A model generated the notes under the pieces. That model searched no databases. It had not been told where the DNA came from and saw nothing but the letters and a program-made list of their open reading frames with translations. This document shows, one piece after another, positions 1 to 64,000 of a stretch of DNA of 64,000 nt. The stretch spans positions 224,969 through 288,968 of the forward strand of contig CAMXCT020006498.1 of assembly GCA_947184155.2 (NCBI GenBank), written 5' to 3'. The stretch's first letter is position 1, and every line of letters starts with the position of its first letter. The position numbers and the translations under genes were made by a program. The DNA comes from Cladocopium goreaui (taxonomy: Eukaryota > Sar > Dinophyceae > Suessiales > Symbiodiniaceae).

Positions 1-3000
1 AGTGCAGAAACGCAGGAAAAGTCAAGGTTTGGAGCTAGTTTCTAGTCGGTTCAGAAAGTGACGTTTGGCAGTCTGGGATACGGGCCACGGGCCCAATCCG
101 TCCTTCACTGCCATGGTGTTTTAGCCCTGCGACACGGTCCTTGGACTCCAGCTTGGACCGAAGCTGTGCAGAACGAAGGCCGGCTCCAGGAGGACACGAG
201 CAGGGTGGCAGTTGGCAGTGCAGAAACGCAGGAAAAGTCAAGGTTTGGAGCTAGTTTCTAGTCGGTTCAGAAAGGGACGTTTGGCAGTCTGGGGTCCTTC
301 ACTGCCATGGTGTTTTAGCCCTGCGACACGGTCCTTGGACTCCAGCTTGCACCGAAGCGGTGCAGAACGAAAGCCGCCGGCTCCAGGAGGACAGGAGCAG
401 GGTGGCAGTTGGCAGTGCAGAAACGCAGGAAAAGTCAAGGTTTGGAGCTAGTTTCTAGTCGGTTCAGAAAGTGACGTTTGGCAGTCTGGGATACGGGCCG
501 CGGGCCTAATCCGTCCTTCACTGCCATTGTGTTTTAGCCCTGCGACACGGTCCTTGGACTCCAGCTTAGACCGAAGCGGTGCAGAACGAAAGCCGGCTCC
601 AGGAGGACACGAGCAGGGTGGCAGTTGGCAGTGCAGAAACGCAGGTAAAGTCAAGGTTTGGAGCCGCAGAACGAAAGCCGGCTCCAGGAGGACACGAGAA
701 GGGTGGCAGTTGGCAGTGCAGAAACGCAGGAAAAGTCAAGGTTTGGAGCTAGTTTCTAGTCGGTTCAGAAAGTGACGTTTGGCAGTCTGGGATACGGGCC
801 GCGGGCCCAATCCGTCCTTCACTGCCATGGTGTTTTAGCCCTGCGACACGGTCCTTGGACGCCAGCTTGGACCGAAGCGGTGCAGAACGAAAGCCGGCTC
901 CAGGAGGAGCAGGGTGGCAGTTGGCAGTGCAGAAACGCAGGAAAAGTCAAGGTTTGGAGCTAGTTTCTAGTCGGTTCAGAAAGTGACGTTTGGCAGTCTG
1001 GGATACGGGCCGCCGGCCCAATCCGTCCTTCACTGCCATGGTGTTTTAGCCCTGCGACACGGTCCTTGGACTCCAGCTTGGACCGAAGCGGTGCAGAACG
1101 AAAGCCGGCTCCAGGAGACACGAGCAGGGTGGCAGTTGGGAATGCAGAAACGCAGGAAAAGTCAAGGTTTGGAGCTAGTTTCTAGTCGGTTCAGAAAGTG
1201 ACGTTTGGCAGTCTAGGATACGGGCCGCGGGCCCAATCCGTCCTTCTCTGCCATGGTGTTTTAGCCCTGCGACACGGTCCTTGGACTCCAGCTTGGACCG
1301 AAGCGGTGCAGAACGAAGGCCGGCTCCAGGAGGACACGAGCAGGGTGGCAGTTGGCAGTGCAGAAACGCAGGAAGTCAAGGTTTGGAGCTAGTTTCTAGT
1401 CGGTTCAGAAAGTGACGTTTGGCAGTCTGGGATACGGGCCGCGGGCCCAATCCGTCCTTCACTGCCATGGTGTTTTAGCCCTGCGACACGGTCCTTGGAC
1501 TCCAGCTTGGACCGAAGCGGTGCAGAACGAAAGCCGGCGCCAGGAGTACACGAGCAGGGTGGCAGTTGGCAGTGCAGAAACGCAGGTAAAGTCAAGGTTT
1601 GGAGCTAGTTTCTAGTCGGTTCAGAAAGTAACGTTTGGCACTCTGGGCTACGGGCCGCAGAACGAAAGCCGGCTCCAGGAGGACACGACAGGGTGGCAGT
1701 TGGCAATGCAGAAACGCAGGAAAAGTCAAGGTTTGGAGCTAGTTTCTAGTCGGTTCAGAAAGTGACGTTTGGCAGTCTGGGATACGGGCCGCGGGCCCAG
1801 TCCGTCCTTCACTGCCATGGTGTTTTAGCCCTGCGACACGGTCCTTGGACTCCAGCTTGGACCGAAGCGGTGCAGAACGAAAGCCGGCTCCAGGAGGACA
1901 CGAGCAGGGTGGCAGTTGGCAGTGCAGAAACGCAGGAAAAGTCAAGGTTTGGAGCTAGTTTCTAGTCGGTTCAGAAAGTGACGTTTGGCAGTCTGGGGTC
2001 CTTCACTGCCATGGTGTTTTAGCCCTGCGACACGGTCCTTGGACTCCAGCTTGGACCGAAGCGGTGCAGAACGAAAGCCGGCTCCAGGAGGACACGAGCA
2101 GGGTGGCAGTTGGCAGTGCAGAAACGCAGGAAAAGTCAAGGTTTGGAGCTAGTTTCTAGTCGGTTCAGAAAGTGACGTTTGGCAGCTGGGATACGGGCCG
2201 CGGGCCCAATCCGTCCTTCACTGCCATGGTGTTTTAGCCCTGCGACACGGTCCTTGGACTCCAGCTTGGACCGAAGCGGTGCAGAACGAAAGCCGGCTCC
2301 AGGAGGACACGAGCAGGGTGGCAGTTGGCAGCGCAGAAACGCAGGCAAAGTCAAGGTTTGGGGCTAGTTTCTAGTCGGTTCAGAAAGTGACGTTTGCTCC
2401 AGGAGGACACGAGCAGGGTGGCAGTTGGCAGTGCAGAAACGCAGGAAAAGTCAAGGTTTGGAGCTAGTTTCTAGTCGGTTCAGAAAGTGACGTTTGGCAG
2501 TCTGGGATACAGGCCACGGGCCCAATCCGTCCTTCACTGCCATGGTGTTTTAGCCCTACGACACGGTCCTTGGACTCCAGCTTGGACCGAAGCCGTGCAG
2601 AACGAAAGCCGGCTCCAGGAGGACACGAGCAGGGTGGCAGTTGGCAGTGCAGAAACGCAGGAAAAGTCAAGGTTTGGAGCTAGTTTCTAGTCGGTTCAGA
2701 AAGTGACGTTTGGCAGTCTGGGATCCGGGCCGCGGGCCCAATCCGTCCTTCACTGCCATGGTGTTTTAGCCCTGCGACACGGTCCTTGGACTCCAGCTTG
2801 GACAGAAGCGAAAGCCGGCTCCAGGAGGACACGAGCAGGGTGGCAGTTGGCAGTGCAGAAACGCAGGAAAAGTCAAGGTTTGGAGCTAGTTTCTAGTCGG
2901 TTCAGAAAGTGACGGCAGTCTGGGATACGGGCCGCGGGCACAATCCATCCTTCACTGCCGTGGTGTTTTAGCCATGCGACACGGTCCTTGGACTCCAGCT

Positions 3001-3494
3001 TGGACCGAAGCGGTGCAGAACGAAAGCCGGCTCCAGGAGGACACGACAGGGTGGCAGTTGGCAGTGCAGAAACGCAGGAAAAGTCAAGGTTTGGAGCTAG
3101 TTTCTAGTCGGTTCAGAAAGTGACGTTTGGCAGTCTGGGATACGGGCCGCGGGCCCAATCCGTCCTTCACTGCCATGGTGTTTTAGCCCTGCGACACGGT
3201 CCTTGGACTCCAGCTTGGACCGAAGCGGTGCAGAACGAAAGCCGGCTCCAGGAGGACACGAGCAGGGTGGCAGTTGGCAAAAACGCAGGAAAAGTCAAGG
3301 TTTGGAGCTAGTTTCTAGTCGGTTCAGAAAGTGACGTTTGGCAGTCTGGGATACGGGCCGCGGGCCCAATCCGTCCTCACTGCCATGGTGTTTTAGCCCT
3401 GCGACACGGTCCTTGGACTCCAGCTTGGACCGAAGCGGTGCAGAACGAAAGCCGGCTCCAGGAGGACACGAGCAGGGTGGCAGTTGGCAGTGCA
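1..3494. repeat. 214-bp tandem satellite array
   Basis: Fifteen copies of the segment GGTCCTTGGACTCCAG (one with a single change) recur at a typical spacing of about 214 bp; further partial units lie between them. Each full unit carries, in order, a TTTGGAGCTAGTTTCTAG block, a GGGCCGCGGGCCC near-palindrome, a CACTGCCATGG block and CCGGCTCCAGGAGGAC. Short variants of about 183 bp lack the GC palindrome segment (copies near 290 and 1995). Longer spacings near 655, 1655 and 2390 contain partial units. The array starts before the window and stops abruptly at 3494. Stop codons interrupt every frame within each unit, so no protein is called. Confidence 0.95.
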
Positions 3495-4930
3495 GTGTCG
3501 TCTCGGGTCTCTTTAGGATGCCATTTAAAGTTTCATACTGCGGTTACGAACGGGGGCTTCGGGTATGGGTCTTAAGTGCTAGAGCAACCCTTTAGGTCCC
3601 CAAGACACCTGGCCAATGACGAAAGCTCCTATTTCTTGAGCCATGAAAAAGTGTCAGAGCACATAGTTGTGCGTGTCATCCTGCAGGGGTCCATGCTGCT
3701 TGCATGTGCACAGTGCCAAACGCACATACAAATGGTTTGTTTAGGTCAGTTTCTGGTTTCTTTAGGGTTCATTTCATGCTTACGACACAGAGGCAGGCAT
3801 GACCCTCCAGTGTCCAGGGGTCGGCGGCAGAGGGCGTAGCCCTTTAATATATATATATTATATTATTTATAGATAGATAGTATGTAAATGGAATAAATAT
3901 CATAAATCTATGCAGCGGATTTGCGGAAACCATCCCAAAAAGCCACGGTGGAGATGCGGCAGAACAGTCACGGAGACCTGCTTTTCACAGAGCAAGAAGT
4001 CAGGACGAGTCGAGACGACGAGTCGAGCCGTGACCTCTCACCACTCTTCAGAGGTCTCTGTGGCAGATCGATGAAACCCGAAGGGTGCTTTTCAAGCAGA
4101 CACGCTGAGGCAGCCCTGTGGTCTGAGCAGTCGACAACTCGGAGATTGTTCGGGAAGGAACAATCAACAACTCAGAGCACGCCACAAAAGCTCTGATGAT
4201 GGGTCGCAAAATGCATTGATCAGTCATATTTCGATCACAATGCTTGTCGAGCAAAATAGCACATCTTCAAGAAGTGAGAAGACAATACCACTGTTTCCAA
4301 ATGCCTTTTGGAAGTTTCGACGACCCATTCATGTGGTGTACGGGACTTGCACATGAAGATAGTATCTAAGCCGCTGGAAAGCACTGACAATAACCACACC
4401 AGGAAAGCATCTGGAACTTGCTGCTGCCTCTTTTTTTGCTTATCAAAACTGAAACAAGCGGGTTTGCCAGAGGCTCAAACAGAGCAATTGAGAGCACGTA
4501 TTCAGGGCAGGAACACCCCTTCAGTGAGCAAAGAGAGAAACACAACTGCACTTACTGCGAAGTATTACAGCAGTCAGCCCATTCGCAGTACTGCAAGGGC
4601 ACAAAGCTGTCTGGGGGTCGCCAAACAGTCTAGCCAAAACAACACTTGAAGTTCACTGGTCTGATGCTGAAACCAGTACAACTTCCGAACCGGCGAGTTT
4701 CATCATCGTAAAATTCTGTAGAGGCCGCACCTTGCCAGCGACACAGAAGAGGAAAGTCTACGCATCAACTTGAAGTGTTTGCTATCAATGGAAAGAATTT
4801 TGCTACCAAGTTGCCGTGACGAAGAGTTTGCAGCTAGTCAAAGGTACATCTCCAAGTGCAATACCGCCATAGCCCTGTGCCTTGGTTCCCCATGGTTAGC
4901 CATCGTTTCGCCATGGGACTTCCATGGATG
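3495..4930. other. no supported gene
   Basis: Unique sequence after the satellite. It holds a short AT run (about 3846-3905) and scattered short open frames on both strands without recognisable domains. I see no convincing coding segment. Confidence 0.4.
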
Positions 4931-5089
4931 TCGCGACTCTTAGCATCGCCAAGGCTCAGGAACCTTGACTGTGACAATATGCACCCCGGCCTTGAGGTGG
5001 GCCCAATGGCCACCATCGCAGCTTGACCAACGGGATGTTAATGGGCATGTTGTTGCTGTGAAAGAGATGGCAAAGTTACAGCAAAGCAG

Positions 5090-5176
5090 ATTGGCAATGA
5101 CTTGGAACAGTGCCTTCGAAGATATGTTTTCAGGTGTTCCGCTGATGATTCCAGTCTTGGCATCCAAGGTCAAGCC
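5090..5176 (-). CDS. putative Ig-like (He_PIG) domain exon fragment
   Basis: The minus strand encodes GLTLDAKTGIISGTP followed by a segment ending FQVIAN. The pattern G-L-x-L-D-x-x-T-G-x-I-S-G-T-P is the signature of the He_PIG (putative Ig) domain, a beta-sandwich found in cadherin-like and large surface proteins. Only the C-terminal half of one domain is visible. A GTAG immediately precedes the glycine, so an exon may begin here (an AG acceptor at about 5177-5178). No neighbouring repeats of the domain were found, so this could be one exon of a dispersed gene or a pseudo-exon. Its cellular role is unknown. Confidence 0.45.
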
Positions 5177-5477
5177 TACGCACCAAGTGCAACACAGAGC
5201 TCAACCGTGCACATCTATGCGCATCTTGTCAAGAGGCTACTTGGTAACATTTGGTGACATACCGTAGATGGATGAAATATTAAACCCCTTCTATCCGGTA
5301 CAACTCCCCAAAGTTCAATGCTAATGTAACCTGAAGTGCATTAGCCCCAATGGACGAAAGAAATCAAACCCCTAACATCACTTTTCGTAACACGCGCGCT
5401 GAAACATTGAGATTTGGGGGTGCGGGGGTTCAACATAGTGCGTGTTGCAGGGTTTGAATATTTTGTCCGCTACTGTA

Positions 5478-5582
5478 TGGAGGTTTCCTGAAATGGGGCC
5501 CCCCCTAAATCATACTTGTTAATAGGATTTTCCATTATAAACCAGCCAGCTATTGGGGTACCACCATTTATGGAAACCCCCA
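5478..5582. mobile_element. MITE-like inverted-repeat element, copy 1
   Basis: A 105-bp element begins TGGAGGTTTCCTGAAAT and ends ATGGAAACCCCCA, which are imperfect inverted repeats of each other. TA dinucleotides flank it on both sides (5476-5477 and 5583-5584), as expected of a Tc1/mariner-like target duplication. The interior TTCCATTATA and CCAGCTATTGGGGTACC blocks recur in two other copies in this window. It has no coding capacity. Confidence 0.7.
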
Positions 5583-6481
5583 TATAAATCCTATAATGTA
5601 GTAACAACAACTGGACAACTTTTGATCCACTTGAAGTCCTTCTGAAGGGACCTGAAGGGAGAGCGGGTTGCACGACAAAAGCGAGTGTTGGTTCAAGGCA
5701 GCGTTGCCCTTCTGGACTCGCATAGGTCACCTTCGGGCCTCAGCACCAAATCTAAAAAACAACATGTCAGAGTACGGATGTGACTCTCTGTGTATACATG
5801 TATATTATATCTATACGAATGTATAAAGGTACAATATATAATAATATATATATAATATATATATATACACGGTATATTACAAATGGGATCAAATGGGTTT
5901 GTCTGAAAATGGAGTAGCCCTCGAAGTCCATCGTCACCCACTAAGGGGCATCCAAGCTGCGGAGGCAAGTTCGAAGTCCTGCCATCAGCGTCAATGCAAC
6001 GGGAGCACCTCGGACGGTCATGTCTCTAGAAGCCACACATCAAACTGTCATTTTTAAGATTTTTTATGTATCCTAGATAATAAGGAACGAAACTGGTTTC
6101 TTAAATATCATTGAAACATATTGAAACTTAGGAATCTCTCTGGAAAAGGAAAAATCATACCTTTTTGAGCTGATCTTCCTAGAAATCATGAGCAATCAAT
6201 GGGAATAGGTAATGAGTTCTGAATGAGTCATGATATGTCACGATAATCTGTTATAAAATGTTATAACCTGTTATAATCATGCAAGTTTCACACTGTTTCT
6301 ATTTGGATCTGTTTAGTCCAGTTCTCTGTCGCGATCATTCTACGAGACCCAAGCTGCTGTCTTCGCTGTCCTGTCGCACCATGCAGCGTCCATGTCCCAT
6401 ACGCACAACCCACACAGGTACCATGATGACATGAAGTAAAGTCATGTAAAGAGTATGTAAAGTCACTATGACCATGAAACT
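5583..6481. other. no supported gene; AT-rich tract
   Basis: Contains an AT-rich tandem tract (about 5800-5880, TATATA/ATATAT runs) and AT-rich unique DNA. No recognisable coding segment. Confidence 0.4.
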
Positions 6482-6697
6482 TTATTGCTGAAAGTCACAG
6501 ATCTCGGAGATGTTCATTGTTCTATACCACTCAGCACCGGTGGGACTTTTCAGGAACACCCTTCCTCGGAATTGTAGGTCACCCGGAGCATGCCATCGCC
6601 CCCGACCGAGAGTTGTTGCTGTGCTTCCACTACAGCACCTGTGCTGAGCGCCGTGAAAGTCGCCAGAGGCCGTTTCCAAAACACAACCCCCTACCAA
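6482..6697 (-). CDS. possible C-terminal exon, unknown
   Basis: A minus-strand frame of about 70 codons ends in a stop at 6482 and contains a compositionally ordinary stretch (GRVFLKSPTGAEWYRTMN). I recognise no family. It is listed because it lies on the strand carrying nearly all recognisable coding in this window and because its residue usage looks protein-like. The upstream boundary is unknown; it could be a chance frame. Confidence 0.25.
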   Translation of the reverse strand: MVGGCVLETASGDFHGAQHRCCSGSTATTLGRGRWHAPGDLQFRGRVFLKSPTGAEWYRTMNISEICDFQQ

Positions 6698-7235
6698 ACG
6701 GATGTACTTTCCAGTACCTGCCTTTGGAATCTTCTGCTTTCAGTTCCGTCTTCTCCTGTACTTTCGCCTTACGCCAACGAAACTCTGATGGACTGGCAAC
6801 TTTTCCGCATAGCTGGGCACATACTGGTAGAAAATTCGCCGGTATCAGGCTTCCACAAGCTGCTCATCAGCCATCATAAACATTGTCCCCTAGTGCTTTT
6901 TGGAGAAATGTTCATTTAATCGTAGCAGCGCTCAGTCAGTACTCATTGCTATATGATTCAACACATGTCCAATTTGTTGTTATTTGATGTTATTTGGCTA
7001 TCTAATGCATTCTAATGCTACACCTAACACAATTTACCTCTACCCGATGTATCCCGATGTTTCCACAAAATGTTTCAATCATCCCAGGGTGGTCCGGCTC
7101 TCGAATCGCCTCTGGCTTCGATGGTGGCAACTCTTCGATGTCCTTGCAGGCGTCCTTCAAAACCTCCTTGCCTTCCTTGCCATCGTCGTGAGATTCACCT
7201 GACAGGGACGTGAAGGGTGTGATTCGGAACTTGAG

Positions 7236-9110
7236 TCACTTGAGTAAACTTGAGTCACTTGAACATTTCAAGAATGCACGTAGATCACATAGTCTCACCA
7301 GCTGTGTGCTTTTAATTCTGAAGGTGCGGAGGTGCTGTACCACAGCTGTGCCTTTGGATCCTTTGGGCATGTGGTGAGTTTTAGAATTTGGCCATGTGGC
7401 GAGTTTGCAGAGTGCGCATGATGCGACGATTCTTCTTGCTGTTTTTCCTGGCAAAAAAAAGGTGCGCCCGAGCACCAGAATGCCTTAGAGCCTAAGGAGC
7501 TACTGTGGATTCCAAATGCTAAGAGTCAGTGGAAACACATGGAAACCATGCAACCGAAGCAATGTAACATCGAGCAGTCCTTGGGTGGAATTCGTGACAG
7601 AAGCAGCAATCTGCACCATTTCTGCATCCAGCAGCACTGAAGAAGTAGAAGGTACACTCCTGGCGCACAGTGTCATAGAAACGTATCAGTCCCCTGTCCA
7701 ATTTAGTCGAAACATAAATGTAAGAGTAGTTTCACAGAAACTAATGCCATAATTATAGGCTATAATGCTATGATGGCTATCATTCATTATCATTCTCTGA
7801 TTTGTGGATTTTGTTCATACAGGTAGCTGCTAGTGGATGATAGTGGATGCTAAGTTGGACCTTTCTCCACATCATCGTTGCCCCGCCTTACAAGTGTCGG
7901 GATGCCCTGCGCTGCCCTTACTCTTCATTGGCTGAACCCCAGGTCGTGGCTCTAGGTCATCCAAACACGACCTTGGGTTTGACTTCATATGCAATGACCA
8001 TCCACCCATGATCATGGTTGATCAGCAACAATTGGCAATAATATGCAATAATTGTCTTTTTCACCATTCCACCAATTTCTTCATTGACAGCTGCACAAGC
8101 AACCCCAAGGGAGGCGTCAACATTCTGCTATATGCATGTGCAGCAATGGCAGCAATGGCAGCAATGGCAGTGGAGAAAGCAGATCCAAGTGGCGGGTTCT
8201 TCTCCACTTCGACTTCCTGTCAGCTACAAAAAACGTGCTGCACTGTGTGGTTTCTCGCAGGAAGCCCACCTTGGAGGACTGTCCTTGGGCAACTCCCATC
8301 CTGCGGAAAGTGATTTGGGATGTGAAAGGTGCGATGTGCAAAGTCTGGCAACCCCGGGCCATCTTCAATAAATTCTGGCGGCACAAAGCAAGCTCCTTCG
8401 AGGTCCTTCTTCCTTAGACGGAGTCAGGTTTCTGTAAGCATATACTTGTGAAATCTGATAAAGCTCCTGGTGCCAATACCATTTGTCTGTCTCTTCATCC
8501 ATGTCCTGTCACTGTGAGTTCACTTGTCACGCTTGCTGCCCAGCTTCTGGAAACGAGACCTGCACTATGTGGGAACAAGGTCCACCAAGCCGCATGAAGT
8601 AGTCACAGGCCTTGAGAATGTAGCAGTTGCAAGAGATTGCCTTTGCAAGTAATTGGCTCACCGGATAAAATCCATTCTGAAAACCAACCGTGACAGCATG
8701 ACTCAGTTGCAGATGTTTCAGTGTTGCTTGGCCCTGCAAAAATTACGCGCATCGATATTCAAAAATGTATCCAATTCAGGCTAAACTGATTTGTGAATCG
8801 AAGTGCGTTGCTCACTCGTTGATCCAAGGATCAGCGGAACTATCGGTCCGTACGTACGCCGGGTCCTGTCTTGGAGAGACAGAGAGAGGCTAGTTACGGA
8901 TAGGTTAGTGCAGCATAGTGCAGCATTGTAGACATGCATTTCCAAGAGATCTTTGCAGCACCGAAGACTATGGCTGTCCTGAAGGACTGGAGGCGCGGAC
9001 ATGTTGCACCTTTCGAAAGGTGTATACAACTCTTCATCGCTGGACACATTCTCCTCCGGAACATTGAGGAACCTGGGCACACGAAAGAGTTGGAACTGTG
9101 GAGGCTTCAA
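7236..9110 (-). CDS. probable multi-exon gene containing the CCCH finger
   Basis: Several minus-strand frames with protein-like composition lie in order: about 9110-8930 (includes FRVPRFLNVPEENVSSDEE), 8739-8527 (includes HAVTVGFQNGFYPVSQLL), 8386-8180 (includes QSSKVGFLRETTQCSTFFV), 7701-7560 (the CCCH finger) and 7475-7236 (includes SCALCKLATWPNSKTHH). I infer that they are exons of one gene, perhaps two. No domain other than the finger is recognised. Splice junctions were not resolved, so the span is approximate. Confidence 0.35.
7519..7701 (-). CDS. CCCH-type zinc-finger exon
   Basis: The minus strand encodes ECTFYFFSAAGCRNGADC followed by CFCHEFHP. The spacing is C-x9-C-x5-C-x3-H, a CCCH zinc finger. 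The GCRNGxxCxFCHxxHP form is typical of the large dinoflagellate family of single-finger CCCH proteins. CCCH fingers generally bind RNA, so a role in post-transcriptional control is likely but inferred. The exon probably ends just after HEFHP, where AAG is followed by GA, a donor class used in dinoflagellates; the remaining codons to the stop at 7519 are then intron. It belongs with the surrounding minus-strand exon-like segments. Confidence 0.55.
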   Translation of the reverse strand: MDRGLIRFYDTVRQECTFYFFSAAGCRNGADCCFCHEFHPRTARCYIASVAWFPCVSTDS

Positions 9111-9723
9111 CCAGATTCAGTTGTTCAGTCATGTCCGGCCAAACCCGACAGGGCCGAAGGCGAAGTCAGGCCAAGGGGAGAGTGAAGAGAAAGTCATGGG
9201 TCGGTGTAGTCCTAATAGAAGTGAAGGAAACATGTCTTCGTACTCACTGCAGTATCAAGTTGCGTATTCTTCACAGTGCAGGGAGGATAAGGCTGCACCT
9301 CAAATTGCGGGCCGCAGGCATCTCTGAAAAAAAAAGGTTGCACCACAGGAAGCTTGTTGAAAACAGCATCTAAAAGTACATAGTGTTACTGTGTATACAT
9401 GTTGTACTATAATATTATATATATACATCATATATTCTGTAAATCCATAGAATATGAAGGTAATTACATAAAGAGCAGCATGTCTGTCTCTCCTTATATC
9501 TGATTCCCCAATCAACATTGCAGACACACAGGTGCACCTTGAAGTTCTGAAACTGGGACGCGATTTTGTCCATGTTGTGCTGGCTGCAAGTCACCAGCAG
9601 CAAACTGCTGGAAACTATATATCAGAACAGCCGGATTGAGGAACTAACTACATGATGATAGGTAGCCTCATGATTATCATGAGTATGGTTATCTTGTCTT
9701 TGCCAACATCTATTTTCGTCCAT

Positions 9724-9744
9724 CTCCGAGCCAAAATGGTACAG
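9724..9744 (-). other. possible relict spliced-leader sequence
   Basis: On the minus strand the string CCATTTTGGCTC matches 12 consecutive bases of the dinoflagellate spliced leader. It is preceded by CTGTA (leader: CCGTAG) and followed by GGAG (leader: AAG). Decayed leaders of this kind mark genes reinserted from trans-spliced mRNA. The match is imperfect, and no gene could be tied to it. Confidence 0.3.
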
Positions 9745-11038
9745 TAGACTTCGCAAAGTCATGGGATCCCAGGGTATTGCTTGTCATGCACCGCAAAAGC
9801 AATCAGAGCACCGGCGGCATTTTCTTTGTGGAACTGTGCAGCTCGATACCCTGAGGTCAACTTGAGCACCAAATCTTGAGCACTATTCTTTGAACATATT
9901 CTGAGTGGATTGAAAAATGGGGCTTGAAACACAGTTTCGTTGAGAAGTGTTGAGTATCCCGGATGTATCGAAGTTTACATACAGTAGAGATCTGTAGAGT
10001 TTGAGGATTATATCATATCTTCTCTTATGCCTCTCAGCTTCGGCGTCGTCGATCTCTACTTCTGCCTCCCGGCACTTTCAAATCATCCAAATTCAAGAGA
10101 TATTCAAACACACCGTTTGGATGATTTTGAATACATTCATTTTAAAGATCGATCATAATAAATCATGACGAATCATACCCTCTTGTTCACATCAAAATAG
10201 CCTGTAGAATGGATGTGTATCCCCATTTATCCCAAAATATTGCATTAAAAAATATGGATCCGCAGCATTTGCCTAAAATATCAAGAAAAATGCCAAGAAC
10301 ATGGGGTTTCCCAGGTCCTACACCTCGCCCATGGATCAACAGATTAAGGTGCACACTGCGGCGGCGCCGATCTCGACTGCGACTGCGGCTTCGCCCTCGA
10401 GCACGCATGCCTGAAGGCGCCACGAATCCATGGGTAATGGATATGAGTCAAATTGAAGCACCCAGCAAATCACAGATATATGTTTAAAAAAGTTATTGCT
10501 GATATCAACTACTATCAACTCATATACTTACTCATATCTATCATCCAATTAAATGTTGGAGAACCTTTACAAAAAAATGTCCATACTCCTTCGTGGCCTC
10601 TGCCAGAATCTATAATTTGCTTCAATACGTTCCGAGCTTGCCAACTGGTCTTCGGAATGTCTCACCGGTCTCTTGCATGCCAGATGCCTGTGAGAAAGTC
10701 TCGGCTTGTCCTTGCCCCAGGGCGTGTATTTGCGCTTCTTAAGTTCATTGATTTAGTTGGTGTTTGTGACAAACCGAGTGCTTTCAATGCCATCAAAGCG
10801 CTTTCAGATGCTTCCAAGTCTCATCTCCATGACATTTTCTCGAGGTTTCATTGGCTCAGGCGGTGGCCTAAGGGCAAAATACCAATTGGAGCCAGCACAA
10901 CGAATCGAGCGGTTTGAGGATGTTTGAGGCATATTGTGGCGCAGTTGGCCTGCCACGATCAGGCTTCCAGTCTCCCTCCAGGATCATGCCATCCAGCACA
11001 ATTTCTCCTTTCCTGGCTCGACTTCAACACACGACAAA
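9745..11038. other. no supported gene
   Basis: Mixed AT-rich and ordinary sequence with short open frames on both strands. The longest (plus, about 10453-10917) has no recognisable domain. Nothing is supported. Confidence 0.35.
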
Positions 11039-11150
11039 TGGAGGTTTCCTGAAGTTGGAGTACCCCCAAATCATCCATGTTAATGGGATTTTCCATTATA
11101 CATGGGAGTAAACCATCCAGCTAGTGGGGTACCATTTGTGGAAACCCCCA
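11039..11150. mobile_element. MITE-like inverted-repeat element, copy 2
   Basis: This 112-bp relative of the element at 5478-5582 begins TGGAGGTTTCCTGAAGTTGG and ends GTGGAAACCCCCA. It shares the TTCCATTATA and CCATCCAGCTA...GGGGTACC blocks. Flanking dinucleotides do not match (aa / ga), so the target duplication is absent or decayed. Confidence 0.7.
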
Positions 11151-11277
11151 GATGGAAACGAAAAGATCTAAAAGCAGCCGACTGCACTGTACTGGTCCTC
11201 AAAGCTTGATAAGCGCCCTGGGCAACTTCTCCACTAGCGTAGCGGACCACGGGTTTGTCAACGCCGCGTTGGCCCAT
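11151..11277 (-). CDS. possible exon, unknown
   Basis: Minus-strand frame with protein-like content (includes GQRGVDKPVVRYASGEVAQG). It runs into the MITE-like element, which would truncate or lie next to it. No family is recognised. Confidence 0.25.
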
Positions 11278-12337
11278 ATGGCAACCTACAACCTGGGTAC
11301 AGAAAGGACTGTACGGACACAGTGTGAAATAGCTTACATTGCTGATGAGATCTGATGAGTGAGTGTGGCCATCCTCAACTCCAAAGTTGATCTCCTTTGA
11401 TCAGAGACTGAAGAATGGAAATGATCATCGACCAGCCTCACCGAAACGCTCCATGGCCTTTTTGAGGTTGAGCCTTGTAGATCAAGCCATCAACAAAAGG
11501 ACACAAGCAGCGTCCAGCCCCTGCCTGCTCGTCCGGTCGGTCGTACCGCCAGTGATTTCAATGGCGACCTTCTCCATCACCTGGATCCAGTGCTGCAGAG
11601 CTGCAACATGCTGCAACTATTTATGGCTTCTCGCTTCAGAGTCCCCGGCCTCGTCCACATTGTTGGAGGGAAAGGCAAAGATGCTGGATATGACAGAAGA
11701 AATGATGAAGACTTGAACATGTTTCAGAATGTTTCGTGATGTTTTAATGGCAAAATTAGAGTATCAGTTCAACAGTGAGAGGACTCAATGGAGTTGGGTT
11801 CATTGTTGGACGGGAGTCGAGCCCTTGAAGTTGGACATGGAATCCTGTTCTTATCGGGCTTGATCTATCCCATCTTGAGGCACATCAGCTGCCAGTGCCG
11901 AGCAAATCCAACAGATGATTATCTGCCCAGCAGGTGTGTGTTGCTGCAAATCAACCACAGCCGTAGTTTGAGGGATGGAAGCATTGCTATCTGACTTTTC
12001 CGCGCGTAGTCGCACAAGAACATCCGTGGCAATGCACCCTTCAAGTCACTCAGTGACTCTTCATGTGCGCTGCAAATACATAACGCTTGCTACATTCGGA
12101 AAGATTCACAGAATCTGGCACTCAGATGCACTCAGCATAAAGTCCAGTCTGATCAGTCTGATCTCACTTCTTGGACAGGCCAAAGACCGTGTAGTACCTG
12201 CCGGTTGGTCCGGGTGTCTGAGCCAAAAAGTCTAACTGCCAGACTCAGCTGCACACGGGATGTCGGAGGCAACAAAAGTCATCAGGACTCGACCTGGCAC
12301 ATCTGCGCATCTCTGCTTCAACTTTCTAGTTACACCA
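11278..12337. other. no supported gene
   Basis: Left flank of the retroelement. Short frames only, none convincing. A weak leader-like string lies at 12216-12234 (see rejected items). Confidence 0.35.
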
Positions 12338-12363
12338 TCTACATCAGAATAATAGCAGGAACA
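12338..12363. repeat. 26-bp flanking direct repeat, 3' side of element
   Basis: Perfect match, same orientation, to 20515-20540; it includes ATCAGAATAATAGCAGGAAC. Its last bases overlap the start of the 119-bp repeat (AACAT), a short microhomology. Interpreted as one half of a target-site duplication. Confidence 0.85.
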
Positions 12364-12478
12364 TATGTTATGCGTTCAACCTGCAGGCTACTCACATCTC
12401 TCACTTTTGGCCAAGGGGTGCTCGGTGACAGTCATCTGCAACCTCCATCTGTACTGTCACAATGGTGCCTTTCTTTCC
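12360..12478 (-). repeat. 119-bp terminal repeat, outer copy (B2)
   Basis: Identical over 119 bp to 12636-12754 and in the same orientation. It forms the 3' terminus of the element (minus-strand sense). Identity of the two copies argues for a young insertion or recent templated copying. Confidence 0.9.
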
Positions 12479-12635
12479 AGTGACTAGGAGGGAAGATGCT
12501 GTGCTCGTAGGCCTAAACTGGAGAAAAACAGGTGCGGGTGGGGCGGGTGATTTTTGGGCTTTGAGCCCACTTGACTGCAGTGTGTCTGCAGTTTTCACTC
12601 CAAACCCCATGTTCATGCGCACAACTGTGCTACCA
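12479..12635 (-). repeat. inter-repeat segment (A2) with trans-splice acceptor
   Basis: Segment between the two 119-bp copies. On the minus strand it contains ACTGCAGACACACTGCAG, then the 29-bp motif shared with the 5' end, then a pyrimidine run and CTCCAG. It is read as the A2 unit of a split-repeat element and preserves an unspliced form of the 5' leader junction. Confidence 0.65.
12548..12576 (-). promoter_or_regulatory. 29-bp motif copy (A2) with AG trans-splice acceptor and GGGCT hairpin
   Basis: Identical to 20467-20495. On the minus strand it starts AGTCAAGTGGGCTC and contains the perfect inverted repeat GGGCT-CAA-AGCCC (plus strand GGGCT-TTG-AGCCC). Here the AG (12575-12576) is preceded by CACTGC. 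At the 5' end of the element the same AG is the last two bases of the spliced leader. This identifies the AG as the acceptor used for trans-splicing. Confidence 0.8.
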
Positions 12636-12754
12636 AACATATGTTATGCGTTCAACCTGCAGGCTACTCACATCTCTCACTTTTGGCCAAGGGGTGCTCG
12701 GTGACAGTCATCTGCAACCTCCATCTGTACTGTCACAATGGTGCCTTTCTTTCC
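12636..12754 (-). repeat. 119-bp terminal repeat, inner copy (B1)
   Basis: Inner copy of the 119-bp repeat, 276 bp from the outer copy. The last codons and stop (12677-12679) of the RT-RNase H frame lie within it, so the repeat doubles as coding 3' end. Confidence 0.9.
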
Positions 12755-14188
12755 CACACTGCGCCATGTCACCCATCTACCAGTGTGAGGAGTCTGCAGG
12801 GAAGGTGGTCCGGTGTTCATCACATCATGTAGGGCTTGTCCATGTGCATAAGTGATGTCGCTGGCAGCCCGGAAGAGGATCTTGAAGAGTTGGTCTGTCT
12901 CGGTATTGATCCAAGATGCTTTTATCAGCTCCATCTCGCTGAAATTTTGTCTGGAAACTTGGTCACTGATGTTGAACTCTGATTGGACCCATTCCAGGTG
13001 AAGGTGCCATCCATGTTGTGCCACCACTCGCCAGACCAGGGCGATCAAGTTGCAGATCGCTGGATCCTTGCAATAGCCTTTCCGCAGAGCAAAGAAGCCA
13101 GAAGCGTTGTCGATGAATGACATCAGCATCTTGGACGGCAATGCTCGGCAAGCCAAAAAGGCCAGAAATTGTGCCACAATCTCCAGGAAGTAGATGTAGG
13201 CTTTCCGGGTGCAAAACCTCTTGATAAGCCATGGTGGTATCGTTCCTGCTGAGTAGTATGTGACGCCATCAAAGTAGATGACATAGCCCCAACCATTCTC
13301 ATAAGTATGGCATTTGGTTTTGTGCCATTGTTTGGGGATTTGTTCTGATCCCGGTGAGAGGGTCTGACCGTTCAGGACGAAGAACGCGTCTGAGTACACC
13401 ACCGTTGTTGGGTGTTGCATCTGCCTCGGTATTACCCGTGGCTGGACCTCTGTCAGCAGGTTCGCAAGTGTCAGCAATGCCGACCTGAGTGGTCCATTGA
13501 GCTGATCTCCATGATCATCATTGGACAGTCCATGTGCCCTGGCATACAGAGGTTGGAGAGCCGCTTTGCCAAGCTGTCCAAACAATGTGGAGGTGAGGAA
13601 GACCAATTTTCCAGCCAGTCTGTGGGCGGCTTCACTCTGGAGCAGGTTGTCATCCAAGGCCGCTTTGATTGTGGCCCTGGCTTTGTTGCAGCGGTCAGGG
13701 TGTGGCGAGAGCGTCACCATGTCGTCGTCAATGGTGAGACTGATGCCAAGGACCTTCTGCGATGAAGCTGGCGGTAAGGCATTTCGTTCTTTCATCCTGA
13801 GACCCAGGACACGTGCCAGTCTGGTGAACTCTTCATACCCGCTGGAAACTGGTGTAGCTGGCTCCACTCCGATGAAGTCGTCCACATAGTGTCCAACTGC
13901 CGTGGCCAGCAATCTTCTGCTCAAGAAAGTGATGCTGTCTGCGGCCCTGTTGAAGTTCCAAACGGAACTCACCGCTCCGAAGGTCAGGGCATGGTGTTTC
14001 AACAGGATTGGCCCGTGAGGGGTCATGAGCACACAGTAGCAGTCCTCTGGGTTCCTCACAGGGAATTGTCTGTAGGCACCGTTGAGGTCCTGTGCCCACA
14101 CCATGGCACGTTGCTGGGTGCCAAAGTCCGTCAAGGCCAGGTCGACGAAGGTCTTGATGTCATGGTGGTTGGGGGACATCGGAGACAA
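12677..14188 (-). CDS. reverse transcriptase and RNase H (3' part of Pol)
   Basis: A 503-codon frame. RT palm motifs are present: AQDLNGAYRQF with Asp34 (motif A), LTFGAVSSVWNFNR at about 69-81 (motif B), HYVDDF at 100-105 with both catalytic aspartates (motif C), and QKVLGISL at about 144-151. The RNase H domain follows at about 262-412 with its four acidic residues: Asp267 (VVYSDA), Glu336 (YFLEIV), Asp360 (FIDNA) and Asp409 (NISDQVSR). This RT-RNase H arrangement matches DIRS/Ngaro-like elements. There is no Met start of its own family: the N-terminal RT fingers are in the preceding frame, and a one-base change in the G-run at 14171-14175 separates them. The product copies element RNA into DNA. 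Confidence 0.9.
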   Translation of the reverse strand: MSPMSPNHHDIKTFVDLALTDFGTQQRAMVWAQDLNGAYRQFPVRNPEDCYCVLMTPHGPILLKHHALTFGAVSSVWNFNRAADSITFLSRRLLATAVGHYVDDFIGVEPATPVSSGYEEFTRLARVLGLRMKERNALPPASSQKVLGISLTIDDDMVTLSPHPDRCNKARATIKAALDDNLLQSEAAHRLAGKLVFLTSTLFGQLGKAALQPLYARAHGLSNDDHGDQLNGPLRSALLTLANLLTEVQPRVIPRQMQHPTTVVYSDAFFVLNGQTLSPGSEQIPKQWHKTKCHTYENGWGYVIYFDGVTYYSAGTIPPWLIKRFCTRKAYIYFLEIVAQFLAFLACRALPSKMLMSFIDNASGFFALRKGYCKDPAICNLIALVWRVVAQHGWHLHLEWVQSEFNISDQVSRQNFSEMELIKASWINTETDQLFKILFRAASDITYAHGQALHDVMNTGPPSLQTPHTGRWVTWRSVGKKGTIVTVQMEVADDCHRAPLGQK

Positions 14189-15300
14189 TCACGGTGGCAT
14201 TGTGACCTGATCTCCGAAAGTCCTCGCATCTCCGCACCTTGTCTGTCTGCTGTACGCTGAAGCAGAAGCTTGCGCATATGTCCTGCTTCAGGAGTGGCTG
14301 CAGAGGCTTGTTGCCTATGGTGGTTGTCTTGACCGGCCACCAGTCAGGGGCCTCATATGGCCCAGACATCCTGCCCTTCTCGAGCTCTGTCTCGAGCTCC
14401 TTGAGCATGACCGTCCATTGTGGGTCAGTGCGGTTGCTGCGCAGCTTGGCTAGGGTGTAATGTCTGTTGTTTCTCATGAAAGAGTCTTGTGAGACTGGAT
14501 GTTCATAACGGCCGTCGGCTCGAGGCATCCAGCCCGCTCCTCCGTGGATCTTGCCTGTGACTGCGAAGCCTTGTTGCAGGTCCTCGGCAAGCTCAGCAAG
14601 TCCTGGCATCCTCACCTGTTCCAGGAGGTCCAGGAGAAGTGGTATCTGTGCAATTTGGGAATGCTCTTTGTCCCAGTAGACCTGTGCGACATGTGGTGGA
14701 AGACTGTCCCACCAGTCGGAGGTTTCATCCTGGCGATCCATAGCCATCTGCTCGATCTCATTGACTATCTCAGTCCGCATCCGGGGCAGACTGCCTCCTA
14801 TGAGCCTGTGCAGGTCTATGCACTGTTGCAAGCCGGGCTCAAGTGATGGGGCCTTTTGTATGGGGTGACTGGCATGCTTGGCCAATTCCCAATGTTCCCA
14901 CATCGAGGAGGCTTGGGCGACGCAGACCTCATCACGTGGCCACTTTCCCGGTCCGAGCATTGGTTGCATAGGCCGGATGATGACCATCATCTGTTGCAAT
15001 GCTGTGTTGTGTGGAGCTGGAGCAGGGGTGGCAGCAAGCGTCCCCGTCATCGCTTGCAGCACGAGCATCATGATGAGTCGAGCCGATCCCAAATGCCACC
15101 CGTTGGCGAGCATTCTGTGTCTCGCTCGCTCGGGCACTGAGGAAACCTTGGTGTACCCTTTGGGTAGCTGATGTAGTTGCTCTTTTGCCTCAGCCCCGGG
15201 GGTAGTCATGGAGCCATCTGGTGAGTGGAGCATGGCTTCGGCTGCGTATTGCCATGGGGCGTATGTGCGCCCGTCTTCCAGCCAGCGAGACCTCCTGTGC
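14160..15300 (-). pseudogene. methyltransferase C-terminus, linker and RT N-terminus (frame-shifted Pol segment)
   Basis: The frame is open from about 15300; its first ATG is at 15233. It encodes RWLEDGRTYAPWQY and RHRMLANGWHLGSAR; the latter resembles motif X of C5-cytosine methyltransferases. A linker of about 200 residues follows, then the RT N-terminal region with SFCFSVQQTDKVRRCEDFRR. It ends at a stop (14160-14162) created by an extra base relative to the next frame, which continues the RT directly. It is therefore a middle piece of one polyprotein whose frame is lost at both ends. Confidence is high that it belongs to Pol and moderate on exact shift points. Confidence 0.75.
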
Positions 15301-15552
15301 CGGGTCCACTCTGCCTTTGAGCTTCTTCGGTGGAGCCCTGCCGGACTCTGTCGGTGCTGGAGTTGTCAGGCAAGGTACCCGTTTGGTGTGGGCCTCCACG
15401 TCCTGGTGAAGTCTGAATCCTTGCAGATCTAGCTCGGCGGCCTCCTGCATCTTGCCATCATAGTGAAGCCTGTAAAATTTCTGGGATCTGGTCCATTTGA
15501 GCTTCTCACCGGTCACGGGGCTGTGCCTTGCTTGACCCCAATCGATCCTGGT
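15190..15552 (-). pseudogene. methyltransferase target-recognition segment, out of frame downstream
   Basis: This continues the methyltransferase frame directly after an in-frame TGA (15553-15555). It includes TRIDWGQARHSPVTGEKLKW and VPCLTTPAPTESGR. After about 15290-15330 the coding sense moves to another frame, so the last 25-30 codons here are not native. In C5 methyltransferases the region between motifs VIII and IX is the target-recognition domain, which is what this segment should be. The TGA follows a TGG tryptophan codon, so a TGG to TGA change is a simple explanation. Confidence 0.65.
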
Positions 15553-16173
15553 TCACCATAGCCTTGGTCGATTGATCAGGCCGTGGTCTTGCGCATCCAA
15601 AACCACTGGTTCACAATCAAGGCGGTTTGAGAAGAAGTCTGCCTCTCCCTTGTTCATCACTACATTCTCTGTGATGTAGCCAACTCGCCGGTTGGGGAGG
15701 CCCGCCTCGATCTCGCGAGCGAAGGAGCAGTAGGCTGTGAATTTCTGCCCCTCGGCTCCTGCTGACCCAGGTGGATCAGTTTTGATCCGTGAAAAGTCTG
15801 GACACGGAGGTGCGCTGGCAAAAACGACTAGCATCTCGCCCGTAGGGTCATGACGCCTGACAAGGTCGGCCACCTCCTTGGGGTCGTCTTTGAGAAAGTC
15901 GCCTCTGTTCACTGCTGTTGGATGCCGCTCCTTCAGAACTGCATTGCAATCATCATCAACTTCCCATGCAATGTACAGGTCGATGGACTCGACAAGCCCA
16001 TCAAGTGCCAAAGCTGCCGTGCCGATCCCGTCGAAGCAGCTCAACAAGATGACCTTCTTGTTGATTTTCTGAAAGGTTTGGCCTGACCCGGCCGATGGTG
16101 GTTGAGTGGGTGGCGGCCACCCAGTGTTGTCGGGTGTCACAGAGGCCACCTGCTCTGTGACCCCGTGCTGTCC
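15553..16173 (-). pseudogene. C5-cytosine DNA methyltransferase, catalytic half
   Basis: The frame runs from just after the Gag TAG to a TGA at 15553. Motif I is LLSCFDGIGTAALAL. An acidic AWEVDDD (motif II) and GDF (motif III) follow. Motif IV is ASAPPCPDFS with the catalytic Cys in the Pro-Cys pair, motif VI is ITENVV, and motif VIII-like is LINRPRLW. These are the cofactor-binding and catalytic motifs of DNA (cytosine-5) methyltransferases, which methylate C5 of cytosine with S-adenosylmethionine. No ATG lies between the TAG and motif I, so the domain can be reached only through the Gag frame. DIRS1-type elements carry an N6-adenine-type methylase instead, so this is an independent acquisition. 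Truncation by TGA makes this copy inactive unless recoded. Confidence 0.85.
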
Positions 16174-16176
16174 CTA
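16174..16176 (-). promoter_or_regulatory. in-frame Gag TAG stop, candidate readthrough site
   Basis: The context on the minus strand is CCTAAATAGGGACAGCACGG. Gag and the methyltransferase-Pol frame share one reading frame, separated by this single TAG. UAG followed by G, with a same-frame pol, is the arrangement used by gammaretroviruses for readthrough. A mutated sense codon (for example CAG) is the alternative. Confidence 0.45.
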
Positions 16177-17385
16177 TTTAGGGGAGGTCTTCCAATCTGA
16201 AGACCATGCATCACGCTGCCAACCTTGCTTGTCCTCCTGCTTCGAGGAGCTCTGCCATGACACTGATGCTTTGTCTGCTCGCTCATAGGGGCCCCAGGAC
16301 CACGGCTTTGTCTGGCGCGTGTAGGTTGGGGCACGAGTGCCCTTGCCCGACTTGGTGTTGCCCTTCCCCTGACCTTTGGGAGGTTCCGGCTTGGCAGTGG
16401 CGTTCGTGGAGGCCTTCTTGATGATGTTCGTCGGTTCTCTGTTCATACACTCGGTGAACGAGTCATAGTCTCTCATGATGGCCGTGGTGCTCTCAGAAAA
16501 TGTGCGTCCTCCCCGCATCTCCAAGGCAAGCTTCCATGAAACTGACATCCAAAACTGAGCCAGTTGGTCTGTCTTGGCTGGGCGACTGCGCACCAAGCGC
16601 ACCAGCCAGTCGAAGAAGCTGTGCACGGCCTGCTCCGGTCCCATCTTGCAGAGGATGAAGCACCACCGAATGCTGGCAAGACCATCCAGGATCGCCAGCA
16701 CGCTCCTCGGTTGCCAGGGCTCTTCCGGAGCTGCCACCAATTGCTCACCGGTGAGCGTCAGCTTGGTCACTGAGCGTTCCCGCTTGGCCAGCGGGTTGGG
16801 CTCGCCATTGGCCTGGAAGGTCCTGATGGTCACCAACTCTCCCAGGAGGACCGGGGTGTAGGACTTGCTGGTTTCGTGCTCGTGGAGGACTCGAGCTATG
16901 ACGCTTTCTGCGCCGATCAGCTCCTGCACCGGGAACACTCTGTCCTGTCCCCCGATTTGCTGTGACTGGTAGTCTTGGAGGAGCGCGGACCATTGCCCGG
17001 GCGCCAGGTTCTTCGGGACCTTGTCTTCTGTGGCCGTGGCCGAATTGCTGGCAGCTGTTGTCGAAGGTGCCGCAGGCTTCGGTTGCATGGCTGCATGTGT
17101 GGCCTCCCATGACTGTTTCGCCAAGAGCCACATATGGAGGAGGATCGCCTTGGCAATCGGTTTCTCATTTTCCGGAATGGTCAACATTCCACCATCTGGC
17201 TTGGACCATCCCTGCATGAGCGGCTGGATAAGAGTCTGTTCCAGGCTGCTCTCATCCTTGCTCAAAAGTGCCAGGGTTGCAGGAGTCTTTATGCCACGGA
17301 GTTCCAAATATTCGATGATCGGACCCCCGGCTGCGGCATCCCGCGCTATGTCAGCCAGAGACAGCGGCGTCAGAGAGAGCACCAT
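16174..17385 (-). CDS. Gag-like protein
   Basis: The first ATG in the frame is at 17385, giving 403 codons; a TTG upstream is not needed. The N-terminal half is rich in Ala/Leu helices. The middle contains a helical VHSFFDWLVRLVRSRP segment. The C-terminus is basic and Gly/Lys/Trp-rich (KGQGKGNTKSGKGTRAP), as in nucleic-acid-binding Gag tails. No CCHC zinc knuckle is present. Position upstream of and in frame with Pol suggests the structural protein of the element; function is inferred from context only. Confidence 0.6.
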   Translation of the reverse strand: MVLSLTPLSLADIARDAAAGGPIIEYLELRGIKTPATLALLSKDESSLEQTLIQPLMQGWSKPDGGMLTIPENEKPIAKAILLHMWLLAKQSWEATHAAMQPKPAAPSTTAASNSATATEDKVPKNLAPGQWSALLQDYQSQQIGGQDRVFPVQELIGAESVIARVLHEHETSKSYTPVLLGELVTIRTFQANGEPNPLAKRERSVTKLTLTGEQLVAAPEEPWQPRSVLAILDGLASIRWCFILCKMGPEQAVHSFFDWLVRLVRSRPAKTDQLAQFWMSVSWKLALEMRGGRTFSESTTAIMRDYDSFTECMNREPTNIIKKASTNATAKPEPPKGQGKGNTKSGKGTRAPTYTRQTKPWSWGPYERADKASVSWQSSSKQEDKQGWQRDAWSSDWKTSPK

Positions 17386-17403
17386 GACGGCGGCCCGACT
17401 CAA

Positions 17404-17741
17404 ACTAGTTGTCTCAGCCAGACTGAGGTGACCTCATTGGTTCAATGTGCAACCACACGCATCGTGTGTGATCGGCCAAATGAATCGCATGAGTGATGCA
17501 GTCATGGCGGTTGAAAAACGACCCGTGGTTGAAAGCAAATAAGATGAAACAGCAAGCCGCACATGGCAACGTGAGAAGAGGACCTAAGTAGCCTGAAACA
17601 AGAGGAAGAGGTCAAACTGAATTATGAGGGAGTGACTTCCTTCATATCTGTAGCGGTGAGATATGCAACATTATCAACGGCATGCATCGAAGCTGTTTTG
17701 ATCCGCGTGCGCAAAGAATGCTGAACCTCCTGCTGGGACAG
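17404..17741 (-). other. intergenic gap within the retroelement
   Basis: 338 bp between the recombinase tail and Gag. No open frame with element-like content. It may hold an internal splice acceptor for a Gag-Pol transcript; none can be assigned. Confidence 0.4.
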
Positions 17742-18323
17742 CTACTCATCCTCAGCACTGCTCGCCGAGGTCTCGTTAAAGGCTGAAACGCCCGAGGATG
17801 CTTCACTGCTCTCGGAGCTTGAGTCCTCACTCATGTTAAAACATTTACGGCATTTACGGGATCCATCCAGCTCATTGGATGTCCGAAGGAAGGTGCGACT
17901 TCCGTATCCCCAGCCGCATGGTGTGCGCCACTTGAGCGGCTCGTTGTCGTCCTCGTGCTGAGAGGCTTTGTGTAGGATCTTCGCTTTGGGTCTGAAGACA
18001 AAGGTCTGCGTAGGCCGTTGTACCGCTTGTTTGACTTGGGCCAGCTCTGCTTGGAGGCCTCTCACGGCGGCCGCAAAGGCCTTGGGGCGGGCTGCTGGTG
18101 CAGCTGGCCGTGGTGCAGGTGTGCTCGGAGCTGCACTGAGCGCAGGCTGGTTCACCTGCAAGTGTATCGGCTGATTGAGAGAATGGTCCCCTGCCAATAC
18201 TTGTTGTGGCAATTGTGGCACTCTTACCAAGGCGCTGTCCTGGGTGTACCTCAGAACTGCGGTACTGGTCCAGCGTCCCAGTAGCTGTATCAGCGCCAGC
18301 TCAACACCGGAACTCGAAAGCAT
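17742..18323 (-). pseudogene. tyrosine recombinase C-terminal part with catalytic Tyr
   Basis: The frame contains GVELALIQLLGRWTSTAVLR followed by Tyr26 at about 18246-18248. This is the end of tyrosine-recombinase box II: the GRW tryptophan takes the place of the His/Trp, and Tyr is the nucleophile. An Ala/Pro-rich region, a predicted helical QAELAQVKQAV, a TPCGWGYG...RKCRKCF cysteine cluster that could bind zinc, and an acidic Ser-rich tail follow. The expected HxxR of box II should lie just upstream; the sequence there reads TGWTGIAGAQ in this frame, lacking both His and Arg. It is therefore separated from its N-terminal part by a frameshift and looks catalytically damaged. Confidence 0.7.
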
Positions 18324-19459
18324 CTGTGCTCCTGCGATTCCTGTCCATCCGGTCCAGGTCTTGTCAGTGACGTGCCAGTCTGTGCAATGACAGATCTGAT
18401 GGCTTCGATGAACTCCTGTTTGGAGGCTGTACGGCCTTCTTCACCCGGGAACAATGGCAGCTGACTTCTGGGCGCACCGGTGCGGAATGCTTCCAGACGT
18501 ACCAAATGTCGTTCAGCACTGTGCCACACGCAGAGCCCGTGAACACGGGTATTGCAGCTGCAGGTCAGGGAACGTTCAGTAAAACGTCCCCTGTGGTCTG
18601 TCTTGTGGAGTGGGATGCTCAGGAAGACCTCCTTGGCTTCCAGTCGTAAATCACAGGCTCTTGCACTTGCTAGCTCAGACTCACGCAGCATAAACCACAG
18701 GCCAATCACAGCCATGTCCCTGCAGTGGTCCGTGTTTCCAAAGGAGAACGGTTGTTCATCCATCGATGGTGGGAGATTGCCCAGGAGGAGCCCGTTGAAG
18801 GCATCTTTGAGTTTGCTTTCTCCGAGGCCTCTCTGTATAGAGCGGATGCAGTCACGGATTCCCAGCTTGACCATGGTGGGCACAGGCGTCTGCAGTGCCC
18901 GCTGCTGGTGCCCACACACGGCCTGGTAGTAGACCGCGGCGCTGCGATATCCCCCCGCCTTCAGGGAGGCTCCGAAGCACCGTATGTTGTGATTGTCCAG
19001 CGGGAATGCCTGGATCTCCCAAGCTCTGCAGATAGCCAGGTAAGTGCGGACCCTGGCTTCCACTGCGGGATTTGTTGTTCTCGCGAGGACGTCCTGATCC
19101 AGAGCCTGCAAGGAGCGTTGGCGCTGGTTTGGCCTCGCTGCTTCAAGAGCGGCTTGGATGCTCGCTCTCTTGCCCATATGCCTGACTGGCAAGTCGATGC
19201 GGGCACCATCCTGGCTCTCATCCCCCGGGCCCGCTGCCGGAGGATGGGCCGCTGCGAGGATGGACTCCAACTGCCAGTGGGTCAAACCCGAGGCGTGGAG
19301 TTCGTCATACCTCAACGCCAGCTGGTTGAGGCTGACGACACCATGGCGAACTAAGCTCGGCGCCAGGTGTTCTAACCCGGCTCCTCTGAGAGCCTCCCAA
19401 ACCTCTCCTAGGTTTGACATGGAAAACAGCCCTGATGCCGGGAGCTGATGTGGATACAT
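18290..19459 (-). pseudogene. tyrosine recombinase, N-terminal and core part
   Basis: Likely starts at ATG 19459 or 19420; the frame upstream has no better ATG. The N-terminal part (LGEVWEALRGAGLEHLAPSL) resembles a SAM-like helical domain. The core-binding and catalytic region holds WFMLRESELASARACDL with the box I Arg, LSIPLHKTDHRGR with the beta-hairpin Lys, and a Cys/His cluster CSCNTR...CVWHSAERH. The frame then leaves the recombinase sense at about 18330-18365 and stops at 18290. Tyrosine recombinases cut and rejoin DNA through a Tyr intermediate; in YR retrotransposons they integrate circular DNA. Placement upstream of Gag and RT is unusual for DIRS/Ngaro elements. Confidence 0.75.
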
Positions 19460-19868
19460 AAATGAAAAATCTCTGAAACTGAGTTCAATAAATGCCAAAT
19501 CATGACAACGTGGAATCAACGACATGCGTGAAATGCAGCAAGGTGCAACATGAGTCCAAGTCCACATGTGTCCGACAACCTGTGAACCTAACATCATACC
19601 TGAAGCAACTGAAAGGAAATGCACAACAGTGACAACTGACTACAACATCATTGACAAGGTTGAGAAACAAGGTGAGAGCAGTGTTCCACATGAAACTGCA
19701 TGGGTCGACTGGTGAAGTCGCTCATACACTCACGCACATGTTCTTTTATAGCCATTGCTCGCGCGGGTGAGAGCGACATCCCTTGGTGTGCTCCTGGCCT
19801 GTGTGAAGCAGCCCAGTGTATTGAGCCCGATCGTCAGGTGGTACCCAGCCATGAAGTGCCACCTATTC
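19460..19868 (-). other. spacer between ORF1 and recombinase
   Basis: About 400 bp with no convincing frame. A leader intron or internal trans-splice acceptor is possible but cannot be shown. Confidence 0.35.
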
Positions 19869-20444
19869 TCATTGGGTTTGTTGTCCAGCCATGGCGGCCT
19901 GTTGGATCCGATCTCGATTCCTCTCAAGCAAAGCGGTCTGGAACCGCCACTGGTAATTCTTCAGGATGGTCTGGATCAGCGTTAGCGTCGGGAACAAGTC
20001 ATAATATCTCATTTCCTCTATGGTGAGGATGGCGGCGTACAGCCTGCGGTCTGCCTTGAGACCCGACTGGTCATCCTTTTGGAGTCTCCACCTGATCATC
20101 TCATCGGTGGCAAGTTCCATTTCTGCTCGCAGAGCCTCCATGGTTTGCTGGACTTCGTGGGCTGATGGGTGATCGTCTCCTTCCGTAAACACGAAGTCAC
20201 CCTCTGCCATCGCCGCGACTGATTCGCTGGCTAGTGGACCCAAGATGGCCATCATCTGGACCAGGGTCAAGCTCAAAGCCCTCAATGGGCTGTCGCCACA
20301 CAGGAGCATGTGGTCCATCGCCGCGGTGAAGGAAAGTAGGAGAAGCCCTACCACCGGCGACGAGGAACCATCCGGAAAACAGGCGTTCCGGGCAGACTGA
20401 GCGTCCACAACGCTCTCCATGAGCGAAATGGCTAGTGCAGCCAT
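19869..20444 (-). CDS. retroelement ORF1, unknown function
   Basis: 191 codons from an ATG in strong context (GCCATGGCT), 23 bp downstream of the shared 29-bp motif. The N-terminal third is hydrophobic (VVGLLLLSFTAAMDHMLL), which could be membrane-associated or buried helix. The remainder is helical and charged (HEVQQTMEALRAEMELATDE). I recognise no domain. As the first ORF after the spliced leader it would be the most readily translated product of the element RNA. It could be an accessory or Gag-like protein. Confidence 0.55.
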   Translation of the reverse strand: MAALAISLMESVVDAQSARNACFPDGSSSPVVGLLLLSFTAAMDHMLLCGDSPLRALSLTLVQMMAILGPLASESVAAMAEGDFVFTEGDDHPSAHEVQQTMEALRAEMELATDEMIRWRLQKDDQSGLKADRRLYAAILTIEEMRYYDLFPTLTLIQTILKNYQWRFQTALLERNRDRIQQAAMAGQQTQ

Positions 20445-20466
20445 GGCTCAGTACTTACCCTTCACC

Positions 20467-20495
20467 TGATTTTTGGGCTTTGAGCCCACTTGACT
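20467..20495 (-). repeat. 29-bp motif copy at 5' end (A1)
   Basis: Identical to 12548-12576, including the GGGCT/AGCCC hairpin. On the minus strand it follows the spliced leader directly (the AG is shared) and leads into GTGAAGGGTAAG and the ORF1 ATG. Beyond these 29 bp the two loci diverge on both sides. Confidence 0.85.
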
Positions 20496-20515
20496 TGAGC
20501 CAAAATGGCTACGGT
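20494..20515 (-). other. dinoflagellate spliced leader (DinoSL) fixed in the genome
   Basis: The minus strand carries all 22 nt of the conserved dinoflagellate trans-spliced leader, ACCGTAGCC...GGCTCAAG, with no mismatch. It is not an SL RNA gene: the sequence after the leader is the element's own TCAAGTGGGC, not an SL intron donor. It therefore derives from a trans-spliced mRNA. It abuts the 26-bp flanking repeat, so it is the exact 5' end of the integrated copy. Confidence 0.95.
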
Positions 20516-20540
20516 CTACATCAGAATAATAGCAGGAACA
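20515..20540. repeat. 26-bp flanking direct repeat, 5' side of element
   Basis: Partner of 12338-12363, identical. One base (20515) may belong to either the leader or the repeat. Confidence 0.85.
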
Positions 20541-22861
20541 AAGGGAAGAGGCTTTGCCTCAACACTGGGCAATCAACCTAATCAACCCTTACAAATAGGG
20601 TTATTATATGGTATTATGGTATTCCACTTTAATTTAATCCATCTGTATCCAAGCGTTGAAAACCCCAAATACCCACCAGCTGACGTTGAAGTCACCGGTT
20701 GGCAAGCCTTCTCCCACCGCGACACCAGAGACTGACGAAGCTTTGTGGGAAAGCCAAGGGAAATCCTGGCACATTGATGGAGGATATGTAGGTGAAGCCT
20801 CAAATTTGTGGGCTGTTTTTTTTCAACTTGATTCATATCCCCAAATATCATCAAATATCCCCAATACAGATTCCCAATCAAAGACAAAAGGTCCGCCTCA
20901 CAGTTCTGAAGTTGCTGCCGGCCAGAGTTCCAAGCACAAATGCTTGCGATGGCACTTTTCTCACCTGTCAAAAAAGGAACCAGCGGTCATGTCAGGTAGC
21001 GGATTGACATTGATACGGAGGGAGCCTTGGTAGTAGGTCAAGGTGTATGGATCCGACCTCACAGGTGACACTCCCCGATCAAGCAGTTCAAACCTGCCCA
21101 TTTTATCCCATTTTCCTGGCCCAGTTGGTGGTCCTGTGGCCCGCACGCTGAGTACGGCAAAGACAACATTGAGACGTAAGGCCTTTGATCGGTGCAGACT
21201 CTATGGCCATTTCTTGCATGTTCTGGGTGTCTAAGTTGAGAACGAGAATCCCTTCTGGAAGGTTGACGGATCTTCTACCACCTGGCAGAAGCATCTGCAA
21301 TGCTCAAAGCCTCTAATGGAAGTGAGTTTGGCATCCAAAGCATGAGACTGACTGCTGCCTTCATTTTGTGGGTCTGGGGGTCAATGTCCAGAACTGCCAA
21401 TTTGAGCTCCATCTTCCTGATTCTCAAGAAAACATACTGTATATACTGATATACTATTGTCCGCCAGCAATGCTCCGGACCAACTTGATTTCCTAGCGTT
21501 GATTTGATACCAATATTTTCTTATAGACAACTAGATGCAGATTGGATGCTGTGAACTTCAAACAGCAAAATCCAGCAAAATGGGCAAGTCGAGCATCGAC
21601 GCATCTTGATACGCATAGGCCACGGTGTTTGGTGCGATAAGAGAAAGACCTCGAGCCCAAACCTGTCCCTTCTCAGGCTCCAGGTTTACCTCAACATCGG
21701 ACTGAAATCTGCGATTCTATTTGTTTTCGTTGATGTTGATTCCTCTTGACTCTTCGTCTTATTCTATTATCTTCTGTTTTTCTCAACTCTTCTTGATTCT
21801 TGCCGATTCTTCTTGATTCTTCTTGGTTTGAGGTTGTCCAGTGCCATCCCGTGTTCTGAGATCTCAACTGGATTTGGGTCAAAGACAAGGTCTTCACCAA
21901 CCAGCTCGCCATACATTGCCATTGCCTGTCCATAGTCCCACAGTCGCATCAAAAAAGCACTAAGTCACTTGACAAGAATTTGGTCTGGATCCGAAATCTT
22001 CTGGCCAGAATCTTTCACACATATCTGATTTTCAAAACAAGTCAACACATCATCAGATCATATCAGATCCAGATTGATCCAGGTACCCGGAGTTACCCGA
22101 CCTCCTGTTCGACAGAAGCTTTGGGGTTCATGTCATCTGTTGCAGGAGATGCCCGAGCAGCCTCAGGAGTTGCGGTATGTAGCTGTGGGTCACTCCTTAC
22201 ATTGGTTATATAGATGTGTACGCAAAGTACAATCATATGTACATGTGTATATCTACATGTGTATGTGTATGTGCAGTATATTCACGGACATTCGATATGT
22301 AGTATAGTATATCAAAAGCACTAACAGTATATTTATTGAAATAATAATAATATACATATACGACAAAAAATCGCCACATGTCATGCATTCTTGGGACACC
22401 CTGAGAGTCAGGCCAGCACGAAGCCATTCTTGCTGACTTTTGTCGTCTGGGCGAATCTTCAGGACTTAGTCAACAATCCTGTAGTACTATGTGTATATAT
22501 ATATACATACATATGATTACATATTATATATATATATGTGTATATAAATGTTCACTCCAAACACATATATCCATCCATATATATATATTATATGATATAA
22601 TATATATATATACGGTATTATACGGTAAAATTACGTATACATAGCATTGTGATTATGATGTAGTTCATCAGTTCATCATAACTGACCCATGCACATTGTC
22701 ACGGCAAACCTTTGCGATGCACCTCCAAACGGGCGACTGCACTGTCAGTGAAGCGGAAATTGCCTGTCGCGTGCTGGAAACTACGACATAGGCAGATCAT
22801 AGGCACAGAAACATAAAAGTTTGACGTCAAACAGCCAAAAGATTCGAAAAACGTGTCCCAC
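20541..22861. other. no supported gene; AT-rich repeats
   Basis: Right flank of the retroelement. Contains TATATA-rich tracts at about 22495-22620 and AT-rich unique DNA. Short frames on both strands are not convincing. Confidence 0.4.
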
Positions 22862-24251
22862 CTAGGAGAGAAATGTTGCCTCAAGATGTTTGTCTAAGAA
22901 GCTGGTCCAAGCATCAGAGGCCCAAAAAACTGAAGGCACACTCTCCGAAAAGCCACTAAGGCTGCCACCAAGGCTACTAATGTCTGCCAACATGGAGTTT
23001 CCAAAGGACTCTGTGGCGGTCTCAGATCCCTTAGCCTGTGCAAGAAGGAAGAATGGATTCATAGCCTGAGAGTTGAGGCATCTTTGGAGGACTGACCACA
23101 TTTCCAAAGAAAACTACGCGCCAGCTGATTCACAATACCTTGCCGCTAAAAAAACTATCCCCGCCTTGTCGGAATACAAGACCATGATCCGATTGGGAGG
23201 GAAGGACTGGATCGACATTTTGTGGGCCTGCCAGTCAAGACTGTTGTCGTGTCTGACCATGCTGTCTGCCCAGCCCTCCGACCTGGTTGGTGCAAAAGTC
23301 CATTGTAGGGCCCCAAGACAAGGCCTCAGTTGCTCTTTTTTGCTCTGTTTCTCGAATTTGCGAAGCTGCCCAGTCCACAAGTCACAGGAGTCATGCAGAG
23401 TCATGCAGGTTGAATCGCTGCGCTTTTTTCAGGACTGCAGAATTCGTCAGTCCCGGCTTCTGCAAGGATCTCACCGTCCTTCCAAGCAATGTGGCGTTGT
23501 GTTGGCCATCAAGCAATCCCAGGAAAAAAAGAATCCAGAGAACACCTTGGATAGGACCCTGGTTTTGTCAGTTTGAAACTCAGATGCACTGCTGGTATCC
23601 GAAACCAGTCAAGTCAACAGGGGAGTTTTTACAGAAGTCCTTAGCAGGGGAACAGTATCATGGTGGAATGCTGTGCAAATAGCAAAAATATCCACGGAAT
23701 AGTCCGCGACAAATGCGCCTCAACAGCGTTTTCCTTTTTTGCCTCCACGGCCACGTTTGTGGCCCCAGCCACCCTTTCTTCGCCTGGTGCAGAAACGGGG
23801 AAACCCCAGAATTGCTTGTTCAGCGCAGTTTCATAAAACAGAAATCTTCTTAGCATTTGATGAAAATGCAAGGAATTGCTGACAAGACAAATGCCCTCTT
23901 GCCACGAGACAAAGCCTGGAATCACAAAGAAGACTGTCGGCTTGAAGATTCTCCTAGACAGCACGCTATGCTACTTGCAAAGTCTAAAGCGAGATTTCAC
24001 ATGTTATCCAGTCTGGCTCTCAGAAATCATGCGCTTTGTAGCTCCTCTGGAACAGCTGTCACCTCACTTGGCTCTCTGACGTAACTGTTGGGCAGCCGCA
24101 TTGTCTTCCATGGTATCAGAGTCAGCTGTGGCTCTTTAGCCCAAACCTGGCAGCAAGTCAGGGGATCTTCAAACTGCTGTCGGTGGCTCATGGTGGCTCC
24201 CATGGGCACCTCTGTGGAAAACTTGGGATGTATCCTTCTCTGCAAGTCCAA
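22862..24251 (-). CDS. probable multi-exon gene, unknown function
   Basis: Four minus-strand segments look coding: about 24251-24027 (includes HPKFSTEVPMGATMSHRQQ), 23964-23641 (includes TVFFVIPGFVSWQEGICLV), 23404-23145 (includes NRIMVLYSDKAGIVFLAAR) and about 23085-22862 (includes SFGNSMLADISSLGGSLSG, ending in a stop). Between the last two, AAG/GTATTG and CCAAAG/A give a phase-compatible short GT-AG intron. I recognise no family. Exon limits are otherwise unresolved. Confidence 0.4.
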
Positions 24252-24417
24252 TAGATTGGAGAAACACCTGCCAGTCTCCAGCTGTCAGATCCAAAAATCT
24301 GCTATGGTGAAATCCAAAGTCTTGGGAGCTGTGAAAGCCTCCAGCTGTCTCATCATGTCATTCATGTCTCATCTCACCGACAACAAAAACACAGCTGTCA
24401 CAGCTTGCCTAAGTTGA

Positions 24418-25547
24418 TGCAAGTGGAGTGCACTCGCAGGCCTGCACTGTTCCATGGACTTCCAGAGATGTCCTCTTTCTATGTGCCTGACACAGGTATC
24501 GTGAAGCATTTAGACGGATTAGAAATGATTAGAATCTAGACACACAAATAAGCAACTTCGGCTCTCTTGCAAAGCTTCGCAATCGCTGATCATTTGCCAA
24601 GGTGCACAAGCTTAAACGCCCGTGACGCCATTGCTGAGCGGATCATGTCTCCAGGTGTCTTATTTTTTTCGGTACCCGCGCTACTCATGGTGTCATTTCT
24701 TTTCCATTGACGATGCTTCCTTCCACTCATGTCCAGTTAACTGTGCTGGTCGGACTTACACACTGCCTTCCACCTTCACCGCTTGAGCACGGCAAAAGGC
24801 GCATGGATTGAATGCAAAGTCCTGAGGGAAACGTGTGTGAAACATGCTGGAAATACCTCAGAAAGCCAGATTGCGCACTTCGTAGCGAGACGTTTCTTGA
24901 AAATCTCTGTCACCCTAGAACGCATAAAAAACGATCTGCGTGATTAATGGGATGTTCTCTTATTTCAGTCTCGTTTCGCTACTGTCAGGATTCTGAGCTC
25001 CTCACCATCTCTGCACCTCGAACGCCAGAGGTTCCCAGCACTGCAGCCCGAAGCCTGGTGAAGGGAGACAGCCGATATTCACCATAGGCTATGGCGGCTA
25101 TGGCGGCTACGGCGGCGCGGCATCGTGACTCCTCGACTCCTCGCCTGCAGTTCCCCTTCCTTTGGTCATCTCTCCAGGCGATGGCAATTTGACGCCCGTC
25201 TGTTCCAGCTACTACTGGTGCGAATGCCTGGTACCAGCACAACCCAAACACCGAGGCAAACACCAAGGCAAACACCGAGCACATCTGCGAATCTTCAACA
25301 AATGTTCTGCAGATCTTCTGCACCTTTTCTCCAGGAGCAGTGAAGACTTCCAGCGGCGACAGCTCCAGGTTTCCAGCCTTCAGAATTGGCCAAGCCGTGC
25401 CAAAGGCACCAAAAGGCACCAAGCTCAGAAGCTGACTGCTGAATCGGCCAAGGCACCTCTCCAACGCTGCCAACCATCAAAGCACCAGCGTTGCCCTCGG
25501 AAGTCACAACAGAATGCAGGCTACGGATGGCCCGGATGGCTACGGCG
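24418..25547. other. no supported gene
   Basis: Frames are open on both strands in 24985-25550 (for example minus 25473-24985), with Ala-rich low-complexity content. No domain is recognised, and strand choice is not supported. Confidence 0.3.
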
Positions 25548-26892
25548 CTACGGAGCCGTAGTGTTCAAAGAGCAACCAGCTACGGCAGAACATGGCAAAA
25601 CTATGCAGAACTTCAGGTGGTCCTTGCTAATGTCGCGGAAGACCACCGCCACCTTGTTGGTGTCGAATGAGGCGACCTCGATGGCCATCCGATGGCCGTG
25701 GTAAGTCCAGTGATGTGGTGTAGTCCTTGCTGTTGCTTTGCTTCGAACAATCTGAGACCAACGCATGAATGTCCGCAGCTTGGGCAGCATTTTCACCAAG
25801 CAACAAGTGGGGCGCAAATTCAGCAGGAGCATGACACTCCTCTCGAGGCAAGACATCTTGGCCTTTTGATGCCAGATCACATGTCTGAGTCATGTCTGCA
25901 TGTCCTGGCCAAGGCCGATGTAGCCCTCGTCGCAAACACAGCTTGCACCTCAAATACCCACTTTAAAAAAAAAAACTAAAAAAGGTGTAGGAATCTGTGG
26001 CTTGTCATCTTGTCGCAGGTCTCAAAGCTGGGTTTGTACTGAGGAATCTGCCTTGGAAAGTATCAGCGCAGGAGGCATGCTTACCACAATAAAGCTGATC
26101 GCATGTTGTGCCTGAAGAATATACCGCAATGCAATAAGCCCTCCATTGCCGGACTCACAAATGAACAAAGACTCAGGACTCACCTGACTTGGAGGTCTTC
26201 TTCAGCATGGAAAGCATGTCGCTGGAGAACGACGCCTTGGTGCAGGAAGGTCGAGAACAAACGCTCCTTCTTTTCAGAATATTTAATAATTCCAGGTAAA
26301 TGCACGTTTTCTATGCAATACCAAATCTGCCATTATTGGGTTTCAGACAATGTTGCGATAAATACCTTGAGTTTCCTCAAGTGCTTCTTTGTTTGAAGCG
26401 ACCTGAGCTTCCCCAGAATCCGAATACTGCAGCCAGTTCCGTCACGGATTGAACGAAGACATACAAAGACTTGATGGCCATGAAGTTCTGAGCTCCCCGG
26501 CACTGCGTTCTAAGGCCATCTTTACATTTGCATTGCTTGCCTGAGAGATGGAGTCCTGGCAAATGGTGGACATGATTTGACATGATGACCATGACGACTT
26601 AGAGAAACTCTCTTGCTGACCTTGGAGAATGATTAGGATTTTTTGTTACAGTATACTGTATCTCTTCTGAGATCAGACTCATCTCAATGTCATGTCAGTG
26701 ATCTTGATTGCTGAAGAAGGCTATGAGATCAAGATATGAACTTTGCACCGTGTCCTTCAGTCTCTGTTCCTCTTTCTCATGTCTCGATTGGATACTCTGC
26801 TGTGCACTCGTTGCCAAGTTCTGGAACCTGGCTGTCCACAGCTTCAACAGCTCAAACAGAATCAGAAAGATTATATAAACATCATTAAACAT
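25548..26892 (-). CDS. probable multi-exon gene, unknown (weak PAS-like segment)
   Basis: Minus-strand coding-like segments: about 26890-26695 (includes SIQSRHEKEEQRLKDTVQSS, ending in a stop), about 26500-26385 (includes MAIKSLYVFVQSVTELAAV) and about 25740-25610 (includes AIEVASFDTNKVAVVFRDIS). The last resembles the end of a PAS domain, where VVFRDI is common, but the match is short. Order and junctions are unresolved, and more than one gene may be present. Confidence 0.3.
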
Positions 26893-27009
26893 CTATCATC
26901 ATCTGTCAAGGCCTACACTTGCCCTGCTGCACCTCGACAGTGTCTTTGTGAGAAATTCCACATTTTCTGCAACGGTCGCATCACCTACCTTGCTGAGGGT
27001 CAAATGTGA

Positions 27010-27574
27010 CTAATGCGCAACCCAACTAGCGCTGATACCTATCCAATCAAAAAGAAAAGCTGCCAATTAGTCTGCTATAAGAAAGAGGGGAAAAAAGGAA
27101 CCTGAACGCAGAAGAAACCACAAAAAGTTGACAGCATGAGAAGCCAAAATAAACTCTGAAGCCAGATTTGCTCACGCTGCGCCTGTACAGCGTCTGCATT
27201 TCTTGCAAACACTTCCTTATCTTTCCCAGAAAAGGCAGCCAGTCACAACTTTCACAATGCCAGAAACGACCGCCCTTCTTCTCCTCCTCCTTCTCCTTCT
27301 CATTCTTCTAGCAGTATATATATATATAGCCGAGTGAAAGAATGAACATGAGGTGTCATATATTATATATATTCTTGATTAAACTCTCAGCTGTCCGAGT
27401 AAGACCTCTGAGGAGTGCACGTGCCCTTCGTCTGTGGCTAAATGACCATCAGACCAGAGTTTCGCCTGTGATGCACGCAATCTATCCAAGGTGTCTTCAA
27501 ACATCTTCCAAACCCAGTCGGGAAACTCAAACCATCTCAAACCTATGTTTGAAAATCAGATGATCAGCTGCTGA
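27010..27574. other. no supported gene
   Basis: Ordinary to AT-rich sequence with a short TATATA run near 27313. Nothing supported. Confidence 0.35.
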
Positions 27575-28003
27575 GCCCCTTAAAATTCCTTTAGATTCCT
27601 GAAAATTCCTTTAGATTCCTTAAAATTCCTGAAAATCCCTTTAAATTCCTTTAAAATCCTTAATTGTTTTTTAATTCTTTAAAATTCCTCTTTTTTTAAT
27701 TCCTCAAAATTCCTTAAAATACCTTAAAATTCCTATGTTTGAAAATGCTCAGCCCCTCAAAATTCTTTAAAATTCCTTAATTTTTAAAAGTCCTTAAAAG
27801 TCATAATTTTTTTAAATCCCTTAAAATTCCGTAAAATTCCTTAAAATGCCTATAAATTCTTTAAAATTCTTTAAAATTCCTCAAAATTCCTTAAAATTCC
27901 TGAAAATTCCTGAAAATCCCTTGAAATTCCTTCAAATTCCTTCAAAATCCTTCAAATTCCTTAAAATTCCTTCAAATTCCTTAAAATTGCTTAAAATTCC
28001 TAA
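27575..28003. repeat. AT-rich decanucleotide tandem array
   Basis: Degenerate repeats of TTAAAATTCC, about 40 units. Inside and around it, CTATGTTTGAAAAT and a CTGAGCCCC/CTCAGCCCC motif recur (27541, 27731, 28017), so a larger unit was duplicated before the short repeats expanded. Confidence 0.85.
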
Positions 28004-28159
28004 TCAGCTGATCAGCTGCTCAGCCCCGTTGTGGTTTTCCAATTGAAGGACTCCCAGCGGTTCAATCATTTTATAATCATTTTCAATCCCTCAACTCAGA
28101 CAGGACAGCCAATATTTCGTCCAAGAATTGGATGCCGTGAATGATGCCGTGTGTCTTCT

Positions 28160-30397
28160 TCAGCTGTCTTCGGCTCCCTTCCAAGCCTTCAATGTGGCAC
28201 TACTCAGCCGGGGAGCAGCTGCAAAAAGAGTGGCAACCAGAAGGCTGCCTGCACCAGGCGTTCTGGAAAACATCTGCGGTTTTTGTTGTTCCAAATGGAA
28301 GGTGTTAAAGCCATCTAAGCCCTGTGCCAATGGCCAAAGTTGGCCGAATGTGGACAGCATTATCAAGCCTTCAGAGAGAAATCGGAAGTGCATTCTTCTT
28401 ATTTACTAAAGATGAATTGGTCCTTCACTACGCTTTTTGAGTCTGATCGGCCAAGACTGTGTATTACTTTCTGTGCCGCCAAGCTAAGCCCTTGACAGAC
28501 CAGGCATGGCGTTGGATGCCCACCAGGCCTACCTGCAAAGTCTCAAGAGGTTGCCCAGCTTTCCTTCATCAAGACCCCACAGAACAAATGTCAACAAACA
28601 TCAACAAAAATCAGCAAACATCAACATCAGCAAACATCAAAAGCTAGTAAACCCTGTAGAAAACTGCCCCGAACGAGCCAAATCTGAAGCAAAGCCTCCT
28701 AGGAGAAGCGCCCCTGAAGAAGGGGGGCCTGGGAAGCTCATGGAAATGCGGGTATTGCTGGTGCAGACTCCATGGAGAAAATCAACAAGAAACAAAGAAA
28801 GATGATCTTGAAAGATGCTCCAAATTCCAATATATTCCAATGTGAACATTGTTGGGTTTCTTGTGGTTCCTTCAGCTCACAAAACTCAGGTCCATTCTGA
28901 GATAGCGAGTGGATGCAGGGACAGGCAGGGCTTACGCCCGCCCCTGTGACACCCTTTAGCAGATCCAACATGTCGCAAGCCAGAAATCATGCGACTGTGC
29001 AATGGTTATGTTGTGAGAACCGCTTCAGAGCAGACGTCAAAGCAAAATGTCGCGTGTCCTGATACACGTGCAGCTTGCATACAATTACTGTACATAGCTT
29101 TGTTCCAATCGACATGAAGAGTCTGGTGCTTCAGGCCTTCAGGCTGGCTTCCGCGACATCTTTTGATTCCCCCACTGTGGTCGTCTCATGGAATCTTCTT
29201 CCCAGAACCTACGGACAATCACTGACAGTATTGTACAAAAAGCGCGGTGAACCTGAGCACATCGTCCATTCAGGTTCATTGCGGCACCCTGGGTCCGCAG
29301 CCAGAAACTTGTGCTGGCATCACAAAAGTCAGCGTTGGCAACACTTTCGTTGGGCCCATCTTTGTGAGCAAAGCAACAAACGCTTGAAGAAAATAGATGG
29401 TCCAACCTCCAAGGAGTTCTGTTTCCCGGCCAGTTGTCTCATCCATCTTCCAGTTTCATTAACATGTCCACGTTGAGGACTCTAGACCCTTGCTATCACC
29501 ACCCATAGTGCAGCAATCAGAACGAAGTGAATGGCTGGCACGCTCGCAGAGCCTCGGCAGCAAGCTTAGCTGAGGCTAGAGGCAGCCAGCATCTTTGCTT
29601 CGGCTGGTACCTTTCTCACCCAACCAGTCTCTCAGCAGCCTACCCAAAGTGAAGGGATAGAACAAATCTGGTGGCAGTGACAATGGCAGTTGCGGTCTTG
29701 GCGGTACCTCGAAGGCATTGCAATGTCCGACCATGGTTCCACTCGCAAAACGGCACTTTCTGATGTTTCAAATTGATGTTACAACTTGATGTTACCTTGT
29801 GTGGCTACTTTTAACATCTTTGAACAAACTTTCTCCGCGCCTTGACATCCATCCTTTCCGAGCCCGTGTGAGTGAATTTCACCTCGGGTTGCACCTGTCT
29901 CTCTCTTGATCTGAGGCTCCGACGATGAATTCAGTTGTCTCTACGACACAAGGCGCCCGTGCGGTGTATGTGAATTGAAAAGATTGCCTGAGACATCAAG
30001 ACCAGCTGGATTTGTGGCACAAAGACTGGATTGTGATTCATAGATGCTTCCCTTGAAATGCTTCATGCGGAAGGTTCCTGCCAACGTCCTTTGCTCAGTC
30101 TCATGCTTTTTCGTTGCGTCGGCAAGCGTGTAGGAAAGTGCTCCCTGCCTAGGCAAAAAGATGTGTTTGCGCAATTGAACAAGAGTATGGAATTTAGTCG
30201 GTATGTCCCGGACACGATTTCATTCTCTTGTGCTCGACTGCCGCGATACTTGGCAAAGTTATTTGGTTCCAGGCTGATGGGAAATACGGCTCCCCACCAC
30301 CTTCATCTGAGGGTTTCCAATTTTCCCAAACGATGAGTAGATTACCTGCAGCGCGAACACAGGAGGCAAAGATCAGATTCCTCGTGGAAACGGACAC
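28160..30397 (-). CDS. probable exon cluster, unknown function
   Basis: Minus-strand coding-like segments lie at about 30397-30215 (includes VRAAGNLLIVWENWKPSDE), 30174-29985 (includes TEQRTLAGTFRMKHFKGSI), 29405-29139 (includes ANADFCDASTSFWLRTQG) and 28360-28160 (includes MLSTFGQLWPLAQGLDGF). None matches a family I know. They could belong to one or several genes; junctions are unresolved. Confidence 0.3.
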
Positions 30398-31006
30398 TCA
30401 ACGCGAAGATTCAATCCCTTTCCAGCGCTGTGGAATCTGCCTCTAGCTCAACGCCCACAACGGCACCAGTGCATGTAGAGGTGGAGGCCTGCAAGGCTCA
30501 TCTATACACTTAATACACCCGTGTTAAAGATTGAAGAAAGTGCCAAGGTCATTGGGTTTCAGGATTAGTCTTCATCACTTTGTATAGTGGCACTTTGTTT
30601 ATGTGGAGACATGTTGGTCGCCTTCTGAGCTGCGTCAGAATCTGTGAACGCAAGAGTCTCTGTCCTGGATCACTTAAACGAGCAGTGTCCAGATCAGAGG
30701 GCCGACTGGTGAAGTCCAGTCGTGTGAAGGCGGTGACATCACTCTGCTAAACAAAGTATGTCGCACATTTTTCCGTTGCCACAAACTGTACATAAGAGTT
30801 GCATATTTGAAACTTCCTCAGTGGCAAATAAAAGTGGCCAATCCCGGCCAATCTAATCACCTCCAGCAGATGCTTAAGCAACCTCTCTCTGTCGATAGGT
30901 CAGAGACCCCGACTTCAAGACGGCCGCAGCTCTGCTGACGTGTAACAAACTGCAGCTCATCACAGCTCATCGCAGCTCCGTGTTGGGGGCTTGGAGGTAC
31001 TGTAGG

Positions 31007-32344
31007 CTACTCTTCTTCTTCACCTTCCCATGTCCAGTTTTCTCCGCAAAGACAAATGATGTGATTGCAACCTTCCGTTCTCACTGTCGCAACACCACAA
31101 GAGGGGCAGAACTGAATCCCATCCTCAGGGAGCTGTTCCTGTAGGATTTCTGCACAACTGCTACCTTCGTGGTGCGTGTGGATTTTGCACCGGAAACAGT
31201 GGTCCGAGTCACAACATGCGGTTTGTGTCTTGGGATATCGTTTCAGTATGGACAACTGAAGGACAGCACGGAGTCCATCATCCTCAACCAACTTCATGGC
31301 TGCCATCACCTTCTTGGTGAGCTCCGCAGGGGTTTCCTCTTCGTTTTCTTCTGCGTGGCCCCAAACCTCTAGGAGAGCTGCCACCAAGTCATTTGCACTC
31401 ATGGAACCCTTCTCGAAGAGATACCACTTCTCAACCAAACTTGACCAGTCCTCCAGCTGGGCAAAGGCTGTGTCTGTCAGTTTTTTGCGCGCTGACTCTT
31501 CCTTGCCTTGTCCGGTCTGCAAGAGGGTGCCTGGTTCGTCACATTCTGCACAACGTATTGACAGGAGGTCTGCCGCATTTTCCCTCCAGGTCATCAATAG
31601 GTCGCTTTCTGAAAAGTTTTGCCAGCAAAATGGAGGCACAAATCCAAAGCAGCTAGGACAGCGAATGGTGGGAACTGAAAAACGAGTGTCAGCAATGACA
31701 GTAGCCACATGCTTCTGAATGCAAGGATGGCAGAACCATCCTTCACAGTTTCTGTCTCTGCAAAGATCTCCGGCACTCTGCAAGCATGGAGCCATTTCCA
31801 AACAAATCGCACATCTGGAAAGCTCTGATTTTGTCTCCATTGAGTAGCTTCCATTCAAGCCGAAATCTGTGATTTTTCGTCGCACAGAGGCACGCTCTGC
31901 GATCCTGCGATAGGAGATGGCTAGAACCGCCTGAGCAAGTTTTCGATTGGAAAGAAGTGACTTGGTTTTGGATGCAACAGGCACAGGCTGCAGAGGCTTT
32001 CGAGCAGGCTCCGTCATTGCGGATGGCATTGCCTGCCCCCAATCCACCTGGACAGCCTGGACATTTGCCATCTTTTCACCTTTGTCACTTCTGAAGCGCA
32101 GCAACACTGGAGCCATCACAGGAAAGATGTTGACCGCGTTTGTGTCCGGTGGAGAACTGCTGGATCTCTGTAAGGACGGAGCTTCAGCCTGGTTCAGTCT
32201 CTCCTTCACAAGTCGATACATCACATGACCGCCCTGGTTGCGTGCAAAGGCACACAGCTGTTCAGCATTCTTGGGTTTCTGCTGGTACTTCTCGACGTAT
32301 GCTGAAAGCCATTCACGGAAGGTTCTTTCTTCTCTGGACATCAT
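31007..32344 (-). CDS. RBR-type (RING-IBR-RING) E3 ubiquitin-ligase-like protein
   Basis: Uninterrupted frame; the first ATG pair is at 32344/32341, giving about 445 residues, with a GTG-only extension upstream. Numbered from that extension (8 residues longer), RING1 spans Cys186-Cys240 (RCAICLEM...CHPC...IRCPSC), followed by a CAEC pair at 273-276. A long helical insert separates it from an IBR-like Cys/His cluster at 385-405 (CCDSDHCFRCKIHTHH). RING2 is at 421-441 (FCPSCGVATVRTEGCNHIIC), with the Cys of EGCNH in the position usually catalytic in RBR enzymes. RBR ligases form a thioester on RING2 and pass ubiquitin to a substrate. The protein ends in an acidic tail right after RING2 (GENWTWEGEEEE), so the last zinc pair seems incomplete. 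Upstream exons cannot be excluded. Confidence 0.75.
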   Translation of the reverse strand: MMSREERTFREWLSAYVEKYQQKPKNAEQLCAFARNQGGHVMYRLVKERLNQAEAPSLQRSSSSPPDTNAVNIFPVMAPVLLRFRSDKGEKMANVQAVQVDWGQAMPSAMTEPARKPLQPVPVASKTKSLLSNRKLAQAVLAISYRRIAERASVRRKITDFGLNGSYSMETKSELSRCAICLEMAPCLQSAGDLCRDRNCEGWFCHPCIQKHVATVIADTRFSVPTIRCPSCFGFVPPFCWQNFSESDLLMTWRENAADLLSIRCAECDEPGTLLQTGQGKEESARKKLTDTAFAQLEDWSSLVEKWYLFEKGSMSANDLVAALLEVWGHAEENEEETPAELTKKVMAAMKLVEDDGLRAVLQLSILKRYPKTQTACCDSDHCFRCKIHTHHEGSSCAEILQEQLPEDGIQFCPSCGVATVRTEGCNHIICLCGENWTWEGEEEE

Positions 32345-32383
32345 GCCGTTTGGGCGTGCCTCTGGCACATCCTACTTGAGAGT

Positions 32384-33083
32384 TCAAATGTCATCATCGA
32401 GTGAAAGCATGAAAAGTGAAGGATCCAGTGAAAGTGCACCAAGAATTGTTATGGCGATGGCATGCAATGCTCTTCTCTTGTTGGGGGTGAGCAGGTGAAG
32501 GCGATTACATTTATATACATCTCTCCGTCCACCACTCAAAACTAAGACGTCCAGAAAGTGTTCGGGTCGTCCTTGGACTCTCTTCCACCTGCATAGCTCA
32601 GAGACAGAAATTTCTTTTTGACTTGATGCAACTGACACTCTGGCCTGCACAAAGTCCGCTGAATCTTGAGCATCATTAGGGACACTTCCAAAGGCTGCGA
32701 TTTGGGTCCAAGAGGACCCTGTGCCTAGACCACGCAAGAAATTTGTAGATCACAGTACACATTTCATCATCCTAGTCCTAGTCTTCTGCCATTAAACTGT
32801 GAGACACTGCGAGACTTGCTTTGCGCGGTCTTTTTTGGTCATCCGCTTCAGATCCGAGCTTCCAAAGGGCAGCATTTTCAAGTAGCCTTGACCCATCAAA
32901 GTGCAGATCGCTCAAGCTGGAAATCGCCACTCGACGGTGCTCCACAGAACAAATCGAAGTGGTAGAGTGACTGAGATTGCGCGCCCACAAAGCCATTTGC
33001 CAAAGCAGTACCTGCCACTCTGCAGTTTCGTCAATGAGACAAATGAATGCAAATGAGCAGTGTTGGGGCACCCGCATCCCCAT
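32384..33083 (-). CDS. probable exons upstream of the RBR gene, unknown
   Basis: Two minus-strand frames look coding: 33083-32778 (includes CLIDETAEWQVLLWQMALW) and 32737-32384 (includes GRPEHFLDVLVLSGGRRD and RALHAIAITILGALSLD). The second ends only 40 bp before the RBR start. They may be 5' exons of the RBR gene or a separate small gene. No domain is recognised. Confidence 0.35.
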
Positions 33084-33635
33084 GTCAGAAAACAGTTGAA
33101 ACGCTCAAACGCTCAGTTGTGCATTTCAGGATATTTCAGGCATCAAATCCGACAAAACATGCCTCCACAGAGTGATTTCAGCTCAGCACGGGTCAAATCC
33201 AGAATGCATCCTGTGCTGGTGAGAGCGGCTGGGCCATCGCTCTGCTTATTATAACCCCACAGCATGTCAATGTGAAAATCTGAGGGGTGGACCAAATATG
33301 GCGTTCTCGCCAAAGTTGATTTTCACCTGGTGAGCTGCCACTGATGAAACAAACAACCCGTCCAAGACCATCAAGACCCCGATAGCAAAAAGGCCTAAAG
33401 TGTTTGTTTTTCGTAAATCAAATGTTACAAGTTTGTTCTACTTCATTTCCACTCTGAATCTTTGGGTATGTGACTTTAGATGCAAGACCTGCAAGACCTT
33501 CACTTGACACCTTTAGTTGAAACCATTTTGGCACCTCTCAGATATTGAGAACCGCCCGATAGGGTAAGGGTCCCCTACTGGCCCTACTTGTTGAAGGGGG
33601 GAGGGCTTCTTTGGGTCATTTAGTGAGGCGGGGCC
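33084..33635. other. no supported gene
   Basis: Short frames only; nothing recognised. Confidence 0.35.
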
Positions 33636-34330
<695 letters not shown>

Positions 34331-37198
34331 CCCCCCTTGAAGGAGCCCCCCTCCCGTAAAGAAGCAGCCTCCCCCACCCCTTTTAAAAACGCCCACCCAA
34401 AAAAAGGCCCCCCCCTTCCTAAACAAGCAGTCCCCCCCTTAAAGAAGCCCCCACCCTCTCAAAAAGGACCCCCCCCTGGTTCAAATAGCCACGAGGTCTG
34501 CAGATATTGCGGACCTCTCAGAACCTTACCGGCCCCTTTCTACCGAGACCGTTATGCAGCATGTTCAAACCTTCTGGAACCCGCCTGGCTGCCTTGTGGA
34601 TCACCCTGGAATCTATACATGTACATTGTTATTTGTACATTACGTACATATCTACATATTTACATATATACTGGCAAAGGTCTATATATATATATTATAT
34701 ATAAATTATAACCTATCAATGTCGCCATTGGGGAACAACGTCTCTTGAGGTAAAAAAAAATGTTCGACAACGAACGTGCCTCTTGGGTGTCAGCAGTGCT
34801 AGCATTGAGCAATGCGCATTTGCCTGCGATCCACATGCTATCCACACGAGCAACTTGTAGGTCAATCGATATGTACATATGTCGTCTATGTGTTTATGTA
34901 TATGTTTGTCTACCTGTCTGTCCGTCCGTCTGTTTGTCTATCAAATCCAATCTAATCTAAATCTAAATCTCATCTTATCCTATCTTATCTATGTATCTAT
35001 CTTAAGCTAATCCTATCCAGTCCTATCCCATCCTACCTATCTACATGGGCCTCATGGGCCCTGTCTCACCAAAACCGATGAGTCTTGGAACGGCCTCCAG
35101 GCAGAATTCCTGGAACCGTGGCATCTCGGCGTCCCCCGTAGTTGCAGCTCCCATCCACAAGGGTACAATCAGCCACGAGTAGCGGCCTTGGCAAACAGCT
35201 TCAACTTGAACATCTAAGGAGCCAGAAACGAATTTGGCACCTGAGGTTTTGGCAAACCAGTGATGTAGCCTGGATTTCCCGATCGTGCCTTCAGGAAATT
35301 CAGGTTTGGATTTTTGAAAAAATACAAAATTAGACAGTGGTAGAACCTACAGTAGCTTCAAGGCATGCTTCTGTGGTGATTTGGGTTGGTGCTTTAAGTT
35401 ATGTGTCCAATGAAAAAAACGTGGGACCTTAGAACTTATACATGCGATCGCAGGAGACACATGCTGTGGCCACTTTGGTTCCAACGATGCACCTGCAGCC
35501 CAGCCTGGGCTTGAAAACCCTTGGATAAGGCTTTTGATGCTACTTGGGTAGAGCAGAAAACTACGTGCCCGAGCCTCGACCAGCTGACTTCCCGATTGGT
35601 CCTTCACAGAGAACTCTCTTGCAATGGCTCAACATGTGCTCGTGAGTCCACACTGCCAAGGCTCCTGAAGAAAGTGAACACTTCCTCCTTGCTGCACGCG
35701 AAGCGACTGACAGCCTCACCAAAGGTTGAAAGGCCATTCAGCTCATCCTCAGCTCAGCTAATTCCTGGCCTGCGCTGTAGATGTCTTGGATGCTGTAGCT
35801 CACATTCACTTTGGTGATGCTAACCACCTTGACCGGCAGCAAGGCGCCGTCTTTAAACATGTTTAAAATACAAAGCCTCCCAATGAGTCACTGAGTCCTG
35901 TGCATCTGAGACCAAACCAAAGTGAAACTGGAAGTGCCTCACTGTCGAACTGGAGACATCTGCAAAAACCACAGCAGAACTGATTTTGTTGCAGGAGCGC
36001 AATGATCAATCACCACGAAACTCAGTCGAGAACAAGTTCTCCACTGCTCCAGTGCAAGTGCAAGATCCATCACTCCAGTGCAAGTGCAAGATCCATCACT
36101 CCCTGCATAGGCAAAGGTTGCAATGCGTGACACTTTTGCAAATACATCGGATTCGGTTCGGGTTCGGCCTGTTGCAAAGGACGAAGCAGCAACGGATGCG
36201 TTGCCATCACAGCCTTCAAGAGATACTACCTCGCGAATGGCTCATGAACAAGCAAGCCAAAGTGGGGTTTGCAAATTCTCTCGCTCAACTTAAGAGCACC
36301 AACACCACGACAGCGTCATACCAATCCCAGAGCTTCCCTGGCATAGCTTCCAGAGTTGAGGCTGCTGCACTTCCATCAACCTGCTGGAAAGGAGCTGTTG
36401 CACTCTGGACGTGAAACCAACTGGACTTTGGAGCCGATTCAAGCCGAGACCGGGGCAGCTTTGCGCTGCACCAGGCATGTTGTTGGGATCAAACAGCGCT
36501 CCCCACAGCGCATGTCCTGCAGGAATATTGAAGTTGGGATCTAACAGAAAGGTATTTTCTAAGATCAGAAAGGTAGCTCCCGAGAGATTCTATAGCTCCT
36601 CAAGCCTTTTTCACATCTGCAAACGTCAAGCTTTGTTTCACTCGGAAGCTGCTCCAACAGCACTTCCCACACTTCAGAAGGCTGCTTGTTCACTGTTTAT
36701 TTTCTTTTGTTGGTACAGAGGTTCTATCTAGGTTTCTCTCCTCTGGGAGGTACTGGCGATGGAGCCTTGAGAAGCGGCACACAAAAACTCAAGGATTGTA
36801 CAGAATGAATCAAAATGATGACAGAATGCTGAGGTTCTGACATCCACGTGTCTAAGAGCTGCCTGTGCCAAAGGATTTTCTGCTCACGGTATAGTCAACA
36901 GTGTTACGAGTAACACGCTTCAACGAGTCTTACGTTTGGCATCCTACAATCACTGATAACATGGGCGAGCGCCTAGGATTCAAAGTCGTCGTGCATTGGG
37001 TCGCCAGGTCCACTTGCTTCCAGCATGAGGTCGAAGGAACTTCGTTTAGAAACCTGAAGAGAAAGAGTCTTCACAAGGCAGTCATGCTCGTAGGCAATGA
37101 ATGGGTATCACTGTTATCAAAATTAGGATTAGGGGCTATAGTCATCCCCAATAAGCCAATTTACAGTCGTAAACCCCCTTACTAACCAGTCAACACGG
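34331..37198. other. no supported gene; C-run and TATC-like tracts
   Basis: Contains a C/A-run tract (34325-34480), TATATA near 34680-34710, CTATC/CTAATC-like runs (about 34900-35045) and a 25-bp tandem duplication (AGTGCAAGTGCAAGATCCAT) at 36051-36103. Short open frames without recognisable content. Confidence 0.35.
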
Positions 37199-39759
37199 CT
37201 ATTTTTCGTGGCTCATGCTTGCAACCTGGCCAGTCACCCAATCGCGGCACGCGCACCTTACGACTTGACCGTTGCCAGTAGCACAAGTACCGGAAGGACC
37301 AGCTGCAGCAATGGACAAAGGTCTGACAACCTGGAAGGGGAAGTTGGTTGTGGGACACATTTCGCAATGAATAGAATGTTTTGTAGGCATCCTTATCAAT
37401 ATGATTCAATATGTATAATATATTATATGTACATATAAGAGAGAGAGAGAGAGATTTACTCATGCATATGTGGATAAGAGAACCCGTGCCGAAGTATTAA
37501 AGTAATTATCCCATATTATCCCCACTTGAACAATCACAATTGGATTCTTTTGTACACAATTAGACATCCTTGCAACCCATGCACCTCCAAAGTTGCAGTC
37601 TCCAGGGTTGATGCTCCTAGAATGAGCTCAACCTCGGCTAAGGCAAGCGTTGCGAAATCCCTAGTGCCCTAGTGGCCTGATGGCCACACCTCCATCCCCT
37701 CAGTTGCTGGCCGTTCCTGAGAGCGCAGAATTGACCTTCAAGATGTCTCCAGTTTGATAACCGCGCACTGCCACGTCTCCAGTGGCCTCAGCTTTGACGG
37801 AGAAACACCCCCAAAACCATTCGACGAATTCGACAGACTGCGTTGCTCTCAAAGGTGCACGATGTGTTTGGAAGACACTCTCCTGACCTTTGTAAAATAC
37901 TTGATACTTGTGATACTTTTGACACGGCAACAAACCCATGCCACGAAGAAGCTGCCTATGGTCATGGAAGATGCTGTTTGCAGGGGCAGCGCGACAGCAT
38001 ACAGGGCTTGAAGACAACACAACTACAGGGTGGCAAATTTCAAGATCTTCGTGTCAATTTGTGTGTATGCGTCATTAATAATAAATGTATGTGCACATAT
38101 TATATATGATATATAGAGAGGGAGAGATGGATAGATGTACAGTGCTGTATGTATATATATATATATATATTATATAATTTATATATATATATATCAAGTG
38201 TATATCAAGTGACACATTGTCAACAAGCAGTCTGTCGGCTGCTTCGATTCCTTGCTGCCGGATTCATGTCTTTGGGGCAACGGCTACTGTAGAGGTTGGA
38301 GGACTTTGCTCCTGCATTTGTCTCGTGGCTTGTTGCGATTCGGACATGAAGAGTTTCACAATTCCGCCACCATCACGTAGACTGGGACCTTTGGGACGAA
38401 ACTTGCCATGTTTTAAATGATAGCAGGCTGGAATTTAACACGTTTGGGACTGCAAGCGTAGGTCCTGAATGATAGCGTCGATCTGAGAGGATGAAAGGAT
38501 GGCCTGGAGTTAGCATGTCAGGATGGTCCCTTGTCTTTGTGACAGGCACACCAAAGGGCCAAAGGCTCTGCTCAGTCGCATGAAGAACTCTGAAGGCTGT
38601 GATGAACTTGCAGGAATGTGTGGACTTCAGAACATAGCAATCGGTTTGAGTAAGAGTGAAACTTGTTGCAAGCAATGCGACAAAGATTCAGGTCGATATC
38701 AAGACGCCTCTTTCTGGAACACCTCTCCTTGCACCGCACCTGACACATCTACACCGAAAGTCTTCAATGTTCCTCCAAGGAACCATGCCAGAATCCAAGT
38801 GGGGAAACGACTATATACTTCAAAACAGAAATATCAGTAATTAGATATGGACTGTTGAGTTATCAGAGAGTATCTACCAAAGCCAATGGATCCAATTGAT
38901 CCAATTGATCCAATTGGTATCTTTCAAATTCTTTCACCCGTTGAGTCGTCCAGTCGTCCCATGTGCTGAGGAGCTGTTGTCCACAGAGACACAAAGGAGT
39001 CCCCTGAGGTCATCTGAGATGACCCAAAGGTCAACTCGCCTTGGGGCGCAAAGGCTGGGAGACGCCGGGAGATCGTTTGGATCGTTTGGATATCGCTGAG
39101 GCATGCTGAGGCGGCAACGGATTCACACTGTGCAACCAACTCTTTGAGTAGCAGTACTGGCTCGCACTCTGGGGGCCTCTGGCGGTTTGTAGAAACAAGA
39201 TGAAACAAGACCCAGCAAAAGAACCTGGAGAGCCAGAGGAATGATCGACTTCGTCCAAGGTATCGTGTCACGTGTCTTTCCTTGCCTTCTGGCAGGCAAC
39301 TGAAGCCACTTGCCAGTCCCTCACAGTCTGGATCACAGCCTCAGTTCATATAACTTGTTCACGGTGCCATACCCTACGACCACGCTGCCAACGGGTTTCT
39401 GGGTTGCCTGCAACAATTTACATCACACTGCGCCTGACAAGAGTGCTTCTCCAACATCAAATTCGCTGAGCCATTACCACACTAGAACTGGAATCATGAT
39501 CCGATTGATGAGATCCTTATCATGAAAATATGTTTTAGGAATTTCATCAGGAAAAAATATCCCACACCTGTGTCAGATCACATGTACAGCTTCCGAGGGT
39601 TAGTGGATCCTCAAGGTTGACCTCATCCCAAGCACCATCTTTCCATGCCATCTCAATCTGCAAGCTATGCGCAACATGTAACATGCAATGTATCAACATT
39701 TGGCAACCAAAAGATAGTGTCCTTTGAACACATCCACCAGTGCATTTTGCTGATACCAT
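37199..39759 (-). CDS. probable multi-exon gene, unknown function
   Basis: Minus-strand coding-like segments in order: about 39660-39590 (includes EMAWKDGAWDEVNLEDPL), 39190-38930 (includes ECEPVLLLKELVAQCESVA), 38675-38400 (includes TAFRVLHATEQSLWPFGV), 37870-37700 (includes SVEFVEWFWGCFSVKAEAT, ending in a stop) and 37375-37199 (includes NGQVVRCACRDWVTGQVA). No domain is recognised. A stop at 37700 suggests that at least two transcripts or alternative ends are involved. Confidence 0.35.
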
Positions 39760-41034
39760 GCTAGCTAGTCACTTCACAAGAGCAGATCCGTTGTTCCAGG
39801 GAAACATGGGCAGTGCTTTCATGTTGAAAACTTTCAACTTCTATATGCTCTTGAGTTCACCGCCTGACCAATCTGCAGTTTAAGTTTTGCACACTGGGAG
39901 CGCACAAAGCAACCCCACACCTCCAGAGGTCACAACTTCACCAAACAACATATGGTCACTGTAGAGGAAGCAACTGTGTGTCCTATCTACAAATATAACC
40001 ACGGTATACCAAAGTCAAATGGACACGTCCACAGTTCTCCATAGAATGGTCGCAAAGAAAGATGGATCCAGTTTTGCAACCTAACAGCAGTGCAAGCAAC
40101 AACAAAAAGTTTCTTTGTGATAGCTCATTTCTGCTTTGAAGGTGCGGTCATTTCATTTTGCACACATCTCTGCACAAGCTGTTTGAGTTTCGTGCAAACC
40201 TTTTGGGACAAAACCATTTCATCGCAGCAATTGCCAAGTTGATTTCTGTGTTTTGTGTCCGGTTAGTCCGTGTCCAGTGCAAGTGTTAATCATTGCACTG
40301 TCAGAATCGTAAATGATCAAAGTGCCCTTGGAATTGGAATGGGCATTTGGCTCTTTTGCCCAGCGCATTCAAATGCTCTTTCGTAGAGAGTACGTTTTCA
40401 CCACGACTAAAACAAGGTTTCCAAACCACGACAAAACCCGGCTGCGAACCACGACAAGGACCAAAGATTTTAAGCACGATTGGCAAACACATAATCGACT
40501 GTCTGCGTAGCCAGCAATCACACTCTTAATGAACTGGTTTCATTGTGTTTTAATCAATCAAATGCTTCATTACCAAAAAAACAAACAACACAAACTACTA
40601 TGAGAATATATAATTACAAATATATATATATACCTTACTATATATGCATATTTACCAATTTATTAAAAAAAAAACCATTGCCAGTTGCGCATTGTTTTCC
40701 ATTGCCAGTTGTGATGGATCTGTTTGGCATCAGTGATTGAATCCTGCTTGATGGTTACGTTTCACCTATCAATTAGCCAGCTGACCATTTTGGTCAAGTA
40801 GAAATCAACCCTAGAGGTTGAGAAAAGCGGAACAGACTGGTCACAAAATCGAAATATACAAACAGAAGCAGAAGCAATGTATGGATATAAATGTTGAATG
40901 CGAAAAGAAAAGGTTCATTGTCATTCTCAGGACATCAGCATGGAGTGAAATCAGCAAATCTTCTTCCGGTGGATGATTTTCTTCACCTGCGCCGACCAAA
41001 ACTCTTTTCAACCCCAGGAGTCCGTAAGCTTACA
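39760..41034. other. no supported gene; ACCACGAC triplet
   Basis: Contains three copies of ACCACGAC at 40400, 40425 and 40448 (plus strand). Otherwise AT-rich unique sequence without a convincing gene. Confidence 0.4.
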
Positions 41035-43927
41035 GTGGAAGCCTTTTCCCCAAAATCCGGTACAAATCCGTAAACAATCCGGAAGCCTCCTCCCCAAAAT
41101 CCGGTACAAATCCGTAAACAATCCGGAAGCCTCCTCCCCAAAATCCGGTAAAAAAACCGTAAAAAATCCGGAAGCCTCCCCCCCAAAACCCGGTAAAATT
41201 CCGTAAGCAATCCGGAAGCCTCCTCCCCAAAATCCGGTACAAATCCGTAAACAATCCGGAAGCCTCCTCCGCAAAATGCGGTAAAAAACCGTAAACAATC
41301 CGGAAGCCTCCTCCCCAAAATCCGGTAACAATCCGTAAACAATCCGGAAGCCTGCTCCCCAAAATCCGGTACAAATCCGTAAACAATCCGTAAGCCTTCT
41401 CCTCAAAATCCGGTAAAGATCCGGACTCAATCCCGAAGCCTCCTCCCCAAAATCCGGTAAAAATCGGTATCCAATCCGGATGCCTCCTCCCCAAAATCCG
41501 GTAACAATCCGTAAACAATCCGGAAGCCTCCTCCTCCAAAACCAGGTTAAAATCCGTAAACAAACCGGAAGCCTTCTCCCCAAAATCCGGTAAAAATCCG
41601 TAAACAATCCGGAAGCCTCCTCCCCAAAATCCGGTAAAAATCCGTAAACAATTCGGAAGCATCCTCCCAAAAATCCGGCACAATCCGTAAACAATACGGA
41701 AACCTCCTTCCCAAAATCCGGTAAAAATCCGTAAGCAATCCGGAAGCCTCCTCCCCAAAATCCGGGAAAAAATTGGCAACAATCCGGAAACCTCCTCTCC
41801 AAAATCCGGTACAAATCCGTAAACAATCCGGAAGCCTCCTCCGCACAATGCGGTAAAAATCCGTAAACAATCCGGAAGCCTCCTCCCCAAAATCCGGTAA
41901 AAAAACCGTAAAAAATCCGGAAGCCTCCCCCCCAAAACCCGGTAAAAATCCGTAAACAATCCGGAAGCCTCCTCCCCAAAATCCGGTAAAAATCCGCAAA
42001 CCATCCGGAAGTCTCCTCCCCAAAATCCGGTAAAAATCCGTAAGCAATCCGGAAGCCTCCTCCCCAAAATCCGGTAAAAATCCGTAAACAAACCGGAAGC
42101 CCTCTCCCCAAAATCCGGTAAAAATCCGTAAACAATCGGGAAGCCTTTTCCCCAACAACCGGTAAAAATCCGTAAACAATCCGGATGCCTTCTCTCCAAA
42201 TTCCGGTAAAAAATCCTTAACCAATTCGGAAGCCTCCTCCCCAAATTCCGGTTAAAATCCGTAAACAATCCGGAAGTCTCCTCCCCAAAATCCGGTCAAA
42301 TTCCGTCAGCAATCCGGAAGCCTCCTCCCCAAAATCCGGTACAAATCGGTAAACAATTCGGAAGCGTCCTCGCCAAAATCCGGTAAAAATCCGTAAACAA
42401 TCCGGAAGCCTCCTCCCCAAAATCCGGTAAAATTCCGTAAACAATACGGAAGCCTCCTCCCCAAAATCCGGTAAAAATCCGTAAACAATCCGGAAGCCTC
42501 CTCCCCAAAACCGGAAAAATCCGTAAACAAACCGGAAGCCTCTCCCCAAAATCCGGTAAAACTCCGTAAACAATCCGGAGCCTCCTCCCCAAAATCCGGT
42601 CAAATTCCGTAACAAACCGGAAGCCCTCTCCCCAAAATCCGGTAAAAAACCGTAAACAATCGGGAAGCCTTTTCCCTAAAATCGGGTAAAAATCCGTAAA
42701 CAATCCGGAAGCCTCCTCCCCAAAATCCGGTACAAATCCGTAAACAATCCGGAAGCCTCCTTCCCAAAATCCGGTACAAATCCGTAAACAATCCGTAAGC
42801 CTCCTCCCCAAAATCCGGTAGAAATCCGGCCTTAATCCGGAAGCCTCTTCCACAAACTCCGGTAAAAATCCGTACACAATCCGGAAGCATCCGGAAGCCT
42901 CCTCCCCAAAATCGTTTAAAAATCCTTAAACAATCGGGAAGCCTCCTTGCCAAAATCCGGTAAAAATCCGTAAACAATCCGGACGCCTCCTTCCCAAAAT
43001 CCGGAAAAAATTCGTAAACAATCCGGCAGCCTCCTCCCCAACAACCGGTAAAAATCCGGAAACAATCCGGATGCCTTCTCTCCAAATTCCGGTTAAAAAC
43101 CGTAAACTATCCGGAAGCCTCCTCCCCAAATTCCGGTAAAAATCCGTAAACAATCCGGAAGCCTCCTCTTCAAAATCCGGTTAAAAACCGTAAACAATCC
43201 AATCCGGAAGTCTCCTCCGCAAAATCCGGTCAAATTCCGTCAACAAACCGGAAGCCCTCTCCCCAAAATCCGGGAAAAATCCGTAAACAATCGGGAAGCC
43301 TTTTCCCCAAAATCCGGTACAAATCCGTAAACAATCCGGAAGCCTCCGTCCCAAAATCCGGTACAAATCCGTAAACAATCCGGAAGCCTCCTTCCCAAAA
43401 TCCGGTAAAAATCCGTAAACAATCCGGAAGCCTCCTCCCCAAAATCCGGTAAAAATCCGTAAACAATCCGGAAGCATCCTCCCAAAAATCCGATACAATC
43501 CGTAAACAATCCGGAAGCCTCCTCCCCAAAATCTGGTAAAAATCCGTAAACAATCCGGAAGCCTCCTCCGCAAAATGCGGTAAAAAACCGCAAACAATCC
43601 GGAAGCCTCCTCCCCAAAATCCGGTAACAATCCGTAAACAATCCGGAAGCCTCCTCCGCACAATGCGGTAAAAATCCGTAAACAATCCGAAAGCCTCCTC
43701 CCCAAAATCCGGTAAAAAACCGTAAACAATCCGGAAGCCTCCTCCCCAAAATCTGGTAAAAATCCGTAAAAAATCCGGAAGCCTCCTCCCCAAATTCCGG
43801 TAAAAATCCGTAAAAAATCCGGAAGCCTCCTCCCCAAAATCCGGTAAAAATCCGTAAACAATCCGGAAGCCTCCTCCCCAAAATCCGGTACAAATCCGTA
43901 AACAATCCGTAAGCTTCCTCCCCAAAC
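41035..43927 (-). repeat. 44-bp satellite, left (inverted) arm
   Basis: Roughly 65 copies of a 44-bp unit; plus-strand core blocks are CCGGAAGCCTCCTCCCC, AAAATCCGGTAAAAATCC and GTAAACAAT. The minus strand has almost no stops in any frame. Because 44 is not divisible by three, each frame cycles through the same 44-residue peptide (containing GFWGGGFRIVYGFLPDF). Open frames up to about 412 codons result. I regard these as a property of the repeat, not as demonstrated genes. Confidence 0.95.
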
Positions 43928-46500
43928 GGAATTTTACCGAATTTGGTGGAGCAGGCTTACGGATTGTTTACGGTTTTTTACCGGATTTTGGGGAGGAGGC
44001 TTCCGGATTGCTTACGGATTTTTACCGGATTTTGGGGAGGAGGCTTCCGGATTGTTTACGGATTTTTACCGAATTTTGGGGAGGAGGCTGCCGGATTGTT
44101 TACGGATTTTTACCGGATTTTGGGGAGGAGGCTTCCGGATTGTTTACGGTTTTTTACCGCATTTTGCGGAGGAGGCTTCCGGATTGTTTACGGATTTTTA
44201 CAGGATTTTGGGGAGGAGGCTGCCGGATTGCTTACGGATTTTTACCGGATTTTGGGGAGGAGGCTGCCGGATTGTTTAGGATTTTGGGGACGAGGCTTCC
44301 GGTTTGCTTACGGATTTTTACCGGATTTTGGGGAGGAGGCTTCCGGATTGTTTACGGATTTTTACCGAATTTTGGGGAGGAGGCTGCCGGATTGTTTACG
44401 GATTTTTACCGAATTGTGGAGAGAAGGCTTCCGGATTGTTTACGGAATTTTACCGAATTTGGTGGAGCAGGCTTACGGATTGTTTACGGATTTTGACCGG
44501 ATCTGGGGGATGCGGCTTACGGATTGTTTCCGAAATTTTACCGAATTTGGAGGAGGAGGCTTACGGATTGTTTACGGATTTCTAGCGGATTTTGGGGAGG
44601 AGGCTTCCGGATTGTTTACGGATTTTTACCGGATTTTGGGGAAAAGGCTTCCCGATTGTTTACGGATTTTTACCGGGTTTTGGGGAGGAGGCTTCCGGTT
44701 TGTTTACGGATTTTTACCGGATTTTGGGGAGGAGGCTTCCGGATTGCTGACGGAATTTGACCGGATCTTCGGTAGGGAGACTTCCGGATTGTTTACGGAT
44801 TTTTATCGGATTTTGAGGAGAAGGCTTCCGGATTGTTTACGCATTTTTACCAGATTGTGGGGCGGAGGCTTCCGGATTTTTTACGGATTTTTACCGGATT
44901 TTGGGGAGGAGGCTTCCGGATTGCTTACGGAATTTTACCGGATTTTGGGGAGGAGGCTGCCGGATTGTTTACGGATTTTTGCCGGATTTTGGGGAGGAGG
45001 CTTCCGGATTGTTTACGGATTTTTACCGCATTTTGCAGAGGAGGCTTCCGGATTGCTTACGGATTTTTACCGGATTTTGCGGAGGAGGCTGCCGGATTGT
45101 TTACGGATTTTTGGGAGGAGGCTTCCGGTTTGTTTACGGATTTTTACCGGATTTTGGGAAGGAGGCTTCCGGATTGCTGACGGAATTTGACCGGATTTTG
45201 GGGAGGAAGCTTCCGGATTGTTTACGGATTTTGACCGGATTTTGAGGAGGAGGCTTCCGGATTGTTTACGGATTTTTACCGGATTGTGGGGAGGAGGCTT
45301 CCGGATTGTTTACGGAATTTTACCGAATTTGGTGGAGCAGGCTTACGGATTGTTTACGGATTTTGACCGGATCTGGGGGATGCAGCTTACGGATTGTTTC
45401 CGAAATTTTACCGAATTTGGAGGAGGAAGCTTACGGATTGTTTACGGATTTTTACCGGATTTTGGGGAGGAGGCTTCCGGATGGTTTACGGATTTTTACC
45501 GGATTTTGGGGAGGGGGCTTCCCGATTGTTTACGGATTTTTACCGGGTTTTGGGGAGGAGGCTTCCGGTTTGTTTACGGATTTTTACCGGATTTTGGGGA
45601 GGAGGCTTCCGGATTGCTGACGGAATTTGACCGGATTTTGGGGAGGAGACTTCCGGATTGTTTACGGATTTTAACCGGATTTTGAGGAGCAGGCTTCCGG
45701 ATTGTTTACGGGTTTTTACCGGATTGTGGAGAGGAGGCTTCCGGATTGTTTACCGAATTTTACCGAATTTAGTGGAGCAGGCTTACGGATTGCTTACGGA
45801 TTTTGACCGGATCTGGGGGATGCGGCTTACGGTTTGTTTACGGATTTTTACCGGATTTTGGGAAGGAGGCTTCCGGATTGCTGACGGAATTTGACCGGAT
45901 TTTGGGGAGGAAGCTTCCGGATTGTTTACGGATTTTTCCCGGATTTTGGGGAAAGGCTTCCCGATTGTTTACAGATTTTTACCGGATTTTGGGGAGGAGG
46001 CTTCCGGTTTGTTTACAGATTTTTACCGGATTTTGGGGAGGAGGCTTCCGGTTTGTTTACGGATTTTTACCGGATTTTGGGGAAAAGGCTTCCCGATTGT
46101 CTACAGATTTTTACTGGATTTTGGGGAGGAGGCTTCCGGTTTGTTTACGGATTTTTACCGGATTTTGGGGAGGAGGCTTCCGGATTGCTGACGGAATTTG
46201 ACCGGATCTTGGGTAGGGAGACTTCCGGATTGTTTGCGGATTTTAACCGGATTTTGAGGAGGAGGCTTCCGGATTGTTTACGGATTTTTACCGGATTGTG
46301 GGGAGGAGGCTTCCGGATTGTTTACGGAATTTTACCGAATTTGGTGGAGCAGGCTTACGGATTGTTTACGGATTTTACCTTGATCTGGGGGATGAGGCTT
46401 ACGGATTGTTTCCGAAATTTTACCGAATTTGGAGGAGGAGGCTCACGGATTTACCGAATTTGGAGGCGGAGGCTTACGGATTTGGAGGCTTACGGATTTG
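43928..46500 (+). repeat. 44-bp satellite, right arm, opposite orientation
   Basis: Same unit as the left arm but reverse-complemented (plus-strand TTTTTACCGGATTTTGGGG, AGGAGGCTTCCGG), about 58 copies. Orientation flips at about 43927 with almost no spacer. Variant units with GGTGGAGCAGGCTTACGG and GATCTGGGGGATG recur near 44500, 45370, 45810 and 46385, giving a higher-order pattern absent from the left arm. The stop-poor strand is plus here, so both arms read outward from the centre. Confidence 0.95.
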
Positions 46501-46598
46501 GGACTGGGGAAGTCTGGGTGCTGAAACCTTGAAGCAACAGCCACCTTCGATTGGCGGAAAAAGCCTTGCTAATTGTTTATGGATTGGGACTAAGTAAG

Positions 46599-47040
46599 AA
46601 GCTGACTTGGGCTACACTGGGCTGAGGCTGAGATAGCTTGGGCTACACTGGGCTGAGATAGCTTACACTGGGCTGAGATAGCTTGGGCTACACTGGGCTG
46701 AGATAGCTTGGGCTACACTGGGCTGAGATAGCTTGGGCTACACTGGGCTGAGATAGCTTGGGCTACACTGGGCTGAGATAGCTTGGGCTACGGTGGTTTG
46801 ATTAGTGGCGATTAGTGGCAAATTTGGTTTGATTAGTGGCGATTAGTGGCAAAGGTATGAACTGGGCTACACTGGGCTGAGATAGCTTGGGCTACACTGG
46901 GCTGAGATAGCTTGGGCTACACTGGGCTGAGATAGCTTGGGCTACACTGGGCTGAGATAGCTTGGGCTACACTGGGCTGAGATAGCTTGGGCTACACTGG
47001 GCTGAGATAGCTTGGGCTACACTGGGCTAAGATAGCTATA
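46599..47040. repeat. 25-bp tandem satellite
   Basis: About 14 copies of a 25-bp unit containing CTACACTGGGCTGAGATAGC. It is interrupted at about 46790-46860 and followed at 47070-47140 by another short repeat (TTTGATTAGTGGCGATTAGT). Stops occur in the unit, so it is not coding. Confidence 0.9.
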
Positions 47041-47140
47041 GCTGAGATAGCTACACGGCAAGATACGGCAAGTTTGGTTTGATTAGTGGCGATTAGTGGG
47101 CAAATTTGGTTTGATTAGTGGCGATTAGTGGCAAATTTTT

Positions 47141-48420
47141 GAACAAATCATCAATTGAACAAGGTATGCGCTACTCGTGCTACCCTCTTGTCGTGGTTTT
47201 TTATATCTTGTCGTGGTATAGATTCCACTGTCGTGGTATGACCCAACACCTCTCTTTCGTAGCGGCATTTGAAGCAGGAAATGAGGCTTTAGGGTTGGAG
47301 CGTTGCAAAGTTCCAAGGTTCAAAGCTTCCATGCTTGCAGAGTTCCAGGTTTCAAAGTGTCAGCTGGCAGAAATGAAAGTCTCGCAAAGAGTGACAGTGA
47401 TTCCTTTTACCATTGAATCTACCCTCTTGAAAGCTCAGGAGTGCGGGCTGTGTGGATTGTTCCGACCCGACTTAGTGCCAAAGGCAAACGACAACTCCGT
47501 TTGGTGGCAAGGTTAGGCATAAAACTTAAGGATGTGCTACATAAGCTAAAAGTCAAGATGCTTGAAGAGAAATAGACAGGAGTGACTCACTCAGTGACCA
47601 GTGAGGAACTTTGTAACATTTTGTAACGATCCAAGATCTCCCCTTGAGGCTAAGGCCATTGTGCCACCACGAATCCAATGGTACGTCGCCTCGGCCAACT
47701 TTGCCCAGTGAGCTCTGCAACAGCAATTTGAAAAGCTACATCGAGCCGCCTCATGGCGCTCCAAGTTCTCCATGACTGTCACAACTGATAGCCATCAGAC
47801 CTACCTTTGATATCCTTTGACTATGTTTGATATCCTTTGATATACAGTAGACATACGTATGTTTGTCTGTGTTGGTGGCCTCCAGTGATCAACTTACTTG
47901 CTGATGAATGATCACAAGTTTCATGTCAGGGCTCTGAGATCTTTTAGCGGCCCATTTGGCCATGATTTTCTCCGGCACATACGTTTATTCTCTCATCGGA
48001 TCTTCTCAGATTGTGTCTTGCCTGCAAGCTCTGCAGTTGTTAAGACGTTCTGCAACAGCTGCAGGCGCTGTTTAGCTTCAAGCGAAGATTGCACCAATCA
48101 GCTTCAGTCATCAGCATTACATAGCATTACATAGCATTACTGTGCCTGTGATACAGCAGAAGCAACGATCCAAAGTATTTTCTTCACTCCACCACAGGTC
48201 ACTGCTAGCTAGGTTTGCTAGAACACGCCAACTGTACATGGCACTGTGTATGGGACATTAAGCATAAGGAGCCGCGCTTGCTTCAAGCTGGCACCAAACT
48301 CATCCTCCATCACTTGCTCTGCTATTTCGCAGGTGGCGCTCGTCGTAGGCCAAGATCAATTCATCTAACTGGGACCTCAAAGGGTTCATCCAGGGTTCAT
48401 CCAGTGACCAAGAACTAGTC
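47141..48420. other. no supported gene; GTCGTGGT triplet
   Basis: Three copies of GTCGTGGT at 47190, 47210 and 47230, the inverse complement of the triplet at 40400-40455. Remaining sequence has short frames only. Confidence 0.4.
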
Positions 48421-49507
48421 TTAAATTTTGATGCATCTTGATATATTTAGAAAGCATGAAAGGCGCAAAACATAGGTCCCTACGCTTGCAATTTCAATGC
48501 AAAGCGATAAAGGTCCTTCCAGCCTGTCACCAGTGTGCCAGAAAAGAGAATACAGAATTGCTGTTTTCATTTCGATGTCAGGGAAAGCAAAGGCAAGGCA
48601 CATGCTTCTCACTCCAGCCTTCGTTGCAGGTCTTGCCTGTACACAAGGCTCGAAGTGAAGTGCCTTGGGGAGCAGCGAAATCACCCTGGATCTGGCGTCC
48701 AAGGCAGGCTGAGAAACACACGCATGCTTTCCAGCAACAGAACTCTGGTTTCCCTTGATGCAGCCTGCAACCATTGTAACAATTGACTAGGAAAGCAATC
48801 TACAAATCCCCAAGGCATTTGGATGCCAAGGAAGGAATGACAGGGACAGGTGTGATCTCAACTCCAAATCTGTACATCCCTTGGCACAAGTTTCTGCAGT
48901 CTTCCACCTGGAGCGCAACGGAGCCACCTTCGCGCTTCAGGCGATCAAAATTCAGCGGACATGCAACAGGAGACTCAGGAGACCTGCCTTCAGATTGGTT
49001 CAGGTCAACCTTGGCAGCCATGTATTGCTGTTGTAAAGATTCAAAGTTTACTGCAGTCACTACGATCACTACGCTGCCGGGATATAAAAACAATGAGCAA
49101 AGGGCTGAAATTCGGCTGGCACTGATCAGTTCTTCAAGACCTTGGCCAACTATGATATTCCAGTTGAATGAAAAAAAAATGGTATGTGGAATCCTTCAAC
49201 CGAACACTCTGGACATCTGAGTTCAAAGCTATGTTCGGGCTTCTTTGGCCCGATTTCCTGGCCTCGAGACACAGTTGGTTGCATTTTTGGAGAGCAAATG
49301 CTTCACTGCTTTGGTGAATGAGCAGAAAACGATGGCCACCTTGAACTTCTGCGCCAAGAAGATGGGCATGGACCAGCCTGTCACTGAGACAAGATGAGAC
49401 TGGTACCCCATTCTTGCCTCTACGTTACTGGACCTGAACGTGGAGGATAAAAATCCACAACCTCTCTTGAACTCTGTCAGGTCTCTGTCTGCAAAAGTCT
49501 CAAGCAA
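48421..49507 (-). CDS. probable exon cluster, unknown function
   Basis: Minus-strand segments with coding character: 49507-49229 (includes FRSSNVEARMGYQSHLVSV), about 49070-48800 (includes PLNFDRLKREGGSVALQVE) and 48774-48560 (includes PALDARSRVISLLPKALHF). I recognise no family. The MITE-like copy at 49539 sits just upstream. Junctions are unresolved. Confidence 0.35.
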
Positions 49508-49538
49508 AACACAACAGAGTGGGAATTACTGTAGCATG

Positions 49539-49663
49539 TGGAGGTTTCCAAAAATGGGGGCACCACCAAATTATTCATTTAATTTGGATGTTGCATTCAG
49601 CATTCCATTATAAATGATAAACCATCCAGCTATTGGGGTACCCCCTTTTCAGGAAAGCTCCAT
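49539..49663. mobile_element. MITE-like inverted-repeat element, copy 3
   Basis: 125-bp relative of the copies at 5478 and 11039. It begins TGGAGGTTTCC and ends GGAAAGCTCCA, with interior TTCCATTATAAAT and CCATCCAGCTATTGGGGTACC in common. It carries a short insertion in the first half. Flanking TG dinucleotides occur on both sides. Confidence 0.65.
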
Positions 49664-49813
49664 GTGGATACAGAATGATACAGACATGCAAAGAAGCAAC
49701 TGGCATGCTGCGACAAGGCACAGCAACTTCACCACGGGGTCATGCTCTACCTTCACCTCGGCAAAGTGAGTCCCATTCCAAAATTCAGTCTATGGCACTA
49801 GACCTCATCTAGT

Positions 49814-51159
49814 CTAATGGATTCCCTGCAAAAAAAGAACAATAATAATAATCATCAAAACACTGTCACTATCACTTATCATCACTTCTCTGTGTACTTG
49901 GCGACCCCTACCATATCCAACCTGATCCAATGTTGATCCAGCACCGTCACCGACCCTGTCCAGCTGAGAAGCTGCAGCTCTATGGAGAGCTGATCGACCC
50001 TTCTCCAAAGACCATTGTGGCTTCGAGGGCTTCGAAGGCTTGGAGGGCTTCGAAGGCTTCTGCCTGGAAACCGATTGGATCCCCAACGGAACTCCAAAAG
50101 GTCCCAACATTCCCCAAGCCTTCCCGAGCGTGGCCCGGATGGAAGCCCGTTGAGATGGAGGTGGACCTGACAGAATCTCTTTCAGACCCCCTTCGCAACA
50201 GCAAAGTCCACTGCCTCCGTCATGGCCAGGTAGGCTTGAGCAGCCAAGATCTCTGCTTGCCTTGCAGACTATGCATTTCTTTTGCTTTTCAGCCGCACCG
50301 CGGCACAGTGAAAGTACACAAATCCCAAGTAGTTTTGAAGTAGCAAAAGAGCAAATCACCAGATGATTTTCTTCTGGACTTAGCTCAGAGTGAGACCGCT
50401 CTAAAAGCGTGTTTCCACCCAAACTTGGACAGCCAGCGCCTGCGCGGCCCAACATACAAATGTTTGCTGGCCTTGACCCTGTGGACACAATCCACTCTGC
50501 GTCTCCATCATACCGTCAATCCACACACATGCGTGCGTGACTGTGTGGGGTGTTTTGGTGGGTGGATCAAACCAAGCCAGGCTATCAGGACACCAAACCA
50601 ACAAAGCAAGATGAAGAGAGAAATAGACTAACAAACAACCTACCTACCGACTGAACATTCCTGCCTGTCTACCAAATTACCTAGTTGGGTCGACACCATT
50701 TTCACTTTTTTGCAGACACTGCAGCTGCGTATGAACGATGCAGCCTTCACATCTTGGACATGTTGCCTTGGAACCTTTGGCAGCGGACTGTTGTATGTTT
50801 CATTCGACGCCGTCCATGCTGGGAGGTCAGACTGTTCATCTCGGTGAGAGTGAGAGTTGCTGTGTGCATGGAGCCATGTCTTCGTTGACAATCCGTGGGT
50901 TCAATGTCTCAATTCTTTCAAGATAACAACCTTTTCGATGAGGCTTGCTCTGGTAAAATCTGCAGGAGAAATGCCTGGTTGATAACAAACTATAAGACAT
51001 CATCACCGGAGGGTAAGCGGGTTTGGGAATCCTCAGCTTTGCATTGGCCATGTTCTTTTTACCATCAGTTTCATGGCAACTAGTGTGTAATTCATGCAAT
51101 TGTTCAGTAAAGTGCAGGTGTTTTCTCGCGCAAATTATATAGTGTGTAATTCATGCAAT
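49814..51159 (-). other. open frames of uncertain status, including a Lys-Pro-Ser repeat
   Basis: A minus-strand frame of 224 codons (50488-49814) holds KPSKPSKPSKPSKP from a CTTCGAAGG-type repeat, and an overlapping plus-strand frame (49930-50343) is equally long. A further minus-strand segment (50840-50700, includes NSPLPKVPRQHVQDVKAA) looks coding. Strand and product cannot be decided. Confidence 0.25.
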
Positions 51160-52807
51160 TCATGTGCTCAGCCGTTGTGTGCCGCCTTCCCCTGGAAGGG
51201 TCTGAAGGGCTTGGCTCAACCTCATCAAGGGCGTCTCATGGTGTGTCGGAAACCTGTTTCTGACGCTGGTCCCTTCACTTGCCCTGTTATACAAGGTCCC
51301 CAACATGTCAAGTTGTGCTCGGCCACACTCCTCTGAAGACAAATCCGGCGGCGGCAATGTCTGCAATCTGCCAACTGCGGCCTGATGGTCAAATTGGCTG
51401 CAACCCTGGCAAACTCAAGCTGCGAGTTGGTGCGAGTATCCCATGAATGCATCAAGAATTCTTCACATAAAGGAGCAGCGATGTGAGACGCCTGTATTGC
51501 TCCACTGGCCATCAGGCTCAGCGTGGTTGCTGCATCAGACTCAACAACAGGATCCAGACCTGACTCAGACTTGACCTGCTGCTGTTTATCCACAAAAGCT
51601 GCACACTGTGTGCCTGCTGTCCTGTCCCAATGAATGACATGACAAATTCTTGCGAAGACCGCGCCAAATGATCTGAGATCCCTTCTGTTCAAGGCAGCCT
51701 TATCCACTCCAAGGTGCCACTATTTGACTGAATTGCTTTTTTGAGCAGTTTTCACGTTGTTTCTCAGAACTGCATGTGGTCAAAAGTGTCCACAAGTTTG
51801 CTCAGGGCACAGCAAATGTCTCGGACACAGCTAGATCGCTCAGGCGCCCAATGATGTCCATCACGTCGCCAGCCTTGTTGTGGGCGATCGAGATTCCGGA
51901 CCGAAACGTGTGCCAACAGCTCCTGCTGTAATCATGGACGCCTAAGTCCAATTGCACTGACCTCTGGAAAGTCATCATCATCACAAAGACCTCAAGCTGT
52001 GCAGTAGAATCTGTTATTGGCAATGTTCTGCCAGTTGCGACAATTCGCTCGTCTGGGATTCACACTCTGTATTACTTCCACCTGTCGACTGTGTCAACAA
52101 CTCAATAGAAACGTGTCAAGTGTGGGACAATGTGAGGTATATTATGAAGCCAACAGGCCTCGTCCTCAGCAAGCAATTCGTGCAAGGTACTTCCAGATCT
52201 TCCTGCTTCGAGCTGTGGAATCGCTAAAAAGGTTCTTGTTCCAATATATTCAATGTGATTTACATTGTTTTACATATTTACATTGTTTTGCATCAATCCC
52301 ACAATACACATGTTTCGGATATGCAGTGGTTGTCCTCTTTTCGGGGCCAACTGCACAAGCTCGTCCTCTCACACATACACAATTAAGCATAATTAAACCA
52401 TATTAAACTTGCACTTTTATTTTGCGTTGAGCCAAGAAAAAGGCTGGTGTCAGCATGTGTCAGCGCCTCAGATTTAAAGGATCACCCAGTATATCCAGTA
52501 TCCAAGCGCCCCACAGCTGCAAGACCACAAAGGTGTCCCCTGCTGGCTCGTGCCAAGGCTGCTGCTGCCTGAAGCTTCCAGGTTTCGAATTTGACCAGAA
52601 AAAGTTGACGTGTGTTTTGATTTGTTTCCGACATGTACTCGTTTTCAAAGCAGTGTGGCACACATACAACATCTTAGCAGTTGTTTTTCCAATATGAATA
52701 GTATGCAGCGCCTTGTATCCGGCTGCGTCTGCTAAATCCTCTGCCCGGCAGAGGTGCTCGTTGGCAGGCTGCAAAGCCTCTGAAAGTCTGATAACTGCAA
52801 AAACCAA
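51160..52807 (-). CDS. probable multi-exon gene, unknown function
   Basis: Minus-strand segments in order: 52807-52690 (includes IRLSEALQPANEHLCRAED), 52560-52460 (includes GDTFVVLQLWGAWILDI), 52023-51810 (includes AHNKAGDVMDIIGRLSDLAV) and 51707-51375 (includes DKAALNRRDLRSFGAVFAR). In 51366-51160 the coding sense may continue in another frame (includes ECGRAQLDMLGTLYNRASE), which suggests either a splice or a frameshift near 51370. I do not recognise the family. Exon ends are approximate. Confidence 0.4.
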
Positions 52808-53062
52808 AAAACTAGCACTTCACGCAACACGACTGCAAGTGATTCAGTGATCCATGAGGCAAGCAGCACTTTTTAACACTCGGGCCGAGGGCACCGTCTC
52901 AAGGGCGAGCGATAGCAGTTAGCACAAACATGCGGGGTCCGGCAATAAACACATGGCCTTGAGGCGCAATAAGATCCACAAATCCAGGCTTCACACTCCT
53001 CACACTGCATCAAATTATGTACAGCGCAGTGTCTACAAAGGCCCAAGTCTGCCTCACAAACA

Positions 53063-53126
53063 CCTCAGATAAGGCTGAGATAAGGCTGAGATAAGGCTGA
53101 GAAAGGCTGAGAAAGGCTGAGAAAGG
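53063..53126. repeat. short GATAAGGCTGA tandem repeat
   Basis: Three copies of GATAAGGCTGA followed by three of GAAAGGCTGA. Minor array. Confidence 0.8.
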
Positions 53127-53616
53127 CACTTGGATAAGAATATTGTGAAAGCAAACAATAAAGCATTCAGTCTAAAAACCCTAAGGAACAGGCCGCAAAA
53201 TTCGCTTGCGAGATTTCTTCTGCAGGTCCTTGATTCCACAAAGTCTCAGCACTGCCGTGCTTTGAAAAACCAAGTGAGGTTTATGCCATACTTATGCTAT
53301 TTTGACAAGGCACCAGCAGCTTTCACCGGCAGCAGAAGCTTTCGCAAGCTCAGGAGGGTTGTCTTGTCCTCTGGGCTTTCCACTTCCAATTGATTCCAAC
53401 TGATTCCAACTGTTACAAATCAACCCATTTGCAGCCAATGAAAGCAAAAGGGAGCTGAGTGGGGACCGAAGTTCAAAGAAACATCTTTGGTCGCAAGTGG
53501 TCTAAAAGTATCTGCATCCTATGGCAACGGGGCAACGTGGCTCAAGATTGAGAATGGTATCCGAAAATATCCGAAAGCTTGTAAATTCACATCCGGTTAA
53601 TATCCCTGAAATCGTA

Positions 53617-54251
53617 TCACGTCGTATCATGTCCTTCCGCTTTGCTTTGAAGAAGGTTCAAGACCTCGTCCACGACTCGAACTCGAACCCACTGTCCATC
53701 TTCTACAGAGCTGCGACAAGTCGGACATGATGGAGACTGCTTCAGCCAGGCTTGCCTCATGGCTATCGCAATGTCAGCTGAAATAGGGATGACTAGGCTG
53801 CAACATTTTTCCGGTGGACACTTGTAAGGCAACATTACTGAGATTTGTTTTCAGTGCGGAGTTCTGCGAGAAAGTTCAACGAGATATAGTTGTATTTGTT
53901 GATGCTCGAAAGAGATCCCCTACCATGGTTTATTACCAAGCTCTGCTGGATTTGCGTGGGCGAACATGATGCCAGCTGACAAACGTTGAGAAAAAAGCAC
54001 CGCAGCCTTCCACACTCTGCCAAAGTAGAACATGTTTCAAAAAGCGCCTTCCCCTCAATACAATGGATCATTTTGGCGAACCTACCAACTAGAATCTCAT
54101 GAAAAAGAATGTGTGTCGCATTGCGACTTGGGTACACGCATGCCTTGCAAAAGGCATGGCCGCAGGGAATAAGTGCTACACATTGTCTCAAGAGGCCGCA
54201 GCATATTGGGCAATTTGCAGCCACCTCGCTGTCTTGCCTCCAGGTTTTGCT
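53617..54251 (-). CDS. RING-finger protein (putative E3 ubiquitin ligase), two visible exons
   Basis: The upstream exon (about 54251-54136) encodes TWRQDSEVAANCPICCGLL and LIPCGHAFCKACV. The downstream exon (53797-53617) encodes QSPSCPTCRSSVEDG and a helical VVDEVLNLLQSK tail ending at a stop. Together they give C-x2-C, C-x-H, C-x2-C and C-x2-C, a C3HC4 RING finger that recruits an E2 enzyme for ubiquitin transfer. The intron (54135-53798, 338 bp) starts GTACCC and ends TTGCAG; joining there keeps frame and gives normal RING spacing. More 5' exons are likely because the first exon has no ATG. Substrate is unknown. Confidence 0.7.
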
Positions 54252-54275
54252 CTCAAGATGCGAACATATCCGGAT

Positions 54276-54400
54276 ATATATATATATTATATATTATATA
54301 TTATATATTATATATATTATATATATATTATATATTATATATATTATATATTATATATATTATATATATATATTATATATATTATAATATTATATATATA
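54276..54400. repeat. TATATATTA microsatellite, probably intronic
   Basis: About 125 bp of TATATATTATA units lying directly upstream (minus-strand sense) of the RING exon and downstream of further coding-like frames. It is likely within an intron of the RING gene. Confidence 0.8.
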
Positions 54401-54404
54401 GGGC

Positions 54405-55282
54405 TTACAACACCTGAACCTTGTCTTGCAACAGGTGGCAGGTGCCAACTGGCCACTTTCTCTCAGACATGCGGATCAATTTCGACGAAGCCTGTTCACT
54501 TGGTCTATGTATATAAATAATTTGTTGATATTTGTTGTTCTCAAAAAGCCAACAGAACAAGCGCTGCCTGCCTCTGCTTGCGTTTCGCATGATTACAGCT
54601 TCTGGCTGGCGCTTCTCTCTCACTGACCATGTCTTGCTTCTCCTACACGGAGGACTGATTGGCCAGCCAGTCTCCTGATCTTCAGTAGAGACTCTCAGGC
54701 GGGAAAAGCCTTGATCTTGAAATGTCTGCAGTGTCACAGACAGAAGTTCCATGAATGCGACTGCAGCCACCAGAAGCAACATATATTCAGCAAATGCCCT
54801 GCTATGCACAAAGCATAAGCCTTGATACGGTATTCACTTGAGAAATACTGAAAAGCGAGCCTCCAAGGAAGGAACTTGATGAGCATCGGAATCTGAGACA
54901 GGAATCAATGGAGCGACTTGTTCAATATCAGCTATCGATCGGCGATGCAAAACCACGAAACCACGTGGGATGAAGGTCACACCTTGAGCACGTTCAGCCA
55001 GTGCTACCACTGCCACCTGCTGGAACATGAGGGAACGATGCTTAAGGTCTGAAATTCGCACAGCATTGTGCAAGGACAGTTGCGCTGGTCATGATTCTCA
55101 TGACAAGAGTCTGACAAGAGAGGCAAGAGTAAGGTTGGCAATGCTGATGACGATGACAAGGATGGCGAATGTGAGGGCGATGATCTGACTATGAAGGTTT
55201 CACGCAGGCTCGTCAAAACTTGGCTTCCAGCAGCCGCTTCGGACAGCGAGATGGACACCGTCATCATAAGCCTCAATCGCAA
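54405..55282 (-). CDS. possible 5' exons of the RING gene
   Basis: Minus-strand segments 55282-55130 (includes ISLSEAAAGSQVLTSLRET), 55060-54834 (includes GVTFIPRGFVVLHRRSIAD) and 54809-54600 (includes hydrophobic EYMLLLVAAVAFMELLSV, a possible membrane segment) precede the RING exon on the same strand. Continuity with the RING gene is inferred from position only. Confidence 0.3.
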
Positions 55283-57262
55283 ATTCTACCAATTCCACCC
55301 ATCAACTTCTTGGCCGAAGTCTGGATGATCATTGGGAAAGCGCGGCTTTCTGCAATCTGTTCTGAGTGTCTGCGCTCATTCAGCAGTGCACTGCATCCTC
55401 TCTGACATCTTGCCTGGAAAACAAAACCGTCAATTTTTTCTTACAGAGAACGATCCACCGCGGAAAATCTCTGTTTGGACCCTGGGACCCTCCACTCGGC
55501 CTCAACGATGTGCGCTGGAAGCAAGCGCACACTCCGTTCCAGATGCCATGCAGCTCTTAACCGCCAACGATCTGCACAGGTGCCATGTGCTCCGTGTGCT
55601 CCATGTGCCTCGTAAAGGAGTTGGACGAGTTGGACGAGTTGGATAAGCGAAGCAGCAATTGCAACGCAAATTCTGTGAAGCGAAGCGAACCGAAGCGCCT
55701 CCCCGTCAAACAGATTCCACCTGGTTCAAAATGTTCAAAGCAAAGTTGAGAAAGATATCTGGGAAGGTTCGGAAGGGAAGAAAAATGAAGAAAAGCACTT
55801 CAAACATCTTCAAACCCTTTCCAGCTGCCTCAACTCCACATCTTCTTCCTGCCAACTCGGGCTGTGGAAGTTCATTTCTGCACTTTGAGTTTTTTTGAGC
55901 ATGCATAACATTGCATAACCATGATGCAGGACATGGACAAATACGTTCCGCCTGATCCAAGTCTTTCGAACACTTAGCCCAATCCTCGAGCCTGACAGGA
56001 GGGCTGAAGTCGCGTTTAGCCGCATCAGGAAGCTTCATTGGACATCGCAACTACTTAGCCGAGGAAACAAATGGCTTTACCCAAAGAGTTTCGGGAACGG
56101 ACTTTCTGCCTGGCAAGCCTATGTTCGAGCTCATCTAGAACACTCTTGCACTCCTGATCAGCACAGGCCAATACAGGGCAAGAAGCGATCAACAACTGAA
56201 AATGACACCCTACATCCGGCATGTTTCACAATTCTTCAAACATGCAAAAACCAAGGAGAACAAGCATAGTGATGCACAGTCAAACTGGAAGCACATGTGC
56301 AACTTGATCACATTTCCAAAGGACCTTGGCAGAAGTCGAAGTCCCAGCAAACAAAGCCTGGCATCCGAAGGGCGCGTCCGGTTTCGTGGGGCATGAACCG
56401 AACGAAGTCAGTTTCTGATCAACAAGGCCGAAGGCACAGTCTGGGCATCCGCAAAGAACAGGAGAGCGCGTCCAGATAAATGCCTGGTTGCACATTCTTG
56501 CAACTAGAAACTGCAAACTCTGCTTCAATCTGGGGTAGCCACTCAAGCCGGAGCAGCAGTTCCTGAAGTCGCAAGCTAGGGAAATGCGCAAATTCGCATT
56601 AGCCTTATCTGCTCAGTCTACTCAGTCTGCTCAGTCTGCTGGGGTGCCTCTTTGGAAGGAAGTTTGGAGAAGAAAGGCTGCGGTTCTGGTCGTGGCCTTG
56701 GAAATTGCGCTTGATGAGAATGGAGCGGTTCAATGCTTTTCATCAAATCAGTCCATAGATGTGGTGCTTGAAATTCTCAAGCATTCTACACCAACATCGC
56801 ACATTCATGCACTACTGGTCAAAAGCTACCCAGGTCTATGTGAGGGCCCAAGACCTAGGACACATCGGACCTGAGGTTGAGGGCAAGCTGGCTGCATCCA
56901 ACACAAACTTTCTCGCTGTAAGAAGCGCTCGCCAAATGAGTGCCTGCAAAGCACTGGAAGTAGGGCGAAGTAAACTTGTTAAGCACTGAAAGACCGAAAG
57001 ACCTTGTTCCGCTTAACGGTGCTGGGGTCATGTGCACGGGGCACTTATTGAAACTCCGGTTGTTCCTTTCTAGCGCCCCTCTTCTTGCGCCTTTCTAATG
57101 TCTAACATCGATGCAACACTTTGGTTGCTTCACTACTTGGCTACCTGAAAAAAGGGCAAATCAAATCTAAGAATCCACCACTCTACTCTACTGGTGTCCG
57201 GGCTACTTGCAGCACCACGGGCTATTCTTGAGCATACCAGGCTTACCAAGCCAGGCTGGCAG
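55283..57262. other. no supported gene
   Basis: Short frames on both strands; no recognised domain. Part of it may be the 3' region of the peroxiredoxin gene. Confidence 0.35.
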
Positions 57263-57936
57263 CTAGCACTTCTCCAACATAGCATCTGCAAACGTTGCAG
57301 AGGCAGGCACATCGCCTTCAGCCACAACCATCTGGGTGATGACTCCCTCCTCCACCAGCATGGCAAAACGTTTCAGCCGTGGACCTCCAAGTCTCTGGCG
57401 TATTTGAGGCGAGTCCAAGACCAGGTCCAATGACTTTGCCATCATGCCCTCTGTATCCGCTAGGAAAGTGATCATGGAACCTTGGACCTTTTGATCCTTG
57501 GCCCATGCATCCATAACCGCTCCATCGTTGACACTACACACCAAGACTTCATCGATTCCTTTGGCTTTGAGGGCAGCTTGCTGTGCAAGGTATCCAGGCA
57601 CATGCTGATTGGAACACGTCGGAGTGAATGCGCCCGGAACGCCAATGACGATGGTCTTCTTTCCAGAAAGGCGCTCAGCCATTCTGACCTTCACAAATGT
57701 GGCAAAAAATCAACTAATCCTCCCTAATCCTGCCTATATGAAGCTAAAAGTGCTGCATGTTACACAACAGGCTCAATGAGAAATCAATCAGATGTGCAGG
57801 CCTTCAATGGCGGATAGCCCATGTCCACCTCCACTTCTGGAAACTTTTGTCCCACGGCTGCAAAGCCACGCCGCACGAAGGCTAAATGAAGCCATAGCTT
57901 TCGCTGAGCAACTTGCATGGCAGAAAATGCTGCCAT
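57263..57936 (-). CDS. type II (Prx5-like) peroxiredoxin, two exons
   Basis: Exon 1 (57936-57802) carries FAAVGQKFPEVEVDMGYPPLK and exon 2 (57688-57263) VRMAERLSGKKTIVIGVPGA followed by FTPTCSNQHVPGY. This is the redoxin fold of Prx5, with the peroxidatic Cys in the TPTC motif, about residue 70 of a roughly 186-residue product. The C-terminal residue is also Cys. Prx5 enzymes reduce peroxides with thiol electrons. The intron (57801-57689, 113 bp) begins GC and ends AG; splicing there matches Prx5 in length with no gap. The start at ATG 57936 gives a basic leader (AQRKLWLHLAFVRRGF) that could target a mitochondrion. An alternative is an exon starting after TTTGCAG just before AVGQ. Confidence 0.8.
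57689..57801 (-). other. GC-AG intron of the peroxiredoxin gene
   Basis: Junction reads TTGAAG/GCCTGC ... GTGAAG/GTCAGA. AAG-G is repeated at both ends, as is frequent in dinoflagellate introns. The reading frame and Prx5 alignment are kept exactly. Confidence 0.75.
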
Positions 57937-58273
57937 TGCTTCGTTGAGAACTTTGTTGGAAGGAGACAGTAGTTTAAGATAGTTTAAGCACAGATCCGGT
58001 GTGTTAGAATTCCCTGCAACGAATCTACTGGTACTTCTGATATTCCAGGCTTGCATTGAGCTAATTTGCTTGTCTTGGTCTGGGCTGTGTCGCAAATGTA
58101 ACAAAGCTGCAAAGTATGAGAAGTGTATCAACAGTCAGTAGAGACTGGCAAGGATATATTGTCAGATGTTCTGCTCTAGAGACCTCAGTACAAACGCTGC
58201 ATGGGCAAGATTTGGCCAACCAACATCAACGATTTTTCACAACAATCAACTGCATAAAACTGATGCACTTCAT

Positions 58274-58924
58274 TCAATGCATTTGCTGCCTGTTGTCTAG
58301 GCGAAGAAGCACCTCAAGCAAGGCTCCGAAAACTTGCACCAGAATCTGAGCATCTCTGAGCATCTCTGAGCATCTCTGAGCATCTCTGAGCATCAGACCC
58401 ACTCGCAGCATGGCAGAAGCGAGTTCAAGGAGAACCAGGGCCGCAATGGGAAGAGCCAAGACTTCCAACCGCTTCGCATCATCGTTTGCCTCGCCAAGGA
58501 GGTCCAAGGCATCCCCAGAGCGATTCAATGCTGCCATGGCCGGAGCCAATTTGGACATATCGGAAGGTTGGCTAGGTGGATGAAGAGGTGGATGACTCGG
58601 ATGACTCGGATGACTCGGATGACTTGTGCAAGTTGAATTCGGCCAAGGCGGAAGAGCTGCAAAGAGTTGTGGAGCACGTGAGACCAGCCCGCTTGCGGTG
58701 CTGGCATCTGCTTCACTTGTTTCAAGATGACCCACTTCTCTGCTCCATGGTAGCATACGATATTGTCTGCGACTAGGACTTGGCAAATCTTGCCGAAGCT
58801 TGGACAACAATGCAGCTGCTTGCGCTGATACGGAGGTAGAACCAAAGCTCGGAAGGTCTTCGTCGTCAAAGTTCTCGGAACTGTTTGAGGCTTCACTCTC
58901 CAGTTCACATAGGGCGAGTCCCAA
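58274..58924 (-). CDS. hypothetical protein with low-complexity repeats
   Basis: A 216-codon frame upstream of the peroxiredoxin on the same strand. The N-terminal part is acidic and Ser-rich (SSENFDDEDLPSFGSTS). The centre has HPSHPSHPSHP from a GGATGACTC repeat. The C-terminal part is Leu/Ala-rich and hydrophobic, with RDAQRCSEMLRDAQ from a 10-bp GAGCATCTCT repeat (58340-58395). It could be a coding exon pair or a frame held open by repeats. No family is recognised. Confidence 0.35.
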   Translation of the reverse strand: MGLALCELESEASNSSENFDDEDLPSFGSTSVSAQAAALLSKLRQDLPSPSRRQYRMLPWSREVGHLETSEADASTASGLVSRAPQLFAALPPWPNSTCTSHPSHPSHPSHPPLHPPSQPSDMSKLAPAMAALNRSGDALDLLGEANDDAKRLEVLALPIAALVLLELASAMLRVGLMLRDAQRCSEMLRDAQILVQVFGALLEVLLRLDNRQQMH

Positions 58925-61850
58925 GTGGCTGCAAGCCTGGGAGGCGCCAAAAAATATGCAGTCTTCTGCTTAATGTAGCTTAATGTAGCTTACTACTTAC
59001 AACATCTTACAACCTTAAGTAGATTCTGCGAATCACCGGGGTCCCAGCTTGCAGGGCGACTCGTCCTGCTGTGACGCTTGCTGGTGGCCTCCACCAAAAA
59101 CGTGCAGCTTGTGGGGTTCACCGGGTTCACCTGCCCCGGAACTTTACAGATGCTTTTGTCCAAAACTTGTCATCTTTTGTCACAGATTTTCACAGCTTTC
59201 AGTATCTTTCAATCGCACCTCAGGGGAGGTCCATCTTCATCATCAGAATTTGCGGGATGTTGAGCACTGTATGCCTCCAGATTCAGAGCTTGCAGCCCAG
59301 CAGTTCCCCCAGAGATTCCATGAAAATCATGAAATTCCATGAAATTCCCCCATTTCCCAAGAATCTCACCTCCAAATCCAAGACCTGTCGAAAAAACCGG
59401 GCAGCATCTGGTCCTGGCCTCAAAGCGGGCGAAACATCTGCAAGCTGGGATGGAACTGCGCATGTGATGATCTTTGAGACGCTGGCACAGATGACACAGC
59501 CCTCCGGAAGAAGAGAGTCGATATGCGTCTAGAAAAAGGTGAAAAGTGGCACCTTATCAAAGTGACAGGTCAAAACGGTCAGGCTGAAACAGCATAGCCG
59601 TTGCAGTGTGCAGTGTCTTCCTTGAACTAGCGAGATGACCAAGGTGCTGACAAATCCTCCTCCATATCAACATTGCCAAGGAAGCGAGCTGGGCAACTTA
59701 GTGCCTTGGTGAATTGAGAAATGTGCTGCGACTAGATAGAACATCTCTAGGGCTGCCACACGACGAAAGCTCGAAGATTCATCCTCAAGGCCAAAGTCAA
59801 GGCCAAAGTCTCTTCATTTTGCTCTGCACGGCTGACTAGTTGCAAGTTCAGTGGAAGAATGTCAATGGCCTCATCGGGAAGATGAAGGAAGGTGTTCTTC
59901 AGCACCAAACCACTCGCACCAGTTCCTGAGTGTTACAACAGCGCTCCAACGCATGTTGGTTTGCGCCCTTGAAAGCCAAGGCTTCGACCACAAGCAGGAA
60001 GCGCCCCCGACCCTCAGCATCTTGCAGCGTGGCTACAAATTCTGGCAGTTTTTCAAGCTGGGGAATGGATGGAATGGGAAACGAATAGGGTCCGTACGCT
60101 CTTCCTGCGGGTACTCATTTCCAGAGAGCCTTGGAGTTTCTGTAACAGCCGAGTCTGCCCGGTCTGGCGGTAGGAGAATGGCCAAAGACAGACCACAGCA
60201 ACCTAGCTCAGAATCATTGCAAAAAGATCGCGGCTTGATCAGCTTCAGGGAGGAATCCTTTTTGTCCTGCCAACTTAAGAATCGATGAGACCATCAATCC
60301 ATGAGAAATAAAGCAGCCATTGCCAAGGCCTGTGCGAAGTTAACAAGACCAGTTCTGCTTCCAAGCTGACTTTCTGAAGTCAATTGGAACTGTCCTTTGA
60401 CAACCAGTAGCTGCAGCCCTCCAATCGACACCTGACTGCTGTGCAGCTGGCTAGAATCTGGTGGAGTTTCCACTGGATTCTCCTGATTTCTCAGTATTTC
60501 TCTACCCTGTCTGTTTCAGCTGTAATCATGTCAAGTCATGTCAAGTGCATCAAGTATTGCACTGGCGCTTGATCCAGCGCAGAACTTCCAACCTCGGTGC
60601 ATCTCACAACGTGCGCTGTGAGTCATGCTGAGTTTCACCTTGCTCTAAGCCTCTAAGTTCCATACGTCATTTGTACACGTCGACCAAGCTCCATTCCTTG
60701 TGCCAACTACATCCCATCCCTGTGAATCTCCCAACACACTGAAGGTAGGTTGACCCTGGCAGTAAGACACACCTCAAATTTGGAGGCAAAAAAAAGGCCG
60801 CCTCGTAGCGCGTGAGATCATCAATACCATCCCATGCAACTAAGGCACTAGACCCACACACGGAATAATCTAATGGAACAAGGTTGGATATTGTACCGTC
60901 AAACCAGTGAGATAGGACACTGACAAATAGTCTGAAAACCGAAAATGCAGGTTGCATCAGGTTGCACAGGACCACATAGGCCTATGAACAATTAGAATAA
61001 TTAGAACGACTTCTGTGTTCCTGTGAATTGTTGCATGTGAGAATGCAGGCTGATTCAGAAATGTCAAAAACATGTCATTTTTTCAGCACTTTATTAATGA
61101 CTGTTTTTCTCTATATCAACAGCTAAGCATATCGTTTGAAGAAAGAAGAAACCCATCACAGTTTCCTGAGTGGTCCGCTCTACATGACATTTTCTGCGTC
61201 CTTATGTAGAGTCCCCTTTGCGGTTTTTTTACGACGAGTGACATTGGTCACTATAGCTGCTATAGCTGATACCCGAATGCTCCGCATTCCGGTTGAAATA
61301 TCTCAAAAGTCATGAAAAGTGATGAAAAGTGCGTTGACTCCATGGGTTCTCAGCCAGGAATCGCTCTTCCAGGAACCTCTGCAACTCGGACAGTTTGTAC
61401 AAAGAGTATGACCTTAGAAACTCAGAGCCCCAAAACAACCAGTGAACGGCTTAACCTAGGTGTAACTTACTCGCAACAGTTGTTCATTATTTTCACTTCA
61501 CTTCACCCTGACATACAAAATTGGATGAAACGGAATTTTGAGTTATCACACACAGAGCAAAGCGGATCTGGTGCTAGCGGTTTGGTTCGGCAACACAATG
61601 GTCTGGTTCGGAAACAAAAAGGTCTGGTTTGGAAATTGCACGGTACAAGAACCAAAGGTCGGGATCAGGAACCAAAACGTTTGGTTTTGGTAAGTGCAGC
61701 CACATTTCTTGATTCTCAGTGCTGAGGCCAGATTTTTCCTCACAATAAGCAAGTGCTCTATTCTATGTATCTGTTGCCGATGCTATATGTCTATGTGTGT
61801 CTCTGATTGACACGGCTGTCCCAACAGGGGAATTTTGTTCTCTCCCGTTG
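58925..61850. other. sparse region with two possible minus-strand exons
   Basis: Coding-like minus-strand segments occur at 59463-59209 (includes GKWGNFMEFHDFHGISGG) and 60975-60667 (includes VAWDGIDDLTRYEAAFFL, ending in a stop). Neither has a recognised domain. The rest shows only short frames. Confidence 0.3.
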
Positions 61851-64000
61851 TCCATTTGCTGAACCATATTTGCTTAACCATAGTTGCTGAACCATAGTTG
61901 CTGAACCGTAGCTGCTGAACCATAGATACTGAACTGTAGTTGCTGAACCGTAGCTGCTGAACTGTAGTTGCTGCACCGAAAGTTGCTGAAACGTAGTTGC
62001 TGAACCGTAGCTGCTGAACCATAGATACTGAACTGTAGTTGCTGAACCGTAGCTGCTGAACCGTAGCTGCTGAACCATAGATACTAAACTGTAGTTGCTG
62101 AAACGTAGCTGCTGAACTGTAGTTGCTGAACCGTAGTTGCTGAACCGTAGTTGCTGAACCATAGATACTGAACTGTAGTTGCTGAACCATAGCTGCTGAA
62201 CTGTAGTTGCTGAACTGTAGTTGCTGAACCGAAAGTTGCTGAACCGTAGTTGCTGAACTGTAGTTGCTGAACTGCAGTTGCGGAACCGTAGTTGCTGAAC
62301 CGTAGTTGCTGAACCATAGATACTGAACTGTAGCTGCTGAACCGTGGTTGCTGAACCGAAAGTGCTGAACCATAGATACTGAACTGTAGTTGCTGAACCG
62401 TAGCTACTGAACCGTAGTTGCTGAACCGAAAGTTGCTGAACCATAGATACTGAACCGTAGTTGCTGAACTGTAGCTGCTGAACTGTAGGCTGAACCGTAG
62501 TTGATGAACCGAAAGCTGCTGAACCATAGATACTGAACTGTAGTTGCTGAACCATAGCTGCTGAACTGTAGTTGCTGAACCATAGTTGCTGAACCGTAGT
62601 TGCTGAACCGAAAGTTGCTGAACCGTAGCTGCTGAACTGTAGTTGCTGAACCGTAGTTGCTGAACCGTAGTTGCTGAACTGTAGTTGCGGAACCGTAGTT
62701 ACTGAACCAGAGTTGCTGAGCTTAAAGTTGCCGAACGGTAGTTGCTGAATCGTAGTTGCTGAACCATAGATACTGAACTTTAGTTGCTGAACCATAGCTG
62801 CTGAACTGTAGTTGCTGAACTGTAGTTGCTGAACCGTAGTTGCTGAACCGTAGTTGCTGAACCGTAGTTGCTGAACCGAAAGTTGCTGAACCGTAGTTGC
62901 TGAGCTTAATGTTGCCGAACGGTAGTTGCTGAATCGTAGTTGCTGAACCGAAAGTTGCTGAACCATAGATACTGAACTGTAGTTGCTGAAGCGTAGTTGC
63001 TGAACCGTAGTTGCTGAACCGTAGTTGCTGAACCATAGATACTGAACTGTAGTTGCTGAACCGTAGCTGCTGAACTGTAGTTGCTGAACCGTAGTTGCTG
63101 AACTTCAGTTGCTGAACCGTAGTTTCTGAACCGAAAGTTGCTGAACCATAGATACTGAACTGTAGTTGCTGAACCGTAGCTACTGAACCGTAGTTGCTGA
63201 ACCGTAGTTGCTGAACCGAAAGTTGCTGAACCATAGATACTGAGTCGTAGTTGCTGAACTGTAGCTGCTGAACTGTAGGCTGAACCGTAGTTGCTGAACC
63301 GTAGTTGCTGAACCGTAGCTGCTGAACTGTAGTTGCTGAACCGTAGTTTCTGAACCGAAAGTTGCTGAACCATAGATATTGAACTGTAGTTGCTGAACCG
63401 TAGCTACTGAACCGTAGTTGCTGAACCGTAGTTGCTGAACCGAAAGTTGCTGAACCATAGATACTGAGTCGTAGTTGCTGAACTGTAGCTGCTGAACTAT
63501 AGGCTGAACCATAGTTGCTGAACCGAAAGCTGCTGAACCTTAGATACTGAACTGTAGTTGCTGACCCATAGCTGCTGAACTGTAGTTGCTGAACCGTAGT
63601 TGCTGAACTGCAGTTGCTGAACCGAAAGTTGCTGAACCAAAGATACAGAACTGTAGTCGCTGAACCGTAGCTGCTGAACTGTAGTTGCTGAACCGTAGTT
63701 GCTGAGCCGAAAGTTGCTGAACCATAGATACTGAACTGAAGTTGCTGAACCGTAGCTGCTAAACTATAGTTTCTGAACCGTAGTTACTGAACCGTAGTTG
63801 CTGAACTGTAGTTGCTGACCCGAAAGTTGCTGAACCATAGATACTGAACTGTAGTTGCTGAACCGTAGCTGCTGAACCGTAGTTGCTAAACTTTAGTTGG
63901 TGATCCGAAAGATGCTGAAGCGTAGTTCCTGAACTGTTGTTGCTGGACTGTAGTTGCTGTACCGTAGTTGCTGAACTGAAAGTTGCTGAACCGTAGCTAC
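61851..64000 (-). repeat. 14-bp tandem satellite
   Basis: About 150 copies of TTGCTGAACCGTAG and variants (CTGAACCATAGATA, CTGAACTGTAGTTG), running off the right edge. Variants are interspersed in blocks, giving a loose higher-order order. The minus strand is nearly stop-free in all frames, and since 14 is not divisible by three every frame encodes the 14-residue cycle VQQLRFSNYGSATT. Open frames up to 391 codons follow from this. Confidence 0.95.

Follow-up and report, generated by a model that had tools for sequence, protein, structure and literature searches.

Among the described systems closest to the locus treated here are the SymbioDIRS-Dnmt3 elements, which according to the available parts of PMC5890265 have the order A-coding-B-A-B, a separate tyrosine recombinase ORF and a pol gene with a reverse transcriptase and a cytosine methyltransferase-like part. 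In the same paper (de Mendoza 2018) the term "spliced leader" is absent and trans-splicing appears once, as a general dinoflagellate trait. The order A1..B1-A2-B2 is also given for PAT, Ngaro and VIPER in the accessible portions of PMC4157794 and PMC6681497, and tyrosine-recombinase integration is there said to work without target-site duplication (PMC4157794). A second group of comparable systems is defined by the leader instead of the repeats. DinoSL-tagged retrogenes are mRNA copies that returned to the genome with the leader at their 5' end (PMC12014239 and PMC6050394, available parts); the type of retroelement behind them is called unknown in what is available of PMC6050394, with LTR elements thought likelier than non-LTR elements. 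The retrotransposon Cer1 of C. elegans has a leader acceptor near its 5' end and, as far as the accessible text of PMC3315495 goes, a spliced 2.4-kb mRNA with and without leader and an 8-kb RNA without it. The trypanosomatid L1Tc and related elements with Pr77 live in a trans-splicing host, with an internal promoter and unspliced transcripts (PMC8190864, available part).

The window (the whole stretch of DNA analysed, 64,000 nt) contains an insert of 8,151 nt, 20514..12364 on the minus strand, in the order duplication, leader, A1 remainder, ORFs, B1, A2, B2, duplication. Our main reading, held at a probability of about 0.75, is that it is a full-length DNA copy of trans-spliced element RNA, which comprises the first three steps of the route proposed below together with an insertion by whatever route. 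The features, in the direction of the element, are:

20515..20540, minus strand, target-site duplication, left copy (TGTTCCTGCTATTATTCTGATGTAGA), exact repeat of 12338-12363, single in the empty site (L019:5002-5027)
20494..20514, minus strand, spliced leader CCGTAGCCATTTTGGCTCAAG, 5' end of the insert, exact, 0/100 shuffles
20467..20493, minus strand, A1 remainder, 27 nt 3' of the trans-splice site, identical to 12548-12574
19869..20447, minus strand, ORF of 192 aa, no Pfam match
17742..19639, minus strand, tyrosine recombinase gene by similarity to P0047, frame change with ~8 codons lost
15190..17433, minus strand, first part of pol by ORF analysis, in-frame stops at 16176 and 15555
12677..15365, minus strand, reverse transcriptase part of pol in two frames, 15365-14160 and 14188-12677
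12636..12754, minus strand, repeat B1, 119 nt, 100% identical to B2
12575..12635, minus strand, first 61 nt of repeat A2 (outron, acceptor ..CACTGCAG), homologous to the A starts of relatives
12548..12574, minus strand, rest of repeat A2 (exon part, 27 nt), identical to 20467-20493
12360..12478, minus strand, repeat B2, 3' end of the insert, no poly(A), 119/119 identical to B1
12338..12363, minus strand, target-site duplication, right copy, exact repeat, compared with the empty site

The leader CCGTAGCCATTTTGGCTCAAG is exact at 20494-20514 (-) and is the sole match in the 64-kb window when up to three mismatches are allowed, and none of 100 shuffled windows gave a match at that tolerance. Chance similarity is ruled out by this exact single match and the empty shuffles. 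The first-pass annotation had placed a full 22-nt leader at the minus-strand 5' terminus; the position holds and so does the 21-mer, and the A at 20515 that would make it 22 nt is also a base of the flanking repeat. Directly 3' of the leader follows TCAAGTGGGCTCAAAGCCC, found elsewhere in the window only at 12556-12574 (-), i.e. twice compared with a mean of 0.04 in shuffles. The sequence behind the leader is TCAAGTGGGCTCAAAGCCCAAAAATCA, and the same letters together with the preceding AG recur in the internal copy, so that 20467-20495 and 12548-12576 are identical in 29/29 positions (100%), AG included, and diverge 5' of it. It had been claimed that the internal copy carries the same sequence and that the two loci part upstream at exactly the AG, and the sequence comparison agrees on both counts. 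The insert thus has the leader and exon junction of a DinoSL-tagged retrocopy at its 5' end but not the poly(A), as its 3' end reads ..GCATAACATA(TGTT).

A script revealed a perfect 26-bp direct repeat, at 20515-20540 just before the leader and at 12338-12363 just past the 3' end. The duplication is given as 21–26 bp because the A on the leader side may be base 1 of the leader and the TGTT on the right is ambiguous; these last 4 nt of B2 are common to B2 and the duplication, and TGTT also terminates B1. When the insert's own genome (G000, 1.166 Gb, 6,202 contigs) was searched with the insert 3' end, an empty site with one 26-mer was found on contig C1231, where window 22498-20515 runs straight into window 12363 onwards, the two sharing exactly the 26-mer. 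A duplication of 26 bp together with an empty site is as in target-primed retroposition. The flanks differ from C1231 in 2/1,984 bases on one side; on the other there are 38/8,468 differing bases and 22 gaps. Compared over C1231:50501-100400, the homology covers window 22498-3849 only and ends at AT-rich repeats on both sides; judging from the alignment C1231 is either a second, divergent haplotype or a duplicated block. Window 1-3500 is a tandem array with a unit of ~215 bp, and related repeats occur on C1231 close to where the homologous block ends. Other repeats of the window are 44-bp minisatellite arrays of opposite orientation at 40993-46451, with a strand switch near 44 kb (~44 kb) where the GC skew also flips sign, and a dispersed short repeat family (5477-5583, 11038-11100 and 49538-49663, 70–84% alike).

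Two readings of these borders differ from an insertion into a site without leader. One would make C1231 the product of a precise deletion by recombination between the two 26-mers and not a pre-insertion site; the restriction of the homology to 22498-3849, pointing to duplicated blocks or divergent haplotypes, speaks for it, but the duplication must still have flanked the insert beforehand and 26-bp repeats should seldom recombine with each other, which makes this reading very improbable. The other, that the leader was in the target before the insertion or was joined by chance, could draw on the 251 leader-like places in the genome (at most one mismatch), but it is already contradicted by the empty site, which has no leader, and by the position of the leader, which is enclosed by the duplication and joins precisely at the acceptor AG; we consider it next to impossible.

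As judged by sequence the insert is a tyrosine-recombinase retrotransposon with split direct repeats, SymbioDIRS/PAT-like, the 29-nt A pair and the 119-nt B pair standing in the order A1-coding-B1-A2-B2. The first-pass annotation had taken the internal copy for a record of spliced and unspliced forms; it is instead the repeat A2 that belongs to an element with split direct repeats. An origin of the internal copy from a nested insertion or as the remnant of a dimer was dropped, as the A and B pairs form the A1-B1-A2-B2 layout of the relatives. A cis-intron after A1 (GGTGAAGGGTAAGT) is conceivable; A1 and A2 also part at the homologous point in C4092 and C494.

Scans of the element ORFs of the window against Pfam and PHROGs gave PF00145 near the cut-off and otherwise nothing or weak matches that are probably due to chance, and relatives were therefore needed for gene identification. 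The recombinase gene lies in two frames (18290-19639 and 17742-18440) and is 97–98% identical to P0047, which matches PF00589 just above the cut-off (E = 3.6e-6, 27.3 bits, cut-off 27.1); the broken recombinase ORFs of the window themselves gave no PF00589 match in the Pfam scan. P0047, a 97% protein relative, comes from a metagenome contig; in viral contigs no relatives of it were found, and a search there with one outron pattern gave no match. The stretch 15553-16173 is C5-cytosine methyltransferase-like, with PF00145 at E = 4.6e-4 and 20.2 bits, below the cut-off of 22, and TIGR00675 at 15.6 bits with a cut-off of 100.65. The reverse transcriptase translation contains a YVDD motif, and its part 14188-12677 is 42% identical to P0016, which is above the PF00078 cut-off; the other 42% relative scanned, P0017, is below it, and the reverse transcriptase protein of the window gave no Pfam match. 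The protein relatives P0040 and P0006 are labelled Symbiodinium pilosum or Skav, the latter presumably Symbiodinium kawagutii; these labels and the 251 leader-like places of the genome point to a dinoflagellate as host. The copy is broken by the frame change in the recombinase, the stops at 16176 and 15555 and the frame changes in pol.

A search with the reverse transcriptase revealed relatives on 14 other contigs, the best at 75%. The 5' end could be determined in seven of them (C4092, C494, C857, C2327, C25, C5392 and C4867), a count that leaves out C700, C719, C836, C3426, C5113, C1508 and C6123, and all seven start with the ~60 nt that are replaced by the leader in the window, none with the leader itself. 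This is what the first-pass annotation had named as a check, i.e. whether other copies begin with the sequence upstream of the acceptor or with the leader, and the former was found in 7/7. In C4092, C494, C4867 and C5392 the outron stands directly against flanking DNA without leader. The leader as a fixed part of the element is rejected, being absent from the seven determined relatives and from the empty site. Window 12575..12635, the part absent from A1 here, is homologous to the first ~60 nt of both A1 and A2 in the relatives. The AG of the leader junction is present in 7/7 lineages compared, the acceptor being TG[CT]AG in six aligned lineages and, in the remaining one, GTGCAG. What is read directly from the DNA comprises the structures, the shared AG, the empty site and the relatives with unspliced 5' ends.

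The relative on C4092 (element length 8,197, ~76% over the longest aligned piece) starts its A1 with TGGTAGCACAGTTGTGCGC.. against flanking DNA; its A pair is identical over 86 nt and its B pair over 121. C494 has the same layout with a B pair of 131/131 and an A pair of 97.8% over 91; the layout A1-coding-B1-A2-B2 is complete in both, and their A1/A2 match ends at a point homologous to that of the window. In C4092 no target-site duplication was found, the longest common repeat of the compared flanks being 7 nt and off the junction, and none was found in C2327, so that both canonical copies tested (2/2) are without duplication. C857, C25, C2327 and C700 form a young subfamily, nearly identical in the stretches read, with an 86-nt A that is 100% identical at all seven places, including the 5' ends of C857, C25 and C2327. 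Within this subfamily C2327:61120-61624 (L069) has A1 present and ends at the first B, with no A2-B2, other DNA following directly after ..CACATGTT. C4867 has two A repeats only 2.9 kb apart and is accordingly a shortened copy. C836, C719 and C3426 are near-identical distant relatives with long tandem repeats in the stretches fetched; their A1 was not found in those stretches, nor that of C719 in a further 7.1 kb of the contig.

Genome-wide, a pattern for the outron start, which detects unspliced A1 ends only and is blind to leader-type 5' ends, matched at 14 places compared with 0 for a reversed control. Twelve of the 14 belong to the element family, four as A1 (C494, C4092, C4867 and C5392) and eight as A2 (the same four, the window, C719, C836 and C3426); the remaining two (C4318 and C6076) share one sequence outside the family. 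The first 100 of the 251 leader matches, which are all exact and follow the contig order as far as C3001, include none on C25, C494, C700, C719, C836, C857, C1508 or C2327. A pattern of leader plus exon, tuned to the exon of the window copy, gave 51 matches compared with 18 in reversed controls, with 0 mismatches only in the window, the others being judged on matched letters alone. One leader-capped copy was thus found, and no donor copy closer than 75–78% was found in the assembly.

Repeat A contains further possible signals. The A1 remainder holds the hairpin GGGCT-CAA-AGCCC, and a hairpin just 3' of the trans-splice AG (window 12548-12574 and homologues) recurs with stem letters that vary by lineage (GGGCT/AGCCC, GTGTGGG/CCCACAC). 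When the folding of five exons was compared with shuffles, the window, C4092 and C719 were clearly better (z -2.5 to -3.2), C494 was weak (z -1.7) and C4867 no better than shuffles (z -0.3); the hairpin behind the AG may be an RNA signal. At the left A end (window 12577-12635 and homologues) an inverted repeat GCACA..TGTGC is present in 6/7 lineages, not in C4867, and its place beside the GTT junction makes it a candidate recombinase binding site.

From the above we infer the RNA steps, the inserting enzyme and the role of A2. A complete ancestor, A1-genes-B1-A2-B2, would have been transcribed from, or from upstream of, A1 (step 1); the host spliceosome would have joined the leader to the AG 61 nt into A1 and discarded the outron (step 2); reverse transcription would have started at the end of B2 and copied the leader-capped RNA of ~8.15 kb up to the leader (step 3); and the cDNA would have entered a TTTGTT target with a duplication of 21–26 bp, A1 not being rebuilt (step 4). 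The earlier proposal that the RNA of the element was trans-spliced, copied and inserted gains support from the seven unspliced relatives, the lack of any leader-started one among those with a determined 5' end, the existence of a pre-insertion site and the leader placed exactly between the target-site duplication and the A1 exon.

As to step 4, the element is by sequence in the split-repeat recombinase family and its integration event is atypical: members of this family are said to integrate free of duplication, and here a 26-bp duplication is present. A duplication of 21–26 bp is not a recombinase signature, and the window copy therefore entered by an unusual route. The left flanks of the seven canonical sites (TTTGTC, TTTGTT, TTGAA, GTGTA, TTGTA, ATGTT and TTTGTT) resemble the B end ..ATGTT, and the insert joins the B2 end at the target CCTTTGTT, which scores 8.25 against these seven flanks and ranks in the top 0.016% of positions, although a motif from seven sites is loose, with ranks from the top 0.08% to the top 12.6% when each is left out in turn. 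Of 738 TGTT positions 10 score as high. The targets of five other leader-tagged insertions with repeats score from -1.97 to 4.05, the best of them (L007, 4.05) near the lowest canonical site (4.45). The evidence at the right end favours the element's own machinery there, with an abnormal left end because the outron took the left end of A1 with it, and that this machinery started the insertion is a tentative suggestion, at somewhat less than even odds.

Step 4 might instead, and this too falls short of an even chance, have been LINE-type target priming in trans, in which a host LINE used the leader-capped RNA as in mRNA retrocopies. A duplication of 21–26 bp fits target priming, for which such a length is typical. 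Exact repeats of 13–21 nt stand beside the leader at 5/27 distinct sites compared with 22/1,080 control positions, the search covering 1.5–2.2 kb downstream; of the five repeat-flanked sites one ends in A8, two are without A run and two are bare leaders. The SymbioLINE-Dnmt elements of dinoflagellates have, in the available text of PMC5890265, target-site duplications without poly(A), and pairing with the nicked target would be possible for an RNA that ends in UGUU. What speaks against a LINE in trans is that the insert stops precisely where B2 does and that its target, with a score of 8.25, is like the element's own sites, the five other leader-tagged sites scoring -1.97 to 4.05; the numbers are small. 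If a LINE did act in trans, the copy would say nothing on the element's own replication.

It is rather unlikely that the host repaired a staggered break with the element's own linear cDNA, with neither a LINE nor a recombinase step; the ends of the insert (leader and end of B2) are the expected cDNA ends and the 4-nt TGTT may be microhomology, but the longer match to the target motif of the family is not predicted. At two of the leader-tagged sites the leader stands alone between two copies of an 18-nt stretch (L008, C205) or with a 15-nt relict between two copies of an 18–21 nt stretch (L039, C324), the upstream repeat copy beginning right after an AG; both look as if a leader-capped cDNA had been joined back to the locus it came from, near the acceptor.

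Returning to the copy of a trans-spliced RNA, trans-splicing at the AG would cost A1 its first 61 nt, and in the relatives A1 is complete, being identical or nearly identical to A2 in C4092, C494, C857 and C25 and over most of the length in C5392; the C4867 pair shows several base differences. A2 holds the stretch removed by trans-splicing, a second copy of it inside the RNA 3' end, so leader-capped RNA could, as an unproven possibility, still yield intact daughters. It had been suggested that a copy stripped in this way could restart transcription only if the internal copy regenerated the 5' end. A2 lies 3' of the genes, which makes a restart in place impossible, and it could restore the 5' end only in a new replication cycle. 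With leader-capped RNA as the usual template, A2 would have to serve for rebuilding A1; with unspliced RNA in that role, the leader-capped copy would be a by-product. In the former case, which we put forward with reserve, the element would replicate through the host-leader-capped RNA itself, with the leader as 5' end and A2 as a backup rebuilding A1 of the daughters. Perhaps, with similar caution, the A1 outron is always lost by trans-splicing, and the left recombination site goes with it, the window copy being an intermediate before rebuilding. In an ordinary cycle A2 would first serve to restore A1, with circularisation and recombinase integration following afterwards, and ordinary copies would for that reason have a complete A1. 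If true, the split direct repeats would be what enables the element to live with obligatory trans-splicing. By analogy with Cer1, leader-capped RNA may also be an mRNA by-product and unspliced RNA the normal template.

When compared with the described systems, the insert shares with SymbioDIRS-Dnmt3 the layout, the separate recombinase ORF and a pol gene with a reverse transcriptase and a methyltransferase-like part, the latter weak and below the cut-off in the window copy, and differs in having the leader where 61 nt of A1 would stand and in its duplication of 26 bp. With PAT, Ngaro and VIPER it has in common the repeat order and, in two canonical relatives, the lack of a duplication; it differs in its trans-splice acceptor inside A, which the accessible portions of PMC4157794 and PMC6681497 do not mention. 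It resembles DinoSL-tagged retrogenes in the leader at its 5' end, but here the template is a full-length retrotransposon RNA and the copy comes with an empty site and an exact duplication. Unlike in Cer1, where the leader is found on the short spliced mRNA, the RNA of ~8 kb had the leader, and unlike the L1Tc group, which is non-LTR, it is a split-repeat element. In the literature searched, with subscription journals mostly outside the coverage, no report of a leader-capped recombinase retrotransposon was found. The empty site and the unspliced relatives make it testable how such elements restore their front end, as well as which machinery is behind the many leader-tagged retrocopies of dinoflagellates. 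Trans-splicing should strip the 5' end of any retrotransposon moving via mRNA; Cer1 and L1Tc, as far as described in the available parts of PMC3315495 and PMC8190864, avoid this, the former since its 8-kb RNA is not trans-spliced and the latter by making unspliced RNA, and the locus presented here gives direct genomic evidence for the RNA of a whole tyrosine-recombinase element of ~8 kb having been trans-spliced and then reverse-transcribed.
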